DNA of 64,000 nucleotides from the NCBI GenBank assembly GCA_007692425.1, contig RECG01000015.1:1-64000 (forward strand), given 5' to 3'. Both the position numbers and the translations under genes were made by a program. This document shows, piece after piece, positions 1-64,000 of the stretch. How positions within the stretch are numbered: position 1 is the first letter of the stretch; every line of letters begins with the position of its first letter. Origin of the DNA: Acholeplasmataceae bacterium. GTDB taxonomy: Bacteria; Bacillota_I; Bacilli_A; Acholeplasmatales; Acholeplasmataceae. Below the pieces are notes generated by a model. The model was not told where the DNA came from. It searched no databases and was given only the letters and a program-made list of their open reading frames with translations.

Positions 1-956
1 GAGGAAAGATGATGCAAGATTTCCGGATACTGGTGTTCGGCGTAATTGATCCAATTTGGACAACATGAGGTGATGACGGGGATGTTCTTGCCATCTTCCA
101 GGCGTTTGATCAGTTCATGACCTTCCTCGATGATGGTCAGGTCGGCGGTGAAATTGGTATCGAAGACACGTGAAAAGCCAAGCATTTTCAAGGCGGCGAT
201 CAACTTGCCGGTCACGATACTGCCGAAATGCAAGCCCAGTTCCTCACCTAATGACACCCGGATGGCGGGCGCAATCTGGACAATGACATGCTTCTGTTCG
301 TCATGCAATGCATCCCAGACACGGTCGGTGTCATCTTTTTCCATGATGGCCCCCACCGGACAGACACTTGAACATTGACCGCAGTAAGTGCAGAACACCT
401 CTGACAAGGGTTTGCCATAGGCGGTGGAAACCGTCACGTCATGACCCCTGCCCATGATATCCAAGACCGAACAGCCTTGGACCGAACGGCAGACATCGAC
501 ACAACGGCCGCATTTGATGCAGCGGTTCATGTTGCGGACCAAAGAAGGTGATGAGTCATCAATCGGTTTTTCATCAAGCACAACATCAAAACGGTTGACA
601 TCGATGCCCAGACGGTTGGCAAGCGATTGCAGTTCACAACGCATGTTGCGTACGCAGGCGGTGCAATTGGCGTCATGGTTGGACAAAATCAGTTCCGTGA
701 TGGTTTTCCTGGCATTGAGGACACGGGGTGAGTTGGTCCTGATCTCCATGCCCTCTCGGACATTTGTCGAACAGGCCGTGACCAACCCTTTTTGTCCGAC
801 AATCTCGACCACGCAAATGCGGCAGTCAGATTTGATGTCAAGATCAGGATAATAACAAAGTGTCGGAATGTGGATGTTGTTTTGTTTGGCGATATTCAGA
901 ATGGTCGTGTTTTCCTTGGCTTCGATGACACGATTGTTAATGGTGATCTGGATCAT
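1..956 (-). CDS. hydA: [FeFe] hydrogenase catalytic subunit HydA, first copy (partial, 3' end outside window)
   Basis: Catalytic subunit of an NAD(H)-linked [FeFe] hydrogenase, cytoplasmic. The 318 visible residues hold an N-terminal plant-type [2Fe-2S] domain (Cys34, 45, 48, 62), the His-Cys3 [4Fe-4S] site (His94, Cys98, 101, 107), two [4Fe-4S] ferredoxin motifs (Cys146/149/152/156 and Cys189/192/195/199), then the start of the H-cluster domain with the L1 motif TSCCPNW near residue 296. The second Cys of that motif is the usual proton-relay residue and is present. The L2 and L3 motifs lie beyond base 1. The ATG at 956 overlaps the hydB stop by four bases (ATGA) and follows GGAGGTG. This is the last visible gene of hydC-hydB-hydA. 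Family assignment is firm; electron bifurcation is an inference from the trimer. Confidence 0.95.
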   Translation of the reverse strand, partial: MIQITINNRVIEAKENTTILNIAKQNNIHIPTLCYYPDLDIKSDCRICVVEIVGQKGLVTACSTNVREGMEIRTNSPRVLNARKTITELILSNHDANCTACVRNMRCELQSLANRLGIDVNRFDVVLDEKPIDDSSPSLVRNMNRCIKCGRCVDVCRSVQGCSVLDIMGRGHDVTVSTAYGKPLSEVFCTYCGQCSSVCPVGAIMEKDDTDRVWDALHDEQKHVIVQIAPAIRVSLGEELGLHFGSIVTGKLIAALKMLGFSRVFDTNFTADLTIIEEGHELIKRLEDGKNIPVITSCCPNWINYAEHQYPEILHHLS

Positions 957-2221
957 GATGACACCTCCATCTCTGAGGCTTCGATTCTTTCAAGAAAGAC
1001 GCCTCTGAAGAAATATAGCATGGATATGATGGCGGTCGGTGCCGTTTGTCCGAGCCCGCACAGTGATGTATAATGCATGACCCTGGCTTGAGACTCCAGT
1101 GCCGACAGGTCTTTTTCGGTGGCTTTCTTGTCAATGAATTTCTGGATGGTCTTGATCAACTGCAGGTTGCCCTCCCGGCAAGGGGTGCATTTCCCACATG
1201 ATTCATGGGCGAAAAAACGGGAGATGTTGCTTAAAAGGTCGAAGAAGTCAAAACGGTCGTCGATGACGATGATGGCGCCAGCACCGGTCTTGGATTCGAA
1301 TTCCTCGAACCGGTCGAAATCGACAATCATGTCAAGCATGTACTCAGGAATGATGGGGCCGCAGGCGCCACCCAGTTGAACCATCTTGAGTTTGCGTCCG
1401 CCTGCGACACCGCCACCGAGTTCGTTGATGATGGTCCGGATAGGAACGCCAAAGGGCACTTCGTAGACACCCTTGTTCTTGACGTTGCCGGAAAGGCTGA
1501 TGAGCTTGGTCCCAGTCGAACTTGGCGTGCCAATCTTGGCATAGGCCGCACCAGTCATGTCGATGATGACGGGATAGTTGGCGAAGGTTTCGACATTGTT
1601 GATCAGGGTCGGTTTGCCAAATAAGCCCTTTTCAGTCGGAAAAGGAGGCTTGACACGGGTGCGTCCGGCTTTTCCTTCCAGTGATTCGAGCAGGGCGAAT
1701 TCTTCGCCACAGACATATGAGCCCGCGCCTGAGCGGATCTCGATGTCAAAAGACATGCCTTGGTCAAGAATGTTGTCACCGAGAAGTTTTTCCTCGTACG
1801 CCGCCTTGACAGCCTGTTTCATCAAATTCATGGCGTGCTGGTACTCGCCCCGGATGTAGATGACACCGTGGGTCGCACGGGTGGCATAAGCGGCGATCAA
1901 CATGCCCTCGATGACGGCGTGTGGATCGTGTTCCATTAAATGGCGGTCCTTGAAATTGCCGGGTTCGCCCTCATCGGCGTTGCAGACGACATATTTGGGC
2001 GTGGCTTTTTCTTTGGCCAGGGCCATCAGTTTGATATGCGCTGGAAATCCAGCGCCACCACGGCCACGGATCTTTGAACGTTCAACTTCGCCGATGACTT
2101 CGATCCGGTCCATCAATAAGGCCTTCTTGAATGCCTCATAGCCTTCATGGGCCATGTAATCTTTGATCGAGGTCGGCCTGATCTTGCCAAAGCGTTTAGT
2201 CAACAACGGCATCGTGATCAT
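953..2221 (-). CDS. hydB: NuoF-like flavoprotein HydB, short form
   Basis: NADH- and FMN-binding subunit of the first hydrogenase, passing electrons between NAD(H) and HydA. The protein has 422 residues. The NAD/FMN signatures GRGGAGFP (53-60) and CNADEGEPG (80-88) are present, and the C-terminal [4Fe-4S] site CGKCTPC (342-348) with the distal Cys in SLCGLG (388). It lacks both the N-terminal thioredoxin-like [2Fe-2S] domain and the C-terminal double [4Fe-4S] ferredoxin domain that the second copy (12030-13841) has, so it is the minimal NuoF form. The ATG at 2221 overlaps the hydC stop by four bases and sits five bases after GGAGGTGA; a second ATG three codons in is possible. Confidence 0.95.
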   Translation of the reverse strand: MITMPLLTKRFGKIRPTSIKDYMAHEGYEAFKKALLMDRIEVIGEVERSKIRGRGGAGFPAHIKLMALAKEKATPKYVVCNADEGEPGNFKDRHLMEHDPHAVIEGMLIAAYATRATHGVIYIRGEYQHAMNLMKQAVKAAYEEKLLGDNILDQGMSFDIEIRSGAGSYVCGEEFALLESLEGKAGRTRVKPPFPTEKGLFGKPTLINNVETFANYPVIIDMTGAAYAKIGTPSSTGTKLISLSGNVKNKGVYEVPFGVPIRTIINELGGGVAGGRKLKMVQLGGACGPIIPEYMLDMIVDFDRFEEFESKTGAGAIIVIDDRFDFFDLLSNISRFFAHESCGKCTPCREGNLQLIKTIQKFIDKKATEKDLSALESQARVMHYTSLCGLGQTAPTAIISMLYFFRGVFLERIEASEMEVSS

Positions 2222-2679
2222 GCTGTCACCTCCCTGTATTCGGAGATGATCGCCTTGATCTTGTCCGGCGTCAGATGGTGATAGACTTTGTCATTGATCC
2301 GCATGACAGGCGGTTCATCACAGCACCCCAGGCAACTGGCGGTTTCCAAGGTGAACTGACCATCTTCGGTCGTTTCACCCGGTTTGACACCTAATAATTC
2401 ACCCAGTGTCGTGATGATCGATGCCGCACCGTTGACATGGCAGGGAATGTTTTCACACACCTGGATGACATGGCGGCCACGTGGAACAGTCGAGAAAAAG
2501 GTGTAGAACGACACCACACCACAAACCCGGCTTTCCGGAATGTCGAGATAAGACGCGATTTTGCGCAAGTCGTCCTCAGGCAGGTATTGTTGCGGGTGGT
2601 GGCCCTGGACAGCCAATAAAATCTCGAGCAAACGGTCTGGGGTTTTGGGAAATTGTGCCAATACTTTGTCAATGTGCAT
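2218..2679 (-). CDS. hydC: NuoE-like [2Fe-2S] subunit HydC, first copy
   Basis: Small thioredoxin-fold [2Fe-2S] subunit of the first hydrogenase trimer (NuoE/HydC/HndA family), 153 residues, the usual family length. The four cluster ligands are visible as C-x4-C (CENIPC) and C-x3-C (CLGCC) in the C-terminal half, with the helical N-terminal region typical of NuoE in front. It is the first gene of the operon. The start at 2679 follows AAGGAG. A TTGACA/TACAAT promoter lies 120 bases upstream (2799-2827). Confidence 0.93.
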   Translation of the reverse strand: MHIDKVLAQFPKTPDRLLEILLAVQGHHPQQYLPEDDLRKIASYLDIPESRVCGVVSFYTFFSTVPRGRHVIQVCENIPCHVNGAASIITTLGELLGVKPGETTEDGQFTLETASCLGCCDEPPVMRINDKVYHHLTPDKIKAIISEYREVTA

Positions 2680-2798
2680 CTTGTTGTTCTCCTTGTCATG
2701 ATTGCGTGCAAGTCAAAAGAAAAAACCACTTGAAAAGGTATGCGCAGCGTTGACTTGAATGGGTTGAAGATGAACTTGCATCGTGAATATCCAAAGGT

Positions 2799-2827
2799 AT
2801 TGTAACGCATGACAAGGTCTTTGTCAA
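2799..2827 (-). promoter_or_regulatory. Promoter of first hyd operon with overlapping palindrome
   Basis: On the minus strand, -35 TTGACA (2827-2822), a 17-base spacer and -10 TACAAT (2804-2799). The inverted repeat TGACAA-5-TTGTCA (2810-2826) covers the -35 box and half the spacer, where a repressor would block polymerase. It does not match the Rex consensus I know, so the binding protein is unknown. Confidence 0.7.
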
Positions 2828-2850
2828 TGGTTGCTGAACCGATTATAAAG

Positions 2851-2879
2851 ATAAAGAAAAGACATCATACATGATGTCT
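2851..2879 (-). terminator. Rho-independent terminator of the duplicated thioredoxin lipoprotein gene
   Basis: Perfect 8-bp stem (AGACATCA/TGATGTCT) with a four-base loop, followed on the minus strand by a T-rich run. It lies 60 bases after the stop codon at 2939. Confidence 0.75.
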
Positions 2880-2938
2880 GATAATCGTGATGTGATCTTT
2901 CAAACAGTCAAATGATGGCAAAACGGCACATGGCGTTG

Positions 2939-3823
2939 TCAATCAAAGCCATTTTGCCCCTCAGGCATTTGATACGTATCTTGACTGAGTTGTGACAAGA
3001 GCGTCAAGATATCGGCCGCACCTTCGATCAGTTCCACGTATGTCGAACCCAGCATGACGATGACTGTCGGCACATAACGGATGTCGGCGGGTGGTGTGCC
3101 CGTGCTGGTTAAGTCTGGTGTAGCCTCGCCGAAATAGACCGGATGGCGGTCGTCCTGTGTCGCGACAAAGATGAAGACTTCCTCCTGAATGAGGATGCAG
3201 GCAGGGCAGCTACGGCTATATAGATAGATCAGCCAAAGGCCAGATTCATCAATCGTGTCAAGCTCATCCCAATGATTAATGCGCAACTGGGCATCATAAA
3301 GCGCGTCAAAATCGACAAGTTGTTCACCAGGGTTGACTTCATCATCAATCCCAATCTGTGGATCAGGCAATTGATACGTCTCACCAGCAAGTTGTGATAA
3401 GAGCGTCAGGATATCCGCACCCACGATATGTTCGATATAATTCGATCCTGACATGACGATCATGGTCGGCACATAGCGGATATCGGCAGGTGGTGTGCCG
3501 GTGAACGCTGCTGAAGCCTCGCCGAAATAGACCGGATAACGGATGCCGTGTGCGGTGACGAAGTTGAAGATGGCGTCCTGGATGTAGATACAGGCGGGAC
3601 AAAGACGCATGTAATAGTAGATCAGCCAGATGCCCGACTCATCAATCGTGTCAAGCTCATCCCAATGATTAATGCGCAACTGGGCATCATAAAGAGCATC
3701 ATAATCGACAGGTTGTTCATCATTTGGATCATCTTGTCCGTTATCATTGTCTTGACATGCGAACAACAAGAAAGCAAGCAAGACAATCAACACGACATGA
3801 CATATGTTTCTCTTGTGAACCAT
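2939..3823 (-). CDS. Lipoprotein with two tandem thioredoxin-like domains
   Basis: Predicted membrane-anchored extracellular disulfide protein of 294 residues. The signal peptide ends in a lipobox (LLFAC). Two thioredoxin-like domains follow, roughly residues 40-155 and 170-285, each with a CPAC redox pair and a YVPT cis-proline motif. The domains are near copies: a 56-base stretch at 3246-3301 recurs unchanged at 3639-3694, 393 bases (131 codons) away, which shows a recent in-frame duplication. It sits alone between two terminators. The substrate is unknown; a role in extracellular thiol chemistry is an inference from fold and location. Confidence 0.85.
   Translation of the reverse strand: MVHKRNICHVVLIVLLAFLLFACQDNDNGQDDPNDEQPVDYDALYDAQLRINHWDELDTIDESGIWLIYYYMRLCPACIYIQDAIFNFVTAHGIRYPVYFGEASAAFTGTPPADIRYVPTMIVMSGSNYIEHIVGADILTLLSQLAGETYQLPDPQIGIDDEVNPGEQLVDFDALYDAQLRINHWDELDTIDESGLWLIYLYSRSCPACILIQEEVFIFVATQDDRHPVYFGEATPDLTSTGTPPADIRYVPTVIVMLGSTYVELIEGAADILTLLSQLSQDTYQMPEGQNGFD
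3246..3694. repeat. Direct repeat, two 56-base identical copies inside one gene
   Basis: Copies at 3246-3301 and 3639-3694 are identical over 56 bases, and similarity continues on both sides across the whole thioredoxin domain. The spacing is a multiple of three, so reading frame is kept; recombination between copies would delete exactly one domain. Confidence 0.9.
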
Positions 3824-3981
3824 TTGAACATGTGCCTCCTAACAAGTCAATGACCTGGTCTTGATACGTCATCACATGACATGGCAGACATCAGGTGTGA
3901 AGGTGTGAACTGATTCATGTCTATTTTACCATGTTTGGCATGGCAAAGAAAAGAAGGCGCAGCAACAAGATCATCAATCAA

Positions 3982-4009
3982 ACATAAAAAGACGGCGACA
4001 TGCCGTCTT
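3982..4009 (-). terminator. Rho-independent terminator of the TM2/DUF2188 gene
   Basis: Stem AAGACGGC/GCCGTCTT with a five-base loop, followed on the minus strand by TTTTTATG. It lies 36 bases after the stop codon at 4046. Confidence 0.85.
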
Positions 4010-4045
4010 CTTGTGTGTGAACAGATTTGATATGATGATAAAAGG

Positions 4046-4825
4046 TCAGACTTTGCGATAACCGCCGTCACGTTTATGAACATAGACGCTGCCGTCATTG
4101 TTTGCGGCCATGGTCTTGGCTTGTTCGATGGCGTCTTTCTGCGTGTCAAAATACTTCATGGTTCTGTTTGACCCTTCTTTTCTGATGCCCCATTTCTTGT
4201 AGTTCGGATTTTTTTCATCCTTGTTTTCTTCGATGTGATAGGTGTTTTCATCAAAAGCAGGCGCTTGTTCTTTTGGTTTTTCCTCTTTCACCGGTTTTTC
4301 TTGAACTGGCTCAGGTTTTTCTTGAACTGGCTCGGGTTTTTCTTCAACAACCGGTGGGGTGGTTTCTTCGACCGGTGGCTCTTCGACAACAGGCGTTGGT
4401 TCCTCCGGCGCTTCCGGTACGGGTGGCACCACCACGGGTGGTTCTTCCTTGATCGGTGCCATCGGTGCTTCCGTGGTCACGATCGGTTCAGGCACCTTGA
4501 AGGGTGGCATGTCCTCTTCCTCTTCGTCTTCCTCTTCTTCATCACCACCTGAGAAGTACTTGAACGGATTGATTTCATAGCTGCTTGCCAAGGCGAAGAT
4601 CAGATCCAGAAACGACCAGAGGATGGCCAGGAACAGGGTAATCACAAACAGCACTTTGAAACCACCGGCACTCAATGTCAAGAACAAGACCAATGATCCT
4701 GTTGAGAAAATCAGCTTGACAGCCCCCCAGACATAACTTTTCTTGTAAAATTTGTCAACTCCCAAAAAACCAGCAACGGTGCATGCGACCAGAATGGGAT
4801 CAAATTTTTTCAATTTGTCTTCCAT
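4046..4825 (-). CDS. TM2-like membrane protein with Pro/Glu linker and DUF2188 domain
   Basis: A 259-residue protein of unknown role. Residues about 8-80 hold three hydrophobic segments with the GFLGVDKFY pattern of TM2-type domains. Next comes an acidic tract (EEEEDEEEE) and a 100-residue linker rich in Pro, Glu and Val, with a repeated EKPEPVQ unit. The C-terminal 60 residues (YHIEEN...WGIRKEG...FDTQKDAIEQA...VYVHKRDGGYR) match the DUF2188 pattern. I chose the ATG at 4825, eight bases after AAAGGAG, rather than the in-frame ATG at 4849, which has no good site. The linker implies a cytoplasmic domain held away from the membrane. Confidence 0.8.
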   Translation of the reverse strand: MEDKLKKFDPILVACTVAGFLGVDKFYKKSYVWGAVKLIFSTGSLVLFLTLSAGGFKVLFVITLFLAILWSFLDLIFALASSYEINPFKYFSGGDEEEEDEEEEDMPPFKVPEPIVTTEAPMAPIKEEPPVVVPPVPEAPEEPTPVVEEPPVEETTPPVVEEKPEPVQEKPEPVQEKPVKEEKPKEQAPAFDENTYHIEENKDEKNPNYKKWGIRKEGSNRTMKYFDTQKDAIEQAKTMAANNDGSVYVHKRDGGYRKV

Positions 4826-4942
4826 GATGTTTTCTCCTTTCAATTTCATGTTACCTAGTTATATTTTAAATGAAAACGTCCATTAACACAAACATTAATT
4901 GCAAAAAGAACATAAATCGTTGAAAATGAACGTGAAATCGCA

Positions 4943-4966
4943 TGAAAAACCGCCTGAGCGGCAGTT
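4943..4966 (-). terminator. Terminator of the ArsR/permease/thioredoxin operon
   Basis: On the minus strand a 7-bp stem with one G-U pair (AACTGCC/GGCGGTT) and loop GCTCA, followed by TTT. It lies just past the stop at 4983. Confidence 0.6.
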
Positions 4967-4982
4967 CAACATACCAAGGACA

Positions 4983-5213
4983 TTACATCAATAAAGCTTT
5001 GACTTCTTCCGTGGTCAACACCTTGCCCGATGATTTAAGTGTTTCATCGACGACCAGACCCGGTGTGCGCATCACGCCGTAACCGGTGATCAAATCCATG
5101 TCCTGAACCTTTTCAATCGTAGCGGTCAGACCCAGTTCTTCCAGTGCCTTGCGGGTGTTGGCTTCCAGTTTCTTGCAGTTCGGGCAACCCATGCCCAGTA
5201 TTTTGATGACCAT
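4983..5213 (-). CDS. Small thioredoxin-like redox protein (TM0996/MTH895 type)
   Basis: A 76-residue cytoplasmic thioredoxin-fold protein with the redox pair in GMGCPNCKK near the N terminus and a TPGLVVD cis-proline motif. Small proteins of this type are commonly encoded beside ArsP/UPF0718 permeases, as here. The ATG at 5213 directly follows AAAGGAGGTGACAAC; longer in-frame starts (up to 5252) lie inside the end of the permease gene and lack a site. It is the last gene of the three-gene operon. A role in thiol reduction linked to the permease substrate is inferred. Confidence 0.88.
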   Translation of the reverse strand: MVIKILGMGCPNCKKLEANTRKALEELGLTATIEKVQDMDLITGYGVMRTPGLVVDETLKSSGKVLTTEEVKALLM

Positions 5214-5229
5214 GTTGTCACCTCCTTTT

Positions 5230-6249
5230 TTAGTAGATGAACAGACCGGCAAACAGACCGATTAACGCAGACAAGATGACGACGATAAATACATAGGTGG
5301 CCGTTCGTTTCAGACCCATGACCCGGCCGATGACAATCATGTTCGGCAGACTCAACGACGGTCCGGCCAAAAGCAAAGCGGTCGCCGGACCTTTGATCAT
5401 GCCCAGTGACATGAAACTTTCGACGATCGGGATTTCAGTGAGCGTCGCGAAATACATGAAAGCGCCGAAGACAGATGCCATCAGATTGGCACCCAGGGTG
5501 TTGCTGCCGACAAAGCGGACCATGTCCTCGGGCGGGATGATGGCGGTCAGGATACCGGCAATGAAGATACCGATGATGAAGAGCGGTACGATCTTCTTGG
5601 CAAGGTTATACGTCGCCTTGGTCCATTCCCACAACTCGTCTTTTGTGAAATAGAGTGCCAGGACAACCAGCAACAACCCCAGAAAGACCAAGGTCGGAAG
5701 CGGGTTTCTGACACCGGAGATGAGCATGCCCAAAAGCAACAGGAAAAAGAGCAGGCTTTGCCAGGTCTTGCGCGCGCTTTCTTCCTTGACATCGAACATG
5801 TCGGGTTTGGCATCAACGGTCTCGTGCTTGCGATAGATGAGAAACATCGCCACACCGATCAACATCGACAGGATGACGGCACTGATGACACGTACCAGAC
5901 CGATGTCGACACCAAGCAGGCTGAAGGTGAACGTGATGGCCAGCACATTGATGGCCGGTCCGGCAAAAAGAAAGGTGACCGCCGGTCCGAGACCGGCGCC
6001 TTTTTTGCGGATGCTGGCGAACATCGGCAGCACCGAACACGAACAGACCGCCAAAATCGCACCGGATACCGAAGCGACCAGATAGGACAAGCCTTTTTTG
6101 GCATTCGGTCCGAAATATTTGATGACTGCGCCTTGTGACATGAAGGTGGCGATTGCGCCTGACAAGAAAAAGGCGATGGTCAATGAGAGGAGACGATGGA
6201 AGGTCAGATAGTTGACGAGGGCTTCCCAGCCGGCCATGATGATATGCAT
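5230..6249 (-). CDS. ArsP/UPF0718-family permease
   Basis: Integral membrane permease of 339 residues with eight or more hydrophobic segments. The family hallmarks are visible: CSCSVLPMF around residue 70 and FAGPAINVLA around residue 95, with a related AGPSLSLPN motif in the second half. Characterised ArsP members export organoarsenicals; other UPF0718 proteins are uncharacterised. The gene lies between an ArsR-type repressor and a small thioredoxin, which fits metal(loid) export or thiol-metal handling. The ATG at 6249 follows AAGGAG by nine bases. The actual substrate cannot be read from sequence. Confidence 0.85.
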   Translation of the reverse strand: MHIIMAGWEALVNYLTFHRLLSLTIAFFLSGAIATFMSQGAVIKYFGPNAKKGLSYLVASVSGAILAVCSCSVLPMFASIRKKGAGLGPAVTFLFAGPAINVLAITFTFSLLGVDIGLVRVISAVILSMLIGVAMFLIYRKHETVDAKPDMFDVKEESARKTWQSLLFFLLLLGMLISGVRNPLPTLVFLGLLLVVLALYFTKDELWEWTKATYNLAKKIVPLFIIGIFIAGILTAIIPPEDMVRFVGSNTLGANLMASVFGAFMYFATLTEIPIVESFMSLGMIKGPATALLLAGPSLSLPNMIVIGRVMGLKRTATYVFIVVILSALIGLFAGLFIY

Positions 6250-6282
6250 GTGAATGTGCTCCTTCGTTTTATGAGATGCTTA

Positions 6283-6618
6283 TCAACGACAACCGAATTC
6301 ATCCCGTCTGGCCAGCAAGGCCTGATCGGTCTGCAGTTGTGGATAGGCGTCCATGTGCTTGATCACATAAGCAAGAATGTCAAGCATCATCGGTTGTTTC
6401 GGATTGATGCGGTAAAGCATGAACTGTTCGAGTCGCTCGACTTCGACATAACCGAGATCCCTGAGTTTCGCCAGATGTTTGGACACCTTCGGTTGGGGAA
6501 GATTCAAGATGCCATGCAATTGACAGACATAGAGATTCTCCTGGGCCAACAGGACCAGGATGCGCAGACGGGTCTCGTCTGCGAGCACTTTGAAGCACGG
6601 AACAAGCGGATTCATCAT
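6283..6618 (-). CDS. ArsR-family winged-helix repressor
   Basis: A 111-residue ArsR/SmtB-type transcription factor, first gene of the operon with the permease and thioredoxin. Features are FKVLADETRLRILVLL (first helix pair), the recognition region LNLPQPKVSKHLAKLRDLG and the wing. There is one Cys in VPCFKVL near the N terminus and one in LYVCQLHG; a classic Cys-x-Cys arsenic site is not visible, and the C terminus ends in a lone Cys (EFGCR). Start chosen at the first of two adjacent ATGs (6618/6615) after AAGGA; the second has the better spacing. Autoregulation through the inverted repeat just upstream is likely. Confidence 0.9.
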   Translation of the reverse strand: MMNPLVPCFKVLADETRLRILVLLAQENLYVCQLHGILNLPQPKVSKHLAKLRDLGYVEVERLEQFMLYRINPKQPMMLDILAYVIKHMDAYPQLQTDQALLARRDEFGCR

Positions 6619-6632
6619 GATTCCTTCTTTCT

Positions 6633-6660
6633 TATATGCGTATATGGGTATATTCATATA
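6633..6660. promoter_or_regulatory. Candidate ArsR operator
   Basis: AT-rich inverted repeat with TATATG on the left and CATATA on the right, 28 bases end to end, 15 bases upstream of the arsR start. Size and TATATG...TTCATATA layout resemble ArsR/SmtB operators. Confidence 0.5.
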
Positions 6661-6739
6661 TATCATAACCGATACAGACATGATTTGTCAAATCAAACCA
6701 TGGAAAAGTCTTTCATCGGCGTGAAAAGTCTATTTTTGT

Positions 6740-6745
6740 TATAAT
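6740..6745 (+). promoter_or_regulatory. -10 box (TATAAT) of the MFS gene
   Basis: A perfect TATAAT with the run TTTTTG just before it. It overlaps the upstream in-frame ATG at 6744, which therefore cannot be the start codon. No convincing -35 box is seen. Confidence 0.6.
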
Positions 6746-6770
6746 GACATGTGGATGTGGAGATGATGAT

Positions 6771-8045
6771 GTGAAAGCCCTCGCGCTAAAAATCAACCAA
6801 TCATTTTATTACGGATGGATGATCGTGCTCATGAGCGGTCTGGCCTTCTTTTTTTCAGCACCCGGCCAGACTTACTCGATCAGTGTGTTCATCAATGCCT
6901 ATCGACATGAGTTCGGTTATTCGAGCACGTTGATTTCAAGCGGTTACTCGGTCGCCACGACCATCAGTGGTTTTTTATTGCTTTTGATGGGTAAGGCGGT
7001 CGATCGTTTCGGCCCCAGACGGATGTTGATGATCGCCGGCATCATGCTTGCCCTGACCGCGTTTTACAACAGTCTTGTCTCCAACATCGTGATGATCTTC
7101 ATCGGTTTTTTCCTGCTGAGATATTTCGGACAAGGTTCGATGACCTTGATTCCCAACAGTCTGGTGCCGCAGTGGTTTGAAAAGAAACGGGCGTTTGCCA
7201 TTAGCCTGGCCGGCATCGGCAACCTCCTGGCCACGTTGACGATTCCTGCTTTTAATCTGTGGTTGATCACCCGCGTCGGCTGGCGTGATGCCTGGCAGAT
7301 CTGGAGTCTGATCCTGATGGCGGGCTTCATTCCGCTGGTCTTGTTATTTGTCATCAACCGTCCCGAAGACATCGGCCTGCCGATGGAAAACGGTCAGGAT
7401 GACGATGGGGTGGACATCCAGGCATCCCTTCTGAAAATGCAGCGTGAAAGTTTTTCTTTGAAACAAGCCGTCAAGACCAAGGCGTTTTGGTTCATCGGAC
7501 TGATCAGCACCATTCCCGCGATGTTCACCACCGGGATCACCTTTCATTTCTTCAGCATCATGTCCTTGCGGGGGCTTGTGCCTGAACAGGCTGCCATCAT
7601 CATCGGCCTGGTCGCGTTTCCTGCCTTTTTCATGCCCTTTGTCGCCCGCTTGATCATTGACCGCTATCCGACCAAATATGTCTTTTTTGTCACACTTGTC
7701 ATGGTCGTCATGGCCATGGCCTGGCTGGCCTGGGGCGTTACCGGAATGGCTTCAGCCATCTTGTTCATCTTGTTCTATGGTGCGGCGATTGCCGTCCAGG
7801 GAGTCGCACTCGGTGTCATCTGGCCTAATTATTACGGCCGTCAATATCTGGGCAGCATCCGTGGTGCCGCCACTGTCTTCATGGTCCTCGGAAGCGCCTT
7901 GGGACCATTGCCTTTCGGCATCGGGTTTGACCTGACCGGTGGGTATACGCACGTCATCGTGATCATGATGGTCTACACGCTGGCTTGTGCCTTGTTATCG
8001 TTGTTCATCAACAAGCCTGCCAATCCTGGCTTGGAAGACGATTGA
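6771..8045 (+). CDS. MFS transporter, monocarboxylate/oxalate porter type
   Basis: A 424-residue major facilitator with about twelve transmembrane segments. The FYYGWMIVLMSGLAFFFSAPGQTYSISVF opening region and the loop DRFGPRR between TM2 and TM3 resemble OxlT/monocarboxylate-porter-like MFS proteins; substrate is not determinable. I chose GTG at 6771, eight bases after GGAG, because the ATG at 6744 lies within the -10 box. Transcribed away from arsR and ended by a strong terminator. Confidence 0.85.
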   Translation: MKALALKINQSFYYGWMIVLMSGLAFFFSAPGQTYSISVFINAYRHEFGYSSTLISSGYSVATTISGFLLLLMGKAVDRFGPRRMLMIAGIMLALTAFYNSLVSNIVMIFIGFFLLRYFGQGSMTLIPNSLVPQWFEKKRAFAISLAGIGNLLATLTIPAFNLWLITRVGWRDAWQIWSLILMAGFIPLVLLFVINRPEDIGLPMENGQDDDGVDIQASLLKMQRESFSLKQAVKTKAFWFIGLISTIPAMFTTGITFHFFSIMSLRGLVPEQAAIIIGLVAFPAFFMPFVARLIIDRYPTKYVFFVTLVMVVMAMAWLAWGVTGMASAILFILFYGAAIAVQGVALGVIWPNYYGRQYLGSIRGAATVFMVLGSALGPLPFGIGFDLTGGYTHVIVIMMVYTLACALLSLFINKPANPGLEDD

Positions 8046-8062
8046 TGCCATGAATGATAAAA

Positions 8063-8097
8063 ACCTCTGTCAGTTTGCGCTGACAGAGGTTTTTTTT
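8063..8097 (+). terminator. Bidirectional terminator between MFS and HIT genes
   Basis: An 11-bp perfect stem (ACCTCTGTCAG/CTGACAGAGGT) with a T8 run on the plus strand and a T5 run on the minus strand, so it serves both convergent genes. Confidence 0.92.
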
Positions 8098-8156
8098 CGT
8101 GCGACAATCAACGGTTACAAGATTGACGTCCGGCCGGACATCAACACATCCGTTTG

Positions 8157-8573
8157 TCATGTCAAGGCTTGGCGGATTCGCCTGGCCCTTTCGAGATAAT
8201 CGTCTTCGTGGGTTTCATGAATCCGGTTTTTAAACTGGATTTTGATGTCATCATGCGGGTAACGGGGAATCAGATGGATGTGAAAATGAAAGACGGTCTG
8301 ACCGGCCTGGGCGCCGTTGTTGCTGACAAGATTGATGCCGGCCGGCTGGAAAGCCTGCTGGACCGCCTTGGCAAGGCGGGTTGTCACGGCAAAAAGATGT
8401 GCCGCTTCTTCTTCAGGAAGATCGAGAATACTTTGATACTCGTGCTTGCATGCCACCAACACATGTCCGGGTGTCGTCTGGATGATGTCTAAAAAAGCGA
8501 TGACCTTGTCATCCTCGTAGACAATATGGGCCGGAATCTCACGTTTGATGATTTTCGTAAATACACTGGCCAT
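8157..8573 (-). CDS. HIT-family nucleotide hydrolase/transferase
   Basis: A 138-residue histidine-triad protein of the Hint/HinT branch, cytoplasmic, acting on AMP conjugates or dinucleotides in characterised relatives. The triad HFHIHLIPR (H-x-H-x-H) is near residue 98, with the GHVLVACKHEY segment typical of the family. The ATG at 8573 is eight bases after AAGGAG; the ATG at 8579 is too close to the site. Single gene, ended by the shared terminator. Confidence 0.93.
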   Translation of the reverse strand: MASVFTKIIKREIPAHIVYEDDKVIAFLDIIQTTPGHVLVACKHEYQSILDLPEEEAAHLFAVTTRLAKAVQQAFQPAGINLVSNNGAQAGQTVFHFHIHLIPRYPHDDIKIQFKNRIHETHEDDYLERARRIRQALT

Positions 8574-8615
8574 AACCATTCTCCTTTTTTAAGACTATTG
8601 TATCATGTTCACGCG

Positions 8616-9353
8616 TCACGCATGACGCAAATTGAAGATTTGCAGTTTCCTGATGCCCATTTCGATGGCAAGCACCAATAAAATGAGGATGAGCGTCCAG
8701 GCGAAGACCTCATCATAGCGGAAATAGATCCGGGCAATGTAGATGGCCGCGCCGATGGAACGGGGTGTCTGTGACAAATACTCGGTCATGATCAAGACCT
8801 TGACGCCAAGACCGCAGGCTTGCAGCAAGACGGTCGCGAACTGGTTTTTGACCAACGGCAGTTCGTTATGGAACCAGCCCGGGATGAGCCGGCCGTCTTC
8901 GAGGGCAAACACATCACGGTAGTCTTGGGGAATGTCTTTGACGGCATCAAGGATGCCTTGATAGAGAAGCGGGAAAATCATCAGGAAAGTGGCGATATAC
9001 GGCGTTCTCGTGAAACCGGCCACGATCAGAAGAATGACGATGATCGAAATGACCGGAATGGTGCGCAGGATGGTGATATAAGGTCTGATGATGATTTCAA
9101 AGCGGGGATGCCGGCTGGCATATAACGCCATGAACAAGGCCATGACAAGACTGATGACGACCATTAAAAGCAAACGCAGGATGGAGGCCGCCAACGCCGA
9201 CCATGCCTCAAACGAGACCATCAGATTCGCAAAAGCCCTGCCAACCTGAAGGGGGGAGGGAAACAAGAGTGGCGTGTTGATCATGATGAAAGCGGCCAGC
9301 CAGATGACCAGCATGAATACGACCGATAGAAAGACCAGGATCCGCTTGTTCAT
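8616..9353 (-). CDS. ABC transporter permease, NitT/TauT type
   Basis: A 245-residue permease with six or so membrane segments and an EAA-like loop (GILDAVKDIPQDYRDVF, then GLGVKVLIMTEYL), similar to SsuC/TauC/ThiX permeases. It starts 13 bases after the binding-protein gene with GAAAGGAGG in front, so the two are one unit, itself attached to the hydrogenase operon. No ATPase gene follows: the next gene downstream is the separate HIT gene. The substrate is unknown. Confidence 0.85.
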   Translation of the reverse strand: MNKRILVFLSVVFMLVIWLAAFIMINTPLLFPSPLQVGRAFANLMVSFEAWSALAASILRLLLMVVISLVMALFMALYASRHPRFEIIIRPYITILRTIPVISIIVILLIVAGFTRTPYIATFLMIFPLLYQGILDAVKDIPQDYRDVFALEDGRLIPGWFHNELPLVKNQFATVLLQACGLGVKVLIMTEYLSQTPRSIGAAIYIARIYFRYDEVFAWTLILILLVLAIEMGIRKLQIFNLRHA

Positions 9354-9366
9354 GAAAGGCCTCCTT

Positions 9367-10278
9367 TCAAGCATCAAAAAAACCGTCATCAGGCAACCAA
9401 CCATCGAAGATGGCGGGCTGGAGCGTATTGAAAAGTGTTAAGAAATGCAACACGGCAAGACGTGCCTCAGCAGCCGGTACAAAACGCAGATGACTTCTTG
9501 GCATGGCGGAAACGAGGACTGCATGGGGCATGTCGATACCGAGGCCGGCAGCCAGCGTGGCGGCGGCTTCAGGATCATCGTTGACAAGGTTGATCGATTG
9601 TTCCAGATCAGTCTTGATCCGCGCCTTGGTCTGCTCATCGATGTCTGATTTGACAAAGACGCCTGCCTGGGGATACGAAGACGTGCCTTCCACGTCTTCA
9701 TAAGCGGCCTGCAGGTCTAAAAGGTGAAGCGCCGGGTATTGCATCATCAAGGCCGACAGGGAAGGCTCGGCGACAAGCACGATGGCACCTGGTGTCGCCA
9801 CCAGATGGGCGGTGGCGTTGGCCACTGAATCGACATAGGTCAGATCAACGGTGACCGAGGATGCCATGAGCAGATGCCTGAGCACGATGTCAGGTGGCTG
9901 GTTCTGTCCGAAGGCGACGACCGTCCGGCCTTCGAGATCCGTCATGTCTGCCAAAGGCTGGTCGATGCTGGCCAGATAAAGATTGCCCCAGGTGACGACG
10001 GCCAGCAGGACATAAGGCGCACCGCTCTGGTAGAGTTTGGCACCGAGATTGACCGGTGCCATGATGACATCATGGCTGTTGCTGGAAAAGGCTGCAATCA
10101 AAGGATCGGCACCTTGTACGACGTCAACCGCATATGCGTGGTCATCCTGCATGTATAACTGGGCCAGCTGGGGACTGCCGAACGGCACCATCATGGTGAT
10201 GGTGTCGTGCGTGTTTATACATGCCGGCAACCATGCCAGCAAGATGATGATGAATAGGCATGATCCAATCTTTTTCAT
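9367..10278 (-). CDS. ABC substrate-binding lipoprotein, NMT1/THI5-like
   Basis: A 303-residue extracellular lipoprotein (signal peptide ending LPAC, Cys20) with the type II periplasmic-binding fold expected of NMT1/ThiY/SsuA proteins: early TITMMVPFGSPQLAQLY, then HDVIMAPVNLGAKLY and the LEGRTVVAFGQNQPPDIVLRHLL segment. Its ATG at 10278 overlaps the hydA stop by four bases (AAATGA), so it is translated from the hydrogenase messenger. Such proteins bind small organic or oxyanion ligands; the ligand here cannot be named, although the context suggests something needed for hydrogenase or redox metabolism. Confidence 0.82.
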   Translation of the reverse strand: MKKIGSCLFIIILLAWLPACINTHDTITMMVPFGSPQLAQLYMQDDHAYAVDVVQGADPLIAAFSSNSHDVIMAPVNLGAKLYQSGAPYVLLAVVTWGNLYLASIDQPLADMTDLEGRTVVAFGQNQPPDIVLRHLLMASSVTVDLTYVDSVANATAHLVATPGAIVLVAEPSLSALMMQYPALHLLDLQAAYEDVEGTSSYPQAGVFVKSDIDEQTKARIKTDLEQSINLVNDDPEAAATLAAGLGIDMPHAVLVSAMPRSHLRFVPAAEARLAVLHFLTLFNTLQPAIFDGWLPDDGFFDA

Positions 10279-12029
10279 TTGCTGTAAGGCTCCCTGGCTT
10301 CATAATGGGTATGAAGCAATTCATGCACGTCATGGGCTCCGAGCGGATTGAGGTATTCTTCATAGAGGCGTCTGACCGCGGGATTCATGTGCGACTTGCG
10401 GGTGACGGCATGCTTGTCGATATCGTAAAGCACTTTTGAACGCAATTTGATGATGTCCTGCTTGGGGATGTCCCTGGCTTGGACAATGGGTTGTCCGCCA
10501 CCGTTGATGCAGCCACCGATGCAGCCCATGAACTCGACAAAATGATAGGTCTTGTCCTGTGTGGGCAAGGCTGTCAGGAAATCATGAATGGCTTTTCCAC
10601 CCTGGACGACTGCGACATTGACATCCATGCCGGCGATTTGATAGGTTGCTTCCTTGATGCCGTCCTTGCCTCTGACGTCGACGAATTCACCTTTGAGATG
10701 ATTGCCGTCGAGCATGTCGGAAACCGTCCGCAGGGCGGCTTCCATCACGCCGCCGCTGGCACCGAAAATGGCGGCGGCGCCCGTGTAACGGGCCAGATCG
10801 CCAAACGGTTCCATCGGACTGAGGTTTTTGAAATCGATGCCCCGGCGTCTGATCAGACGGCCGAGTTCACGCGTGGTCAGGACGATGTCGACATCCTTGT
10901 AGCCGTCCCGTCCCATGCCCGGACGGTTGGCTTCCGCCTTTTTGGCCACACACGGCATGATGGCGACCGAGACGATGTCACGGGGATCAAGGTCGAGTTT
11001 TTTGGCATAGTAGGTCTTGATCAGGGCACCGGCCATTTGTTGGGGTGATTTGCAAGTCGACAGATGAGGGATGTAATCTGAGAAATATTGCTCGAGATAG
11101 TTGATCCAGCCGGGTGAGCACGAAGTGAACATCGGCAGGGTGCCACCATTGCGCAAGCGGTCAATAAACTCGGTGGCTTCTTCGACGATCGTCAAATCGG
11201 CCGTGAAATTGGTATCGATGATTTCATTGACGCCAAGGGCGTAAAGTGCTGCAAACAACTTGCCTTCGACATTGGTGCCGATTGGATAACCGAATGCTTC
11301 GCCCAGGGCGGCACGCACCGAAGGCGCGACCTGCATGATGACGGTCTTGTTTGTCTGACGCAAGGCTTTCTCAAGCCGTCTGATGTCGTCGTTTTCACGC
11401 AAGGCGCCGGTCGGGCAGGCCTGGATGCATTTGCCGCAATAGATGCATCCTGAATCTTCAAGATTATGAAACTGGGCGGGACCGACATAGGTGACGGCGC
11501 CGCGTTGGTTGAAATCAAGGATGCCAAGCCCGGTCAGTTGCTGGCAGGTCGAGACACAGCGGCCGCAAAGCACGCATTTGCTTGTGTCGACCACCATCGC
11601 GTCCGAACTGAGGTTGAGATGGGTTTCTTTGAGTTCGAAACCGTAGAGATCTGAGAATTCGTTGCCGACCGAATAGGTCCTGAGCAACGACAACAATTCG
11701 CAGTTTTCCTCACGCGAGCATTTGAAACATTCGAAATGATGGTTGGCAGCCAGCAATTCGAGATTGATCGAGACATATTCGTAGATCTTGGGATTTTCGG
11801 TCGTGACCGTCATCCCTTCTTCCACCAAGGTCCGGCAAGCCGGTTTCAACATGTCCTGCCCATTGATTTCGACACTGCATAAACGGCAGTTGCCTTCCTC
11901 ATGGACGCCTTCGAGATAACAAAGACGGGGAATGAAGATATCGTGTGCCTCAGCCGCTTTCAAAACCGTGTGACTGGCCGGTACGACCAGGGGACGGCCG
12001 TTGATGGTGATGTTGACATTTTTCGGCAT
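10275..12029 (-). CDS. hydA: [FeFe] hydrogenase catalytic subunit HydA, second copy
   Basis: Complete 584-residue catalytic subunit, the size of clostridial multi-cluster enzymes. Domains: [2Fe-2S] (Cys37, 48, 51, 65); His-Cys3 site (His97 or His98, Cys101, 104, 110); two [4Fe-4S] motifs (Cys152-162 and Cys195-205); H-cluster domain with L1 TSCSPGW (302-308), L2 MPCVAKKAE (Cys360) and L3 FMGCIGGCINGGGQP (Cys503, Cys507). All four H-cluster cysteines (304, 360, 503, 507) are present, but the proton-relay Cys is Ser305. A normal small-subunit-like C terminus follows. It directly abuts hydB and overlaps the ABC binding-protein gene. Together with HydB and HydC it likely couples NADH (and perhaps ferredoxin) to hydrogen. 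Confidence 0.96.
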   Translation of the reverse strand: MPKNVNITINGRPLVVPASHTVLKAAEAHDIFIPRLCYLEGVHEEGNCRLCSVEINGQDMLKPACRTLVEEGMTVTTENPKIYEYVSINLELLAANHHFECFKCSREENCELLSLLRTYSVGNEFSDLYGFELKETHLNLSSDAMVVDTSKCVLCGRCVSTCQQLTGLGILDFNQRGAVTYVGPAQFHNLEDSGCIYCGKCIQACPTGALRENDDIRRLEKALRQTNKTVIMQVAPSVRAALGEAFGYPIGTNVEGKLFAALYALGVNEIIDTNFTADLTIVEEATEFIDRLRNGGTLPMFTSCSPGWINYLEQYFSDYIPHLSTCKSPQQMAGALIKTYYAKKLDLDPRDIVSVAIMPCVAKKAEANRPGMGRDGYKDVDIVLTTRELGRLIRRRGIDFKNLSPMEPFGDLARYTGAAAIFGASGGVMEAALRTVSDMLDGNHLKGEFVDVRGKDGIKEATYQIAGMDVNVAVVQGGKAIHDFLTALPTQDKTYHFVEFMGCIGGCINGGGQPIVQARDIPKQDIIKLRSKVLYDIDKHAVTRKSHMNPAVRRLYEEYLNPLGAHDVHELLHTHYEAREPYSK

Positions 12030-13841
12030 TTAACGCACCTCCGCGGTCATCGGGCTGGTGATGATGGCTTTGACCGGACATAGTTGCTTGCACGCACCAC
12101 AACAAATACAAAGATCCATATCCAACGTGTGGACCTGCTTGGGCCAGCCGGTGATCGCACCGACCGGACAATTGGTGGCGCACAAGGTGCAGCCGACACA
12201 TTGGTCGTTAATGGTGAATCGGGTCAGTTCACGGCAGACACCGGCCGTGCAGGTATGATGAAGGACGTGGTCAAGATACTCGTCTTTGAAATGCTTGAGC
12301 GTGGATAAAACAGGATTAGGCGCGGTCTGGCCGAGCCCACAGAGCGAGGTTTCCTTGATCATCATGCCAAGCGTCTCGAGTGTCTCGAGATCCTCAAGCG
12401 TGCCTTTGCCAGTACAGATTTTGTCGAGTATTTCCAGCATGCGTTTGGTGCCTTCCCGGCAGGGACCGCACTTGCCGCATGACTCTTCAACCGTGAATTC
12501 AAGGTAAAAACGGGCGACATCGACCATGCAGTTGTCTTCGTCCATGATGATCATGCCGCCTGAGCCCATCATGGAGCCCAGTGCTGTCAGGGTGTCGAAA
12601 TCAATCGGCGTCTCGAGGTCGGCCGCCGTGATGCATCCGCCCGAAGGCCCGCCGGTCTGGATGGCCTTGAGTTGTTTGCGGTTGGGGATGCCGCCACCGA
12701 TCTTGTAGACGACATCACGCAAGGTCGTACCCATCGGGATTTCGACCAGGCCGGTATTTTTGATCTTGCCGCCCAGGGCGAACACCTTGGTGCCGGGCGA
12801 ATGCTCGGTACCGATCGTCTTGAACCAGTCAGGCCCTTTGACGATGATGACAGGGATGTTGGCGAAAGTCTCGACGTTATTGACGTTGGTCGGTTTGCCC
12901 CAGAGACCTTTTTGGGCCGGGAAGGGCGGTTTGAGGCGTGGCATGCCGCGCAATCCTTCGATCGAGGCGATCAAGGCGGTTTCCTCACCACAGACAAACG
13001 CGCCTGCGCCGAGGCGGAGTTCGATGTCAAAGTCAAAGTCGGTGCCGAAGATCTTCGATCCCAGGAAGCCTCGTTCATGGGCCGTTTTGATTGCATGTTC
13101 GAGTCGTTCGACGGCGACCGGATATTCAGCCCGGACATAAATATAACCTTGGTTGGCGCCGATGGCATAGCCGCAGATGGCCATCGCCTCAAGAATGTTG
13201 TGCGGGTCGCCTTCGAGAATCGCCCGGTCCATGAAGGCGCCCGGGTCGCCCTCATCGGCGTTACAGATGACATACTTCTGATCGCTTTCGGCCTGACGGG
13301 CAAATGCCCATTTCCGGCCGGTCGGGAAGCCGCCGCCGCCACGACCGCGCAAACCGGACGCCGTGACCATGTTGACAATGTCATCAGGTGTATGGTTTTC
13401 AAGGGCCATGGCCAATGCCAGATAGCCTTCCCTGGCGATGTATTCGTCGATATCAAGCGGATTGATCACGCCGCAATTACGCAAGGCGATTCTTTTCTGG
13501 TTGCGAAAGACATCAAGGTGGCCAAAACCCCTGATACGCTTCTTCTGGATCGGGTCGTCGATGACAAGCCGGTCGACTTTCTTCTTGGCGACAAAGTGGG
13601 CGACCACGATGTCTTCGACATCTTCCGGTTTGACATGCTGATAATAGATTTCATCAGGAAAGATGGCGACAATCAGACCTTGTTCGCACAAACTCAAACA
13701 TCCTGTCACGTGCAAGGTCGCTTCATGATGGGCCTTGTGTTCACGTAACTTGGTTTCAAATTGGGTTTTGACCTTCAAGGCCTCTTTCTGCAGGCAGCGT
13801 TCGCCGCCGCAGATGATGATCTGGGTGCTTTCGAGCATCAT
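12030..13841 (-). CDS. hydB: NuoF-like flavoprotein HydB, long form
   Basis: A 603-residue NAD/FMN subunit of the second hydrogenase. Order of domains: thioredoxin-like [2Fe-2S] domain (Cys11, 16, 48, 52); NuoF core with GRGGGGFPTG, the CNADEGDPG motif and the SLBB region; [4Fe-4S] site ESCGKCGPCREG with SLCGLGQ; C-terminal double [4Fe-4S] ferredoxin domain (CVGCTLCATNCPVGAI and CICCGACKQLCPVKAI). This is the architecture of bifurcating HydB proteins. The ATG at 13841 overlaps the upstream stop by four bases after GGCGGTGAC; hydA begins directly after the stop. Confidence 0.96.
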   Translation of the reverse strand: MMLESTQIIICGGERCLQKEALKVKTQFETKLREHKAHHEATLHVTGCLSLCEQGLIVAIFPDEIYYQHVKPEDVEDIVVAHFVAKKKVDRLVIDDPIQKKRIRGFGHLDVFRNQKRIALRNCGVINPLDIDEYIAREGYLALAMALENHTPDDIVNMVTASGLRGRGGGGFPTGRKWAFARQAESDQKYVICNADEGDPGAFMDRAILEGDPHNILEAMAICGYAIGANQGYIYVRAEYPVAVERLEHAIKTAHERGFLGSKIFGTDFDFDIELRLGAGAFVCGEETALIASIEGLRGMPRLKPPFPAQKGLWGKPTNVNNVETFANIPVIIVKGPDWFKTIGTEHSPGTKVFALGGKIKNTGLVEIPMGTTLRDVVYKIGGGIPNRKQLKAIQTGGPSGGCITAADLETPIDFDTLTALGSMMGSGGMIIMDEDNCMVDVARFYLEFTVEESCGKCGPCREGTKRMLEILDKICTGKGTLEDLETLETLGMMIKETSLCGLGQTAPNPVLSTLKHFKDEYLDHVLHHTCTAGVCRELTRFTINDQCVGCTLCATNCPVGAITGWPKQVHTLDMDLCICCGACKQLCPVKAIITSPMTAEVR

Positions 13842-14200
13842 GTCACCGCCTTTTTGAATCGATGCAAACTGTATGTTTCCAGTTTGACATTGTCGAGGAT
13901 ATGGGAAGCGAAGATCTCTTCGGCCCGCTCAGGTGTGACCTTGCAGTAAATGATCGAGCTGCCATCCTGCTCCACCACTTCGACCAACGGTTCAAAGGCG
14001 CACTCGCCCATGCAACCGACACCGGTGACATAAACATCTTTCAGTTTTTGTGCTTCGATCTGGCGGATGAAAAAATCATGAATCGCTCCGGCACCGGCGG
14101 CCATGCCGCAGGTTCCGATGCCGATTTGGATGCGTCTGCCGCGACGCATGTGTGCCTGGGCCTTGATGATGGCTTGTTTGAGATCCGTCATGTTTGTCAT
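13838..14200 (-). CDS. Thioredoxin-like [2Fe-2S] ferredoxin-domain protein, incomplete cysteine set
   Basis: A 120-residue protein related to the N-terminal domain of HydB and to NuoE C-terminal domains. It shows GTCGMAAGAGA (Cys31) and GCMGECAFEPLVEV (Cys63, Cys67). The second cysteine of the first pair is missing; Cys86 is the only other candidate, so the cluster may be absent or differently bound. It overlaps hydC upstream and hydB downstream by four bases each, which implies coupled translation and a place in the hydrogenase complex or its assembly. A fourth subunit of this type occurs in some bifurcating hydrogenase operons. Confidence 0.85.
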   Translation of the reverse strand: MTNMTDLKQAIIKAQAHMRRGRRIQIGIGTCGMAAGAGAIHDFFIRQIEAQKLKDVYVTGVGCMGECAFEPLVEVVEQDGSSIIYCKVTPERAEEIFASHILDNVKLETYSLHRFKKAVT

Positions 14201-14727
14201 TTCGTGATCCTTTCCGGTTCAGCCATGTCCAGCGGTTTACCTGACATGCTGATGTCCTTCTTCAAGACTTTTTTGGCCATTTGGACATTGGCGCGTCCAG
14301 TGATGTCGCCATTGACATAAAAGACGGGCGCCAGACCACAGGCCCCGATGCAACGGGTCGCCTCAAGCGTGAAAAGGCCGTCTTTGGTCGTCTGACCGTT
14401 TTTGATTTTGAGTTCGTCTTCAAAAGCATCAAGGATGCCTTGGGAGCCTTTGACATAACAAGCCGTCCCCATGCAGACGCTGATGGTGTTCTTGCCTTTC
14501 GGCGTGAGTGAGAACTGACTGTAAAAGGTAACCACGCCGTTGATTTTGGCGATGCTTTCATCAAGTTCTGCGGCGATGATTTTCTGGATGTCGAGCGGGA
14601 CACAGCCAAAAAGCCTTTGGGCCGCCTGAAGGGTGGGCATCAAAGGGCCACGGCCTCGCTTGAATCTTGCGATGGCGTCGTAAAGTGCCGAGATCCGCTC
14701 GTCGTTCACGTGAATAGATGAAGTCAT
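14197..14727 (-). CDS. hydC: NuoE-like [2Fe-2S] subunit HydC, second copy
   Basis: A 176-residue NuoE/HydC subunit, first gene of the second hydrogenase operon. Cluster ligands are C-x4-C (CMGTAC) and C-x3-C (CIGAC); the GPLMPTLQAAQRLFGCVP helical region is typical. The start at 14727 follows GAAAGGAG; the in-frame ATG at 14760 has no site. The operon runs hydC, ferredoxin, hydB, hydA, binding protein, permease, with four-base overlaps or zero to 13-base gaps throughout. Confidence 0.93.
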   Translation of the reverse strand: MTSSIHVNDERISALYDAIARFKRGRGPLMPTLQAAQRLFGCVPLDIQKIIAAELDESIAKINGVVTFYSQFSLTPKGKNTISVCMGTACYVKGSQGILDAFEDELKIKNGQTTKDGLFTLEATRCIGACGLAPVFYVNGDITGRANVQMAKKVLKKDISMSGKPLDMAEPERITK

Positions 14728-14786
14728 GGAGATGACTCCTTTCTCAATTGTCGTACGCATGTGTATGCAACGTGTTTTACAACTTC

Positions 14787-14814
14787 ATTATATCAAAATG
14801 AAAGATGCTTTCAT
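14787..14814 (-). promoter_or_regulatory. Promoter of second hyd operon with palindrome in the spacer
   Basis: Minus-strand -10 TATAAT (14792-14787) without a recognisable -35. The perfect inverted repeat ATGAAAG-ATG-CTTTCAT (14798-14814) fills the spacer region. A poor -35 plus a palindrome suggests control by a dedicated factor. The repeat differs from that of the first hyd operon. Confidence 0.55.
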
Positions 14815-14870
14815 ATCCTTTTTTGATGATAACGGTTTCAATTCAATTTGACGATGACCTGCCGTTGGAA

Positions 14871-14903
14871 ATAAAAAAATCAAGGCTGTCAAACGCCTTG
14901 ATT
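14871..14903 (-). terminator. Terminator overlapping the acyltransferase stop codon
   Basis: Perfect 9-bp stem AATCAAGGC/GCCTTGATT with an eight-base loop that contains the stop codon, followed on the minus strand by TTTTTTTAT. Confidence 0.9.
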
Positions 14904-16037
14904 GAGCTGGTATAAGGTTTCGCCGGCGATGACCAGTTTGGTCGCCATTTTGCGGTCGCCTTTGATGACGAACTGATAAAGGATGTAATCACTGTAAATC
15001 TGGACATTGATGCCGATATCGGATGGCAAGGTCGGGACATCCTTGGTCTGGAAGGTGAGGGTGACATGGTTGCCGTGCATGGTGCCTTCGTAGCGATAAT
15101 GTGCATAGGTCAATGACAAGGTGCCCGCGCCGACGGTACGGATCCGTTTTCCCTGATAGGATTCCAACGCCACCGGTACATCAAAGCGGAAGTCGGGATT
15201 CGCACGGATGTAGGCGCAGACGTGATCTTCTTGCATGCCGTACAAGGTGTCGATGGATTGACCACCGACCATGCCGTAATCATCATAGACCATTTCATGG
15301 CCGCATGTCTGGCAGTAAAGGATGTTTTGCCTGGTGGCCATCGTTTCCGCCCGGCAGACCGGACATTGGTAGATGACAGATTCGAAGTTGCTGATATCGG
15401 TGACTTTGTAACGCCACTGCCTGGTCTGGTTATCCAAAGATGCGTTGTAATCAAGACCTTGCCGGATGCGTTCATAGATGGCGTTGTTGTCAAGTTGTTC
15501 GATTGCTTGCCTGTCCATCAACAGGTCGACAACGGTTTCCACCCTGCCCTTGAAATGCTTCTTGGTCCAGGGCGGATGGGCCAGATAAGCGCCGTGATGT
15601 TTGCAGACATAGACGTTGACAGCGGCTTTCTTGATCAGTTTGGCGATCTGAAAAGGCGGGGTCAAGGTCTTGCCGATGGGTGAGATCTGTCCTTCTGGAT
15701 AGATGCAGACGACGCCTTTGCGCTTCAAAATCTTGAAGATATTAATACCGGCCCTGAGATCAGGTTGGAACAAGCATTTCGGAATGGCCCTGCCCAGACG
15801 CAGAAAGAGGCCTTCAAGAGGCATGTAGAACATCTTGTCGACCGCGACATACGTCAGCCTGATGGGAAACAAGGCCGTGGTCGAATACAGGAAATCAGGA
15901 AACGAGGTATGGTTGGCCAAGACGATGGCCGGTCTCTTGATGCGTGTCAGCCTGCGGATGCGCTGACCCTTTAACCTGGCATATATGCCTGCCAACCAGA
16001 CAGTGGGCAGATAAAGAAAAGGATTGGGTCGTTTCAT
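14889..16037 (-). CDS. PlsC-like acyltransferase with zinc-ribbon C-terminal extension
   Basis: A 382-residue protein. Residues about 1-200 form a glycerolphosphate acyltransferase domain: the catalytic NHTSFPD (NHx4D motif, about 42-48) and the acyl-acceptor motif YPEGQIS (about 114-120). After residue 220 comes a zinc-ribbon-like pair, CPVC and CQTC 17 residues apart, then a beta-rich tail of 130 residues that I do not recognise. Typical PlsC proteins are about 240 residues, so the second half is an addition. The start overlaps the GPH transporter stop by four bases. It may acylate lysophosphatidate or a glycolipid; the tail may sense or bind something else. Confidence 0.8.
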   Translation of the reverse strand: MKRPNPFLYLPTVWLAGIYARLKGQRIRRLTRIKRPAIVLANHTSFPDFLYSTTALFPIRLTYVAVDKMFYMPLEGLFLRLGRAIPKCLFQPDLRAGINIFKILKRKGVVCIYPEGQISPIGKTLTPPFQIAKLIKKAAVNVYVCKHHGAYLAHPPWTKKHFKGRVETVVDLLMDRQAIEQLDNNAIYERIRQGLDYNASLDNQTRQWRYKVTDISNFESVIYQCPVCRAETMATRQNILYCQTCGHEMVYDDYGMVGGQSIDTLYGMQEDHVCAYIRANPDFRFDVPVALESYQGKRIRTVGAGTLSLTYAHYRYEGTMHGNHVTLTFQTKDVPTLPSDIGINVQIYSDYILYQFVIKGDRKMATKLVIAGETLYQLNQGV

Positions 16038-17446
16038 CCCAATACCTCGTCCATTTGGGCGTCGGACAACAGTTGTTGCGACGCGATGATGTTTTTGATT
16101 TCCGCTTGCTTGCGGGCATCAATCTTGTACTTGTGCGAGATAAAGATGCCGATGCTCATCAACAAGAGCGGTGCCAGAGACATGATGATGCGGATGGCGA
16201 GCATCGCCGAATCCGGTTGGACCAGGACGTCAGGCTCACCCGGTTGCCGTTCGATGAAGCCGGCAAAACCGATGATCCACATGACCGCGGAAAGCCCGAT
16301 GCCTTGGGCAATCTTATTGATGAAATTGGTGAAGCCGCTCATCTGGCCATCCAGGCGGCTTCTGAATTTGAGTTGTCCGGCATCGACGACATCGCCATAC
16401 ATGGCATGGGGGACAAGACCGGGTCCGCTGATGCCAAGCCCCATGATGGCGGCGATGGCATAAATCATGACCGGATCAGCGTTCCTGGGGATGAAAAAGA
16501 GGATGACGGCCATGATGATCCATAGATACGATCCCAAGCGATAGGCAAACGTCTTGCCTTTGCGTTCGATGATTTTGATGTAGATGGGCAAGGCGACAAT
16601 CTGCATTGAAAACATGATGGCGGCACCCAGCATGCCGACCATGCTGGCCTGCCCGGATGCCGTGGTCGCGGCATCCACGTAGAAATTGACATAAAAGAAA
16701 AACAGTCCGCTCATGATCGCCATCGTCATCTGAAGCGTCAAAAACATGCCGAGATACTGTCTGAAAGGCTTGAGCGAGAGCGGTTGTGCCATGACCTTGA
16801 AACTCATTTTGCTTTCGACCGGTGCGGTCTGGATTTCTTCCCGGCAGAACAAACCGGTCACCAGGATGCTCAACCCGAACAAGGTGCCGAATGAAAGACT
16901 CATGACCTGATAGCCGATGCGTGGATCATCGAACATGCCGACGATGATGCCGGGCACGGCGACACAAAGGATTGATGCAAAGATCGAAAAGCCAAGACGG
17001 ACCGAATTGTAAGAGGCACGGACCTGGTAATCGCTCGAGATTTCACTGGAAAGCGAATAATAGGGGATCATGACCATCGTCTGGACGGTCGTGAACAGCA
17101 GGTAGGAAAACAAGGCGGCGGTGATTTTCAGTCCCATCACCGGGAAATCATAAGGGAAAAAGAGCAGATAAAGCGAGATTAAGACGAGCGGTGCGGCCAA
17201 TATCAGATAGATTCTTCTTTTGCCGAAGCGCGACCGGGTCCGATCGGAGATGAACCCCATCACCGGATCGGTGACGGCGTCCCAGGCACGGGCGAACAGC
17301 ATGATGAAGCCAGCCCAGAAGGGACTGATGCCGACCGTGACGACCAGAAAATAAGAATAGAGAAAATTGACGATGTTGAAAGACCCACCACCAAAGATAT
17401 CTGCGGTGGCGAAGGCCAGTTTTTTGGATACGGGATGCTTGTCCAT
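16034..17446 (-). CDS. GPH-family (glycoside-pentoside-hexuronide) cation symporter
   Basis: A 470-residue membrane transporter with about twelve segments. The N-terminal half holds the family signature FARAWDAVTDPVMGFISDRT followed by FGKRR. GPH proteins import sugars or their conjugates with a cation. The start at 17446 is seven bases after AAGGAG; the ATG at 17452 is only one base away from the site. It is translationally coupled to the acyltransferase, an unusual pairing that hints at a lipid-linked substrate rather than a free sugar, but this is speculation. Confidence 0.87.
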   Translation of the reverse strand: MDKHPVSKKLAFATADIFGGGSFNIVNFLYSYFLVVTVGISPFWAGFIMLFARAWDAVTDPVMGFISDRTRSRFGKRRIYLILAAPLVLISLYLLFFPYDFPVMGLKITAALFSYLLFTTVQTMVMIPYYSLSSEISSDYQVRASYNSVRLGFSIFASILCVAVPGIIVGMFDDPRIGYQVMSLSFGTLFGLSILVTGLFCREEIQTAPVESKMSFKVMAQPLSLKPFRQYLGMFLTLQMTMAIMSGLFFFYVNFYVDAATTASGQASMVGMLGAAIMFSMQIVALPIYIKIIERKGKTFAYRLGSYLWIIMAVILFFIPRNADPVMIYAIAAIMGLGISGPGLVPHAMYGDVVDAGQLKFRSRLDGQMSGFTNFINKIAQGIGLSAVMWIIGFAGFIERQPGEPDVLVQPDSAMLAIRIIMSLAPLLLMSIGIFISHKYKIDARKQAEIKNIIASQQLLSDAQMDEVLG

Positions 17447-17567
17447 AATCATGCTCCTTATGTTTGATTGATTTCATTGTATCATGTTCATCTCATCAAG
17501 ATAAAGAAACTTTTGAAAACTTGTCGGATTGATCAGTCGTTTTATCCGAATTTTACCATCATCACCT

Positions 17568-17595
17568 TTGTCTTTTCCTTTTTTGGTGGTACAAT
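17568..17595 (+). promoter_or_regulatory. Promoter of the AmmeMemoRadiSam operon
   Basis: TTGTCT (17568-17573), a 16-base T-rich spacer and TACAAT (17590-17595), 42 bases before the start codon. Confidence 0.5.
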
Positions 17596-17637
17596 GAAAA
17601 GGTAGGGCGAACCATCCTGCCCGGGGGCGGTGGAACC

Positions 17638-18510
17638 TTGAAGGAAGCCATCCTGCAAGAACAACTCGATCAAAAGCAGGTCAGATGCCATGTCTGCAAC
17701 CTGCGCTGTGTGATCCCACCAGGAAAACGCGGCGTCTGCGGCGTAAGGGAAAACCGGAACGGCATCCTTTATGCCCTTAACCATGGCAAGACGATTGCCG
17801 CCGGCATCGACCCGATCGAGAAAAAACCGCTCAACCACTTTTTATCAGGCAGCTGGACCTATTCGTTCGCCACGGTCGGATGCAATATGCATTGTCCCTG
17901 GTGCCAGAACTGGCAGATCGCCCAAGGTCCGAAACCGCAGAAACCTATTGAAGGTGTTGACATCAGCCCGCAAGAACACGTCGAAAGGGCCATCCAACAT
18001 CGATGTCTGTCGATTGCTTACACGTATTCAGAACCGACCATCTTCATCGAGTATGCGTTGGATACGATGAAAATTGCGCATGAACAAGACTTGAAAAACA
18101 TTTGGGTCTCAAACGGTTACATGACAACGGAAGCCCTGACCGAGATCCTGCCCTGGCTGGATGCCGCCAACATTGATTACAAAGGTCCTGACGAAGGTGT
18201 TTATGAAGCCTATTGTGGTGGCCGTGCCCAAGACATCATGGACAACATGGTCCAGATGAAAGCGGCCGGTGTCCATCTAGAGGTCACCACCCTGGTCATT
18301 CCCGGCATCAATGACCATGAAAACCAATTGCAGGCAATGGTGGACACCATCAAAGAAAGGCTTGGGACCGACGTGCCTTGGCATATATCCCGCTTTTACC
18401 CCGCCTGGCAGATGCGGCATGTCCCTGTGACACCGCTTGAAACCCTCAGGCTGGCCGGACGCATGGCAAGAGAAGCCGGCATCCGTCATATCCATCTCGG
18501 CAACATTTAA
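17638..18510 (+). CDS. amrS: AmmeMemoRadiSam-system radical SAM enzyme (AmrS)
   Basis: A 290-residue radical SAM enzyme of the PflA-like AmrS family. The cluster motif C-x3-C-x2-C is seen in GCNMHCPWCQNW near residue 82. An N-terminal CHVCNLRC and GVCGVRENRNG segment, typical of AmrS, could bind a second metal. The start is TTG at 17638 behind GGTGG; no in-frame ATG is available upstream because of a stop. It is followed 20 bases later by a Memo/AMMECR1 fusion, the standard partner. The reaction of this widespread system is, to my knowledge, not settled. Confidence 0.9.
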   Translation: MKEAILQEQLDQKQVRCHVCNLRCVIPPGKRGVCGVRENRNGILYALNHGKTIAAGIDPIEKKPLNHFLSGSWTYSFATVGCNMHCPWCQNWQIAQGPKPQKPIEGVDISPQEHVERAIQHRCLSIAYTYSEPTIFIEYALDTMKIAHEQDLKNIWVSNGYMTTEALTEILPWLDAANIDYKGPDEGVYEAYCGGRAQDIMDNMVQMKAAGVHLEVTTLVIPGINDHENQLQAMVDTIKERLGTDVPWHISRFYPAWQMRHVPVTPLETLRLAGRMAREAGIRHIHLGNI

Positions 18511-18530
18511 GTCATCAAGGAGGCCATATC

Positions 18531-19916
18531 ATGGCATTGACCCACGCCTTCATCCTTCCCCATCCTCCCATTCTCATTCCGGAAATCGGCAGGGGAGAAG
18601 TCCAAAAAATCCAAAACACTTTTGACGCTTGTGAGACGATTGCCAAAAAAATCGCCCGCATCAAGCCGGATATCATCATCTTATCGACACCGCATTCGGT
18701 CATCTATGCCGATTATTTTCATATCTCGCCCGGTCCGTCGGCCAGTGGCGATTTTGGTGCCTTTGGCGCACCAGACGTCAAACTTGATGTCCGTTATGAC
18801 GAGAAGCTGGTCAAGGCACTCGAGACGGCCGCCAAGGAACGTGGCTTTGATGCCGGTACGCTTGGCGCGACGGACGCTTCTCTTGATCATGGCAGCCTGG
18901 TGCCGCTCTATTTCATCACTCAGCGTTACACCAAGTTCAAACTGGTCAGGATTTCACCTTCGAACTTCTCACCGATGAAACATTACCGTCTGGGTAAAAC
19001 CATCCGTGACGTGGTCGAACCGCTGAAAAAGAAAGTCATCTGGGTCGCGAGCGGTGACCTGTCGCATAAACTGACACCAGACGGCCCTTATGGGTTTGCC
19101 AAAGAAGGTCCTGAATTCGATGCCATCATTCAAAAAGCCATCAACAAAGCTGATTTCACCAAGTTTTTGACATTGGATGACGTGTTTTGTGATAAGGCCG
19201 CTGTCTGCGGTTTACGGTCATTCACGATGATGGCCGGTGCCTTGGACGGTCGACGTGTCGATGCCAAGCTGTTGTCTTATGAAGGTCCCTTCGGTGTCGG
19301 TTATGCCACGGCAACGTACACGGTCAAGGATCTGGATGCCAAAAGACAGTTTGACAAGATGCTCGAGGACAAGGAAGCCAAAAGGCTGCATGATTTGCGA
19401 AAAAAGGAAAGTGTCCATGTCAAATTGGCACGAACCGCTTTGGAGCACTACATCCGTAAACACAAACATTTGAAAAATCCGAAAAATCTTCCCGAAACGT
19501 TTTATCGACAAAAGGGCGGCGTCTTTGTCTCAATCAAGAAATACGGACAATTGCGGGGTTGTGTCGGCACGACGGGTGCATCGACACCGAACCTGGCTGA
19601 TGAAATCGTTCAAAATGCCGTTCATGCCGGGCTCAAAGACGGTCGCTTCGAACCGGTGACAGTCGATGAACTGCCTTATCTTGAGTACACGGTTGATATT
19701 CTTGAAAAGCCTGAAATTGTCAAAAAAATGGATGCGCTTGATGTCAAAAAGTATGGTGTGATTGTGCGATCTGGTGCAAAAAGCGGTTTGCTGCTACCTG
19801 ATCTTGAGGGAATCGAATCCCCTGAAGAGCAAGTGTCGATTGCCTTGGGCAAAGCCGGCATCAAATCGCATCAGACTTATCAGATCGAACGCTTCAAGGT
19901 GATGCGGTATCATTGA
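18531..19916 (+). CDS. Memo (class III dioxygenase-like) / AMMECR1 fusion protein
   Basis: A 461-residue two-domain protein. Residues 1-270 resemble MEMO1/LigB class III extradiol dioxygenases: HPPILIPEIG at the N terminus, TPHS (about 54), DHGSLVPL (about 118) and SGDLSHK supply the likely metal and active-site histidines. Residues about 290-461 form an AMMECR1 domain with the invariant LRGCVGT motif and the following ATPNLADEI-like helix. Here the usual separate A and B components of the system are one chain. ATG at 18531 follows AAGGAGG. Function of the system is unknown; the conserved trio suggests a redox modification of a small molecule or RNA/protein target. Confidence 0.9.
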   Translation: MALTHAFILPHPPILIPEIGRGEVQKIQNTFDACETIAKKIARIKPDIIILSTPHSVIYADYFHISPGPSASGDFGAFGAPDVKLDVRYDEKLVKALETAAKERGFDAGTLGATDASLDHGSLVPLYFITQRYTKFKLVRISPSNFSPMKHYRLGKTIRDVVEPLKKKVIWVASGDLSHKLTPDGPYGFAKEGPEFDAIIQKAINKADFTKFLTLDDVFCDKAAVCGLRSFTMMAGALDGRRVDAKLLSYEGPFGVGYATATYTVKDLDAKRQFDKMLEDKEAKRLHDLRKKESVHVKLARTALEHYIRKHKHLKNPKNLPETFYRQKGGVFVSIKKYGQLRGCVGTTGASTPNLADEIVQNAVHAGLKDGRFEPVTVDELPYLEYTVDILEKPEIVKKMDALDVKKYGVIVRSGAKSGLLLPDLEGIESPEEQVSIALGKAGIKSHQTYQIERFKVMRYH

Positions 19917-19956
19917 TTGCTGATTGCGTATGGCCCTGACTTTGAATCCATGAAAA

Positions 19957-19986
19957 AACCCCCATGTCAAATGGAGGTTTTTTTTT
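19957..19986 (+). terminator. Bidirectional terminator after the Memo/AMMECR1 gene
   Basis: Nine-base stem with one C-A mismatch (AACCCCCAT/ATGGAGGTT), loop GTCAA, T8 on the plus strand and T6 on the minus strand; shared with the convergent VOC gene. Confidence 0.85.
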
Positions 19987-19994
19987 GAAGCGGG

Positions 19995-20402
19995 TTACTG
20001 GTATCTCAGTTGCAAGGCGTCAGGACCGTAGGCCATGATTTCAATCGGGTTGCCGTCTGGGTCCTTGATCCAGCATTGCAGGTTGTGATCAAGTCCCCTG
20101 ATGACCGGTTGGTCCGGTGTCATGCCGAGGTCATCAAGATGTCTGGTGAAGGCATCCATGTCGGTCACTTCGATACACAGGTGTTGATAGGCCGTGATCT
20201 CGGGTTGGAGACGTAAAGGCTTCTCGGCATGGAACAGTTCGATGAACTGCCGGTCGGCGACTTTGAGGTAAACAAGCCAGGGATGACCCTGTTCATCATC
20301 AAGCGTAAAGATTTTCTTGAAACCGAAAACTGTTTCATAAAAACGGACTGCGTCGTCCATGTCGGTGACCCTGAATGCCAGGTGGGCGATGCCTTTGATC
20401 AT
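19995..20402 (-). CDS. VOC (glyoxalase/bleomycin-resistance) family protein
   Basis: A 135-residue vicinal-oxygen-chelate protein with two beta-alpha-beta-beta-beta units. Likely metal ligands are His7 (HLAF), Glu in FIELF, His in HLCIEV and Glu in PIEIMAYG, the pattern of metal-binding VOC enzymes such as glyoxalase I. The ATG at 20402 overlaps the stop of the isochorismatase-type gene by four bases. Substrate unknown. Confidence 0.85.
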   Translation of the reverse strand: MIKGIAHLAFRVTDMDDAVRFYETVFGFKKIFTLDDEQGHPWLVYLKVADRQFIELFHAEKPLRLQPEITAYQHLCIEVTDMDAFTRHLDDLGMTPDQPVIRGLDHNLQCWIKDPDGNPIEIMAYGPDALQLRYQ

Positions 20403-20935
20403 GGTTGTGCCTCCTCTTTGACGGTGATAAACAAGCCCCGCATGATGTCAAGCGCCTTGTCATGCAGCGTCTCATCAAAACTGGCACACAAGCCGGCGTC
20501 GACGATGATGTCAGCCTCAGGGAGCGCCGCTTGCGCGATGACGGCATTGGCAAGAACACAGATGTTGGTGACCAGACCGACCAGTTCGATGTGGTCGTAT
20601 TGTGCTTCTTTGAGATGATCAGCCAATGCCAATGAGCCGAAACACGGTTTATAAAACACGTGGTCCGTGTCTTTCCTGACATCTTTGATGGCCTCATCCA
20701 GTTCGAATCCCGGCGTGCCTTTGATGCAATGCGGGACGGGCAGATGACGACCTTCCCGGGTCTTTAAATAATCATCATCATGGGTATCGAATGTGAACAG
20801 GACTGCATCCTGTCTGTTTCGGTACTGGCCGATTTTGGTCCGGATGCCTTTCGCCAATGTGGGGGCTTTCGGAAAACCCAGCGCGCCATCCACGAAATCT
20901 TTTTGGTAATCGACGACAATCAATGCACGTTTCAT
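20399..20935 (-). CDS. Isochorismatase-family hydrolase (nicotinamidase-like)
   Basis: A 178-residue cysteine hydrolase. The catalytic triad is visible as Asp in VVDYQKDF, Lys in HVFYKPCFGS and Cys in LVTNICVLANAV. The GALGFPKA segment and this length suit nicotinamidase or an uncharacterised relative; the metal-binding D-x-H motif of PncA appears only loosely (FDTHDDDY). ATG at 20935 follows GGAGGTGCAGAC. First gene of a two-gene operon with the VOC protein. Confidence 0.85.
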   Translation of the reverse strand: MKRALIVVDYQKDFVDGALGFPKAPTLAKGIRTKIGQYRNRQDAVLFTFDTHDDDYLKTREGRHLPVPHCIKGTPGFELDEAIKDVRKDTDHVFYKPCFGSLALADHLKEAQYDHIELVGLVTNICVLANAVIAQAALPEADIIVDAGLCASFDETLHDKALDIMRGLFITVKEEAQP

Positions 20936-20976
20936 GTCTGCACCTCCGCATATGCACATCTCTTGTTGATACGTTC

Positions 20977-21006
20977 ATTATACCTTTTTGACGATGGACT
21001 GTCCAT
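20977..21006 (-). promoter_or_regulatory. Promoter of the isochorismatase/VOC operon with -35 palindrome
   Basis: Minus strand TGGACA (21005-21000), 17-base spacer, TATAAT (20982-20977). The -35 box lies inside the perfect 13-base palindrome ATGGAC-T-GTCCAT (20994-21006). Confidence 0.65.
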
Positions 21007-21044
21007 GGGCATACAGGCGTGCGACTGTCGTCATCATCGAGACA

Positions 21045-21689
21045 TCACTTTCGCTTGATAAAGTCCTTGTCAAGAGTGGTCTTCCAATTGGCATCAATGC
21101 TGTTGTTTTTCCGTAGCGATGAAATCGCCTCATGCAGACTGTCATATTGGACTTTGACGCCCGCTTTGTCGGCATGATAGTTGGCGGCCCTTGACGCATC
21201 GATACCGAAGCGTGACGCCGTCATGATGGCATCGATGTTCGCACCGAGAAAGATGAACTCCCAACCATGGGCCTCTTTTTGATGTGCCACCATGTGTCTG
21301 ATGGCATCGTAGCTGTATGACCGGCTGGCGTTCTCCATCCCGTCGGTGGTGATGACAAAAACGGTTTGTTGCGGTCTTGTCTCCTCAGACAATGATTGAT
21401 GGACACGATTGATCTTCTCAATGCTTCTGCCGATGGCATCCAAGAGGGCGGTTGATCCTCTGACCTCGTAATCATGCGTCGTCATCGGTTTGATGGCAGC
21501 AAGCGGCAGACGTTGATGCAGCACCTTGAATTCATGATCGAACAAGACGGTCGAGACGATGGCTTCGCCAGGCAGTGCTTTTTGTTTGTCAATCATGGTG
21601 TTGAAGCCGCCGATCGTGTCTGTCTCCAGGCCGGACATTGATCCGCTCCGATCCAAAATAAAAACCATTTCCACGCCATTTTTTTTCAT
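21045..21689 (-). CDS. von Willebrand factor A domain protein
   Basis: A 214-residue cytoplasmic vWA protein. The MIDAS motif is DRSGSMSG (about 12-19), with the third metal residues in RGSTALLDAIG and TTDGMEN. No signal peptide or membrane segment is seen. ATG at 21689 follows GAAAGGGG. It lies 84 bases downstream of the macro-domain gene in the same direction, and may be co-transcribed with it. Partners are unknown; such vWA proteins usually scaffold protein complexes in a metal-dependent way. Confidence 0.88.
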   Translation of the reverse strand: MKKNGVEMVFILDRSGSMSGLETDTIGGFNTMIDKQKALPGEAIVSTVLFDHEFKVLHQRLPLAAIKPMTTHDYEVRGSTALLDAIGRSIEKINRVHQSLSEETRPQQTVFVITTDGMENASRSYSYDAIRHMVAHQKEAHGWEFIFLGANIDAIMTASRFGIDASRAANYHADKAGVKVQYDSLHEAISSLRKNNSIDANWKTTLDKDFIKRK

Positions 21690-21773
21690 AAACATACCCC
21701 TTTCATGGGTTGATGTCTTGAGCATATCATGTTCAAAAGGGGAAATGGTCGTTTGGCGAGCGACAAATGCAGG

Positions 21774-22781
21774 TCAGTCCAACGTGCCGAGACCTTTGCA
21801 CTCATATTGGAAAAGCAGTTGGTTGACAAGATCGATGTCATGATGGCCTTCTTCAATGGCCCAGCTGATGATGACATCGGACAAACGGCTGGGGGACAAG
21901 GCATAGCCGGCCCGGGCGATCAGGTCCTTGGTCTCGTCAAGATTGAGTTCAAGCGCGATGGCCAGGGCGATGGCGGTGCTTTTGCTGGGCTGATAAGTGG
22001 ACGTGTTTCGGATTTTGGAAAATAGTTTGCGGTCAAGGTTGGCCTTTTTGTATATGTCGATTTCGTTTTTGTCGCCGGTCCTGATCAAACGTAAAACCGT
22101 TTCGGCAAAATTCTCTTCGAGTTCGCTTTCCAGATCATCGAGGGAACGGACCGGATCGGGTTTGATCATGTTTGACAAGACGATGCGCTGGGTCTCTTTC
22201 CGACTGATGATAGAACGGTTTTTCAAGGTCCCATATCGGGCTTCGTCGTGTGTGTCGACATAATGGTCATCGATATATTGCCTGACGGCATCGGTCCATG
22301 TCTTGGACAAGGCAAATGATGCCTGGTCATAAACGACGAGCGACACCGTGATGTCATGCTTCTTGATGAAATCCCTGATGCTTTTGACGGCAATCGCCAA
22401 GGCCTGGTCTTTGGGAAAGCGGTAGACACCGGCTGAAATCAAAGGAAACGCCACGCTTTGACACGCATGGTCGACTGCTTGTTTCAAACATGCAAGGTAA
22501 CAGCGTCCTAGCAGGTTTGCTTCGTCATGACGCCCATCCTGCCAGACAGGACCGACCGTGTGGATGACATGGCGGGCTGGCAGGTTGAACCCTGGTGTCA
22601 GGAAGGCCTCGCCGATTTTGATGACACCAATCTTTTGGCGGGCTTCAAGCAACAAGGGTCCGGCGGCGGCATGAATCATGCCGTCGACACCGGCACCGAC
22701 GATGGGTTCGGGATCGGCAGAGTTGACAATGGCGTCGACATCAACGGTGGTGATGTCGGCTCGGATGATGTGCAGGGGCAT
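21774..22781 (-). CDS. Macro-domain protein with C-terminal helix-turn-helix-like domain
   Basis: A 335-residue protein. Residues 1-145 form a macro domain: IVNSADPEPIVGAGVDGMIHAAAG binds ADP-ribose in relatives and the LISAGVYRFP loop is conserved. The usual GGGVD is GAGVD. After a charged linker, residues about 240-335 (YKKANLDRKLFSKIR, then STAIALAIALELNLDETKDLIARAGYAL) look like a Cro/C1-type helical domain that is often appended to macro domains in Bacillota. ATG at 22781 follows AAAGGAG. Likely action is hydrolysis or sensing of ADP-ribose derivatives. Confidence 0.85.
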   Translation of the reverse strand: MPLHIIRADITTVDVDAIVNSADPEPIVGAGVDGMIHAAAGPLLLEARQKIGVIKIGEAFLTPGFNLPARHVIHTVGPVWQDGRHDEANLLGRCYLACLKQAVDHACQSVAFPLISAGVYRFPKDQALAIAVKSIRDFIKKHDITVSLVVYDQASFALSKTWTDAVRQYIDDHYVDTHDEARYGTLKNRSIISRKETQRIVLSNMIKPDPVRSLDDLESELEENFAETVLRLIRTGDKNEIDIYKKANLDRKLFSKIRNTSTYQPSKSTAIALAIALELNLDETKDLIARAGYALSPSRLSDVIISWAIEEGHHDIDLVNQLLFQYECKGLGTLD

Positions 22782-22863
22782 GGCGGGTCTCCTTTCAAAT
22801 GGCATGCGTGAAGCGAAAGATGCCATGATGATTCACTGATGACGGCAATCAGGTCGTTATCGT

Positions 22864-22892
22864 TTGTCTCTGGTCTTGAAATGATGTATAAT
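22864..22892 (+). promoter_or_regulatory. Promoter of the zinc-ribbon membrane protein gene
   Basis: TTGTCT (22864-22869), 17-base spacer, TATAAT (22887-22892), 51 bases before the ATG. Confidence 0.7.
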
Positions 22893-22943
22893 AATGATGG
22901 AACGCATCATGATGATCGCATCAAACAACAAGAGGTCAATCAC

Positions 22944-23264
22944 ATGAAATGTCAGAAATGCCAGACTGAAATTCCACCAGAGACGTTGTTCTGCACCCAC
23001 TGTGGTGCTTATATTTTTGATATTATCAAACCACGTGAGCGTGGCATCAAGTTCGTGATGATCGCCATCCTCGGTTTGATATGTGCCGTGTTGGCTTTCA
23101 GGGTCATTCAACTTTCCCCGTTTTTTCTGGCCATCGGTTACGCCATCGGCTATTATCTCAAAGAAAATTTTGTCAGCATCATCGGCAGTTTCGTCATGGT
23201 CGTCAATATCATCAGCGCCGTTTCGGCTTTCCTGTGGATGGTCTGGCTTACAATGTCGCTGTAA
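22944..23264 (+). CDS. Small zinc-ribbon membrane protein
   Basis: A 106-residue protein with an N-terminal zinc ribbon (CQKC and CTHC, 13 residues apart, as in zinc_ribbon_2 proteins) and two or three hydrophobic segments (about 40-58, 62-75, 82-102). ATG at 22944 follows AGAGG. Ended by a terminator. No function can be assigned. Confidence 0.75.
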   Translation: MKCQKCQTEIPPETLFCTHCGAYIFDIIKPRERGIKFVMIAILGLICAVLAFRVIQLSPFFLAIGYAIGYYLKENFVSIIGSFVMVVNIISAVSAFLWMVWLTMSL

Positions 23265-23281
23265 ATACGTTGAAACAGACA

Positions 23282-23307
23282 AGACGTCTCATCGAGACGT
23301 TTTTTTT
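23282..23307 (+). terminator. Terminator of the zinc-ribbon gene
   Basis: Seven-base perfect stem ACGTCTC/GAGACGT with a three-base loop and T8. Its T run touches the stop codon of the convergent MATE gene. Confidence 0.88.
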
Positions 23308-24703
23308 ATGTGACCGGCAGGACCGGTGATGATAGGCGCATCTGGACTTTCAAATGTCTCATTTCATGACGATAGGCACCATAAGAAATCAGACCGGACA
23401 GGGCATCTGCCGCCAAGAAGCTGAACCAGATGCCGATGATGCCGAACAGACTGGTCAAAATCAAGACCAATGGGATGAACAACAAAAACTGCCGGGACAA
23501 GGCGATCAGGAAGGCGCGTACCGCAAACCCCATCGCCTGGTAGACGCTCGACATGATGAACTGGAAGCCCAAAAGGGTAAAACCGAAGGCGACAATGCGG
23601 AAAGCCTGCGTGCCGGTTTCGATGAACACCGGATCGGCTTCGCGGCTGAACATGGTGTAAATCAGACGTGCACCGAGCAACATGATCAGAAAGATGATCC
23701 AGAAATAGGTGATGAGCAGACGGGTGCCATAGGTGATGACGTCATGCAGCCGTTCATGCTTTTTGGCACCAAAGTTGAAACCGACGATCGGAATGAGGCC
23801 CTGGACCAGGCCGAAACCGGGCAACAAGAGGAAAATGATCATCCGGTTCATGACGCCCATGACGGAAATGTAGATGGCCGGATCGCCTGGTGCATAGACA
23901 TTGATCAAACGGTTGACGAGGACAAACATGAACGCCCCCAGGCTGTTTCGGATGAAGGTGGGCAGGCCGATCACCAGGATTTGTCTGAAAATACGGCCAT
24001 TGATGTCACCAAGATTGAAACGCAAGCCGAGTGAAGACTTTTTGGAGAACGACGCCGACAAGATGTAGATAAACATCATCGATTTGGCGATCAGGGTGGC
24101 GATCGCCGCACCTTTGACACCGAGGCCGAAACCCCAGTTGAAAATCAGGATCGGATCAAGGATGATGTTGACAACAGCGCCGATGATCATCGCCGTCATC
24201 GCGATCTTCGGTCTTCCCTCGGCACGTGTCAGGTTGTTCAAGACGATGGCCGAGGAAAAGGGAACCAAGGCGATGACGATGAAAAACATGTAATCCCGGG
24301 CATCACTGATGTTGCTGGCGGTCGCGCCGAAGATGACCAGGATCTCATCAATGAAGACCAGGCCGATAAGGGTGAACACACTGGCCAGGACTATATTGAA
24401 AAGCAGTGCGGTATGGACGGTTTTTCGCATGGCATCGGCATCACCACGCCCGTAAGCCCTTGAAAAGACCGACGCGCTGCCGATGCCGATCATGAGTGCG
24501 AAGGCAAAGACGATCATCCAGATGGGAAAAACGATGCCAAGTGCACCGATGGCGATCTCGCCTGAGCCCCAGGCGACAAAAATGGTATCGACAAGATTAT
24601 ACAAGGCATCAAAAAACATGGCCAGGCTGGCTGGGATGGTGAATTTGAGCAACAGTTTTTTGACGTTCATGTTGCCCAGCATGATGCTGCGTTCCTGGTT
24701 CAT
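23306..24703 (-). CDS. MATE-family efflux transporter
   Basis: A 465-residue multidrug/toxin-extrusion-family membrane protein with twelve predicted segments in two halves. The N-terminal region KKLLLKFTIPASLAMFFDALYNLVDTIFVAWG and the repeat in the second half (PTFIRNSLGAFMFVLVNRLI...) are typical of MATE/DinF-like exporters driven by Na+ or H+. ATG at 24703 follows AAGGTGATC. Single gene; substrate unknown. Confidence 0.92.
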   Translation of the reverse strand: MNQERSIMLGNMNVKKLLLKFTIPASLAMFFDALYNLVDTIFVAWGSGEIAIGALGIVFPIWMIVFAFALMIGIGSASVFSRAYGRGDADAMRKTVHTALLFNIVLASVFTLIGLVFIDEILVIFGATASNISDARDYMFFIVIALVPFSSAIVLNNLTRAEGRPKIAMTAMIIGAVVNIILDPILIFNWGFGLGVKGAAIATLIAKSMMFIYILSASFSKKSSLGLRFNLGDINGRIFRQILVIGLPTFIRNSLGAFMFVLVNRLINVYAPGDPAIYISVMGVMNRMIIFLLLPGFGLVQGLIPIVGFNFGAKKHERLHDVITYGTRLLITYFWIIFLIMLLGARLIYTMFSREADPVFIETGTQAFRIVAFGFTLLGFQFIMSSVYQAMGFAVRAFLIALSRQFLLFIPLVLILTSLFGIIGIWFSFLAADALSGLISYGAYRHEMRHLKVQMRLSSPVLPVT

Positions 24704-24732
24704 CTGATCACCTTGTCCATGTTTATAATCGT

Positions 24733-24763
24733 ATTATAACCCATGAACTGTCTTGTCCGTCAA
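24733..24763 (-). promoter_or_regulatory. Possible promoter of the MATE gene
   Basis: Minus strand TTGACG (24763-24758) and TATAAT (24738-24733) with a 19-base spacer, slightly long. Confidence 0.4.
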
Positions 24764-24883
24764 TAAATGTTCTTTTCCATCATTTTAAACCATGACAGAC
24801 GGTGATGACTTCTCTTCACAAGCATATCGTTGATCCACGTCCGGGAATCGTCGACCGGGAAACATGATAACTATGCCATATCA

Positions 24884-24912
24884 TTGACAATCCTCATGCC
24901 TTTTGATATACT
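24884..24912 (+). promoter_or_regulatory. Promoter of the six-module lipoprotein gene
   Basis: TTGACA (24884-24889), 17-base spacer, TATACT (24907-24912). A LacI-type operator begins six bases after the -10 box. Confidence 0.85.
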
Positions 24913-24917
24913 ACTTA

Positions 24918-24931
24918 TGTAAACGGTTTCA
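24918..24931. promoter_or_regulatory. LacI-type / cre-like operator 1
   Basis: TGTAAACGGTTTCA matches the catabolite-response consensus TGWAANCGNTNWCA at every fixed position and lies over the expected transcription start, so it would repress when bound. It could be read by CcpA, the local LacI-type regulator, or both. Confidence 0.75.
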
Positions 24932-24968
24932 TTTTTTAACAAGGAAGCCATTTCATTTGTTCAAAAAA

Positions 24969-24982
24969 TCGAAACGTTTCGA
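24969..24982. promoter_or_regulatory. LacI-type operator 2
   Basis: Perfect 14-base palindrome TCGAAACGTTTCGA in the 5' leader, 22 bases before the start codon. Its core GAAACGTTTC recurs at 45884-45899 in front of the transporter operon. Confidence 0.75.
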
Positions 24983-25003
24983 GAAAGCTAAAAGGAGGAA
25001 GTT

Positions 25004-27529
25004 ATGAAACACATTACGAAACTTTTAAGTTTGTTGCTCGTGCTTGGTCTCGTTTTCGGATTGTTCGCTTGTGTTGAAAGAGAACCCGATGATGATGAGC
25101 CGACAACTGTGAACATGCTGGGCGACTGGATGGATGGTGGTGACGAGGTCTACACCTTGGATATCAACTCGGAAAACGCCCTCTCATTCACTTTTGACAA
25201 GCAAACCTATGCTTGGGCGGCTGTCGTCAAAGATTTCAGCGATAGCCTGGCCAGCATGAAGACGCTGATCATCACACTTCAAGGATCAGGCGTGCCTGTA
25301 CTGTTCAAGCTTGAATCTGAGGACGGCACCCTCGCCCGCGAGGTTCAGTTGAACGCGAATCCCACACTTGCCACTTATCAATGGGATTTCACGGGTGATG
25401 AGGATTTTCTGGCGTTAGCCGGCAAGATGTTGTTGTTTGCCGCGCCGAACCAGACAGGTGTCTCCGGCAATGTTTTGATTTCGAAGCTGGAGTTCACAAT
25501 GGCGGATGCGACCGGCAATGTCATCACGTCCGGTCATTCGGATTTTGTTGCGCCCGACCCCAATATTTATGATGGTGTCGCGGATTCATTCGGCGTCATC
25601 AACTGGTATGACGGTGGTGACAGTGTTTATGATGTCACCGAAGACAATGGTGTCTATGTCGTTGCTTATGACAAGACGCTTGAAACACATCATTGGTCAT
25701 TCATCCGGGCCGACCTGCAAGGCCCGTTCAGCAACTTCGCCAAACTTGAGTTTGTCATCACTGGCGAACTCGGACAAACCGCTTTGCTGAAGATTGAAGG
25801 ACCGGCAGGCTTCAAGGAATTGCCTGTCACCTTCGACGGGACCGAACAAACATTCGTCATGGATCTGATGACGTTGTTGCCGGCCTCGCTTGACGCACTT
25901 GATAAAATCGTGATTTTTGGCAGCCAAGGCACTACCGGTACAGGATCATTCACGCTGCATTCCGTCACATTCCTGCCGGCGCTGACTGACATTAATAGCG
26001 GATGGTATTCGCTTGATGAAGGCGTTTATGTGCCGACTGAAAATCTTGATGGCAGCGTTGATGTCGTATATGACAAGGCATCCGGAAACGAATGGTCTGT
26101 CCTCAAACTGGACATTGATGCAGCATGGTCAAGTTTAAATACATTGACCCTTGTCATCCAAGGTGAAGCCGGTCAGAACTTTATCATCAAGCCTAATGAT
26201 GACGGACTCCTTGAAAAGAACATCACGTTGACGGATGACCAACCATTGACGCTCACTTTTGAAGGGACTTTCACGTCGATCATCCTGTTCGCCATGCCGA
26301 ATGTCGCACCGGCAACCGGCACGTTCACGATTGTCTCGGCAACCCTTGATTACGTGCCAGCGGTCTTCGATCCCACCCTCGTTTATGATTTCAACAATGA
26401 ATGGTTTGAAAACGACCCCGGCACCTATGAGTTTGAGGTTCAACCAGATGGTTCGGTCAAGGTTTTCTATGCCCAATCCGGTTGGAATTACATGCGTCGT
26501 AACTTCGATATCAGTGAAGTCGCTGGTCTCAACACGATGACCATCACCCTTTCTGGTACGGTTGGCAAGCAAGTCTTGCTCAAGCCGAACGACAGTGGTG
26601 CCATGGAAACATGGGTCACCTTTGAAGATGCTGAGCCACTGACATTTGTTTTCAGAGCTGATACATTTGCCAATCTTTTGATTTTTGCCGAAGGCGGCAC
26701 CGCTGCGATCGGTGATTTCACCATCCATGAAGCCTACCTGAGTTATACTTATGACATCACCGCGTGGCAGGAAACAGATGTTTACGACATCACTGAAAAC
26801 GTGGATGGATCATTTACGGTCGATTACGACAAGGTTGACAATGGCTGGGCTTTCTTCCGTGTTGATTTCCCACCCATGGTTGACGGTTTGAACACATTGA
26901 CGATGGTCCTTTCCGGTTCAATCGGACAGACCATCCTCATCAAACCCAATGACCAAGGCGCACTTGAAGAGTGGGTCACATTCGATTCAACCGATCCATT
27001 GACATTGGTCTTCAAGGCCGATGCTTTCACGACCATCATCATGTTCGCTGAAGCAGGCACTGACACCGCAAGCGGCACTTTCACCATTCATGAGGCGACA
27101 TTGACGTATGTGCCGATTGTGTTTGATCCCGACAAGGTGCTTGACATCAATACGGGTCATATTTCAGGTGACGCCGGCGTTTACACATTTACGGTAGACG
27201 TGGATGGCGTTCTGGTCGAATACGACAAGATTGCCGGACAAGAATGGTCTTTCATGCGTATCAACATCGATCAGGGAGAGGCAGCCGGACTCAACACGTT
27301 GACGATTGTCTTGAAAGGCACGCCTGGTGAACAAGTCCTGATCAAGCCCAATGACATGGGCGCACTCGAACAATGGGTCACCTTTGTCGATGAAACCGAA
27401 ATCACGATTGTCATTGAGTATCACACCTTCTTATCCGTGTTGTTGTTTGCCGAAGGCGGCACCGCACCGGCTGATGGTGAGTTCACGATTGTTTCAGCCG
27501 AATTAAGTTATACCGAACCCGATGAATGA
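25004..27529 (+). CDS. Surface lipoprotein with six tandem beta-sandwich modules
   Basis: An 841-residue lipoprotein (lipobox LFAC, Cys23) without catalytic signatures. After a short acidic linker come six modules of about 125-130 residues (about 36-168, 197-325, 328-452, 460-583, 585-707, 714-838). The later four share GLNTLTxxLxGxxGxxxLIKPND and AEGGTAxxGxFTIH cores; the first two are more diverged. The all-beta pattern and tandem array look like carbohydrate-binding modules on a cell-surface stalk. Promoter and two LacI-type operators tie it to the glycan operon that converges on it. ATG at 25004 follows AAAGGAGG. I infer glycan capture; I do not recognise a named family. Confidence 0.85.
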   Translation: MKHITKLLSLLLVLGLVFGLFACVEREPDDDEPTTVNMLGDWMDGGDEVYTLDINSENALSFTFDKQTYAWAAVVKDFSDSLASMKTLIITLQGSGVPVLFKLESEDGTLAREVQLNANPTLATYQWDFTGDEDFLALAGKMLLFAAPNQTGVSGNVLISKLEFTMADATGNVITSGHSDFVAPDPNIYDGVADSFGVINWYDGGDSVYDVTEDNGVYVVAYDKTLETHHWSFIRADLQGPFSNFAKLEFVITGELGQTALLKIEGPAGFKELPVTFDGTEQTFVMDLMTLLPASLDALDKIVIFGSQGTTGTGSFTLHSVTFLPALTDINSGWYSLDEGVYVPTENLDGSVDVVYDKASGNEWSVLKLDIDAAWSSLNTLTLVIQGEAGQNFIIKPNDDGLLEKNITLTDDQPLTLTFEGTFTSIILFAMPNVAPATGTFTIVSATLDYVPAVFDPTLVYDFNNEWFENDPGTYEFEVQPDGSVKVFYAQSGWNYMRRNFDISEVAGLNTMTITLSGTVGKQVLLKPNDSGAMETWVTFEDAEPLTFVFRADTFANLLIFAEGGTAAIGDFTIHEAYLSYTYDITAWQETDVYDITENVDGSFTVDYDKVDNGWAFFRVDFPPMVDGLNTLTMVLSGSIGQTILIKPNDQGALEEWVTFDSTDPLTLVFKADAFTTIIMFAEAGTDTASGTFTIHEATLTYVPIVFDPDKVLDINTGHISGDAGVYTFTVDVDGVLVEYDKIAGQEWSFMRINIDQGEAAGLNTLTIVLKGTPGEQVLIKPNDMGALEQWVTFVDETEITIVIEYHTFLSVLLFAEGGTAPADGEFTIVSAELSYTEPDE

Positions 27530-27547
27530 TCATTAACCTGATGATTC

Positions 27548-27577
27548 AAAAAAGCGATTCTCCGGAATCGCTTTTTT
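27548..27577 (+). terminator. Bidirectional terminator between lipoprotein gene and glycan operon
   Basis: Thirteen-base perfect stem AAAAAAGCGATTC/GAATCGCTTTTTT with loop TCCG; A and T runs on both sides make it work for both convergent units. Confidence 0.93.
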
Positions 27578-27643
27578 CTTTGCCTGTCTTCGAAAAACTG
27601 ATCATGTGATTCAGACATTCTATCATTTTGAAGCAGTTCAACC

Positions 27644-29785
27644 CTATTTGATGCCAACGTCTTTCAACACAAATCGTCTGGACAACGTCGTGTTTGACCC
27701 GCCCCCCACGAACACGTCAAATGTGCCAGGCTCGATCTGAGGCTTGCCGTGCTGATCAAACGCAGACAAGTCTTTTGCCTTGAGTTCAAAAACGATTGAC
27801 TTGGTCTCAGCAGGGTCAAACCATACCTTTTGAAATCCTTTGAGTTCCTTGACCGGTCTGACCGGCAATGAGACAAGGTCCCTGATGTAGAGCTGGATGA
27901 CCTCATGACCTGCTTGTTGACTGTCGTTGGTGACCGTGACTGTGATGGTCAGCGTCTCGTTGATTGCCATGACTTCCTTATCCAACCGCATGTCCTCATA
28001 ATTGAAACGGGCGTAAGACAAGCCGTGTCCGAACGACAATTGCGGATCGTTGGAGACATCAAGATACTTGGAAACATATTCGTTGCGTTCATCACGATAG
28101 GGTCTGCCCGTATTGAGATGGTTGTAATAGATGGGAATCTGACCTTCATTCTGCGGAAACGTCATCGGCAGTCTGCCACTTGGGTTGAACGTGCCGTTGA
28201 CAAGGTCGACAATGGCGCTGGCCGCACGGCTGCCGAGAAACCAACAAAGCATCACTGCATCAGCTTTTAAGATCTCTTTCAGCACCAGGGGACGTCCGCA
28301 AAAAAGCAGGACGACCACGGGTTTGCCGGTCGCTTTGGCCATCTTGATCAACGTCTCCTGGCCATCCGGGAGATCCAGTCTGGTGCGGGAACGCGCCTCA
28401 CCACTTTGACGGGCTTGCTCACCGGCACAGACGATGATGACATCGGCCTGCTTGAGCGTGTCGATATCTTGCCGGTCATAATCAGTTGCCTGATTTCCGG
28501 TTTTGGCCATCACGATGTCATGGCCTTTTCTGGCAAAGGCATGATGCAAGGTCTCGTTGAGACGATGGTCGCCGTGCCAGGACCAATTGCCATTGGTCGA
28601 AGATTCGTTGACATAAGGTCCGATCAAGGCAATCGACCGCGTCTTGTCAAGCGGCAGGACTTGATGGTCGTTTTTCAACAATACCGTACATTCCCTGGCA
28701 ATGCGTTCACTTGTGGCCAGATGGTCGGGATGCCTGACCCGTTGTGTCGCCTTGAGAGCGTCGGCGCCTTTGAACGGATTGTCGAACAAGCCAAGTTTTT
28801 CTTTGAGGGTGAGAATCCGTAAGACCGCCTCATCGAGCAAGGCCAACGGGATGACACCCTCGTCAATCAAGGTCTTCAAATAGCGAAAATAGGCTGTCGA
28901 CGCCATTTCAATGTCAACCCCTGCCTCGATGGCAAGTCTCGCTACGTCTTTCAGTTCTGAGGCGACACCATGCGTGATGACCTGCTGCAGGGCATCATAA
29001 TCCGTGATGACCACACCGTCGAAGCCCATCTGCCCACGCAAGATATCACGTAAAAGACCCTGATGAACCGTCGCGGGAATGCCGTTGAACGTGTTAAAAG
29101 CTGTCATGACAAGGTGTGCACCGGCCTTGATGCCGGCTTGATAAGGCGGTGCATAGTGGTTGTAAAACGTATGCATCGACATGTCGACCGTGTTATAGTC
29201 CCTGCCTGCCTCAGGCGCCCCATAAGCGGCGAAATGCTTGACGCAGGCAGCCAGGTTGCCTTCCTTGCCGATGCCATCGTGCTGGAAACCTTCGACACTG
29301 GCGCGGCTGAAACATGAGGCCAGGTAGGCATCCTCGCCAAAGCCTTCCATCACACGGCCCCAGCGGGGGTCACGGCTGACATCGACCATGGGGGCGAACG
29401 TCACGTGAATCCCCGCGGTCTGCGCTTCCAAAGCCGCGATGCGTGCCGCCTTTTTGGCAAGATCGGGATGAAACGATGAGGCCAGGGCGATGGGGATGGG
29501 AAAAATGGTCTCATAACCATGGATGACATCCGCCATGAACATGAGGGGAATCTTGTGTCTGCTTCTTTGCAGGTATTTCTTTTGGACGGCGATCATCTCC
29601 TTGGCATCATGAATGCCAAGGACCGATCCGGCTAAAAATATGTCTGCTTCGCTTAAATCAAGCGCTCTGAGCGCGCCTGCGACTTCGACTTTGAGGTCCT
29701 TGATGAAAAAGAATGGTGCCAGCTGGAGAAGCTGGCCCGCTTTTTCTTCGATGGTCAGTGTTGACAATAGCGACTGAATGTTCAT
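27644..29785 (-). CDS. GH3 beta-glucosidase, cytoplasmic
   Basis: A 713-residue glycoside hydrolase family 3 enzyme that releases glucose from the non-reducing end of beta-glucosides. Domains: TIM-barrel (about 1-320) with KHFAAYGAPEAGRDYN and the nucleophile motif VITDYDAL, an alpha/beta sandwich (about 380-560), and a C-terminal fibronectin-III-like domain (LSFGHGLSYARFNYE onward). No signal peptide, so it acts on imported oligosaccharides. It is the last gene of the operon, 33 bases after the LacI gene, with AAAGGAAGG before the ATG at 29785. Confidence 0.95.
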   Translation of the reverse strand: MNIQSLLSTLTIEEKAGQLLQLAPFFFIKDLKVEVAGALRALDLSEADIFLAGSVLGIHDAKEMIAVQKKYLQRSRHKIPLMFMADVIHGYETIFPIPIALASSFHPDLAKKAARIAALEAQTAGIHVTFAPMVDVSRDPRWGRVMEGFGEDAYLASCFSRASVEGFQHDGIGKEGNLAACVKHFAAYGAPEAGRDYNTVDMSMHTFYNHYAPPYQAGIKAGAHLVMTAFNTFNGIPATVHQGLLRDILRGQMGFDGVVITDYDALQQVITHGVASELKDVARLAIEAGVDIEMASTAYFRYLKTLIDEGVIPLALLDEAVLRILTLKEKLGLFDNPFKGADALKATQRVRHPDHLATSERIARECTVLLKNDHQVLPLDKTRSIALIGPYVNESSTNGNWSWHGDHRLNETLHHAFARKGHDIVMAKTGNQATDYDRQDIDTLKQADVIIVCAGEQARQSGEARSRTRLDLPDGQETLIKMAKATGKPVVVLLFCGRPLVLKEILKADAVMLCWFLGSRAASAIVDLVNGTFNPSGRLPMTFPQNEGQIPIYYNHLNTGRPYRDERNEYVSKYLDVSNDPQLSFGHGLSYARFNYEDMRLDKEVMAINETLTITVTVTNDSQQAGHEVIQLYIRDLVSLPVRPVKELKGFQKVWFDPAETKSIVFELKAKDLSAFDQHGKPQIEPGTFDVFVGGGSNTTLSRRFVLKDVGIK

Positions 29786-29818
29786 GCTGCCTTCCTTTTC
29801 ATGGGGATTTGGTCAAGA

Positions 29819-30781
29819 TCATTCGCAGGATTCACGCCAATAGATCTTGCCTTCGGGATTGTTGATCTTGATCGTCTCGCCCTGTTGAATGCGGTTGACC
29901 ATCACTTCCGCGACATGTTCGCCCCAGCGGCGGTGGTCAATGCCGATGGTGGTCAGTTTCGGTGTGATATAAAGTCCCATCTGGATGTTGTCGAACCCGG
30001 CGATGGCGAGATCCTCGGGAACACGGATGCCGGCTTCCTGGAATGCCGTGATCAAACCGATGGCCGATTCATCGTTGGCACAAAAGATAAAACGCGGCTT
30101 GTTTTTCGCCTCGCACAATGTCTGGCCGATGCGGTAACCGCCGCTGATGGTAAAATCACCCTCCAAGTATTGATGATGCTTGATGCCGTGCGCGTCGAGT
30201 GCTGCTTTGAATCCCATGTAGCGCATGTTGTTGTTGTAGGAATCCTTCGGACCGCTCAAATAGGCAAAATCGCGATACCCCTTGGCGATGACGTCGCTGA
30301 TGAACATGTGGACCAGACCGGCGTTATCGATGACACTGGCAATGATATGGTCGCCGGTGAGATAACGGTCGAGCACGCAGACGGGTGAACCCTTTTTCGC
30401 ATAACGGATCAAGGTGTCATTCGGCAGGTTGCTGTCAAAAATGATCGCGCCGTCGACCTGGCGTTCCTGAAGCAGGATGGTCGATGATTTGCCACTGCTG
30501 ACGATGATGTTGTAATGATGTTCCAAAAGTTTCATATGAATGCCCTCAAGGACATCACTGAAAATCGGACCGGCAAACCCATAAATGAAAACGCCGATAT
30601 TACCAGTCCGGTTGGTCTTGAGGTGCCTGGCGCTGAATTGGGGAAAATAGTCGAGCGCTTTCGCGGCTTCCAAAATCCTGCTTTTCGTGTCCGGGTGGAC
30701 GTTGGGTTGGTTGTTGAGGGCGTATGAGGCCGTTGAAATAGAGACACCGGCCTTTTTCGCCACATCTTTGATGGTTGCCAT
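29819..30781 (-). CDS. LacI-family transcriptional regulator
   Basis: A 320-residue LacI/GalR regulator: helix-turn-helix at the N terminus (ATIKDVAKKAGVSISTASYALNN), hinge helix, and a sugar-binding core. ATG at 30781 follows AAGGAGGAGTG; the in-frame ATG at 30817 lies inside the upstream gene. Encoded within the glycan operon four bases after the cytoplasmic hydrolase. It is the natural candidate for the GAAACGTTTC operators at 24969 and 45884, with a glucan oligosaccharide as inducer (inferred). Confidence 0.93.
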   Translation of the reverse strand: MATIKDVAKKAGVSISTASYALNNQPNVHPDTKSRILEAAKALDYFPQFSARHLKTNRTGNIGVFIYGFAGPIFSDVLEGIHMKLLEHHYNIIVSSGKSSTILLQERQVDGAIIFDSNLPNDTLIRYAKKGSPVCVLDRYLTGDHIIASVIDNAGLVHMFISDVIAKGYRDFAYLSGPKDSYNNNMRYMGFKAALDAHGIKHHQYLEGDFTISGGYRIGQTLCEAKNKPRFIFCANDESAIGLITAFQEAGIRVPEDLAIAGFDNIQMGLYITPKLTTIGIDHRRWGEHVAEVMVNRIQQGETIKINNPEGKIYWRESCE

Positions 30782-30785
30782 CCAA

Positions 30786-32018
30786 TCACTCCTCCTTGTT
30801 TGTCCGGGTCCAGCCAAGCGTCGCCATTCCTTTTTGGATGAGCGGATGCGCCATGTATGCCCGGTAGACGTCCTTGGAAAGGACGGCGTTGACCATCAAC
30901 ATTTCGAGACCCTTGTCGATGGCGATGATCTTGTTGCTAATCCAATGGCCGTCTTCGAAATTGAAGGCGTCCATGAACCCATACTGCTTGTAAAGCCCCG
31001 GTATGCCTGCCATGTCTTCAATGGTCGTCAGTGCCAGTTCAGGCAGAAAAGGTAACGCACCGACCATGCTGAACGGTGCGACGGTGCCATCGGTCTCAAA
31101 GGTGTGATGATGGTTGGGAAGACCGCCAAAAACCCGGTAACCCCTGGGGGTGTCAGATGCGTTGAAACCGAAACGGCAAGGACTGAAGGTCCGATAATCA
31201 TCCATCAGGTCCACGGAAAGTGCCTGGTGGGCAAGAATGGCCTTGCGGGCGTTGTCAAACCATGAGATGCCGTCGGCATCCAGCCAATCGGCAAGGTCAA
31301 GCCAGGCCAGAGGGAATTGATAGACGAAGAGGGCGTTACCCGGACTATAAAGGTATGTGATGTCCTTGTACGAACCTTTTTGGCGGGTAAAGCCGTCATA
31401 AAGTGCTTTTGCATCCTGTTGATAAGGACCGGCGCCGATCATCACATAAATCATCAACTGTTCGGCAAACATGTCCCATTGATGAATAAAACCAGGCTCA
31501 TCGGTGACATATGCACCGCCCTTGTCAGGGTTATAAGACATGTAGAGCATCTTCCGGCCTTGCATGTCGTGGAAAAGCCGTTGCCATTCCACCCTGGCGA
31601 AGAGCCGGTCCGCCAGATCATGGATCACATCATTATTGAAATAGGATGCGGCGGTGATGACGCCGTTGAGACACAAGGCGGTGTCGATTGTCGAGTATTC
31701 GCACATGCGATGCCGTGTTGCACGCTCGATATCCAAATAATGGGCGAAAAAACCATAGCGGTGCGGTACACGTTCAAAGAGCGTCTCCAATGTGTGCCGG
31801 GTGATGAGAAGGGCGGCATCATCCGAGATGTAGCCTTGACTGGCACCGATGACGAGACTGCTGAGCATGAATCCGGTCGCGGCGATCGAGGCGACCGTCG
31901 GTCTGGCGGTACTGTCGGCCGTCAGGCCATAACCGGGACTTCCCGGATTGAGATTGGTATGGTCTTGGAAAAAACGGAAAGCACGGTGTTGCATGTCAAT
32001 CAGACGGTTGTTAGGCAT
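30786..32018 (-). CDS. Glucoamylase-like (PF10091/GH144-type) hydrolase, cytoplasmic
   Basis: A 410-residue protein homologous to the next gene upstream and to PF10091 proteins, an alpha/alpha-barrel fold. Characterised members in GH144 are endo-beta-1,2-glucanases. Shared blocks: the N-terminal FRFFQDHTNLNPGSPGYGLTADS, TVASIAATGFMLSSL, YSTIDTALCLNG, and the C-terminal IAIDKGLEMLMVNA. There is no signal peptide, so this copy would act on imported oligosaccharides. ATG at 32018 follows AAGGAG. Exact specificity cannot be read from sequence. Confidence 0.82.
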   Translation of the reverse strand: MPNNRLIDMQHRAFRFFQDHTNLNPGSPGYGLTADSTARPTVASIAATGFMLSSLVIGASQGYISDDAALLITRHTLETLFERVPHRYGFFAHYLDIERATRHRMCEYSTIDTALCLNGVITAASYFNNDVIHDLADRLFARVEWQRLFHDMQGRKMLYMSYNPDKGGAYVTDEPGFIHQWDMFAEQLMIYVMIGAGPYQQDAKALYDGFTRQKGSYKDITYLYSPGNALFVYQFPLAWLDLADWLDADGISWFDNARKAILAHQALSVDLMDDYRTFSPCRFGFNASDTPRGYRVFGGLPNHHHTFETDGTVAPFSMVGALPFLPELALTTIEDMAGIPGLYKQYGFMDAFNFEDGHWISNKIIAIDKGLEMLMVNAVLSKDVYRAYMAHPLIQKGMATLGWTRTNKEE

Positions 32019-32110
32019 GATGGCTCCTTATGTCGGTTTCTTGGGATAGATGGATGGATGGATGTCAAGTTCAAACATCGGGTGTGCGTCGACACAACGA
32101 TCAATGTGGG

Positions 32111-33478
32111 TTATCTGGGCTGGAAACCGAGGAGTTCCATACCACGTTGGATTTCGGGAATATCCATGAATACCTGCCAGATGAAGCCGGATCGGTAATT
32201 CTCGATCATCAACATCGTGATGCCCTTGTCAATGCCGATCACATCCGGTGAGTAATAGGGCACCTTTCCGACCAACAGGGGATCGTGATGGCCTTCATGG
32301 AGACCCAGGTTGTAAGCAGCCTTGAACCCATAGGTTCCCCATAAGTCCGGAAACGATTTGAAATGATAGGCGGCCCGGATCGCTTCTTCTTCCAGGTGGA
32401 TGACCGAAGCCAGGGCGGCGTATGGCGCGACCGTGCCGTCCATGTTGTCTGTCCGGTCTTTAGGCGGTGTGCCATAAGCCTTGTAGCCATTGGGGCCGTC
32501 GCTGGCGGAAACACCCCAGGAATTGGCATTGAGGGAACGATAGCGGAAAGAGACATCGATGGCATGGTTGTATGCCGCCTGGGTGGCGCGACGGGCATTC
32601 TCATGCCAGTCGAGTCCGTCACGGTCGAGCACCTGTCTGAAATCAAGGTAAGCATGTGAATACTGGTGGGTGAACAGCTCACCGCCAAATGTATAATAAA
32701 ACGGGTCGACGTTCAGGTCAGGATTGTTTTGGCTGATATAGGGTGCGAAGCGTCTGCTCATATCGCTTTTTAACACACGATAACTGGCATCGCCGGTCGG
32801 ATGGGTGTTCGAACCGGCACCCAGCACATACATCATCAGTTGCTCGGCAAAACCATCCCAGGCACCGGTGTGTTGCTGGGTTTCAGGACTATAACTCATG
32901 TAATAGCGGTGACTGACCGGATGCATGTACCAGTTCCAATCGATGCCGTCATAAATGTCAATGGCCTTGGCATATGCTTCGCCACCGAAGTAACGACCGG
33001 CGAACAAGGCACCGGTGACAAGTAAAGCCGTGTCAATGACGGAAACCTCGCTGTTCCAGACGCGTTCGGTTGTGTGCATGCTGATGAAATGGAAATAGAA
33101 ACCATGATGGCGCGTCATGCCCAGCAAGGTATCAAGCGTGCCCAAGGCGCGCTCAAGGCCTTCGTCATGGGTGATCCAGCCGTTTTCAATCCCGATGGGA
33201 ATGGCGGCAAGCGCAAAACCGACCGAAGCGATGCTGGCCACACCGGATGCACCCGGATAACGGTCACGGGCCATGCCGAAGCCACTGCTTTCAGGATCTG
33301 AGTTGCTGGTTTCCCAAAAAAACAGGAAGGCACGGTACTGCTCTTCAAGCAAGAGACCGTCAATCTGACGGGCCTCACGCTCATAAATACCTGTTGGTGG
33401 CAGCGTGTCAGGTTGACAGGCCACCAGCATGAAGACGGATAATACGATTAAGATGATCAGGGTAATTTTGTTTTTCAT
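32111..33478 (-). CDS. Secreted glucoamylase-like (PF10091/GH144-type) lipoprotein
   Basis: A 455-residue lipoprotein (lipobox LVAC, Cys21) with a full PF10091 catalytic domain: FLFFWETSNSDPESSGFGMARDR, VASIASVGFALAAIPIG, VSVIDTALLVTGAL, DGTVAPYAALASV and the C-terminal GIDKGITMLMIENYRSGFIW. GH144 members are endo-beta-1,2-glucanases. Anchored outside the cell, it would cut polymer into fragments for the two ABC importers. ATG at 33478 follows CAGGAGAG, four bases after the permease gene. Confidence 0.87.
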   Translation of the reverse strand: MKNKITLIILIVLSVFMLVACQPDTLPPTGIYEREARQIDGLLLEEQYRAFLFFWETSNSDPESSGFGMARDRYPGASGVASIASVGFALAAIPIGIENGWITHDEGLERALGTLDTLLGMTRHHGFYFHFISMHTTERVWNSEVSVIDTALLVTGALFAGRYFGGEAYAKAIDIYDGIDWNWYMHPVSHRYYMSYSPETQQHTGAWDGFAEQLMMYVLGAGSNTHPTGDASYRVLKSDMSRRFAPYISQNNPDLNVDPFYYTFGGELFTHQYSHAYLDFRQVLDRDGLDWHENARRATQAAYNHAIDVSFRYRSLNANSWGVSASDGPNGYKAYGTPPKDRTDNMDGTVAPYAALASVIHLEEEAIRAAYHFKSFPDLWGTYGFKAAYNLGLHEGHHDPLLVGKVPYYSPDVIGIDKGITMLMIENYRSGFIWQVFMDIPEIQRGMELLGFQPR

Positions 33479-33482
33479 GATG

Positions 33483-34415
33483 TCACTCTCCTGTAATCCC
33501 GGCTCTGTCGATACCTTCGATAAAGAGCCGTTGTAAGATAAAATACATGATCAGCATCGGCAGGATGATGAGCAGCGTCGCCGCCATCCGGATGCCTTCA
33601 TTGATCATCGCCGCCTGTCCGGGGAATAAATCCTGGTAAGCGGAAACAAAGATGAGCAGCCTCAACTGCAAGGTCTGGACCGAAGTCCCCAAAAAGAGGC
33701 TTGAGAGATACGTTTCATTCCAATACCAGACGAAACTGAACAAGAAACTGGTGACAAACGACGGAATCGACAACGGAATGGCAATCTTGAAGTAAATATA
33801 AAGGTGATTGGCGCCGTCCATCTGGGCTGCCTCATCGAGCGATTTTGGAATCATTTTATAAAACTGGTAGAAAATCAGGATGAAGATGGCCGAGTTCAAG
33901 CCTTGTCCGAATGAGGCCGGGATGATGATGGCCCAGATCGAATTGAGCAAACCCAGGTTGTTGAAAAGGACGAAACGGGGAATCATCACGATTTGCGGCG
34001 GGATGATATACGTGATCAAGACGATGGCGAACAAGGTCTTTTTCAACGGAAAACGGAAACGGGCGAACCCATAACCGATGAACGAGGCGACAATCGTCTG
34101 CATGACCGCCGGCAACAAGGTGACCGACAAACTCGTCATCAAGGTCGGAAAATACCTGAGCACCAGGAACGACTGCCGGAAATTCTCGGTATAAAACTTG
34201 GTGGGCAGATAAAAGACCGTCGGACTGAGCAGGTCGCCAAGATCCTTGAAACTCACCGTCAACATGTGCAAGAGCGGATAGACATAGACAAAACCGATGC
34301 CAATCAGCAAGGTGTAGATCAAGGTCTTGAATATCAAGCCGTCATTAAAGCGAAGGCCCCAGAACAGACGTCTGGTCTTGTTGATGAAAGGCTTGGAAAA
34401 CAGTTTATTTTGCAT
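33483..34415 (-). CDS. Carbohydrate ABC permease, MalG/UgpE type (set B)
   Basis: A 310-residue inner permease of the second sugar importer, six membrane segments with the EAA loop DEAAQMDGANHLYIYFKIAIPL. Starts at ATG 34415 after GAGGTAAGG, overlapping the partner permease by 11 bases. The longer in-frame start at 34460 lies wholly inside the partner gene. Pairs with 34405-35301. Confidence 0.93.
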   Translation of the reverse strand: MQNKLFSKPFINKTRRLFWGLRFNDGLIFKTLIYTLLIGIGFVYVYPLLHMLTVSFKDLGDLLSPTVFYLPTKFYTENFRQSFLVLRYFPTLMTSLSVTLLPAVMQTIVASFIGYGFARFRFPLKKTLFAIVLITYIIPPQIVMIPRFVLFNNLGLLNSIWAIIIPASFGQGLNSAIFILIFYQFYKMIPKSLDEAAQMDGANHLYIYFKIAIPLSIPSFVTSFLFSFVWYWNETYLSSLFLGTSVQTLQLRLLIFVSAYQDLFPGQAAMINEGIRMAATLLIILPMLIMYFILQRLFIEGIDRAGITGE

Positions 34416-35301
34416 GAACCTTACCTCGCGTTTCCTTGTATTCACGCTTGGGGAAGGCAATCAGGAGGAAGGCCGCCGCCAACAATAGGGCGACGAGCAA
34501 AAAGTAGATCCATGCCATCGCGGAAGCATAGCCATAACCACCTTGGACATCAAACATCGTGCGTCTGATCTGGTTGATGATCGGATTGTTGCCAAACGTC
34601 GATAGCATGACAATCGTGTAGACCGTGCTGATCAGAATGATGTTCTTCAATGATGGCAACGTGATTTTCCAAAACGTCTCCCATGGTGACGCCCCGTCAA
34701 CGAGCGCAGCTTCGTAAATTTCCTTGTTGATCTTTTGCAAGCCGGCCAGGAACAAGACGATCTGGACACCGGAAAACCATAATACCATGATCATTTCTGT
34801 AAACAACGCGGTCAACGGTTCAGCCAGAAGCGGTGGGAATATCTCGCGAATCAACTCGAGCATGCCATAGCGTTCGATCAATGGGACGGTGCCGGCACCT
34901 TGGGCGATCAGCTCATTGATGACCGGACCGCTGGCGATGATGACCGGCAGGAAAAACACCGACCGGAAAAAACCGCGGAACCTGATTTTCTGGTTGAGCA
35001 TCATGGCGATGATCATCGACACGATGATGATGATCGGCACATAGAGGATGATTTGTTGGATGAACGTGATGAGCATGTCGATATAGATGACATCGGTGGT
35101 CAACACCCTGACATACTGGGCGAACCCGACCGGTTGAAGGACGATGCCCTGCGCACCGGTGATTGAGACCTGGCTCATGCTGAACACGAGCGAACGCAAA
35201 AGCGGAATCATGGTCAGGATGACAAAACCGATGATCCAGATACCGATGAAGGCATAACCGGATAAGGCTTCCTTATGACGAGATTTCAGATGGATCTTCA
35301 T
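34405..35301 (-). CDS. Carbohydrate ABC permease, MalF/UgpA type (set B)
   Basis: A 298-residue sugar permease, six membrane segments, EAA loop YEAALVDGASPWETFWKITLP. ATG at 35301 shares its A with the TGA stop of the DUF5696 gene and follows GGAGGGG. Together with 33483-34415 it forms one transmembrane pair. Confidence 0.93.
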   Translation of the reverse strand: MKIHLKSRHKEALSGYAFIGIWIIGFVILTMIPLLRSLVFSMSQVSITGAQGIVLQPVGFAQYVRVLTTDVIYIDMLITFIQQIILYVPIIIIVSMIIAMMLNQKIRFRGFFRSVFFLPVIIASGPVINELIAQGAGTVPLIERYGMLELIREIFPPLLAEPLTALFTEMIMVLWFSGVQIVLFLAGLQKINKEIYEAALVDGASPWETFWKITLPSLKNIILISTVYTIVMLSTFGNNPIINQIRRTMFDVQGGYGYASAMAWIYFLLVALLLAAAFLLIAFPKREYKETRGKVHAK

Positions 35302-37601
35302 CAAACCCCTCCGATCGCATAGTCGTTGGACGCAATGTCCAGCAAACCGCTATAATCATGTCTCGAATAGTTGATGCCAATGATGACACCGTTGCTGTAA
35401 GTGATCAGGTTGACACCAGGCGCGACCACTTCACGACTGACAACATGGGCGCCGATGACATGTCTGAGTGCTTCATTGACATAAGCATACTGGCGCTTGA
35501 TTTCGGGTGCCCACACCTCATACTGCGATGTATAAATGTCCGCTGACCCGGTTTCAAGCAACAAATACGCGCTGAAATCGGTCAGATAATAGGCAGGGTA
35601 AAGGTTGTAGTCAATCAAACGCAACAGCTCGTTCTGGGTATTGGAAAAGAAATTGGCAGGACGTGAGAACAATGGTTTTTGACCCGCCAGCACATAGCTG
35701 AGGAACGGCACGGTGTCACTGAATTTGGCCTGTTGGCTTGAATACATGACAAAAGTAAAGTGATGATCAGCCCCAAATAAATAATCGAAGGGTTCGTACA
35801 CGGCCGTCTGGTCAAACAGTTCCAGCATGCGTTGATAGGTCTTGATCGCATCTGAGCGGGAGAGCGGTTGATTGCCATGACTTGAATACAGCAACTGGCC
35901 GATGGTCTCAAAAGCGACATGGCGGATGCCATAAGACGCCATCTGCGACCGCATGTCCGACACTCTCTGATAAGATGCTTCGGGATGCATCAGGTACCAT
36001 GTGCCGGACACATCCTCGCCCTCATTGTTCAAAAGGTTCCGGCGGGTGGAAAGATCATAAGGTGAATAACCCCGGCTGCCGACATAGGCGCGCGATGGTT
36101 CGACATGATAATAGATTGTCACATCACGGGCGTTCAAGGCGTTGAAGGCGGCTTTCGAGCCCAGTGCACGCAAGGCGGGCATTTCGTTTAAACTCGACCC
36201 TGTCAACCCGCTTCTACCATAACCGCGATAGGAGACGACCAACTGTGTGATGCCATCAGCCTGGAGGTCGTCAATCATCAAGCCCAGTGCTTGGACATCG
36301 GTCATGACAAAGGTGTTGCGGCCGAACAAGGCACGCTTGTTCTCAGCGGCAAGCACATCCAGATGAACGGGAATGTCGTCTGATTCATAAGAGGTGCCAT
36401 CCAAAATGCCCTGGTTGATCAGGTGGCTGCGATAAGCGTTGGCCAGTCCCACGTAATTGGCGTCTTCACCTTGAAGCAAGACAAGACGTAAATCGAGATC
36501 AACCGGATTAAGTTCGGTTTGCAGCCTGGTGATGGCATTGGTCTGGCTTTGGTTCAATGGTTGACGATACACCGACCGATATTGGAAACTGGTGAACGTC
36601 CAGAAAAAGTCGGTCGTGATGTCAGCCGGATAAACCGTCAAGGACGCATAGGGTGCCCCGCCTTGGACAATGCCAAGCAAGGCGTTTTGGTCGATGCCGT
36701 GGACGAGACCGTACATGTTGGCCTGCAACATGTGCTCGTCTTTGACATAACCGGTGGTGGTGATGATGCTTCTGGCGATGCCGGGATCGAAGCCATAGAA
36801 CGGTTTTTCATAGATGTTGTTGAAATGATCGCGTTGGTCAAAACGCATCAATGCACCAATCCCGTCAGGAACAAGGACATAGCCCGGTGTGCGGTCACGT
36901 TTGACCGCACCGAAAAAGGGATAGGGCGACAACCTGGCAAGTTTGGCGTTCGGTCCGTCAATGATGCTGTCCTGCGGAATGGTGATGGCAAGACCATCAC
37001 TTTCCAAGGTGACGACCAAGGTCAGACGAATGCCTGAAGCACCGAAAAACAGTTGCGCGGAGAAGCCATTTTCAAGCACGGTCACTGCCATGTTGCTGAG
37101 CGGTGACAAGAACAGGCTTTCCTCCCGGAACTGTGGATTGGTGTCCACACTGGTATAGTAACCGATGAACACCGGTGAACGGACACGGTTGCGCCATGTC
37201 TGGCTGCGGAACCCGCGGTCACCTTCGTCGTAAAGGTCGGGATAAAGCGGTTCGCCCTCGTCATCCAGCTGGTCATAGTCCATGAAGAAATTGGATCCCC
37301 AGACGTAACCGGTGCGCAGATCGATGACGCGCAAGGACAATTCGGCCATATTGACAAACAATGCAAATGTATCATTTTCAGCCAGTTTGTCAAAATCATC
37401 GGTAATGGTCACATAAGGATTTTGTGCCACCCTGAGATCGCTTTCCATTTGTGTATAACGATTCGACAAAAGGGCACTTCGCGCGACTGCTTCTTCGGTG
37501 ATCAGCAAACGATCAAGTACATCCGGTGCAGCTGAGACCTGACCAAGGGTGATCCATACCAGGGCCAATACCACGAGCATGATCCGTTTAACGACCCACA
37601 C
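35301..37601 (-). CDS. DUF5696 protein, secreted, possible TIM-barrel glycosidase
   Basis: A 766-residue exported protein. A hydrophobic N-terminal segment ends near VSAAPD (signal peptide or anchor). Residues about 60-300 fit the DUF5696 opening (AENDTFALFVNMAELSLRVIDLRTGYVW), a beta-sandwich that resembles glycosidase N-terminal domains. Residues about 400-700 alternate strands and helices as in a TIM barrel (LGLMIDDLQADGITQLVVSYRGYG; VTIYYHVEPSRAY; MASYGIRHVAFETIG). No characterised relative is known to me. GTG at 37601, nine bases after AGGAGG, is preferred to TTG at 37607 or ATG at 37574. Its fixed place among glucan genes suggests a role in polymer handling. Confidence 0.75.
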   Translation of the reverse strand: MWVVKRIMLVVLALVWITLGQVSAAPDVLDRLLITEEAVARSALLSNRYTQMESDLRVAQNPYVTITDDFDKLAENDTFALFVNMAELSLRVIDLRTGYVWGSNFFMDYDQLDDEGEPLYPDLYDEGDRGFRSQTWRNRVRSPVFIGYYTSVDTNPQFREESLFLSPLSNMAVTVLENGFSAQLFFGASGIRLTLVVTLESDGLAITIPQDSIIDGPNAKLARLSPYPFFGAVKRDRTPGYVLVPDGIGALMRFDQRDHFNNIYEKPFYGFDPGIARSIITTTGYVKDEHMLQANMYGLVHGIDQNALLGIVQGGAPYASLTVYPADITTDFFWTFTSFQYRSVYRQPLNQSQTNAITRLQTELNPVDLDLRLVLLQGEDANYVGLANAYRSHLINQGILDGTSYESDDIPVHLDVLAAENKRALFGRNTFVMTDVQALGLMIDDLQADGITQLVVSYRGYGRSGLTGSSLNEMPALRALGSKAAFNALNARDVTIYYHVEPSRAYVGSRGYSPYDLSTRRNLLNNEGEDVSGTWYLMHPEASYQRVSDMRSQMASYGIRHVAFETIGQLLYSSHGNQPLSRSDAIKTYQRMLELFDQTAVYEPFDYLFGADHHFTFVMYSSQQAKFSDTVPFLSYVLAGQKPLFSRPANFFSNTQNELLRLIDYNLYPAYYLTDFSAYLLLETGSADIYTSQYEVWAPEIKRQYAYVNEALRHVIGAHVVSREVVAPGVNLITYSNGVIIGINYSRHDYSGLLDIASNDYAIGGV

Positions 37602-39594
37602 GGGCAATCACCTCCTTGAACAGGCCACCAAAGTAATCAAAGACCTGGAAAAGCAACAAATAGACGACAAAGATCAACAAGATCATCAGCACCACGGTGA
37701 AAAACGTCAACAAGATGTTCTTGACCAGTTCGCGCAGGTTGTAACCATGAACTTCTTTGAGCATGATGATGACATAAAGCGCGGTCCAGCCAAACATGAA
37801 GGTGTGAAGAAACTGATAGATGAAAATCTCATCATAGGTCAGACCATAGGAGATCACGACGACCGGCACGGCCATGAACATGAACGGGGCCAAGGCATAG
37901 GCACAGCCGACATAGACATCTTTGAACCAGCCCTCACCTTCATTGATCGTGCTGATCAGGTAATTGGCGAAGACAAACAACATGATGAGTCCGATGATGA
38001 TGCCGGCATGACGGATGATGGAAAAGGTCTCGCTATCGACCGTACGGAAGATGAAGGCCGGTCCGACCGCGATCAATACGGCCAATGCCGTCGCGATGCC
38101 ATACAGGATGGTGGCGGACGCATACGAGCCTTGCTTGCGGTATCTTATATTGTATAACGTGTCCAAAGGATGTCTGAGCATATGATAGACATGACTCAGT
38201 TCAAACATCAATCTCACCTCGAGCAATCGCTTCTTGGTGCGTCTGAGCGGGGCGTAAATCTGATATTTGAGATCGACAAACTTGAGTGTCTTTGTGCCCG
38301 CCAGCAACAAAATCAATCCTATAAGGACCGTTCCGAGATGATTTTGAAGGTATGTGTAGCGCAGTTGCCAGAACGCATTCGAGTAACCGGTCTTGTCATG
38401 GGCCAGTTGATAATAATGGCGTGCTTCATCGTAGTGGCCAAGCCTGTAATTGGCTTGTCCGATCGCACTGTTGGCCAGCGCGAACATCTCGTTCAGGGCA
38501 AGCACATCTTCCCATTGTGACACATCATAAATGCCTTCTTTGAATGACAGCAAGCCTTGATGGACGGTCCTGGTGAAGGTCGAAGTATGGAAGGCCTGGA
38601 TGGTTCCCGTCGTCCGGTCGAGCACATAGATGTGGTGATTGGAGTCGACGGCGATGTCAACTGGATTGACAAACAAACCCAAGCGCCGGTTGCCGGTGCT
38701 GTCAAGACCGCCGAATTCGAAAATCATGTTGCCGAAGGAATCGTATTCCGTGATCATGCCTTGGCTTGAAAGGGTGATGATGTTACCGATCTGGTTGATG
38801 GCGACAGACACCAGGTCTGGTGCCGAATATTCGTTGTCAAGGGTGTCGATTGATGCGATGTTGAAACGCTTGAGACGTTTGAAATCGGTCGGACTGACCG
38901 TATAGACCATGCCTTGCTCGTCAATCGTGAGATTGGAGGCGGATGTAGGAATGTTGAGCGCAAACTCGACATTAAACAGATTGGCAAGCCGTTGGAGCCA
39001 GGTCATGCCAGTGATGTTCGTTCCGAAAAAGCCGATGAACTCACCGGTATGGTTGAGCTGGATGATGCCGGAGGTCGATCCTTCGCCGACAATATACATG
39101 TTGCCTCGTTTACCGACGGCGATCTTGCGGGGCACATAGGGCGATGTGCGACCGAAAATCGGCTCGGTCGGACGATCGAACGTGGCTAAGAGATCACCGT
39201 TTTCGTCAAAGACCAAGACCAACCTGGCCTGGGGGTCGGCGACATAAAGATGATTATCTTCATTGACAAACACACCAGTCGGTGCCAACATCTGCGCATG
39301 GGTGACTTCGAGCAAGACATGGCCTTCAAGGTCCAGTTTGATGATACGCTGGTTGCCGGTATCGGCCACATAGATGACATCATCCTTGATCATCAGAGCC
39401 TCCGGCGCTGAAAGGTCGATGTCCAGACTGACAAAACCGGCCGGATCATAAGCCGTCTGGGTTTTGATTCTTCTGCCTTTCGGTCCGATGGTGTAGGTTT
39501 CATAGGGCACGGACGGATCATCCGAACTGGCCTTGGTCTCGAGGGGGATGACCAAGAGCAACAGGACCAGCACGAAGATGATGAGCTTTTTCAT
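37588..39594 (-). CDS. NHL beta-propeller / Yip1-domain membrane protein
   Basis: A 668-residue protein. A signal peptide (about 1-22, ...ETKASS) is followed by an NHL-type propeller of about five or six blades (about 45-345; repeats such as PEALMIKDDVIYVADTGNQRIIKLD and DIAVDSNHHIYVLDRTTGTIQAF), a short TPR-like helical pair (about 375-410: AIGQANYRLGHYDEARHYYQLA), one membrane segment (about 425), and a Yip1-like domain with five segments (about 490-655). So an extracellular propeller is joined to a membrane domain. Similar proteins sit in sugar ABC operons of Bacillota; role unknown. ATG at 39594 follows AAGGAGG. Confidence 0.82.
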   Translation of the reverse strand: MKKLIIFVLVLLLLVIPLETKASSDDPSVPYETYTIGPKGRRIKTQTAYDPAGFVSLDIDLSAPEALMIKDDVIYVADTGNQRIIKLDLEGHVLLEVTHAQMLAPTGVFVNEDNHLYVADPQARLVLVFDENGDLLATFDRPTEPIFGRTSPYVPRKIAVGKRGNMYIVGEGSTSGIIQLNHTGEFIGFFGTNITGMTWLQRLANLFNVEFALNIPTSASNLTIDEQGMVYTVSPTDFKRLKRFNIASIDTLDNEYSAPDLVSVAINQIGNIITLSSQGMITEYDSFGNMIFEFGGLDSTGNRRLGLFVNPVDIAVDSNHHIYVLDRTTGTIQAFHTSTFTRTVHQGLLSFKEGIYDVSQWEDVLALNEMFALANSAIGQANYRLGHYDEARHYYQLAHDKTGYSNAFWQLRYTYLQNHLGTVLIGLILLLAGTKTLKFVDLKYQIYAPLRRTKKRLLEVRLMFELSHVYHMLRHPLDTLYNIRYRKQGSYASATILYGIATALAVLIAVGPAFIFRTVDSETFSIIRHAGIIIGLIMLFVFANYLISTINEGEGWFKDVYVGCAYALAPFMFMAVPVVVISYGLTYDEIFIYQFLHTFMFGWTALYVIIMLKEVHGYNLRELVKNILLTFFTVVLMILLIFVVYLLLFQVFDYFGGLFKEVIARVGR

Positions 39595-39604
39595 GTGGTC
39601 CTCC

Positions 39605-40486
39605 TTACTTCAATCCCGAGTGGGCCATGGTATTCATGACCTTGCTCTGGAGCATGATGAAAATGAACAGGTTGGGCAAAAACATGATCAAGGCGGCCGC
39701 CGCAGCCATGCCCTGTCCTGCGACAACATTGCTCGCCGTGGTCAGGGTCGACATGTAGAAGGCGAACGTCTTCAAGCTTTCGCGGTTGATGTAGATCACC
39801 GAGGTCTCGGCATTGTTCCAGATGGCCTGGAAAGAGACAATCGCGATGGTGGCGATTGCCGGCTTGATTAGCGGCATGATGATTTTCACATAAATCTGAA
39901 AATGGTTCGCACCATCAATCTTGGCGGCATCAAGCAGTTCATCGGGAATCTGGTCGATGAATTGCTTGATCAGAAAGAGGCCGACCGGAATCGCCAGTCC
40001 GGGCAACACATGAACCCAGAAGGAATCAATGAGTCCGAGACTTTCGATGATCAGGTAGCGGGGGATGATGACAGAGGCGCCGACAAACATCAAGGCGATG
40101 TTGTTCATGGTCATGAGCGTGCGCTTCATCCGGAATTTCAGTTTTGACAAGGCATACCCTGACATACTGCTGACCACGATGGAGAATGCGACGACCACCA
40201 AGGTGATGACGATGCTGTTGAACAGGTATCTTGACATCGGGATGCCGGTGGAACTCGCCACCTGAAAAAGATCACTGAAATTCGCGAACGTCGGACGGAT
40301 CACAAAGAAGCGGGGCGGAAAGGCGAAAAGTTCATCCATCGGCTTGAAAGCATGGTTGAATATGTAGATGATCGGCAACACCATGAACGTGGCGATCGGT
40401 AAGATGAACAGCAGGAATTTGACCTGGCTGCGATGAAATTTCAGGGGATTGATTTTCGTCCCTTGGAAGCTGCTTGTCCTACGCAT
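39605..40486 (-). CDS. Carbohydrate ABC permease, MalG type (set A)
   Basis: A 293-residue permease with six membrane segments and EAA loop [25 protein letters not shown] at 40486 lies within the last codons of the partner permease gene, five bases after GGTGA; upstream TTG/GTG starts (40498/40495) are also possible. Pairs with 40479-41393. Confidence 0.92.
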
Positions 40487-41393
40487 CGCGATCACCAAAC
40501 AATTTGAACGCCACCCGGCTGAACATGTACACCATCAGCAGCAAAATCACGGCAATCGCTGCAGCGTAACCCATGTCATAGCGGATGAAGCCATAGTCTT
40601 CAATGTGCGTAACAATCAATTGTCCGGCATTTTGCGGTGTCGGATTCTGACCACTGAGCTGGACACCAATGGCACCGGCATTGAAGGTGGCGACCAGACT
40701 CATGACCGCACCGAACAGCATTTGCGGTTTCATGGAAGGGATCGTGATATAAAAGATTTCCTGGACCTTGTTCTTCATGCCGTCGACATAAGCGGCTTCA
40801 TAAAGTTCCTGGTTGATGTTCAAAACACCGGCTAGCATGGCCAGAAAACCAATGCCCATGCTGCCCCACAATGTGACGATGATCATGATGTTGAGCAGGA
40901 AATTGGGATTTTGCAACCACTGGATCGGTTGCTCGATCAATGCCAGATTGAGCAAAAGTGCATTCAGATAACCGCCTTCATCACCAGAAAAGATGACACG
41001 CCACATGACCGCCATGGTCACACCAGCGGTCATCGATGGCGAATAAATGACCAGGGCCAGGACCGTTCTCAGTTTGGATGGCAGTTGTGCCAACATCCAA
41101 GCCAGCAAGAAACCTAGCATGTAACCCACCGGTCCGACGATGATGACGAACTGAAGGGTGTTTGGAATGACTGAACGCATGAAGGCATCATCGCTCGTGA
41201 ACAAGTAAATATAGTTTGAGAGACCGATGAAACGCGGTGGCTGGAGCAGGTTGAAATACGTGACAGACAAGAGGATACCCATCAAGACCGGAATCGTGAT
41301 GAATAGCATGAACGCCAAGAAATAAGGCAACAGGAAAATGGTCGCCTCACGGTCGTGACGTTTGACTTTGGGCATGGCGATGGCTTTATTCAT
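40479..41393 (-). CDS. Carbohydrate ABC permease, MalF type (set A)
   Basis: A 304-residue permease with six membrane segments and EAA loop [23 protein letters not shown]. Its ATG overlaps the stop of the 979-residue binding protein by eight bases, which suggests that protein serves this pair. Confidence 0.92.
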
Positions 41394-44325
41394 GACTATT
41401 CATCCAATCTTGGATATTGTCGCGATTGGGCAACAAATAAACCTTGATGATGCGGTTGTTGGTATCGATATAGCCGAATTCAAGCATTTTTCTGATGATT
41501 TCCTTGTCGGCGACAATGATACCGTCTTCAATGGCTGTCCTGACATTGACACCATCATACACGACCCGGTTCCAGATGTTGGAAAGCTCACGTTCGACCA
41601 TGTAACTGCCGGGAATCTTGGGCGCGTCTGAGACCCACTCCCATTGTTCGAGAATGACATTTTTATGGGCTTCGTCCCAAGTCATCTCGGCAAACGCCTC
41701 ACGGTTGGCGGTGTTCCATAAGAAAGCAGCTCCGTAAGTCGTGATCAGGTTTTCGGCATATCTGACCTGGATTTCTTTCGATGACCACCATTTGAGGAAT
41801 GTCCACGCCTCATCTTTGAAGTCACTGTCCTTGAAGATGATGTTGACCGTGGCAGCTCCGACAAATGAGCGGTCAACGATGTCCCTGTCAGGATGATAGA
41901 TGCCGGGCAAAAGCGCGATGTCCCACAAACCGGCGATTTCCGGGGCGGCATTGATCAAGGTGACATACATGCCGAAATCACCGATGCCGATCGGCAGGTT
42001 GCCGTAACGGAAACGGTTGTAGAAACTGCCGACTTCGAGCGGCATGCTATACAGCGTAAAGATTTCTGTCATGAAGCGGATCGCCTGGATGGTGGCCGGA
42101 TCATCGTACGCAGCGGACAATGCGTCCTCAGTGTAGAGTTCGCCCCCGAACTGGTTGATGAAAGGCAAGGTGGTGTCAAATGATTTGAAGCCGCTTGTAC
42201 TGGCAAGTGGCACATAGAAGTTCATGCCAAAGCGTTGCAGTTCAGGCAAGATGGCAATCACATCTTCCCAAGTGTCCGGCACATCAATGCCAAGGCGGGA
42301 CATGATGTCTTTGCGATAAAAGAGCAGTTGGAAATTCTGGGTTTCCGGCAAGGCATAGACACCCTCTTGGTAAATCAATTGCAGAAAAGAGCCTGGATGA
42401 TAGGCGGCGGCCACTTCGCCGAAATCGTCGAAATGACGTAAATCATAGAGGGCGCCGCGGATGGCAAACTCATAGGGGCGCCAGGCGGCGATGCCCATGG
42501 CGATATCCGGTTGTGCCCCGGCGGCATTCGCCAAGATCAACTTGTCTTCATTGGGCATGATTGAGATTCTGACTTTTTGTCCGGTTTCCGGTGTGAATTC
42601 ACGGTCTGCCATCTGTTGCATCAAATCGACATACAGACGTGAACGGTTAACCCAGATCTCAAGTTCGTCCGGTTCGATGGCATCACTATACTGATCACTG
42701 AAGAACGACAGGAAAAAGCGTTGGACAGACACCCAGAATCTGACAAAGACATTGCTCGTCGCCCTTGGGATGTTGGTTGCCTCGCCATGGAGATAAAAGG
42801 TATCCACCGACATGGGTGATTCAATCACGTTCGGCAGGGCGTTGCCCAGATGGGCCAACACGGATCCGCTGCCGATTGAGAGCACCTGCATCCGTTTCGG
42901 GATGTCATCGGGCTTTTCACGCAAACTGTCCATGCGCTGATAAGCAAGTTGGAGAGAGGTCGTCACAGGTGAGCCCCGTCTTGTCCCTTGGATGTCCGTC
43001 CAAAGGTCGTAGAGATGTCTGATCCGTTCATAGAACTGGTCGAGATCGTGCTGCAAGTCGGGCAGGAACTCAGAAATGTCCCAGTCGCGGTATTGGTCAA
43101 TATTGTTGCCGGTGATTTTCTGGATATCCAATGCCAGTTCATTGATGGCTGTCATCAAGTTGACGATTTCCTCATGGATGAACTGATAGATCGAAATATC
43201 GACCTCGAGCGTGATCAGGTTGGTGCCTGCTTCAAGGTAAAACCAAAGTGGCTCACCTTGGTGGCTCAAGGTCACATTTTGCCAGCGGCGGTCATATTCA
43301 AAGGCGATGCCCCTTGCTTCGGCAAAGGGGAGATCACCATTGAGATAAAGAGTGCGGAACACCCTGGTGTTGGTATGAGTGTTTTGCAACACCTTGAAGG
43401 TCAGTTGATACAAGCCCGGGCGAGTCGTTTCAACCTCATAGGTCACTTGTTGCCGCCCTTGGTTGAAAGTGTCACCATCAAGCATGTTCAGACGACTTTC
43501 CATCAATGAGAAAGGTCGGACTGAAGGATAGCGGTTGTTGCCGCTACGGATGGCAGGACTGTTCTTGAGGGCGATGTCTTGGCCACTAATGACAATCATG
43601 TCATCCTGGATGCGGGGTTTATCTTGGTGAAGATCCAAATACGTGTGATAACCGATGGGATCAGCAATCATGTCAACCTTGACATCACCAATGAAGATGT
43701 CACCGTAGATTTTCCCAAGCGTGATGAGATTGAGCCCTTCATCAAACTTGAACAGTAACGGATCAACATGCAGTCCGACATTGTCGACCAGGGTGATTGT
43801 CTGCCACTCATAGACTTGAAATGAATTGGGAACGATGTCATTGCCGTAACGGTCTTGATGGATGTGCGTGTCTGAACGCCAAAGCGTCGGCAAGACGAAT
43901 CGTGAGGCCTCATCATAGGGCAGTGTGCCGTTGATGCGGACATTTAGGCTGGGCGGTCTGATCGTGGAAACATCGGACAGATACTCCAAGGTAACGACAT
44001 AAAGGCCGGCCGCGTCCACTTCGATCGGAATGTCGACGGACGCGGATCCTTCCCATTTCAAGACTTGGCGGTCATGGCTGACCGGATCATTGACGAGCGT
44101 ATGCGCATCAATGATGAAGTCGGAGGGTGGGACGACACCTGAAAAGGGTACGTCGTCCCGGTACCCTTCTTCATACCAATATTGTAATGTGCGTGTATAT
44201 GAGGCGTTGTTGATGACATTGTTGGCGGGAAGTTCTTCTTCCGCGTTGGCCTGGAATGTTGCCGGTCCCGTGGACAAGAGCGTGAAGCATATGAGATAGG
44301 CCAACATCATCCCTTTTTTCAACAT
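41386..44325 (-). CDS. Very large solute-binding protein with N-terminal beta-sandwich domains
   Basis: A 979-residue exported protein, about twice the normal size of a sugar-binding protein. A signal peptide ends near QANAEEE and has no lipobox Cys. Residues about 35-235 and 240-410 are two related beta-rich domains ([13 protein letters not shown]...[20 protein letters not shown] and [37 protein letters not shown]), which look carbohydrate-binding. A helical region (about 415-500) precedes the extracellular solute-binding domain (about 560-960; [50 protein letters not shown]). It probably binds long glucan chains and hands fragments to permease set A. ATG at 44325 follows GAGGAGGTG. Confidence 0.85.
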
Positions 44326-44349
44326 GCAAACACCTCCTCAAGGCTTGGA

Positions 44350-45819
44350 TCAGCTATTTTGCAAAGCTTGCTCCAACGCAGCCCATGCATCTTGATAAAT
44401 CGTATTGACACGGTTGTTCAACTGGGTGGCGACATCCGCCAACATGACTTGTCCGTCACGGATGGCATCCAATAACGTGGCGATCGTGTAGGTGTTTGCA
44501 CCGATGGTGCCATAGGTGCCGTTCCAACGGGCATTGACATACCCTGGTACGGTCTTGATGCCTTCGATCATGAATGAATCATGATTGAGCACTTGGATGA
44601 ACTCGGTCATCATGCCGGGTGGAAAGAGGGCAAGATAAGCATCGAACAAATCCTCATCTTGTTGGAGAGGTGCGAAGTTGACGGTGCCTGACATCGGAAA
44701 CTCGGTCGCGATTTCAATACGCTTCAAATAACCTTCTTTGCCGAAACCAAGCCATTTGGCAAGCAAGTAAGCTTCTTCGGGATGTTCAGTGCCCTGTCCT
44801 GCCACCAGGTAATCCAAGACGACGGGAATGCGTTGCACGCCATCAACCACCACCGGTGTACCGATGAAATCGATATCCATGCCATATAGACCGGCTTCCT
44901 CATCAAGGGTGCTGGGAATGATCCAACCCCAATCCCAGGTACCACCCCAACGGACAGCGTGACGTCCTTTTTCAAACTGCGAGCCCGAACCTTCACTGTA
45001 CCAGGTTGCTTTTTGCATGACGCTGGATGTTTCCCAGATATACGAGGCGTACTGGTCTTTGTTAGGGCCGAAAAACTCGCGCTGGATGGCCATCGCCTGG
45101 GCAAAGGCCGTACTGTCAAGATGGAATCCTTCTTCGTTAAAGGTATACCAGCCCAACGTGTTATCAAATTGAGCGGGCATCCATTCAAAAATGTTGGCGA
45201 CACCTTCTAATCCGACGATGCCCGTGCCATCGCTCGGGGTGGTTGACACTTCTTCAGCCAGATCAAGCAGATCATCCCAGGAAATGCCGAAGACCGGCGC
45301 ATCCAGGTTGGCATCTTCAAACAAGGTGCGGTTGATGAAATAACCAAAATAGAAATTGGATTGCGGGATGCCGAAATAGCGTCCGCCGTAAACAGCGGCT
45401 GTGGCGATGTCTTGCGGGACATTGGCCAACTCGGGATCATCTTGCATCACATCGGTCATGTCGTGCGCCCAACCATTGATGACAGCAGTCGGGACGGTCG
45501 CGTACATGTAAAGGTCAGGCAAGGTGCCGGTGGCGGCCATGGATGCGAGCATCTCATCCCAGTTCATGTCCATCTCGACATCGGGATTGTCGGGATTGGG
45601 AATACGGGGGCGTTCGACGATCTCAACCCGGATGTGCGGATATTCGTCCATAAAGGCATCGATCATGCGCCGTTCGATGTTGTAATCTTCGATATTGCCC
45701 ATGTTCCAACCTGCGTAACGTAATGTGATGATGTCTTCATCGGAATCGTCATCACGTCTGCATCCAGAAATGACAACCAGTACCATCATGATTAGAAAGA
45801 CGACAATCAGTTTCTTCAT
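44350..45819 (-). CDS. Sugar-binding lipoprotein of ABC importer
   Basis: A 489-residue extracellular solute-binding lipoprotein (lipobox ISGC, Cys20) of the family-1 type: ITLRYAGWNMG at the start, GTLPDLYMYATVPTAVINGWAHDMTDVM, YFGIPQSNFYFGYFINRTLFEDANLDAP and SWDDLLDLAEEV. First gene of the glycan operon, with ATAAGGAGG in front of the ATG at 45819. The operon carries two binding proteins and two permease pairs; this one may serve set B. Confidence 0.93.
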   Translation of the reverse strand: MKKLIVVFLIMMVLVVISGCRRDDDSDEDIITLRYAGWNMGNIEDYNIERRMIDAFMDEYPHIRVEIVERPRIPNPDNPDVEMDMNWDEMLASMAATGTLPDLYMYATVPTAVINGWAHDMTDVMQDDPELANVPQDIATAAVYGGRYFGIPQSNFYFGYFINRTLFEDANLDAPVFGISWDDLLDLAEEVSTTPSDGTGIVGLEGVANIFEWMPAQFDNTLGWYTFNEEGFHLDSTAFAQAMAIQREFFGPNKDQYASYIWETSSVMQKATWYSEGSGSQFEKGRHAVRWGGTWDWGWIIPSTLDEEAGLYGMDIDFIGTPVVVDGVQRIPVVLDYLVAGQGTEHPEEAYLLAKWLGFGKEGYLKRIEIATEFPMSGTVNFAPLQQDEDLFDAYLALFPPGMMTEFIQVLNHDSFMIEGIKTVPGYVNARWNGTYGTIGANTYTIATLLDAIRDGQVMLADVATQLNNRVNTIYQDAWAALEQALQNS

Positions 45820-45883
45820 TAGGGGTTCCTCCTTATATTAATCCATGTTTCAGATGTTGCATGCAAGCATTGTTGACTTGGTT

Positions 45884-45899
45884 ATCGAAACGTTTCAAT
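45884..45899. promoter_or_regulatory. LacI-type operator of the glycan operon
   Basis: ATCGAAACGTTTCAAT, a near-palindrome with the same GAAACGTTTC core as the site at 24969. It starts four bases downstream of the -10 box, covering the transcription start. Confidence 0.78.
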
Positions 45900-45902
45900 T
45901 CC

Positions 45903-45931
45903 ATTATAATGTAATCCCTTTCATTTTTCAA
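45903..45931 (-). promoter_or_regulatory. Promoter of the glycan operon
   Basis: Minus strand TTGAAA (45931-45926), 17-base spacer, TATAAT (45908-45903). The leader of about 75 bases contains the operator. Confidence 0.82.
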
Positions 45932-46181
45932 GCAACTCCCTTTAACGAACTTCTTTTTGTGTCTGTCAAACGCATGATGATCAAGGTATTTTCGATAGAA
46001 AGGCCAGGCGAATGTCTCTTGCTACAAATACAAGATGATAGGTGTTGATTTTTTGACATGTGCTTCTTGGGTCTATTTCAGCGAATCAATGATATAATCA
46101 CAATAAATCAAGATGCATTTCGGGAACGGATGCATGCGGCCGAACGCCATTGCCCGGATTGGTCGTAGAAAGGTGGACCAC

Positions 46182-47471
46182 ATGTTTCGTCTCAAAAGTC
46201 TGACCAAGAGGGAAAGAAGCTGGGTGCTTTATGATGTCGCCAATTCAGCGTATATCCTGACGATTGTCACGGTGTTGTTTCCGATTTATTATTTGAGCCT
46301 TGCCGCGCATATCCCCAACCGTACGCAGATCTTTACGTTTGTGACAGCCGGTATCGTGTTGACAGATGCCTTGCTTTCGCCCCTTATCGGTTCGCTTTCC
46401 AATTATCAAGGCAACAAAAAGAAGTTTTTCGCGATTTTCTTGTTGATTGGTCTGATCGGTGGCTTCGCCCTCATCATTCCCGGTCTTCATATCATCACCT
46501 TGCTCGCCTTCTTTGTCATTTCCAGCATCGGTTACAACATCTCGATCGTCGTCTATGACGCGTTCTTGATCGATGTCACCGACGAATCAAGGATGGACAA
46601 GGTCAGTTCACTTGGTTACGCCTGGGGGTATATCGGCAGCATGATCCCCTTCACGATCGCCATCGTGCCTTATGCCTTGGTCGTGCTTGAGTTTTTACCG
46701 GCCTCCTTGGAACAACTGACCGTCGGTTTCGCGTTCGTGGTTGCGTTGGTCTGGTGGCTGGTCTACTCGATTCCGATGCTCAAGGATGTCAAGCAGGACT
46801 TTGCCATTCCGAAACCGGACAAACCAATCCGTTTTGCCTTGCGTAGCTTGAAAAAGACCTTCGTCGACATGAAGGCTTATCGCAACATTTTTATTTTCAT
46901 GTTCGCTTATTTGTTCTTCATTGATGTGGTCAATACCGTCATCCGACTGGCTGTCGCCATCGGTTCCGATCTCGGTGTGGGTGTCACGGTGTTGCTTGGG
47001 GTGGTCGTGCTGGTGCAGTTGATCGCCTTCCCCTGTTCAATTCTTTATGGGAAGATGACCGAAAAATTCGGTGGCAAGGTCATGATTTATTATGGGATTG
47101 TCATCTATGCCCTGATCATCGGTGTCACCCATTTCATCAACGAAAATACGGTTTGGCTGATGTGGGTGGTCGGCATCTTGGTGGGGAGTGCACAAGGTGG
47201 GATCCAGTCGATCTCACGCAGTTATTTTGCGAAACTGCTGCCGATGGAAAAAGCCAACGAGTTTTTTGGTTTCTTCAGCGTGTTCGGTAAGTTCAGCGGC
47301 ATCATCAGCCCCTTTTTGCTTGGTATTTTCATTACCGTCTGGGGTACCAACCGGGCGGTGCTGACGCTTTTGTTGCCGTTGTTGATCGGTGCCATCTTTC
47401 TTGCTTTTGTGAAAGAAGAAAAACCTGAACTCGATGACATATTGGCCGATCCGGTGTTGCCTGAAGCTTGA
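46182..47471 (+). CDS. UMF1-family (Atg22-like) MFS transporter
   Basis: A 429-residue membrane protein with about twelve segments. It opens with ERSWVLYDVANSAYILTIVTVLFPIYY and carries SAQGGIQSISRSYFAKLLP, both hallmarks of the UMF1/Atg22 group, some of which export amino acids or other small molecules. ATG at 46182 follows GAAAGGTGG; two upstream in-frame ATGs lack sites. A TATAAT lies at about 46092. It is divergent from the glycan operon and shares no operator with it, so a link is not shown. Confidence 0.88.
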   Translation: MFRLKSLTKRERSWVLYDVANSAYILTIVTVLFPIYYLSLAAHIPNRTQIFTFVTAGIVLTDALLSPLIGSLSNYQGNKKKFFAIFLLIGLIGGFALIIPGLHIITLLAFFVISSIGYNISIVVYDAFLIDVTDESRMDKVSSLGYAWGYIGSMIPFTIAIVPYALVVLEFLPASLEQLTVGFAFVVALVWWLVYSIPMLKDVKQDFAIPKPDKPIRFALRSLKKTFVDMKAYRNIFIFMFAYLFFIDVVNTVIRLAVAIGSDLGVGVTVLLGVVVLVQLIAFPCSILYGKMTEKFGGKVMIYYGIVIYALIIGVTHFINENTVWLMWVVGILVGSAQGGIQSISRSYFAKLLPMEKANEFFGFFSVFGKFSGIISPFLLGIFITVWGTNRAVLTLLLPLLIGAIFLAFVKEEKPELDDILADPVLPEA

Positions 47472-47587
47472 GCATGAAAGACTGGGGACTTCCTTGCATG
47501 ACATGATCAATCATTGATTGAACATGGTTTCAGTATCATTTTATGGTATGATATGAATAGAATCAATCATAAAGGATTAGACATCAG

Positions 47588-48280
47588 ATGAGACGAAAGC
47601 ACCCTCAGACCGGTTTGCGTCAACGCCATTACCGCTATATGCGCAAGCCAGGTCAGGACAAGACCATCATGCTCAAGGAAGAGTCACTGTATAAACCGCT
47701 CCTGGTGACCTTTTTAGTCTTGTTGTTCGCCATGGTGATTGTTTTCCCCATTTCCATTTTTGACAACTTGTTTCCTGATTTCATGTTTTTCTTGAGACGC
47801 ATGATCAGTTTATTGAGTTTGTCGGCTGTCGCCACGTTGCTGGTGCTGCCGGTATCGGTGCTTGATGTCGAACTGCTTCGCGTGTTTTCCAGAGCAGACC
47901 TTTATGATGACTTCTATGTCATGTTCGTCATCGCCTTTGCGGTGTTTGCCGACACCTTGTTCTCATATATCGGTTATAAGTTCACCAAGACTTTGCGCAA
48001 GGTCTTTGTCCGCAAGGCCAAGAAGGCCGATATTGAAAAATCAAACGCCAAACTACAAAAATACGGTAATCTTGGCATGTTCTTCTTTGCCTGGACACCC
48101 TTGCCGTTCACGCTCGCGGTCTATACGGCCGGTGCGGTCAGGCTCAACCGCAAAGGCTTCTTGCTTGCGGTCGCGGCGGGACGAACCATCAAATACAGCG
48201 CTTTCGCCTTGGCATTGCGTTTGTTCGACATCAACCTGATTGACTTCTTCCAAAACATCTTTCAAGCGGTTTTTGGCTAA
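47588..48280 (+). CDS. VTT/SNARE-associated (DedA-like) membrane protein
   Basis: A 230-residue membrane protein with about five hydrophobic segments. The C-terminal part (YGNLGMFFFAWTPLPFTLAVYTAGAVRL, then GRTIKY) matches the VTT domain of DedA/TMEM41-type proteins, some of which are lipid scramblases or flippases. The N terminus is basic. ATG at 47588 lies 12 bases after AAAGGA. Single gene with a strong terminator. Confidence 0.75.
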   Translation: MRRKHPQTGLRQRHYRYMRKPGQDKTIMLKEESLYKPLLVTFLVLLFAMVIVFPISIFDNLFPDFMFFLRRMISLLSLSAVATLLVLPVSVLDVELLRVFSRADLYDDFYVMFVIAFAVFADTLFSYIGYKFTKTLRKVFVRKAKKADIEKSNAKLQKYGNLGMFFFAWTPLPFTLAVYTAGAVRLNRKGFLLAVAAGRTIKYSAFALALRLFDINLIDFFQNIFQAVFG

Positions 48281-48301
48281 AATATGCCGTTTATAATCAA
48301 G

Positions 48302-48331
48302 AAAAGAGGCGTCATCAGACGCCTCTTTTTT
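48302..48331 (+). terminator. Bidirectional terminator between VTT and RsgI-like genes
   Basis: Perfect 12-base stem AAAAGAGGCGTC/GACGCCTCTTTT with loop ATCA and flanking A and T runs. Confidence 0.92.
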
Positions 48332-48347
48332 GGTTTCGATTCGAGGA

Positions 48348-49229
48348 TTACGGTCTTGGTGGAACGCGATCTTCGAAGGTGTTCTTACGATTCTGGTGCT
48401 CGGTTTCCAAGGCATCACGTAAGGCTTGAGACTGGGTGACGAAATCATCAACCACTGCCCTCAGTTCATCATGCATGTCTTGTTTCAACGCCACCAGCTG
48501 TGCTTCCAGATCGGTGGTGTCTTCTTCATTTTCAAGCGCTTCTTCAATCAAAGCTTCAAGGGCTTGGATCTGAGGCAGATAGGTGTCCAGAACATCAGTC
48601 TTGGCAGTCAGGAACGCATCTTTGACTTCTTGGACCATGTTGGCCAGGTTTTCACCATTTTCGCGGACGCGGGCAATCAGTTCATCAGGTCTGAGTTGGA
48701 CAGCTTCCTCAAGTGACAGATCAGGTTGTGCCTGAACGGCCATTTGGGCCAGTCTGTATTCACGTGCTGTCAAACCTTTGCTGGCTGCTTCTGCGACAAA
48801 TTCAGGATCGTATACTCTTTCGCGGACCTGAACAGGCAGTTCACGGAGTTGGAACTCATTTTCAATGGCGTCACCGACTTTGTTGCGGATCCGGTTTTCA
48901 ACTTCTTCAAGAATGCCCAGGACATCGATTTCGATGACGGTTTCAACTTCCGGATCGATAAAGCCTAATTCAGCAGCTTCATTGATAATCAATTCAATGG
49001 CAACTTCTATGTTGAGTCCGATGATATCCAAATTCAACAGCAGGAGTTCGCCATCTTCGTTCATTGGTGTCGCCAAGGTCACCTTCTCATCACCATCGAT
49101 AATCACAGCAATACTTGGATTCATATCCATGGTCACATAAACATCTTCACTGAGTGCATCATCTTTGGACGCACATGCAGTGACAAACATTGCGAATAAG
49201 ACAACGGTAAGTGCTAACAATTTTTTCAT
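48348..49229 (-). CDS. Lipoprotein with RsgI-like domain and coiled-coil tail
   Basis: A 293-residue lipoprotein (lipobox VTAC, Cys19). Residues about 28-100 (YVTMDMNPSIAVIIDGDEKV, then LLLLNLDIIGLNIEVAIELIINEAAELGFI) match the extracytoplasmic middle domain of RsgI anti-sigma factors. In RsgI this domain sits between a membrane helix and a sensor domain; here it is tethered by lipid and has no cytoplasmic anti-sigma part. The remaining 190 residues are highly charged and helical (about 150-285), probably coiled coil. No sigma factor gene is adjacent. Role unknown. Confidence 0.78.
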   Translation of the reverse strand: MKKLLALTVVLFAMFVTACASKDDALSEDVYVTMDMNPSIAVIIDGDEKVTLATPMNEDGELLLLNLDIIGLNIEVAIELIINEAAELGFIDPEVETVIEIDVLGILEEVENRIRNKVGDAIENEFQLRELPVQVRERVYDPEFVAEAASKGLTAREYRLAQMAVQAQPDLSLEEAVQLRPDELIARVRENGENLANMVQEVKDAFLTAKTDVLDTYLPQIQALEALIEEALENEEDTTDLEAQLVALKQDMHDELRAVVDDFVTQSQALRDALETEHQNRKNTFEDRVPPRP

Positions 49230-49322
49230 TTTTTACACTTCCTTTCATCTTATATACGCTGAGTACGCCGGTTTTATTGGATTTTGCATGATTTGAAAGC
49301 AAAAAATCGAGGATAATGGTGA

Positions 49323-50543
49323 TCACTCGCCTTGATAAATCATTCGGTTATATGCGTGCCTGAACCCCATTTTCTGGTACAAGCGGGTGGCTGACCGATT
49401 GGTCAGATCGACATGCAGGGAGAGATTGTCATGGGACAGATCGATGGCGCGTCTGATCAGTTCGGTGCCGACGCCCCGGCCTTTCGTCGAAGGCGCGGTG
49501 CCGATGTAAGCCAGATGGTAAGTCGGGATGAACGCTTCGAAACCGGTATGGACAATGACGCAGATGCCCTCTGCGGTCTGGTTTTGACGGGCCAGCAGGA
49601 TGAAGCCTTTTTCAAAGGCGTTGTGAACGGCATCTTGGGTTTCCTCGAAACTGTCGGCATAAGGTTCAAGCCAGGTCCTGACATGGTCGATGATTTGGGC
49701 TTTGGTCAGGATGTTTTCATCCTTGAGGCGGATGATGTCGACCAGACTCCTGCCGTCTTCCAAAATGATGACATGATTGTCTTTTTCCAAGTGACCGGCC
49801 CGATATTGCTTGAGAAAGACCGCGAACGGACGTGCGCCTTGCGTTGACACGGCGAGTTGCTCGTGACGACGCAACATGTTCCTGGCTTCCTTAAGATCGG
49901 TTGACGTGATGACATGTGATGGATCTGCTTCATTTTCAGATGATTCCAAATGTTCAGTGATGCTGCCATGCAGTTGCGGGATGATATCAATGACGCCGTC
50001 AAAAAGACTTCTCATCATGCATTTGGCAAGCAAGCTATCCTGATGTGCCTGATGGTTGATGAAGAGATGACCAATGTCGCCTTTGACCTTTTGATTGATT
50101 TCAACAAAGATGTCGGTAAACGCATGTTCCAACAGCTGGATGCCTTCAACCTGCTGGTCGATGAAACAAGCCTGGTGGTCCGAGGCCCATTGTGAAAGCC
50201 GTTGACGATAGGTTTCTGTGCGGCTTTTTCGGATGGTGTGGGTCTCGCACAAGGCATGATCATGAAGCGTTGACAGGGTTGGATTGTAGCGCTTGGGCAG
50301 CCAGGTCTTGATGTCTTTTTGGATGGCATGATGACAGATGGCATCAATGAAGGCCGTCTGGCCTTCAACGAGAAGCTGGTGCCATCCTCGGGCCTTGCAT
50401 AAGGCCACGGCCATTTCGCCGAGCCGGTCGTGCATGTGGCCGGTCGGGGATGCGCCCTCCAGTTTGATGAATATGCGTTTGATGCCCAGTTGCCTTTCCA
50501 GTTGACGTGCCCGGATTAACGGGGTGTTACCGCTCTTTTGCAT
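49323..50543 (-). CDS. Fusion of degenerate PLP (threonine-synthase-like) region and GNAT acetyltransferase
   Basis: A 406-residue protein. Residues 1-60 follow fold-type II PLP enzymes closely (SGNTPLIRARQLERQLGIKR, IFIKLEGASPTGHMHDR), but the lysine that forms the Schiff base (SFKDR/SHKDR) is replaced by His38, and no glycine-rich phosphate loop is seen, so PLP catalysis is unlikely. Residues about 255-406 form a GNAT domain with the acetyl-CoA loop TKGRGVGTELIRRA and a RLYQKMGF C-terminal motif. The PLP part may serve as a binding domain for an amino-acid-like ligand. ATG at 50543; preceded by a TTGTCG/TAAGAT promoter. Confidence 0.8.
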   Translation of the reverse strand: MQKSGNTPLIRARQLERQLGIKRIFIKLEGASPTGHMHDRLGEMAVALCKARGWHQLLVEGQTAFIDAICHHAIQKDIKTWLPKRYNPTLSTLHDHALCETHTIRKSRTETYRQRLSQWASDHQACFIDQQVEGIQLLEHAFTDIFVEINQKVKGDIGHLFINHQAHQDSLLAKCMMRSLFDGVIDIIPQLHGSITEHLESSENEADPSHVITSTDLKEARNMLRRHEQLAVSTQGARPFAVFLKQYRAGHLEKDNHVIILEDGRSLVDIIRLKDENILTKAQIIDHVRTWLEPYADSFEETQDAVHNAFEKGFILLARQNQTAEGICVIVHTGFEAFIPTYHLAYIGTAPSTKGRGVGTELIRRAIDLSHDNLSLHVDLTNRSATRLYQKMGFRHAYNRMIYQGE

Positions 50544-50607
50544 GAGATGGTTTCACTCTCTTTCCGTGGCATCCTCAATCGTTTGATTGAAGGATGCATG
50601 CATGTTT

Positions 50608-50636
50608 ATCTTAACACACATGCACAAGAACGACAA
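50608..50636 (-). promoter_or_regulatory. Promoter of the PLP/GNAT gene
   Basis: Minus strand TTGTCG (50636-50631), 17-base spacer, TAAGAT (50613-50608). Confidence 0.5.
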
Positions 50637-50656
50637 ATTGCACCAAGAGTTTTGGC

Positions 50657-50672
50657 ATGGTTTTAAAACCAT
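50657..50672. promoter_or_regulatory. Perfect 16-base palindrome upstream of the PLP/GNAT promoter
   Basis: ATGGTTTTAAAACCAT, centred about 30 bases upstream of the -35 box, where an activator would bind. No regulator is identified. Confidence 0.4.
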
Positions 50673-50841
50673 CGCTGACACCATTTTTCATGTGCTGACA
50701 TGATGGTGTTTGAAAACGAGAAGGAATCTTGATGCAAGATGTTTGGTATTCAAACAGCGGATACGACATCTTATTGCGTTTTGATGTGTTCAGCATCATG
50801 ACCGTCATCGGTTTTGGCGCAATACATCAAATCAAGCCGCA

Positions 50842-50892
50842 GGCATGGCCGAGCGGTTGTTAATGAAATATTCGGACCGCTCGGTAGATGCC
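50842..50892. other. Long imperfect hairpin in a 490-base gene-free stretch
   Basis: Between 50544 and 51035 no gene is supported. The stretch holds GGCAT and CCGAGCGG on the left and CCGCTCGG and ATGCC on the right, giving 5 and 8 base pairs around a small asymmetric bulge and a 20-base loop. It is GC-rich compared with its surroundings and has no T run, so it is not an ordinary terminator; it may be a structured RNA or the remnant of a small mobile repeat. Confidence 0.45.
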
Positions 50893-50971
50893 AAGCCTTG
50901 ATCTGGTGCAACGAGGTCGACGGCCAGTCATGTGACATCACCCTGTTGCCGAGGAAAAAATGACGCCTTTC

Positions 50972-51000
50972 TTCACAATGATAACGTAACATGTTATAAT
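50972..51000 (+). promoter_or_regulatory. Promoter of the three-repeat membrane protein gene
   Basis: TTCACA (50972-50977), 17-base spacer, TATAAT (50995-51000), 35 bases before the ATG. Confidence 0.65.
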
Positions 51001-51035
51001 CATCATGAATATGAATGCATGTAAAGGAGATCCAT

Positions 51036-51557
51036 ATGACTTTTAAAAACCGTGTGATTGCGGCGATGCCGCTGATTAGTCTTCTGCTCTTTTTGTTTGC
51101 CGGCCTGTATCTTGAAAACTGGAATCTGGGCTGGACCTTCTTTTTGTTGATTCCCTTGAGCATCGTCTTGTTGACGGGAAAGCCGCTCAAGCGGCTGAGT
51201 GAAGTCATGCCGTTTATCAGTTTGATCGTGTTTTTATGGCTTGGTTTCGGTTTTGAGTTGTGGCATCCCGGCTGGGCCGTCTTTTTGCTGATCCCGCTGG
51301 TCAACATTTTGGTCGACGGCAAGATTCCGCCCCGCAAGCTGGTGGGTCTGTTGATCACAGGTGGCTATCTGGCCATCGGTCTGGTGACCGATCAGTGGCA
51401 TCCGACCTGGATCATCTTCTTGTTGATTCCGATTATCAATACGATTTTCTTCCCACAACAAAGTGCTTATGTGTCGATGACCCGTAATTCGTTCAAGAAT
51501 CGTTTCAAGGATATCATCATTAACGCGAAAACCAGCGATGACGAGGATGACCTTTGA
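51036..51557 (+). CDS. Membrane protein with three internal repeats
   Basis: A 173-residue protein with about six hydrophobic segments in three pairs. Each pair ends in the same motif: NLGWTFFLLIPL, HPGWAVFLLIPL and HPTWIIFLLIPI, 40-50 residues apart, so the protein arose by triplication of a two-helix unit. The C terminus is charged and cytoplasmic. ATG at 51036 follows AAAGGAG. Resembles small LiaI-like or DUF-type envelope-stress proteins, but I cannot name a family. Confidence 0.72.
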   Translation: MTFKNRVIAAMPLISLLLFLFAGLYLENWNLGWTFFLLIPLSIVLLTGKPLKRLSEVMPFISLIVFLWLGFGFELWHPGWAVFLLIPLVNILVDGKIPPRKLVGLLITGGYLAIGLVTDQWHPTWIIFLLIPIINTIFFPQQSAYVSMTRNSFKNRFKDIIINAKTSDDEDDL

Positions 51558-51634
51558 TCATCTTTGTCAAAACCGCCATCATGGATTGAGGATGGTTGGT
51601 TGAACACCCGGACTCTCGTAATGCGCATCATCGA

Positions 51635-51663
51635 CCACGGTCAAGCCTTGACCGTGGTTTTTT
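51635..51663 (+). terminator. Terminator after the three-repeat membrane protein gene
   Basis: Nine or more paired bases (CCACGGTCA/TGACCGTGG) with loop AGCCT, then T6. Confidence 0.9.
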
Positions 51664-51727
51664 ACATGCATCAGGACGTCTGACATGATACAATGAGTGT
51701 AATCAAGACCTACGAACGGGGTGCGAC

Positions 51728-53131
51728 ATGGAAAAAACGATGAGAGAATGGATCGCGATAATGCATGAGGGTGACATGACGTCTGAAGCGCTCGTGCGTC
51801 ATTATCTTGACCGCATCAAGCGTTATGATGGTGTGTTGAACACGGTGGCCGAATTGAATCCCGATGCCTTGGCCATCGCCAGAGCGCTCGATGAAGAACG
51901 CCGGACACAAGGACCGCGAAGCCCGCTGCATGGCATCCCGGTGTTGCTGAAAGACAACATCAACACCAAGGACAAGATGCACACGACCGCCAACGCCCTG
52001 GCGCTGGCTGATTTGAAAGCCCCTTATGAGGCCACCTTGGTCAGCAACCTGAGACAAGCCGGCATGGTCATTCTCGGCAAGGCCAATTTATCGGAATTCG
52101 CCTATTTCATGAGCGATGAAAAGATGCCTTCTGGTTATGGCTCTTTGCATGGGCAGGTCAGGCATCCCTACGATTCGAAGATCGATCCGCTCGGATCGTC
52201 GACCGGCTCAGGTGTGGCAGTGGCCGCCGACCTCGTCCCGGTGGCGGTCGGCACCGAGACCAACGGCTCCTTGATGGCGCCCGCTTATCAAAATGGCATC
52301 GTCGCCATGAAACCGACCTTGGGACTGGTCTCCAGACATGGCATCATCCCGATTTCACCTGTTCAGGATACGGCCGGTCCGATGGGACGCAATGTCGCTG
52401 ACTGCGCCATGTTGTTGTCAGCCATGGCGGGGCACGACCCCGCTGATTCAGCGACACATGGCCTTCAGGTGGACGCCTATGACCTCATGCATGCCTGGAA
52501 ACAAGATGTCAAAGGCATGAAGGTGGGGGTGCTGACGTTCAGCACTTACACCTATGATGATGAACAAAAGGCCATCCTGGCCGAAGCCAAGACCGTGTTG
52601 GAAAGACGCGGATTGATGGTCGAGCCGGTCACGATTGAAAGCAAACCGATGCCCAATGAACAATCGTTGCTTCATGAATTCAAACATGCCCTCAATCAAT
52701 ATCTTGAATCGGTCAAAGGCCATACGCGTATGACATCACTGGCTGATATCATCGCCTTTAACAAGCAAGATCCGGGACGTCGCCTCAAATACGGCCAGAC
52801 CTTGCTCGAAGCATCAGACAAGACCAAGGGAGACCTTTCGGATCCCGCTTATCTGGCCATTCGGCAATCCCTGACCAAGGAAGCCCGCAAGTTTGAAGAT
52901 CTCATGCAAGCCCAAGGTTTCGATGCCTTGATCGCGACCATCTGGACTTCTTATGCACCGATTCACGGCAATCCTTCGATCTGCGTCCCCGCCAAAGCCA
53001 TCACAGACCTTAAACCACGCGGCCTGGTCTTTGTCGGCAAACGTTTCGATGATGCGCGTCTGATCGCCATCGCGCATGCCTATGAAGACGCCACCCGGCA
53101 TCGGGTGCCGCCGGTGCTGGAAACCGCTTAA
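51728..53131 (+). CDS. Amidase-signature-family amidohydrolase
   Basis: A 467-residue amidase of the GatA/fatty-acid-amide-hydrolase type. The Ser-cisSer-Lys triad is visible: Lys in PVLLKDNI (about 77), Ser in DPLGSSTGSGVAVA (about 157) and Ser in GTETNGSL (about 180). Length fits stand-alone amidases; no GatB or GatC gene is near, so it is not the tRNA amidotransferase. ATG at 51728 follows GGGGTG. No terminator separates it from the EamA transporter, so both are probably one unit. Confidence 0.92.
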   Translation: MEKTMREWIAIMHEGDMTSEALVRHYLDRIKRYDGVLNTVAELNPDALAIARALDEERRTQGPRSPLHGIPVLLKDNINTKDKMHTTANALALADLKAPYEATLVSNLRQAGMVILGKANLSEFAYFMSDEKMPSGYGSLHGQVRHPYDSKIDPLGSSTGSGVAVAADLVPVAVGTETNGSLMAPAYQNGIVAMKPTLGLVSRHGIIPISPVQDTAGPMGRNVADCAMLLSAMAGHDPADSATHGLQVDAYDLMHAWKQDVKGMKVGVLTFSTYTYDDEQKAILAEAKTVLERRGLMVEPVTIESKPMPNEQSLLHEFKHALNQYLESVKGHTRMTSLADIIAFNKQDPGRRLKYGQTLLEASDKTKGDLSDPAYLAIRQSLTKEARKFEDLMQAQGFDALIATIWTSYAPIHGNPSICVPAKAITDLKPRGLVFVGKRFDDARLIAIAHAYEDATRHRVPPVLETA

Positions 53132-53180
53132 GATGACAAAACAAGGAGACTGACATCCCATGATGTCACAAGTGTGAACC

Positions 53181-54095
53181 ATGCAAAAACAGGCCCATCT
53201 TGCCGGAGTGTTGTTTTCTACCATCTTCGGCTTCAGTTTCATGTTTTCCAAAATTGCCTTGGACCATGTCAGTCCGCTGGGCCTGATCGCTTATCGTTTT
53301 TTAGCCGCCTGGGTCGTCTTTGAACTACTCAGGTTGACAGGCATCATCCGGATCAGGTTCAAGAAAGACCATCTTAAACCGGTCTTGACCGTCGTGTTGT
53401 TGCAGCCGATATTATATTTCGTGCTGGAAGCCAACGGCTTGCAGCGGACGACCAGCAGCGAGGCTGGCATGATGATCGCCCTGATTCCTATTTTCGCCAC
53501 CTTGATGAGCGCCGTCATGCTGAAAGAAAAACCGCGCCTGCTCCAGATTCTGTTCATCATCTTGAGTGTGGCGGGCGTCATGTTCATCCAGTTGTCAAAA
53601 CTGGGGGATGGTCCGAGGCTTGAATTCATCGGCTTCTTCCTGCTCTTGGGTGCCGTCTTGTCGGCGGCTTTCTACAATATCGCCTCGCGAAGCGCATCCA
53701 GACGGCTCAAACCCGAGGAATTGACCTATTACATGATGCTATCTGGTGCCCTTGCGTTCAATGTCTTCTATGTGATTGAACTGCTGATCCAGGGGGACAT
53801 CGCGGCCTACATGACCACCTTGGGCAAGGTCGAACTGGTCTTGCCGATCCTTTATCTCGGCGTGGTCGCCTCGATTGGCGGTTTCTTCCTGGTCAACCTG
53901 GCCCTGAGCAGGTTACCGGCCCATGTGACCAGCATCTATGCGAATCTGGCGACCATTGTCGCCATCATCGCTGGTGCGCTCTTGCTGGATGAAATGATTT
54001 ATGGTTACCACATCATCGGCAGCGCGATGATCATCATCGGTGTCTATGGTACCGTCCGTTTCAACCGCATCCAAACAAAACGCCATCCCGGCTGA
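53181..54095 (+). CDS. EamA/DMT-family transporter
   Basis: A 304-residue drug/metabolite transporter with ten membrane segments in two EamA repeats (FGFSFMFSKIAL and later SIGGFFLVNLALSRLPAHVTSIYANLATIVAIIAG). The ATG at 53181 is the first after a stop and has only a weak site; a strong AAGGAG lies 30 bases upstream in front of the five-codon ORF MMSQV at 53161-53178. Likely co-transcribed with the amidase; together they could move and cleave an amide. Ended by a terminator that overlaps its stop. Confidence 0.9.
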   Translation: MQKQAHLAGVLFSTIFGFSFMFSKIALDHVSPLGLIAYRFLAAWVVFELLRLTGIIRIRFKKDHLKPVLTVVLLQPILYFVLEANGLQRTTSSEAGMMIALIPIFATLMSAVMLKEKPRLLQILFIILSVAGVMFIQLSKLGDGPRLEFIGFFLLLGAVLSAAFYNIASRSASRRLKPEELTYYMMLSGALAFNVFYVIELLIQGDIAAYMTTLGKVELVLPILYLGVVASIGGFFLVNLALSRLPAHVTSIYANLATIVAIIAGALLLDEMIYGYHIIGSAMIIIGVYGTVRFNRIQTKRHPG

Positions 54096-54110
54096 GGATG
54101 GCGTTTTTTT
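54079..54110 (+). terminator. Terminator overlapping the EamA stop codon
   Basis: Stem CGCCATCC/GGATGGCG with the TGA stop in the loop region, followed by T7. Confidence 0.9.
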
Positions 54111-54111
54111 A

Positions 54112-55296
54112 TTATGGTTGCATCAAGGTGTATACCCGGACATAGGCGATTTCCATCAAGACGGGATTGTCGAAGAGATCATCAGGCGGTGTCTGGTTGT
54201 TGTCAAAGGTACCGCCGACCGCCAGGTTGAGTAACAAGTAGAAAGGCTCATCAAATGGGGCGGGGAAATCAGCGGCCAACGTATACCAGTTTGTGCTGGT
54301 CTTGAACAGATTGCCGTTGACATACCAGCGGATGACACCTTCTTCCCATTCGACCGCGTATTGATGGAACTGGTTGATGTGTTGGCCAGCCGGGAAAAAA
54401 TAGGTTTGGGCGGTGTGCGTGTTGTCCGGCCATGAGCCACCGAAATGAAGGGCACCGATGCTGCGGTCCGGTTCACGGCCGCGCGCCTCCATGATGTCGA
54501 TTTCACCGGAAGCGGCCCAGCCACCATAGGTGTTGGTCTCAGGCATCATCCAGAAAGCGGGCCACAGGCCGGTGCCGACAGGCAGGCGGATGCTTGCTTC
54601 AAAACGGCCGTAACGCTGGGCAAAGGTCGGTCTGGTCCAAAGCCGGGCCGACGTGTAAGGCATGGTGGCATAGTTTTCCCGTTTGGCTTCGATGATGAGA
54701 CGGTTACCTGAGACACGGGCATTTTCTTCACGGTAAAACTGGCGTTCATTGTTACCCCAGTTCGTCAGACCGTGTTGGGTTCCTGTGCCCGTCTGAAAGC
54801 GCCAATAGTCGAGATTGACACCGTTGGCGTTGAGATTGTCACCGCTGCCGTTGAAATCATCACACCATGAAATGACATAATCGCCTGAAAAATAGTTGCT
54901 GCACCCAAGCAGATGGGGAGCGACCCATTGTTCAACCATCTCGTCGGTTTCGTTGACTGTGATGGTACGTGATGAACTCACGATGAAGCCGTCGCTGTCT
55001 TCAACGGTATAGGTGATGTCGAAGACTCCAGTGTTGGTCGCGATGTTATTGTCAAGCCCAAGTGCTTCAAGACCGGACACGGTGATGCCGGTGGTGATGT
55101 CACCATCTTCGGGATCGATGGCGATAATGCCTTCGAAGGGATCGAAGAAATTACCTGCATAGATTTGGGCATTCATGATACCGTAGAATACAGGTGGTTC
55201 ACCGATGGGATCGGTGGTTGGCTTTCGACTGAGTTCACAACCTGCGATGAGCAGGGCTGTCAAAAGGAAGACCATGGTTAACAAGATTTTTTTCAT
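54112..55296 (-). CDS. GH16 beta-glucanase lipoprotein
   Basis: A 394-residue lipoprotein (lipobox IAGC) with an N-terminal Ig-like/DUF5011 domain (about 40-115; FDITYTVEDSDGF) and a GH16 catalytic domain (about 140-392). The active-site motif is SGEIDIMEARG, with two catalytic glutamates, in the ExDxxE form typical of laminarinase-like beta-1,3-glucanases. NNERQFY and WPAFWMMP are conserved substrate-cleft segments. It would act on extracellular beta-1,3- or mixed beta-glucan. ATG at 55296 follows GAAGGAG. No copy of the glycan-locus operator is seen in front of it. Confidence 0.93.
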   Translation of the reverse strand: MKKILLTMVFLLTALLIAGCELSRKPTTDPIGEPPVFYGIMNAQIYAGNFFDPFEGIIAIDPEDGDITTGITVSGLEALGLDNNIATNTGVFDITYTVEDSDGFIVSSSRTITVNETDEMVEQWVAPHLLGCSNYFSGDYVISWCDDFNGSGDNLNANGVNLDYWRFQTGTGTQHGLTNWGNNERQFYREENARVSGNRLIIEAKRENYATMPYTSARLWTRPTFAQRYGRFEASIRLPVGTGLWPAFWMMPETNTYGGWAASGEIDIMEARGREPDRSIGALHFGGSWPDNTHTAQTYFFPAGQHINQFHQYAVEWEEGVIRWYVNGNLFKTSTNWYTLAADFPAPFDEPFYLLLNLAVGGTFDNNQTPPDDLFDNPVLMEIAYVRVYTLMQP

Positions 55297-55488
55297 AATG
55301 ACTCCTTCCATGCGTACAGCATGTTTCCACATGATGATTTCACATCATGATTGTAACATGGAACCCGTTTTCGGCCAAGGAAAGCACCTGTCCGGCATGC
55401 AACATGGGAAAATGTATGAAACGCCTGTTTGAAGTCTTCTGATTTTTGGTATACTAGAAGATGACCTCCCCATGAAAGGTGTGTATCG

Positions 55489-56133
55489 ATGCCGATGATC
55501 AGACTTGAGTGGTACCTCAAAGATCCTTGCAGGATGCTTTCCATCCCTTACTACAAGTACATCAGGCAACCGTATCCGGACCATGTCAACATTTGTCATC
55601 AGCAGGATGCCGGTGATGATGTTTATCCAGATACCAGACGTTATTTCAGATTGATCCATCATCTTCAAGACATTCTGGATACGGGTCACGACAAGGTGAA
55701 CCTTCGTCTGGTCGACCCTTTGACCGAACTGCCGTTGGTGGCTGAGATCATCAATGCCTGTTACCAGGACATTCAGGTCGATCTCGGGCAAGTCACAAAC
55801 TGGACAAAGGAAGCCGTTTACAGGGATTCATTGTGGTGGATGGCCGAGGATAGGCAGTCCCACAAGCCCATGGGGCTTGGCATCGCCGTCTATGATGAGA
55901 TGGCACGTGAAGGTGCGTTGGAGTGGATCCAGGTGCTTCCGGCATACAAGCAACAGGGTGTCGGCCGTTTGTTGGTGGGTCGTTTGCTGGACATGCTGTC
56001 CGACATGGCCGACTTCGTCACCGTCTCGGGTGAGATGGACCATCCTGACAGTCCGGAAAGACTTTATCGCCGGTGTGGATTCACAGGCGATGACGTCTGG
56101 CTGGTCCGCCGGCTTGACAAGAAAGGAAGCTGA
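55489..56133 (+). CDS. GNAT-family N-acetyltransferase
   Basis: A 214-residue protein whose C-terminal 145 residues form a GNAT fold with the acetyl-CoA loop AYKQQGVGRLLVGRLL and the late ERLYRRCGFTGDDVW motif. The first 65 residues are unlike the usual domain. A TATACT lies at about 55449. ATG at 55489 follows AAAGGTG. The methyltransferase gene starts six bases later, so they are an operon. Substrate unknown. Confidence 0.87.
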   Translation: MPMIRLEWYLKDPCRMLSIPYYKYIRQPYPDHVNICHQQDAGDDVYPDTRRYFRLIHHLQDILDTGHDKVNLRLVDPLTELPLVAEIINACYQDIQVDLGQVTNWTKEAVYRDSLWWMAEDRQSHKPMGLGIAVYDEMAREGALEWIQVLPAYKQQGVGRLLVGRLLDMLSDMADFVTVSGEMDHPDSPERLYRRCGFTGDDVWLVRRLDKKGS

Positions 56134-56138
56134 TCTTC

Positions 56139-56939
56139 ATGGCAGATTTTACACACAACAACCGAAAAGCCTGGGAACAGGCGTTTGACAAACGATCAGT
56201 TGATTTTGATCGAGAGACGATCGAGCTGTTGAAACACGAGCCAGCCTCCTTGTTTTCGCCGGCATTGAGAGAGATGTTGCATCGGCTGGGTGCGAAAGGT
56301 GGCGCATTGGCGCAGTTTTGTTGTAACAACGGCCGTGAGACGTTGGCCGCCCTGTCTTTCGGATTTGATCGTGCAGCCGGATACGATATCGCCAGAAACA
56401 TGATTGAAAGTGCCACCCGCATGGCCGAGTCCCTGACATTGCCGGCCACTTTTGAAGCTTGCGACCTTCTGACTTTGAAACCTGGTCATGGTGCCCCCTT
56501 TGATGTCGGCTTGCTGACGGTCGGCGCCTTATGCTGGTTCAAGGATCTGAACCCTGTTTTCAAGAACATCGCGGCTTGTTTAAAAGACGGTGCCACCTTG
56601 GTCATCGAGGACATGCACCCGGCCTGCAACATGCTGGTTGAGACTGATGATCCCCTCTATAATCTGGAGCATCCGGCCAAGATGGTGCATGATTACTTCA
56701 AGACGAGCCCCTGGTTATCGAATGACGGGATGGGTTACATGACCGATGACGCTTACGTCTCGCATACGTTCGAAAGTTATTCCCATACATGGTCATCTTT
56801 GATCAATGGCTTGGTTGATGCCGGATTCGTGATCAAGCGGATCGAGGAGAACACGGTTGACCAAAGCAACCTCTTCTCCCATCTTGACAACCAGGGTATT
56901 CCCCTGACTTATCTTTTGGAGGCTAGGTTGCGTCGATAG
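56139..56939 (+). CDS. Class I SAM-dependent methyltransferase
   Basis: A 266-residue methyltransferase. Motif I is GGALAQFCCNNGRET (about 53-67), followed by the acidic residue of GYDIARNMIESA, and motif post-I around PFDVGLLTVGALCWFKDL. Family members with CNNG/CNDG in motif I act on diverse small molecules. ATG at 56139 follows AAAGGAAG in the end of the GNAT gene. Confidence 0.87.
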   Translation: MADFTHNNRKAWEQAFDKRSVDFDRETIELLKHEPASLFSPALREMLHRLGAKGGALAQFCCNNGRETLAALSFGFDRAAGYDIARNMIESATRMAESLTLPATFEACDLLTLKPGHGAPFDVGLLTVGALCWFKDLNPVFKNIAACLKDGATLVIEDMHPACNMLVETDDPLYNLEHPAKMVHDYFKTSPWLSNDGMGYMTDDAYVSHTFESYSHTWSSLINGLVDAGFVIKRIEENTVDQSNLFSHLDNQGIPLTYLLEARLRR

Positions 56940-57120
56940 GTGACGCGCTCTGCCTTTTTTTATCCATTCATGATAAAATAATGGTATCAACAACAAGAGA
57001 CCACCATGGTCTCAGCCAATATTGCATCATCACGCAAAATGGCACGCATCAAAGGCCTGTGCAAATCAATCAGTCTCCAGGGGCATCTAGATGCCGAAAC
57101 TCAAAAGGAGTTGTTTGATC

Positions 57121-58188
57121 ATGTTGTCCAAACGAACATGGATGTTGCTATTGTTGTTTTTGTTGGCGCTCATGCTCCAGGCATGCGAACCACCGCCGAC
57201 CCATCCCGATACGCGACGGGAGGACCGGATTCCGGCCGATGCCGTCAAACGGACCCCGGAAACAGATCATCATCCCCCTGTGATGCATTCGGATGAGTAT
57301 GAGGAGCCCGTCCCGGTACCAGGGTTGCTCAATAGTGCCGGACTGGAAGATTCACCTTTCATCCTGCCTGATGGCAAGACGATGTATTTCTTCTTCACGC
57401 CCAATGCGGAGATGAATTGGCAGGAACAGCTGCTCGATGAAGTGACCGGTATCTGGGTGTCACATTTGGTCGAGGGGTTGTGGACTGAGCCTGAAAGGGT
57501 CTGGCTGCAACAACCCGGCAAGCTCGCTTTGGATGGCTGTGTGGCCATCCAGGATGATGAGATGTGGTTTTGCTCGGCCCGTGAAGGGTATACCGGTGTC
57601 CGGATGTTCACCGCCCGTTGGCGTGACAACGCCTGGGTTGACATCACTTATGTCGGTGACCAGCTGATGGAAGAGTATCAGATCGGCGAAGTGCACCTGC
57701 ACGGTGACGATTTGTATTTCCACAGCGACCGTGAAGACGGACAAGGGGGCAGGGACATCTGGATGACGACCAGAAGCAACGGCACATGGAGCGAACCGGT
57801 CAACATCGAAGCCATCAACACTGCTGGTCATGAATCGATGCCGTTTGTCTCTCTCGACGGCAACGAATTATGGTTCAACCGCACTTACATGGGCACGCCG
57901 GGCATCTTCCGTTCATTTTGGGAAGGTGACGGCTGGGGTGAGCCGGAACTGATCATTTCCATGTTTGCCGGCGAACCAACGCTTGATGCGGCTGGAAACA
58001 TCTATTTCGTCCATCATTTCTATGAACATGATGTCATGATTGAAGCCGATATCTACGTGGCTTACAAAAAACAACCTGCCAACCATGAGGAAACCACAAG
58101 CATCAAGATTGAACTGTTGAACCAAGACCGGGCCATGTTGCCAGCTAAAGCCTTGGTCCATCCCGTCAGGAAAACCAAGGACATCTGA
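57121..58188 (+). CDS. Beta-propeller (PD40/TolB-like) lipoprotein
   Basis: A 355-residue lipoprotein with signal peptide ending LQAC. Four or more PD40-like repeats are visible: SPFILPDGKTMYFFFT, DGCVAIQDDEMWFCSARE, GEVHLHGDDLYFHSDREDGQGGRDIWMTTR, HESMPFVSLDGNELWFNR and GEPTLDAAGNIYFVHHF. WSEPVNIEAINTAGHESMP is typical of this propeller family. ATG at 57121, ten bases after AAAAGGAG. Probably a surface binding or scaffold protein; no enzyme motif is seen. The aldo/keto reductase gene follows with no terminator between. Confidence 0.82.
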   Translation: MLSKRTWMLLLLFLLALMLQACEPPPTHPDTRREDRIPADAVKRTPETDHHPPVMHSDEYEEPVPVPGLLNSAGLEDSPFILPDGKTMYFFFTPNAEMNWQEQLLDEVTGIWVSHLVEGLWTEPERVWLQQPGKLALDGCVAIQDDEMWFCSAREGYTGVRMFTARWRDNAWVDITYVGDQLMEEYQIGEVHLHGDDLYFHSDREDGQGGRDIWMTTRSNGTWSEPVNIEAINTAGHESMPFVSLDGNELWFNRTYMGTPGIFRSFWEGDGWGEPELIISMFAGEPTLDAAGNIYFVHHFYEHDVMIEADIYVAYKKQPANHEETTSIKIELLNQDRAMLPAKALVHPVRKTKDI

Positions 58189-58236
58189 ACTGTTTCAAAC
58201 ATCGATTGATCAAACCATTACACAAGGAGTGAGACC

Positions 58237-59220
58237 ATGAACATGCGTCGTTTCGGTAAAACCAATGTCTATGTATCAGAAATCAGCCTCGGTGCCTGGC
58301 AGATCGGCGGGGGTTGGGGCAAGCCTTTTGACAAAAACGTTGCTCTGCAGACCTTGCGGACGGCTTCAGACCTCGGCATCAACTGCATCGATACCGCTGA
58401 TGTCTACGATGGCGGCATGAGTGAAAAGGCCATCGGTGATTTCGTGGACCAGCAAAAACGCAAACCGTTCGTCATCACCAAGATCGGCAGACGGGCAGAT
58501 CCCCATGTCAAAGAAAGCTACACCGAGAAAAACCTGCGTGACTATATCCAAGACTCCCGTCAGCGTTTAAAGGTCGAAGCCCTTGACATGGTCTTGTTGC
58601 ATTGCCCGCCCGCTGATGTTTATTACATGCCCGAAGTGTTTGGTTTCATGGATGCTTTCCAAGAGGAGGGCCTGATCAAACATTACGGCGTGAGTGTCGC
58701 CCGTGTCGAAGAAGGACTCAAAGCCATCGAATACGAAGGCGTCGCCGCCATTGAAATCGTCTTCAACATGTTTAGGCTCCGGCCTGCCGAATGGTTGTTT
58801 AAAAGAGCCTTGGCCAACAATGTTGGTATTATCGCCCGCGTCCCTCTGGCCAGCGGTCTACTGACCGGCAAGTATCACGAAAAAACCAAGTTCAATGCCG
58901 ATGACCACCGGACTTTCAACCGCGACGGCCAGGTGTTTGACAAGGGGGAGACCTTCTCCGGTGTCGATTATGCGTTAGGGTTGAAGGCTGTCAACGAACT
59001 GAAAAAATTGTTTGAGACCGATGACTTGGCACCGATTGCCTTGCGTTGGATCTTGATGTTTGATGCCGTCAGCACGATCATCCCCGGCGCCAGCAAGGCC
59101 GAACAGGTTCGCTTGAATACGGCGGCCGCCGAACTGCCGCCGTTGACCAGGGAACAGATGATTGGTGTCAAACGCATTTATGACACCTACATCAAAGCTT
59201 CGGTACACCATCTCTGGTAA
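58237..59220 (+). CDS. Aldo/keto reductase
   Basis: A 327-residue NADP(H)-dependent TIM-barrel oxidoreductase. Active-site residues: Asp in NCIDTADVYDGG with Tyr four residues on, Lys in PFVITKIG, and His in MVLLHCPP. The C-terminal cofactor segment IIPGASKAEQVRLN is typical. Close to the YajO/YccK-like or L-glyceraldehyde-3-phosphate reductase group. ATG at 58237 follows AAGGAG. Confidence 0.93.
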   Translation: MNMRRFGKTNVYVSEISLGAWQIGGGWGKPFDKNVALQTLRTASDLGINCIDTADVYDGGMSEKAIGDFVDQQKRKPFVITKIGRRADPHVKESYTEKNLRDYIQDSRQRLKVEALDMVLLHCPPADVYYMPEVFGFMDAFQEEGLIKHYGVSVARVEEGLKAIEYEGVAAIEIVFNMFRLRPAEWLFKRALANNVGIIARVPLASGLLTGKYHEKTKFNADDHRTFNRDGQVFDKGETFSGVDYALGLKAVNELKKLFETDDLAPIALRWILMFDAVSTIIPGASKAEQVRLNTAAAELPPLTREQMIGVKRIYDTYIKASVHHLW

Positions 59221-59280
59221 GGTGTATCGGCATCAAAAAGCGGCCGTGATGACCGCTTGATGTGATGATTGATTGACTTG

Positions 59281-59307
59281 ACACGCCCTGTTCGGGCGTG
59301 TTTTTTT
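59281..59307 (+). terminator. Terminator after the aldo/keto reductase
   Basis: Eight-base perfect stem ACACGCCC/GGGCGTGT, loop TGTTC, T7. It ends one base before the stop of the convergent symporter gene. Confidence 0.92.
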
Positions 59308-59308
59308 A

Positions 59309-60715
59309 CTATACTTGAACGGTTTTCTTTTTGAAGATCTGGCGACGGAGCAGGATCACATTGATGACGATGAAGGCCACGGCTGTAATACCAAGCGTGA
59401 TGAGGGCGAGCGTGTCGCTACGATACGCGATGCCAACCAGCATCAGCAGCGGGAAACCAAAGGCGATCGCGCTGCTGGCACCGAGCACCAGGTTATTGGC
59501 GGCCGGTGTCTGGAAATGAGGATCGATCTCGCGCAGGAGCGCGATCCCGGTCGATGCGGTCCCGGTCAGCATGCCGAACATCGAAATGGTCGCTTCCAGT
59601 TCATAATCGGGATAAACGCGCTTGCAGATGAAGCGGATATAGATGAAGGTCAAGATGCCGCCGGCCGTGGTCAGGATCAAGAAGGGGATCCACAGTTGTT
59701 GCAAATCGGCGATATTGATGGCGGCGATGCTGGCGATGATCATGAAGTCGAAAGCCGTGCCGGCAATCCGGTTGAGCATGTAGTCATTAGGATAGCGACG
59801 CTGCATGATATGCCAGTCCCTGAGTTTGGCGAAGAGGCGTTTGAACAACAAGGCGAACAGGGTTGCCCAGATGAAGTTGAAGCCCCAGATCAAAGGACGC
59901 ATCGATTCAGTGCCGAAATCACCGAAAGCACCGGTCAGGATGACCCAATCGAAACCCTTCATGAATAAATAGGTGACAAAGTAGACCAACAACACCAGGC
60001 AAATCTGGACTGTGAATTTATCGATTGCTTCCGAGAGCGGAATCTCATCGGCTTCTTCGACCACGGCGGTGGTCACTTCCGTCTGTACGGTGCCGTCGGC
60101 CTTGACTTCGAGCTTGCGTTTCTTGACCAGATAGTTCAGGTACGCCACGCCCAGGACACAGGCCCAGATGAAACCTAGCGAGGCGATGGAAAGGCCGAAT
60201 GCCTTGCCGCCGGCAAAAGGATTGACCATGTTGGTTTCATAGACATTGCCCATGTTGCCGGCCGGACCGGGTCCTTGTCCGAAGCCCATCGGCAAGAGCA
60301 TGCCGGCACCGCTGATCAGTTGTGGAAACAAGGTCAGCGCAAGCGTGATTGTGATGATTAGGCCGATTGTGGCCTGCATGACATACGTATTAACAATGAC
60401 CAGGCCGCTGTCGACGGCAACCATTTTGGAAGTCTTCTTCTGGCTGGAGAGCGATTTGAGCGCAAGGGCGATGAAACCGATGGCCAGCGTGTGAAAGGTG
60501 ATCATCTCCATGAGTGATACCTGGAAAAAGCCTGTTGGCAGGATATTGAGCTCTTTGATCAGGAGCATCATGAATCCGGCAAACACCGCCGTTGGCAACA
60601 ACGAACGACGCAGGAAGCCGATCTTGCGACGGATGATGTTCGCAAGCAGCAAGACAAGTGCCAGGAAGGCAATCTGGTTGAGAACCGACCAGTAGTTCGA
60701 ACTCCAAAATTCCAT
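59309..60715 (-). CDS. GltS-like sodium/glutamate symporter family protein
   Basis: A 468-residue membrane protein with about ten to twelve segments in two inverted halves. The pore motif GFGQGPGPAGN (about 160) and the matching GMLTGTASTGIALLREIDP in the second half resemble the GltS/ESS family. A cytoplasmic loop of 40 residues (KKRKLEVKADG... to PLSEAID) separates the halves. ATG at 60715 follows AAAGGAG; the in-frame start at 60757 has no site. Likely imports a dicarboxylate or amino acid with Na+. Confidence 0.85.
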   Translation of the reverse strand: MEFWSSNYWSVLNQIAFLALVLLLANIIRRKIGFLRRSLLPTAVFAGFMMLLIKELNILPTGFFQVSLMEMITFHTLAIGFIALALKSLSSQKKTSKMVAVDSGLVIVNTYVMQATIGLIITITLALTLFPQLISGAGMLLPMGFGQGPGPAGNMGNVYETNMVNPFAGGKAFGLSIASLGFIWACVLGVAYLNYLVKKRKLEVKADGTVQTEVTTAVVEEADEIPLSEAIDKFTVQICLVLLVYFVTYLFMKGFDWVILTGAFGDFGTESMRPLIWGFNFIWATLFALLFKRLFAKLRDWHIMQRRYPNDYMLNRIAGTAFDFMIIASIAAINIADLQQLWIPFLILTTAGGILTFIYIRFICKRVYPDYELEATISMFGMLTGTASTGIALLREIDPHFQTPAANNLVLGASSAIAFGFPLLMLVGIAYRSDTLALITLGITAVAFIVINVILLRRQIFKKKTVQV

Positions 60716-60927
60716 GATGGTCTCCTTTGGCATCGACCGGCGATGCGGATGTGACATGCAACTGGCATTAGGATATCACACATTACTTTGAATATCAAGT
60801 TGTTTCGCACATCTCATGCGTGTTGTTTTTCAGGACAAACAGTGGGGAATCGCCTGGTGGATTGATGGGTGTTCAATGCAAGAAAACCTGACTTTTTTCA
60901 TGTAATCATTTTCATTTTAAACAACGT

Positions 60928-60954
60928 TTTTTGTCCTTCTTTTTTGTCCTTCTT
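60928..60954 (+). repeat. Short tandem direct repeat before the Y-family polymerase gene
   Basis: The unit TTTTTGTCCTTCT occurs twice in tandem directly upstream of a TGGTATGAT -10-like sequence. No LexA-type GAAC-4-GTTC box is seen in this 230-base gap. Confidence 0.5.
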
Positions 60955-60991
60955 ACTGGTATGATGAAAGCACAGAAAGGGTGGCTCGCTG

Positions 60992-62257
60992 ATGGAGGAA
61001 TACCGGTTGCATCGTCATTTCCTATGCATCGATTTGAAAAGCTTTTATGCCTCGGTCGAATGTGTCCTGTTGGGGCTCGACCCTTTTTCGACACCCTTGG
61101 TCGTGGCGGATGTCTCCAGGGGAAGTGGCTCGATCGTTTTGGCGGTTTCGCCTTATCTCAAGGCCAAAGGCATGCCGGGCCGCTGCCGCATCCACGAACT
61201 GCCAAGCGACCTTGGCATCATCTTTCAAAAGCCACGCATGCGCACCTATCTTGAATTCGCCACCCGCGTGATCGGCCTTTATCTGCGCTTTGTCAGCGAG
61301 GAAGACCTTCATGTCTATTCAATTGACGAAGTCTTTCTTGATGTCACCAGTTATTTGCATTACTATCAGATGGACGCGGTCGGATTGGCCGGTGTCATCT
61401 TGCAAGCCTTGCGTGAGGAGATCGGTCTTTACGCCACTTGTGGCGTCGGCCCGAACATGTTATTGGCCAAACTCGCGCTTGACCTGGAATCAAAGCAATC
61501 GCCCGATTTCATCGCCCGCTGGGATTATGCGGACGTGCCGGCCAAGCTTTGGCCGGTCACGCCGCTTTCGAAGATGTGGGGCATTGGTCATCAGATGGAA
61601 CGTCATCTCAACGGGTTGGGGCTTTCGACCATCGGTGACATCGCCCATTACGATCTGCGTGTGCTGAAAAAACGGTTCGGCGTCATGGGTGAGGAACTTT
61701 ATTACCACACCCATGGCATTGACATGAGCCTGCTACAACAAAAAGCGACCTTCAAACCAAGAGGCAAGAGTTATGGCATCGGCCAGACCTTGTTTCATGA
61801 TTACCACGTGCCTGATATTTTCCAGGTCATGCTGGAAATGACCGATGATCTTGCCAAGCGTCTGCGCCGGTCAGGAAAGACCGCCCGCACGATTGCGCTC
61901 GGCATCGGTTACAGCAAGGCCATCGGCGGTGGTTTCGGACGCCAGGTGTCGCTTGATCAGGGCACCTGTCATGCTTCTGTCATTTTCCAGGCCTGTCTCG
62001 ATCTTTTCAGACAGCATGACGACGGCAGTCCCATCCGCCGCATCCACATCAGCGTCAGCCAGCTTGTCGACAAGGGTGCCTACCAGTTCAGCTTGTTTGA
62101 AGATGCGGCGCAGCTGGTCAGGGAGCAGCGTCTTTATGACACCATTGACCAGATCCATGATGTCTATGGCAATAACAGCGTGACACGGGCGTCGAGCGAA
62201 CTTGAAACATCAACCATCAAGGCCCGCAACCGCATGATCGGAGGCCACCATGTCTGA
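60992..62257 (+). CDS. Y-family DNA polymerase (UvrX/UmuC-like)
   Basis: A 421-residue translesion polymerase. Metal-binding and catalytic motifs: CIDLKSFYASVEC at the N terminus (first Asp), YSIDEVFLD (about 110, Asp-Glu pair), then the HhH region (LWPVTPLSKMWGIGHQMERHLNGLGLSTIGDIA) and a little-finger domain. The C terminus lacks a clear clamp-binding motif except QFSLFE. Directly followed by a YolD-like gene with an eight-base overlap, as in the Bacillus uvrX-yolD and yqjW-yqjX pairs. ATG at 60992 follows AAAGGGTGG. Confidence 0.92.
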   Translation: MEEYRLHRHFLCIDLKSFYASVECVLLGLDPFSTPLVVADVSRGSGSIVLAVSPYLKAKGMPGRCRIHELPSDLGIIFQKPRMRTYLEFATRVIGLYLRFVSEEDLHVYSIDEVFLDVTSYLHYYQMDAVGLAGVILQALREEIGLYATCGVGPNMLLAKLALDLESKQSPDFIARWDYADVPAKLWPVTPLSKMWGIGHQMERHLNGLGLSTIGDIAHYDLRVLKKRFGVMGEELYYHTHGIDMSLLQQKATFKPRGKSYGIGQTLFHDYHVPDIFQVMLEMTDDLAKRLRRSGKTARTIALGIGYSKAIGGGFGRQVSLDQGTCHASVIFQACLDLFRQHDDGSPIRRIHISVSQLVDKGAYQFSLFEDAAQLVREQRLYDTIDQIHDVYGNNSVTRASSELETSTIKARNRMIGGHHV

Positions 62258-62579
62258 GACTTACGTTGATCGCGGCATGGTCAAATGGCAGCCGTTCGAT
62301 TCCTTGGTCGGTTATCGGTCGATGCTGGGTGAACTGAAACAAACACTTGGCCAGAAACAAAAAGCGTCGCTTTGTGACGACGCTTTTGACATGCTTGAAT
62401 ATAATTTGCAACAGGCGTTGGCGGAAGGACTTGAGATCGAGGTCCATTATCATCAATCCGGTTATACACGTGTCACGTCCGGCACGATCAGACGGATCGA
62501 CCCGCTGTTCAAAACGATGGTGCTGTCAACTGGTGAACGGATCAAGGCGGATGATGTGCTGGCCTTGATGCTGCCCTAG
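62250..62579 (+). CDS. YolD-like protein
   Basis: A 109-residue YolD-family protein with the DRGMVKWQPFDSL motif near the N terminus and a beta-rich C terminus (IEVHYHQSGYTRVTSGTIRRIDP). Encoded with Y-family polymerases in Bacillota and thought to assist them. Its stop codon TAG shares the CTAG at 62576-62579 with the stop of the convergent phosphorylase gene. Confidence 0.9.
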   Translation: MSETYVDRGMVKWQPFDSLVGYRSMLGELKQTLGQKQKASLCDDAFDMLEYNLQQALAEGLEIEVHYHQSGYTRVTSGTIRRIDPLFKTMVLSTGERIKADDVLALMLP

Positions 62580-63346
62580 CGCGAAAGTGCCAGGCCGATC
62601 TCGCAAGCGACTTTGATATAAAGGTCGCTTTTTGACATGCCTTGATCGGCAAGGTCCCGCGCCTCCCAATGGGTTTCGCCCAAGAGGTCGCCGGTATACA
62701 AGAACTGGGCATAAGTGACGTTTCTGAAAGCGGCCATGGCGGCCAAAGCGGACACTTCCATGTCGACCACGATGCAACCTTGTTCGCGTCTTTGACGTGT
62801 TTTGGCGGGTGTTTCACGATAAAAGGCATCGGTCGTCCAGGTCATGCCGGTGACACATGGTACATCCAGGCGCTGAAACACCTGGGTGACTTTCTTGATG
62901 ACATCGGGATCAAGATCGATGACATCGGCGGCAGGGGCATAATGATAACTGGTGCCTTCATCACGAAGGGCGCGGTCGGGAATGACAATATGACCATCGG
63001 CCAAATCGGGTCTGAGGACGCCACAGGCACCGAAAAAGACGAGGATGTCCGCGCCTTTGGCAATCACTTCTTCGGCAAACCCGACACACAGGGGTGCGCC
63101 GACGGCGGCCATGGTGATGGCCATGGTCGTGCCCTTGTAGTCCATCTGATAAATGGGGATGCGTCCATTGGCGGAATAGAGCGCGTCGATTTCCTTGACT
63201 TCGGGTCTGGCGGCCACCTTTTCGATGATTTGACGGGAAAATGCGAAAAGACAAATCCGGGGGAATCCGGCAACCGGCTTGACGACTTCGGTCGGTTCGA
63301 TCAAGGCTTTGCGGGTCGGATCGAACCGGGTCAAAACGGATTTCAT
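62576..63346 (-). CDS. PNP/UDP-family nucleoside phosphorylase
   Basis: A 256-residue purine-nucleoside/uridine phosphorylase superfamily protein. Signatures: VGAPLCVGFAEEVIAKGADILVFFGACG for the phosphate and ribose site and VVDMEVSALAAMAAF, whose Met-Glu contacts the ribose. It resembles uridine-phosphorylase-like members. ATG at 63346 lies eight bases after AGGAAGG; GTG 63355 and ATG 63352 are closer to the site and less likely. It converges on YolD with a four-base overlap. Confidence 0.9.
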   Translation of the reverse strand: MKSVLTRFDPTRKALIEPTEVVKPVAGFPRICLFAFSRQIIEKVAARPEVKEIDALYSANGRIPIYQMDYKGTTMAITMAAVGAPLCVGFAEEVIAKGADILVFFGACGVLRPDLADGHIVIPDRALRDEGTSYHYAPAADVIDLDPDVIKKVTQVFQRLDVPCVTGMTWTTDAFYRETPAKTRQRREQGCIVVDMEVSALAAMAAFRNVTYAQFLYTGDLLGETHWEARDLADQGMSKSDLYIKVACEIGLALSR

Positions 63347-63422
63347 GGGCATCACCTTCCTGTCTTCATTTTATCATGGACCAAGCGGATTGATGATTGT
63401 ATTTTGGTGATGGCCCTGATAG

Positions 63423-63452
63423 TTGACAAACCGAGGGGTTCATTGGTATAAT
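63423..63452 (+). promoter_or_regulatory. Promoter of glpP
   Basis: TTGACA (63423-63428), 18-base spacer, TATAAT (63447-63452). It is followed by a leader of about 95 bases with a strong hairpin. Confidence 0.85.
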
Positions 63453-63484
63453 AGAGGTGCAATCTAATCATGCGAAGAGTACAG

Positions 63485-63537
63485 AGCGAAGTCAAAAGAA
63501 CCTGTTTCAGCGGTTTTTGCTTTGCTTGTTCTTTTTT
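63485..63537 (+). terminator. Leader terminator/antiterminator in front of glpP
   Basis: AGCGAAG (63485-63491) pairs with CTTTGCT (63520-63526), and AAGAACC pairs with GGTTTTT inside it, then TTGTTCTTTTTT follows. A competing pair AAAAGAAC (63494-63501) with GTTCTTTT (63528-63535) cannot form at the same time. This two-state layout, 15 bases before the glpP site, fits transcription attenuation. Confidence 0.65.
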
Positions 63538-63554
63538 ACAGACAGGAGACCCCC

Positions 63555-64000
63555 ATGCTTGACCAACAATCGATCATCCCCGCCATCAGCAACCACCAGG
63601 ATTTGAAACGTTTCCTGGCCTTGCCGCTGGTCTATGGCATCTTGATGAATTTCCAGTTGGCCCAATTGCCCGATCTGGTGAACACCATGAAGCAAGCCGG
63701 TAAGAAGGTGCTGATCCATTCGGAATTGATCAGGGGGCTGTCCAGCGATGAATATGGTGCCATTTACCTGATTCAGGCCCTTGGTGTCGACGGCATCATT
63801 TCCAGTAAACCGAAAGTCATTGAGATTTGCCGGAAACGCAAAGTCATCGGCATCTTCCGCTTTTTCCTGAAAGACTCGATTTCGCTTGCGCAAAGCATCG
63901 ATTTGGCCCGCAAGGTCGATCCCGATTACATCGAGGTGCTGCCGGCTTATGGCGTCGCCTTGATTCCGGAACTGAACAAACATTTGACGGCCAAGGTGTT
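63555..64000 (+). CDS. glpP: GlpP glycerol-3-phosphate-responsive antiterminator (partial)
   Basis: First 148 residues of a GlpP-family RNA-binding antiterminator, TIM-barrel-like fold. Recognisable: IIPAISNHQDLKRFL at the N terminus, KKVLIHSELIRGLSSDEYGAIYL, the DGIISSKPKVIEICRKRK segment and DYIEVLPAYG. In Bacillus GlpP with glycerol-3-phosphate lets transcription pass terminators in front of glpF and glpD. ATG at 63555 follows AGGAG. glpF, glpK or glpD genes probably lie just beyond the window. The structured leader suggests GlpP also controls its own gene. Confidence 0.9.
   Translation, partial: MLDQQSIIPAISNHQDLKRFLALPLVYGILMNFQLAQLPDLVNTMKQAGKKVLIHSELIRGLSSDEYGAIYLIQALGVDGIISSKPKVIEICRKRKVIGIFRFFLKDSISLAQSIDLARKVDPDYIEVLPAYGVALIPELNKHLTAKV

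Follow-up and report, generated by a model that had tools for sequence, protein, structure and literature searches.

β-1,2-Glucans contribute to bacterial symbiosis and pathogenesis. To our knowledge, few proteins recognize β-1,2-glucan without cutting it, and the only one that we found, CBM92, prefers β-1,6-glucan. Elsewhere, SusE and SusF of Bacteroides thetaiotaomicron are lipoproteins that are regulated together with their glycan locus. SusE carries two X25 modules and SusF three, and these modules bind maltooligosaccharides (PMC9112005). CBM92 binds sophorose and glucans (PMC11039641), and both CBM29 and the CBM29-like insert of MtGlu5 are β-jelly rolls with an aromatic binding platform (PMC9063844). 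XcSGL is a GH144 enzyme (PMC12102758). Two reports describe a β-1,2-glucan cluster of Listeria innocua (lin1839-1841) that encodes the 1,2-β-oligoglucan phosphorylase SOGP, a GH3 protein, and a Sop-binding ABC subunit (PMC12369401, PMC3960220). Sop3-5 are bound by Lin1841 (PMC12369401).

We analyzed a 64,000-nucleotide stretch from an Acholeplasmataceae bacterium (contig RECG01000015.1, positions 1 to 64,000), referred to here as the window. A gene for a six-module lipoprotein lies there beside genes that resemble those of the L. innocua cluster.

Architecture of the module protein

The open reading frame begins with ATG directly downstream of a ribosome site (AAAGGAGG) and encodes 841 amino acids. 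Its features are as follows.

25004–27529, + strand: six-module lipoprotein, predicted to be surface displayed (ORF, translation, and module division)
25004–25072, + strand: lipoprotein signal peptide with lipobox LFA-C23 (sequence)
25109–25594, + strand: module 1 and linker, amino acids 36 to 197, of the N1 position-specific clade (family profile and tree)
25595–25981, + strand: module 2, amino acids 198 to 326, grouping with third-position modules of other species (family profile and tree)
25982–26380, + strand: module 3, amino acids 327 to 459, KPND core type (module division and tree)
26381–26749, + strand: module 4, amino acids 460 to 582, KPND core type (module division and tree)
26750–27136, + strand: module 5, amino acids 583 to 711, KPND core type, modeled as a CBM-like β-sandwich with pLDDT 96 (module division and model)
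27137–27526, + strand: module 6, amino acids 712 to 841, KPND core type (module division and tree)

The six modules are about 125 amino acids long, and all of them matched the family profile far beyond chance (84 to 128 bits; E values from 1e-26 to 9e-45 when the whole genome was searched). Together with the lipobox and the all-β model of module 5, these scores confirmed a preliminary description of the protein as six homologous all-β modules in tandem behind a lipobox. Its observation of a KPND core in modules 3 to 6 also held: these modules contain (L/I)(I/L)KPND, while module 1 contains FKLESED and module 2 contains LKIEGPA. Modules 1 and 2 do differ in sequence, as had been noted, but their divergence is not random drift, and in the tree they fall into position-specific clades together with N-terminal modules from other species. 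Positions W8, Y28, G58, K67, E75, F101, and G111 (numbered as in module 5) are nearly invariant among modules and could be structural residues; W35 is 89% conserved.

No family match to the 841-amino-acid protein was obtained in Pfam (E ≤ 10), in NCBIfam (E ≤ 1), or in the PDB sequence set. Because the Pfam and NCBIfam searches were empty at these thresholds, no catalytic domain was recognized, in agreement with the earlier statement that a catalytic motif is absent. Among the module proteins scanned, none had a detectable catalytic domain.

Fold and family membership

The model of module 5, for which 124 natural modules were used, was all β, with a mean pLDDT of 96. When it was compared with solved structures, CBM β-sandwiches predominated (TM scores of 0.5 to 0.67 at 10 to 20% identity), including the CBM29-like MtGlu5 insert (TM score of 0.67) and CBM29, 11, 6, 4, 51, 61, and 86. 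A minority of the matches were proteins that do not bind sugars, such as complex I assembly factors, and for this reason the fold alone does not prove sugar binding. The model of module 1 was poor (pLDDT 65) because it was made from a single sequence; its top fold match was also a CBM, to which little weight is given.

A profile of 124 modules had zero matches among PDB sequences, CBM chains included, and thus no sequence relation to CBM29 was found. Modules did not match the CBM_4_9 profile (PF02018) at E ≤ 10, and a descent of the modules from CBM_4_9 was not supported by profile comparison (hhalign probability of only 8.6%). Because sequence matches were absent from Pfam, NCBIfam, and the PDB set while CBM folds matched at 10 to 20% identity, the module is, on the predicted structure, a family new by sequence with a fold already known. 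The suspicion that the family was unrecognized, and possibly a new CBM, therefore stood up to both profile searches and structure prediction, with binding itself predicted; a known non-carbohydrate fold was not found, as the fold neighbors were mostly CBMs. The modules agree with the general definition of a CBM in being discrete, non-catalytic domains with a CBM-type fold. They depart from it in belonging to a stand-alone lipoprotein encoded beside the enzymes of the locus rather than to the polypeptide of a carbohydrate-active enzyme.

The neighboring glucan locus

Downstream of the module gene, an operon on the opposite strand runs from 45819 down to 27644 and encodes binding proteins, ABC permeases, GH144, LacI, and GH3 proteins.

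44350–45819, − strand: solute-binding lipoprotein (PF01547; PDB 22hh, E = 1.3e-63)
41386–44325, − strand: 979-amino-acid protein with a C-terminal solute-binding domain related to Lin1841 (best PDB match 5ysb, remote, E = 6.4e-20)
39605–41393, − strand: first ABC permease pair (PF00528)
37588–39594, − strand: NHL-repeat and Yip1 membrane protein (Pfam)
35301–37607, − strand: DUF5696 protein (PF18952)
33483–35304, − strand: second ABC permease pair (PF00528)
32111–33478, − strand: GH144-like lipoprotein, candidate surface endo-β-1,2-glucanase (PF10091; PDB 8xul, E = 4.6e-57; 5gzh, E = 3.2e-33)
30786–32018, − strand: GH144-like enzyme lacking a signal peptide, presumed cytosolic (PF10091; PDB 8xul, E = 1.3e-29)
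29819–30817, − strand: LacI-family regulator (Pfam)
27644–29785, − strand: GH3 protein, candidate sophorooligosaccharide β-glucosidase by inferred specificity (PF00933 and PF01915)

The top PDB match of both GH144-like proteins, 8xul, is XcSGL. SOGP is absent from the window and is encoded on contig C25 of the same genome. Because three independent homologies converge (a GH144-type glucanase, the Lin1841-type Sop-binding ABC subunit, and SOGP on the other contig), the locus is, by homology, a β-1,2-glucan utilization system.

Several further features of the window were observed. Besides its signal peptide, the 979-amino-acid solute-binding protein has an N-terminal extension of about 540 residues that matches no Pfam family, and the protein is conserved in both β-1,2 and GH161 systems (38 to 42% identity over the protein). 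The DUF5696 and NHL-repeat/Yip1 proteins (35301–39594, − strand) recur in such glucan importer operons of many genera. Other genes, all on the − strand, encode a GH16 lipoprotein, possibly a laminarinase, that carries an Ig-like surface domain (54112–55332); a macro domain joined to a long C-terminal region that matches no Pfam family (21774–22826); iron-only hydrogenase and NuoF-like subunits (10275–13841), which point to hydrogen production linked to NADH; and a protein with an RsgI-like anti-sigma domain (48348–49229).

A common candidate operator of the module gene and importer operon

24884–24912, + strand: σ70-type promoter TTGACA-17-TATACT with TG ahead of the −10 element (11 of 12 consensus bases; consensus match only)
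24918–24931, + strand: cre-like box TGTAAACGGTTTCA, candidate CcpA-type site (one of two consensus matches in 64 kb)
24969–24982, no strand assigned: 14-bp palindromic operator TCGAAACGTTTCGA, candidate site of the LacI regulator of the locus (chance expectation of 0.00)
27548–27577, no strand assigned: hairpin terminator separating the module gene from the convergent GH3 gene (−16.6 kcal/mol, z = −3.87)
45885–45898, no strand assigned: second operator TCGAAACGTTTCAA, ahead of the importer operon (chance expectation in the window of 0.00)

Control of the module gene by the operator of the glycan locus had been proposed from the sequence, and the two sites support this, as does conservation: exact copies of TCGAAACGTTTCGA were found ahead of the module gene in 16 of the 26 related loci, some of which come from close species. 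The exact operator was absent from all three examined loci in which the module gene follows the GH144 lipoprotein gene. Of 16 loci examined, 9 have a cre-like box of the same kind upstream of the module gene. The obvious candidate for a regulator acting at TCGAAACGTTTCGA is the LacI protein encoded in the locus. Three sites with at most one mismatch occur in the whole genome, and only two of them are plausible operators, one at the module gene and one at the importer operon. The third (C3:14066) was rejected as a regulatory site because it lies within a coding region, a 1,489-amino-acid ORF read as DNA polymerase III PolC.

Relatives of the module protein and their genomic contexts

No related locus was recovered with the whole protein as the query, and 31 named relatives were recovered with an 11-module alignment; they include Peloplasma aerotolerans, Paracholeplasma vituli, and “Candidatus Izimaplasma” HR2. 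Peloplasma has been reported as cell wall-less (PMC11122141), and we infer a wall-less state for the organism of the window from its family. Orthologues within the family Acholeplasmataceae occur in three genera and have 6 to 10 modules. In a search of the class, modules were detected in 39 of 395 genomes, and every module match in a sample of the phylum fell within the same class. Across these searches, the modules were confined to Acholeplasmataceae, Izemoplasmatales, and relatives.

Gene order links the module protein to the same enzymes in other genomes. The module gene adjoins SOGP, GH3, LacI, and GH144 genes in two genomes (G077 and G083) and SOGP, LacI, and GH144 genes in another (G426). 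A colinear cluster in G041 begins with the module protein, two binding proteins, permeases, NHL/Yip1, DUF5696, and permeases and continues with the GH144 lipoprotein, cytosolic GH144, LacI, GH3, and SOGP, with two unassigned genes in between. The module gene lies directly downstream of the GH144 lipoprotein gene in five genomes (G428, G228, G254, G361, and G329) and directly ahead of a solute-binding protein gene in many loci. SOGP was present in all 14 family genomes with strong orthologues and in 17 of 74 others (Fisher P = 4e-8, with kinship ignored); inside the best-sampled genus, the association had a P value of 0.07.

A second surface-glycan cluster was observed in the genome of the window (L058; contig C19, 1092–10492, − strand). 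It encodes lipoproteins with Big_2, a CBM27 match, one remote module copy, a binding protein, and LacI.

Module clades and the linkage of the neighboring enzymes

Sister module proteins adjoin genes for GH161 (β-1,3-oligoglucan phosphorylase) and the same type of importer; in several of these proteins, the chain also contains CBM_4_9 and Ig-like domains. We assigned the phosphorylase of these loci to GH161 by its match to PDB 9qqk (E = 1.5e-221); an alternative assignment to GH149, from an NCBIfam match far below the cutoff, was rejected.

In a tree of 261 modules, those from GH161 loci formed a separate clade with a support of 1.0. When loci were labeled by their enzymes, 5 label changes were counted on the tree, compared with a mean of 29 in shuffles. 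The exceptions were β-1,3-clade modules in GH144-locus proteins (G040 and G329) and the reverse in G039. Within the β-1,2 group, modules at the first, second, and third positions each fall into a clade of their own, and the KPND modules are the variable, expanding remainder of the 6 to 10. The lineage of the window appears to be without the second module type, its module 2 grouping with third-position modules. Residues that differ between the groups are found around W35 and at the KPND/KIEG stretch.

The hybrid proteins (L043, 8931–12254; L127, 8898–11678; and L044, 6483–8852) comprise GH144-locus proteins that contain β-1,3-clade modules and a GH161-locus protein that contains one KPND module. 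Their composition suggests module swapping.

Proposed function and alternatives

The 841-amino-acid protein is probably a non-catalytic, surface glycan-binding lipoprotein of the β-1,2-glucan utilization system of a wall-less member of the Acholeplasmataceae. Predicted fold, conserved synteny with β-1,2-glucan enzymes and the importer, and the conserved operator support the capture of a polymer, which had been put forward earlier in general terms; homologies in the locus now name that polymer as β-1,2-glucan, with binding predicted. In the presence of β-1,2-glucan or sophorooligosaccharides, the LacI repressor would leave TCGAAACGTTTCGA, a conserved site with which its pairing is presumed, and the module gene and importer operon would be switched on together. 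The module protein would be exported and lipid anchored at C23 of the observed lipobox, presumably on the surface, where its six predicted CBM-fold modules may form a short, possibly rigid chain off the membrane. With no cell wall, this chain would face the medium directly, and modules that are individually weak could jointly hold linear or cyclic β-1,2-glucan with avidity. The GH144 lipoprotein would then cut the held polymer, and the freed oligosaccharides would pass through the Lin1841-like binding protein and the ABC importer to cytosolic GH144, GH3, and SOGP.

It is also conceivable, though unlikely, that the modules serve as a spacer or docking scaffold that, without binding glycan, keeps the solute-binding proteins or the GH144 lipoprotein together or at a distance from the membrane. 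The same importer and enzymes accompany the module gene from locus to locus, the range of 6 to 10 modules is as in a length-setting stalk, and a spacer role has been proposed for a domain of Bacteroidota glycan loci, DUF1735 (PMC11216935). Against this stand the mostly sugar-binding fold matches and the homologues that share chains with CBM_4_9 domains, and a mere spacer would not need modules that differ by locus substrate. A still less probable reading is that of a general β-glucan or adhesion protein, whose modules bind several linkages or surfaces (particles or the envelopes of other cells) and whose expression alone is controlled by the β-1,2 locus. Mixed-clade proteins in G040, G329, and G039 would fit it, a lipoprotein on a cell that has no wall would readily serve as an adhesin, and a single CBM92 module accepts both β-1,6- and β-1,2-linked glucose (PMC11039641). 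The reading is countered by co-occurrence and coregulation with β-1,2-glucan enzymes and by the separate clade of modules from β-1,3-glucan loci.

The position of the module gene directly ahead of solute-binding protein genes might indicate an unrecognized enzyme or a coreceptor that passes oligosaccharides to the solute-binding protein. We regard this as very improbable: Pfam and NCBIfam gave no catalytic domain, the modules were modeled as compact β-sandwiches, and the locus already has two solute-binding proteins. Taking β-1,2-glucan capture as the preferred function, we tentatively suggest, at somewhat less than an even chance, that the modules are a new CBM family in which one clade recognizes β-1,2-glucan and its sister clade β-1,3-glucan, that the protein is the first tandem β-1,2-glucan capture stalk, and that the choice of linkage was changed by a few positions (W-xx-R/KPND versus WW-NNNAQ/KIEGG). 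We know of no earlier example of such a stalk. A module family present across the lineage, with clades that track the linkage on which the neighboring enzymes act, would offer a natural system for studying how a β-sandwich chooses between β-1,2 and β-1,3 glucose chains.

Comparison with known systems

The best structural match of the module, the MtGlu5 insert (PDB 7vt4/7vt8), aligns over the module with about 15% identity, whereas the profile search of the PDB gave no sequence match. CBM_4_9 belongs to the same fold class and adjoins sister modules in GH161-locus proteins but differs in sequence, as described above. CBM92, unlike the module, is a β-trefoil.

Relatives of the L. innocua SOGP, GH3, and ABC subunit all occur in the genome of the window, whose system adds GH144 enzymes and the DUF5696 and NHL-Yip1 proteins. 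A multi-module binding lipoprotein is not described for that cluster in the accessible portions of the two reports (PMC12369401, PMC3960220).

SusE and SusF, and Sas20 of Ruminococcus bromii, resemble the module protein, itself predicted to be surface displayed, as non-catalytic surface proteins with at least two tandem β-sandwich modules of about 120 amino acids. Like SusE and SusF, it is a lipoprotein with tandem non-catalytic modules that is encoded, and judging from the common operator regulated, with a glycan-use locus. No sequence relation to SusE and SusF was found (no SusE/F or X25 match in Pfam), and X25 binds starch in a TonB/SusCD system, whereas the module protein has 6 to 10 modules and accompanies an ABC importer and β-1,2-glucan enzymes in a wall-less cell. 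It would thus work by analogy with a SusE/SusF-type surface glycan-binding protein while standing outside that family and every tested CBM family. The parallel suggests that free-living wall-less bacteria keep a surface capture like that of gut Bacteroides.

Follow-up and report, generated by a model that had tools for sequence, protein, structure and literature searches.

CUT1 oligosaccharide ABC importers, which rely on a shared MsmX-type ATPase, are a known class of transporters. Among the glycosidases closest in fold to the protein described here, NagBb is an alpha-N-acetylgalactosaminidase and EngBF an endo-alpha-N-acetylgalactosaminidase, as described in PMC8106489. D435 is one of the two catalytic residues of NagBb, and DagB retains the equivalent residue, D486, at only 16% identity to NagBb (PMC5698469), so that divergence alone does not remove the nucleophile Asp. 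The family DUF5696 (PF18952), named in no paper that we found in the PMC literature (subscription papers and preprints being outside the search), has the fold of a sugar enzyme but conserves no pair of acidic residues.

The DUF5696 gene of the window

The window, by which we mean the whole 64-kb stretch of DNA that was analysed, carries an open reading frame that the earlier note had taken for a DUF5696 protein (Table 1). The assignment was confirmed by a PF18952 match of 442 bits (E 4.8e-132), where the curated threshold is 25.6, extending over model positions 6-601 of 612. The GTG is the better start, with a GGAGG about 9 nt ahead of it, but the numbering of residues takes as M1 the TTG at 37607, the earliest start that the reading frame allows. 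Read from this TTG, the gene shares its first bases with the end of the NHL/Yip1 gene upstream and its stop with the permease gene that follows, an arrangement like that of a tightly coupled operon. Both the sequence and the AlphaFold2 model place a hydrophobic helix at the N-terminus, followed by an AxA-like site, and the protein is predicted to be exported, as had been proposed. When the window protein was compared with PDB sequences by phmmer no match was found, and a profile was needed instead. The window protein gave no match to PF11308 (GH129) at E up to 1 and none to PF12905 (GH101), and the NCBIfam scan returned only TANFOR, below its cut-off (21 vs 67 bits).

Table 1. Positions in the window of the DUF5696 gene, of sites and domains within it, and of the neighbouring genes
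Feature	Position	Strand	Basis or remark
GH3 glycosidase, without evident signal peptide	27644..29785	-	Pfam; sequence
LacI-type regulator	29819..30781	-	Pfam
Second PF10091 protein, without evident signal peptide	30786..32018	-	Pfam; sequence
PF10091 lipoprotein	32111..33478	-	related to GH144 endo-beta-1,2-glucanase (3.2e-33) and XCC2207 (4.6e-57)
ABC permease P4	33483..34460	-	PF00528 3.5e-16
ABC permease P3, which overlaps the stop codon of DUF5696	34405..35304	-	PF00528 1e-7
DUF5696 protein	35301..37601	-	GTG start at 37601; 768 aa when counted from TTG 37607
TIM-barrel region, about residues 412-690	35538..36374	-	model; aligned to GH129 barrel
Y604-E605 codons	35793..35798	-	hhalign: GH129 acid/base NagBb E478 and its neighbour
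E567 codon (HVAFE strand)	35907..35909	-	hhalign to GH129 nucleophile NagBb D435
N-terminal beta-sandwich, about residues 71-380	36468..37397	-	DSSP of model; holds D248
NHL-repeat and Yip1 membrane protein, 668 aa	37588..39594	-	PF01436 1.8e-13, PF04893 3.2e-8; directly upstream
ABC permease P2	39605..40498	-	iterated permease profiles
ABC permease P1	40479..41393	-	iterated permease profiles
Large solute-binding protein, 979 aa	41386..44325	-	PF01547 at 569-853; model pLDDT 88.9
Second solute-binding lipoprotein, ordinary size	44350..45819	-	PF01547 7.2e-13

Predicted fold and relationship to GH129

The AlphaFold2 model, built on an alignment of 65 relatives (pLDDT 91.0, pTM 0.91), consists of the hydrophobic N-terminal helix, which would be an export or membrane segment, a beta-sandwich, a TIM barrel and a C-terminal sheet. 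The beta-sandwich front (about residues 72-378 in the model) and the barrel had both been anticipated from the sequence, and together they reproduce the beta-sandwich and TIM barrel of NagBb. The best solved matches found by Foldseek were DagB (5opq, 8.7e-29) and NagBb (5wzn, 1e-25), followed by GH101 enzymes, and a second structure aligner placed NagBb first (Z 28.5-28.8 over 559-566 residues, rmsd 3.9-4.0), then DagB (Z 26.5) and GH13, GH101 and GH36 structures at Z 17-18.5. At the sequence level, the DUF5696 profile found DagB (3e-11) and NagBb (1.5e-8) among PDB sequences by hmmsearch, and hhalign against seven GH129-like proteins, of which the one compared with PDB sequences matched NagBb at 3.5e-195, gave a probability of 98.8 (E 4.8e-17, 522 columns). 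Since the structure matches and the sequence profiles agree, DUF5696 is homologous to GH129 and has the same architecture.

Weak DUF5696 matches at model positions 300-360, which occurred in many genomes and included sub-cut-off ones in two control genomes, were considered as distant DUF5696 proteins, and the open reading frames that we read at 14 places, all outside those two genomes, refuted this. Seven of the places (L039-L045) encode the GH129-like proteins, which are about 600 aa long and in every case exceed the DUF5696 cut-off; the other places looked alpha-amylase-like by eye, and L046, the sole one of these scanned, belonged to GH13. A PF11308 scan of four of the GH129-like proteins placed L043 above the cut-off and L039 and L041 below it, with L042 not listed. 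The Pfam DUF5696 model thus picks up true GH129 proteins, and automatic DUF5696 labels may include real glycosidases.

The catalytic and metal-site positions

The equivalence of residues between DUF5696 and GH129 rests on a profile alignment and is to be read as predicted. A single MAFFT run of both families misplaced the catalytic strands (the GH129 columns read N and H), and for this reason the hhalign profile-profile mapping was used. In this mapping Y604 pairs with NagBb E478 itself and E605 with the neighbour of E478. The residues matching D435 and E478 were invariant in 7/7 GH129-like proteins, which is consistent with E478 being, as we presume, the GH129 acid/base. Counts were made on 124 rows, obtained from 135 by removing 11 with identical cores; the rows retained still include several close relatives, and L004 is the copy that stands for the window protein.

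The earlier note had pointed to the GIRHVAFETIG strand as one that might carry a catalytic acid. This strand does align with the nucleophile strand of GH129, but an acid occupies column 567 in only 55/124 relatives, D or E being nevertheless the commonest state there, and the window protein has Glu and not Asp. At the acid/base position, where the window protein has Tyr at 604 and Glu at 605, a D or E was found at column 604 or 605 in 28/124. Acids at both positions were present in 5/124, the window protein among them, and sliding both sites to rescue an acidic pair raised this to at most 27/124. By comparison, when one plus two barrel columns were picked at random 500 times, 20% of the picks gave acid pairs in at least 5/124. 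On a tree of the 124, a minimum of 51 changes is needed at column 567, 51 at 604 and 50 at 605, against 39 for the median column, and all three are more variable than about 72-73% of the 564 DUF5696 columns. The conserved Asp/Glu pair, whose absence across the family had been set beforehand as refuting the glycosidase proposal, was therefore not found. The metal site has fared no better: H320, D322, H366 and H271, which are changed in the 5wzq mutant, we take to be the GH129 metal-site residues, in keeping with the positions invariant in 7/7 GH129-like proteins, and the mapping covers the first three (H271 being without a mapped column), for which columns 459, 461 and 502 are mostly G/S/V, L/Y/I and N/Q/V/R.

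Other positions are well kept. Five columns hold an acid in 75% or more of the relatives: two in the sandwich (248 and 274), two on the first barrel strand (417 and 422), and 666, with D or E in 90% of the 124 at 422, 79% at 417 and 98% at 666; D248, in a PDGxGAL motif, is the most conserved acid of the family. Near the barrel mouth G462 is conserved, accompanied by W463 in 80/124, and the strand that would once have carried the acid/base has a PNxY motif (P in 100, N in 79 and Y in 103 of 124). P634 occurs in 124/124 and N652 in 123/124 relatives.

A fixed transport cassette

We collected 135 loci from DUF5696 similarity alone, some places being counted twice, and read their neighbours with iterated profiles of the window's neighbours. 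The order is fixed: a solute-binding protein comes first, then two permeases, NHL/Yip1, DUF5696 and two further permeases. The gene immediately upstream of DUF5696 encodes Yip1 in 129/135 loci, alone in 59 and NHL-fused in 70 (short loci may show the fusion as Yip1 alone), and a permease lies directly downstream in 125/135. Fourteen of the 16 misses are ends of available DNA, and the true exceptions are L085, which has no upstream part, and L073, with a 0.9-kb gap before P3. The complete set of P1, P2, NHL, Yip1, DUF5696, P3 and P4 was found in 71/135 loci, and in 70 of these 71 a solute-binding protein (median 988 aa) stands ahead of it, so that the operon has the solute-binding protein and at least two permeases of a CUT1-type importer.

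The linkage also holds in reverse. A Yip1 model found 88 places in 61 related genomes, with DUF5696 directly downstream in 84, and the two were found in the same 36/61 genomes; the 90 DUF5696 places entered in this search included one below-cut-off end piece and omitted below-cut-off GH13-like matches. The unpaired places (4 Yip1, 6 DUF5696) lie at contig ends. Judged by record titles, the carriers are Bacillota and Mycoplasmatota-type bacteria, members of the Chloroflexota (Chloroflexus and Anaerolineae) and a single Treponema. Searches of the PMC literature for a Yip1 domain combined with an NHL repeat and an ABC transporter found no paper, and those for Yip1 with an ABC permease or solute-binding protein and a glycoside hydrolase found none on the cassette, as judged by title.

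Three more DUF5696 genes (L001, L002 and L003), 23-29% identical to that of the window, occur in the source genome beside Yip1 and permease genes. As judged by eye, members with a separate Yip1 (for example L001, 1483-4047) often start with an uncleaved-looking anchor, and those of the fused type more often have a signal-peptide-like start; a lipobox-like start was seen in 9/124.

When a permease tree was built from 61 loci (10 of the 71 complete loci were dropped as near-identical, truncated or without the long binding protein), P1, P2, P3 and P4 each formed exactly one clade in 61/61, with split supports of 1.0, 0.29, 0.89 and 0.985, respectively. Distances in the DUF5696 tree follow those of the other cassette parts (Spearman 0.85-0.91, with shared descent uncontrolled). 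No ATPase gene was found in the cassette; the source genome has one clear MalK/MsmX-type ATPase match elsewhere and one weak match. The large solute-binding protein, about 990 aa in most loci, is modelled as two beta-sandwiches and a helical part followed by a sugar-binding-protein fold, and this last part resembles the beta-1,2-gluco-oligosaccharide binding protein 5ysb (Z 36.8), tied with 3uor (37.0). No Pfam family scored above its cut-off over the front half of the protein, the roughly 500 residues that precede the binding fold.

Companion hydrolases and possible substrates

The gene had been described as embedded between permease genes of a glucan locus, and its setting is as described: P1 and P2 lie upstream, beyond NHL/Yip1, and P3 and P4 downstream, followed by two PF10091 glucanase-like genes, a LacI gene and a GH3 gene. 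A beta-1,2-glucan-type substrate is at most a fair guess for this locus. The link to glucan itself has to be loosened, however, as the gene is tied to the transport cassette and not to one glucan, and the hydrolases beside the cassette differ between loci. Among 97 loci we counted PF10091 in 15 (with SOGP phosphorylase also in 2), GH5/GH16 in 27 (a BLAST cluster that may be chain-linked), GH3 in 27, NamZ in 6, GH35/42 in 6, GH26 in 4, GH30 in 3, and GH10, GH2 and GH106 in 2 each, 35 being without a label. These names come from one scanned representative per BLAST cluster, extended by membership, and apply to clustered open reading frames of 250 aa or more (86 unclustered ones were excluded). 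Across loci the neighbour genes suggest beta-1,2-glucan-type, laminarin-type, mannan, xylan and cell-wall glycans as putative substrates. That the cassette stays the same while the hydrolases beside it change speaks for DUF5696 being a general component and not an enzyme for one bond.

At six loci (L063, L135, L140, L142, L147 and L148) the cassette adjoins a NamZ exo-muramidase and GH3, and at L140 and L142, as well as at L053 (in the source genome) and L065, it stands beside a GKRP/SIS protein; these neighbours suggest uptake of cell-wall sugars.

Proposed role of DUF5696

The proposal that the window protein is an uncharacterised glycosidase thus stands for its GH129/GH101-like fold and ancestry, but not for an activity of the family, in which the acid pair is found in 5/124. 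Because the family has lost the cutting residues and travels in a fixed sugar-import set, we consider a part of an uptake machine likelier than a new enzyme. We hypothesize, with a probability of about 0.6, that DUF5696 is a former GH129/GH101-fold glycosidase that has become a fixed, most likely non-catalytic, glycan-handling subunit of an oligosaccharide importer with two permease pairs. Exported hydrolases would cut the polysaccharide outside the cell, the large solute-binding protein would catch the released pieces, and DUF5696, at the outer membrane face beside the Yip1 protein, would hold the glycan in its old sugar pocket or hand it over, with a shared MsmX-type ATPase powering the permeases. 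This scheme supposes sugar binding by the pocket, contacts of DUF5696 with both Yip1 and the permeases, and joint action of the four permeases, driven by an ATPase of the MsmX type; DUF5696 would then be needed for transport. More tentatively, and with the odds somewhat against it, the two permease pairs, the propeller/Yip1 protein, the binding protein of 990 residues and an inactive protein of GH129 fold could form one machine, a distinct and widespread class of importer that passes long or cyclic glycans and takes its specificity from interchangeable binding proteins and hydrolases.

Two observations count against a non-catalytic subunit, namely the acids at both aligned sites in the window protein and the prevalence of D or E at column 567. 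The well-kept acids at 422 and 417 could moreover mark a different active site, and DUF5696 might then be an active glycosidase whose catalysis has moved, for example to 417, 422, column 503 or 666. Catalytic sites do move among GH129-like folds: in DagB, which is closest in fold, the D435 equivalent is all that is shared with NagBb, and one essential Asp is supplied by the partner subunit (PMC5698469). We nonetheless regard a moved site as unlikely: D and E are split 60/62 at 666 and 80/31 at 422, which would be uncommon at a catalytic position, 37/124 relatives have N at column 503, the Asp that DagB and NagBb have in common despite so low an identity is not preserved in DUF5696, and the partner hydrolases can supply the chemistry.

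Since the window protein has both E567 and E605, activity of this single copy is possible, going by its residues, and it might belong to a minority, the 5/124 with acids at both sites, that still act as GH129-like enzymes on the local glucan. That the minority is active seems improbable to us, given that the close relatives L069, L070 and L086 read E/Q, Q/E and E/Q at 567/605, that E605 is one position off the residue pairing with E478, that the metal-site columns are lost, and that NagBb and DagB cut alpha links whereas the local enzymes point to a beta-glucan. We give a similarly low chance to DUF5696 and NHL/Yip1 being a sensor or assembly factor for the transporter rather than a substrate-handling part. 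The strict pairing with the propeller/Yip1 membrane protein and the presence of the same cassette parts beside different glycan enzymes would fit such a role, but a Pfam scan found no signalling domain in the DUF5696 protein, LacI-type regulators occur in only 28 of the loci read, and features near the barrel mouth such as G462 and PNxY are conserved. The glycan-handling subunit is our preferred reading. The fold is likely to lead annotators and enzyme hunters to treat DUF5696 as a source of glycosidases, but the evidence from the family points to transport. If the cassette is one machine, its four permeases, Yip1 and pseudo-glycosidase would constitute a new bacterial route for the uptake of polysaccharide fragments.

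Comparison with known systems

The GH129 enzyme NagBb (5wzn) has its whole fold in common with DUF5696, from the beta-sandwich through the barrel to the C-terminal sheet (Z 28.5 over 566 residues), in addition to the profile homology. In contrast to NagBb, DUF5696 has not kept the nucleophile, acid/base and metal-site columns, is predicted to be exported or membrane-anchored, and is linked to a transport cassette. DagB, an alpha-1,3-(3,6-anhydro)-D-galactosidase (5opq, 8rzk), is the best Foldseek match; unlike DUF5696 it keeps Asp486, which is strictly conserved in DagB homologs, and forms a dimer in which the partner contributes an Asp to the active site (PMC5698469). The GH101 endo-alpha-N-acetylgalactosaminidases EngBF and SpGH101 also share the fold (Z 17-18.4), but they are larger, multidomain proteins with a catalytic Asp and Glu (D764 and E796 mutants appear in PDB entry titles).

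As for the transporter, the DUF5696 cassette resembles CUT1 importers in that it combines a solute-binding protein with permeases of the BPD_transp_1 family and has no ATPase gene of its own. It differs from them in its four permeases of four clades, in the presence of NHL/Yip1 and DUF5696, and in a binding protein of about 990 aa.
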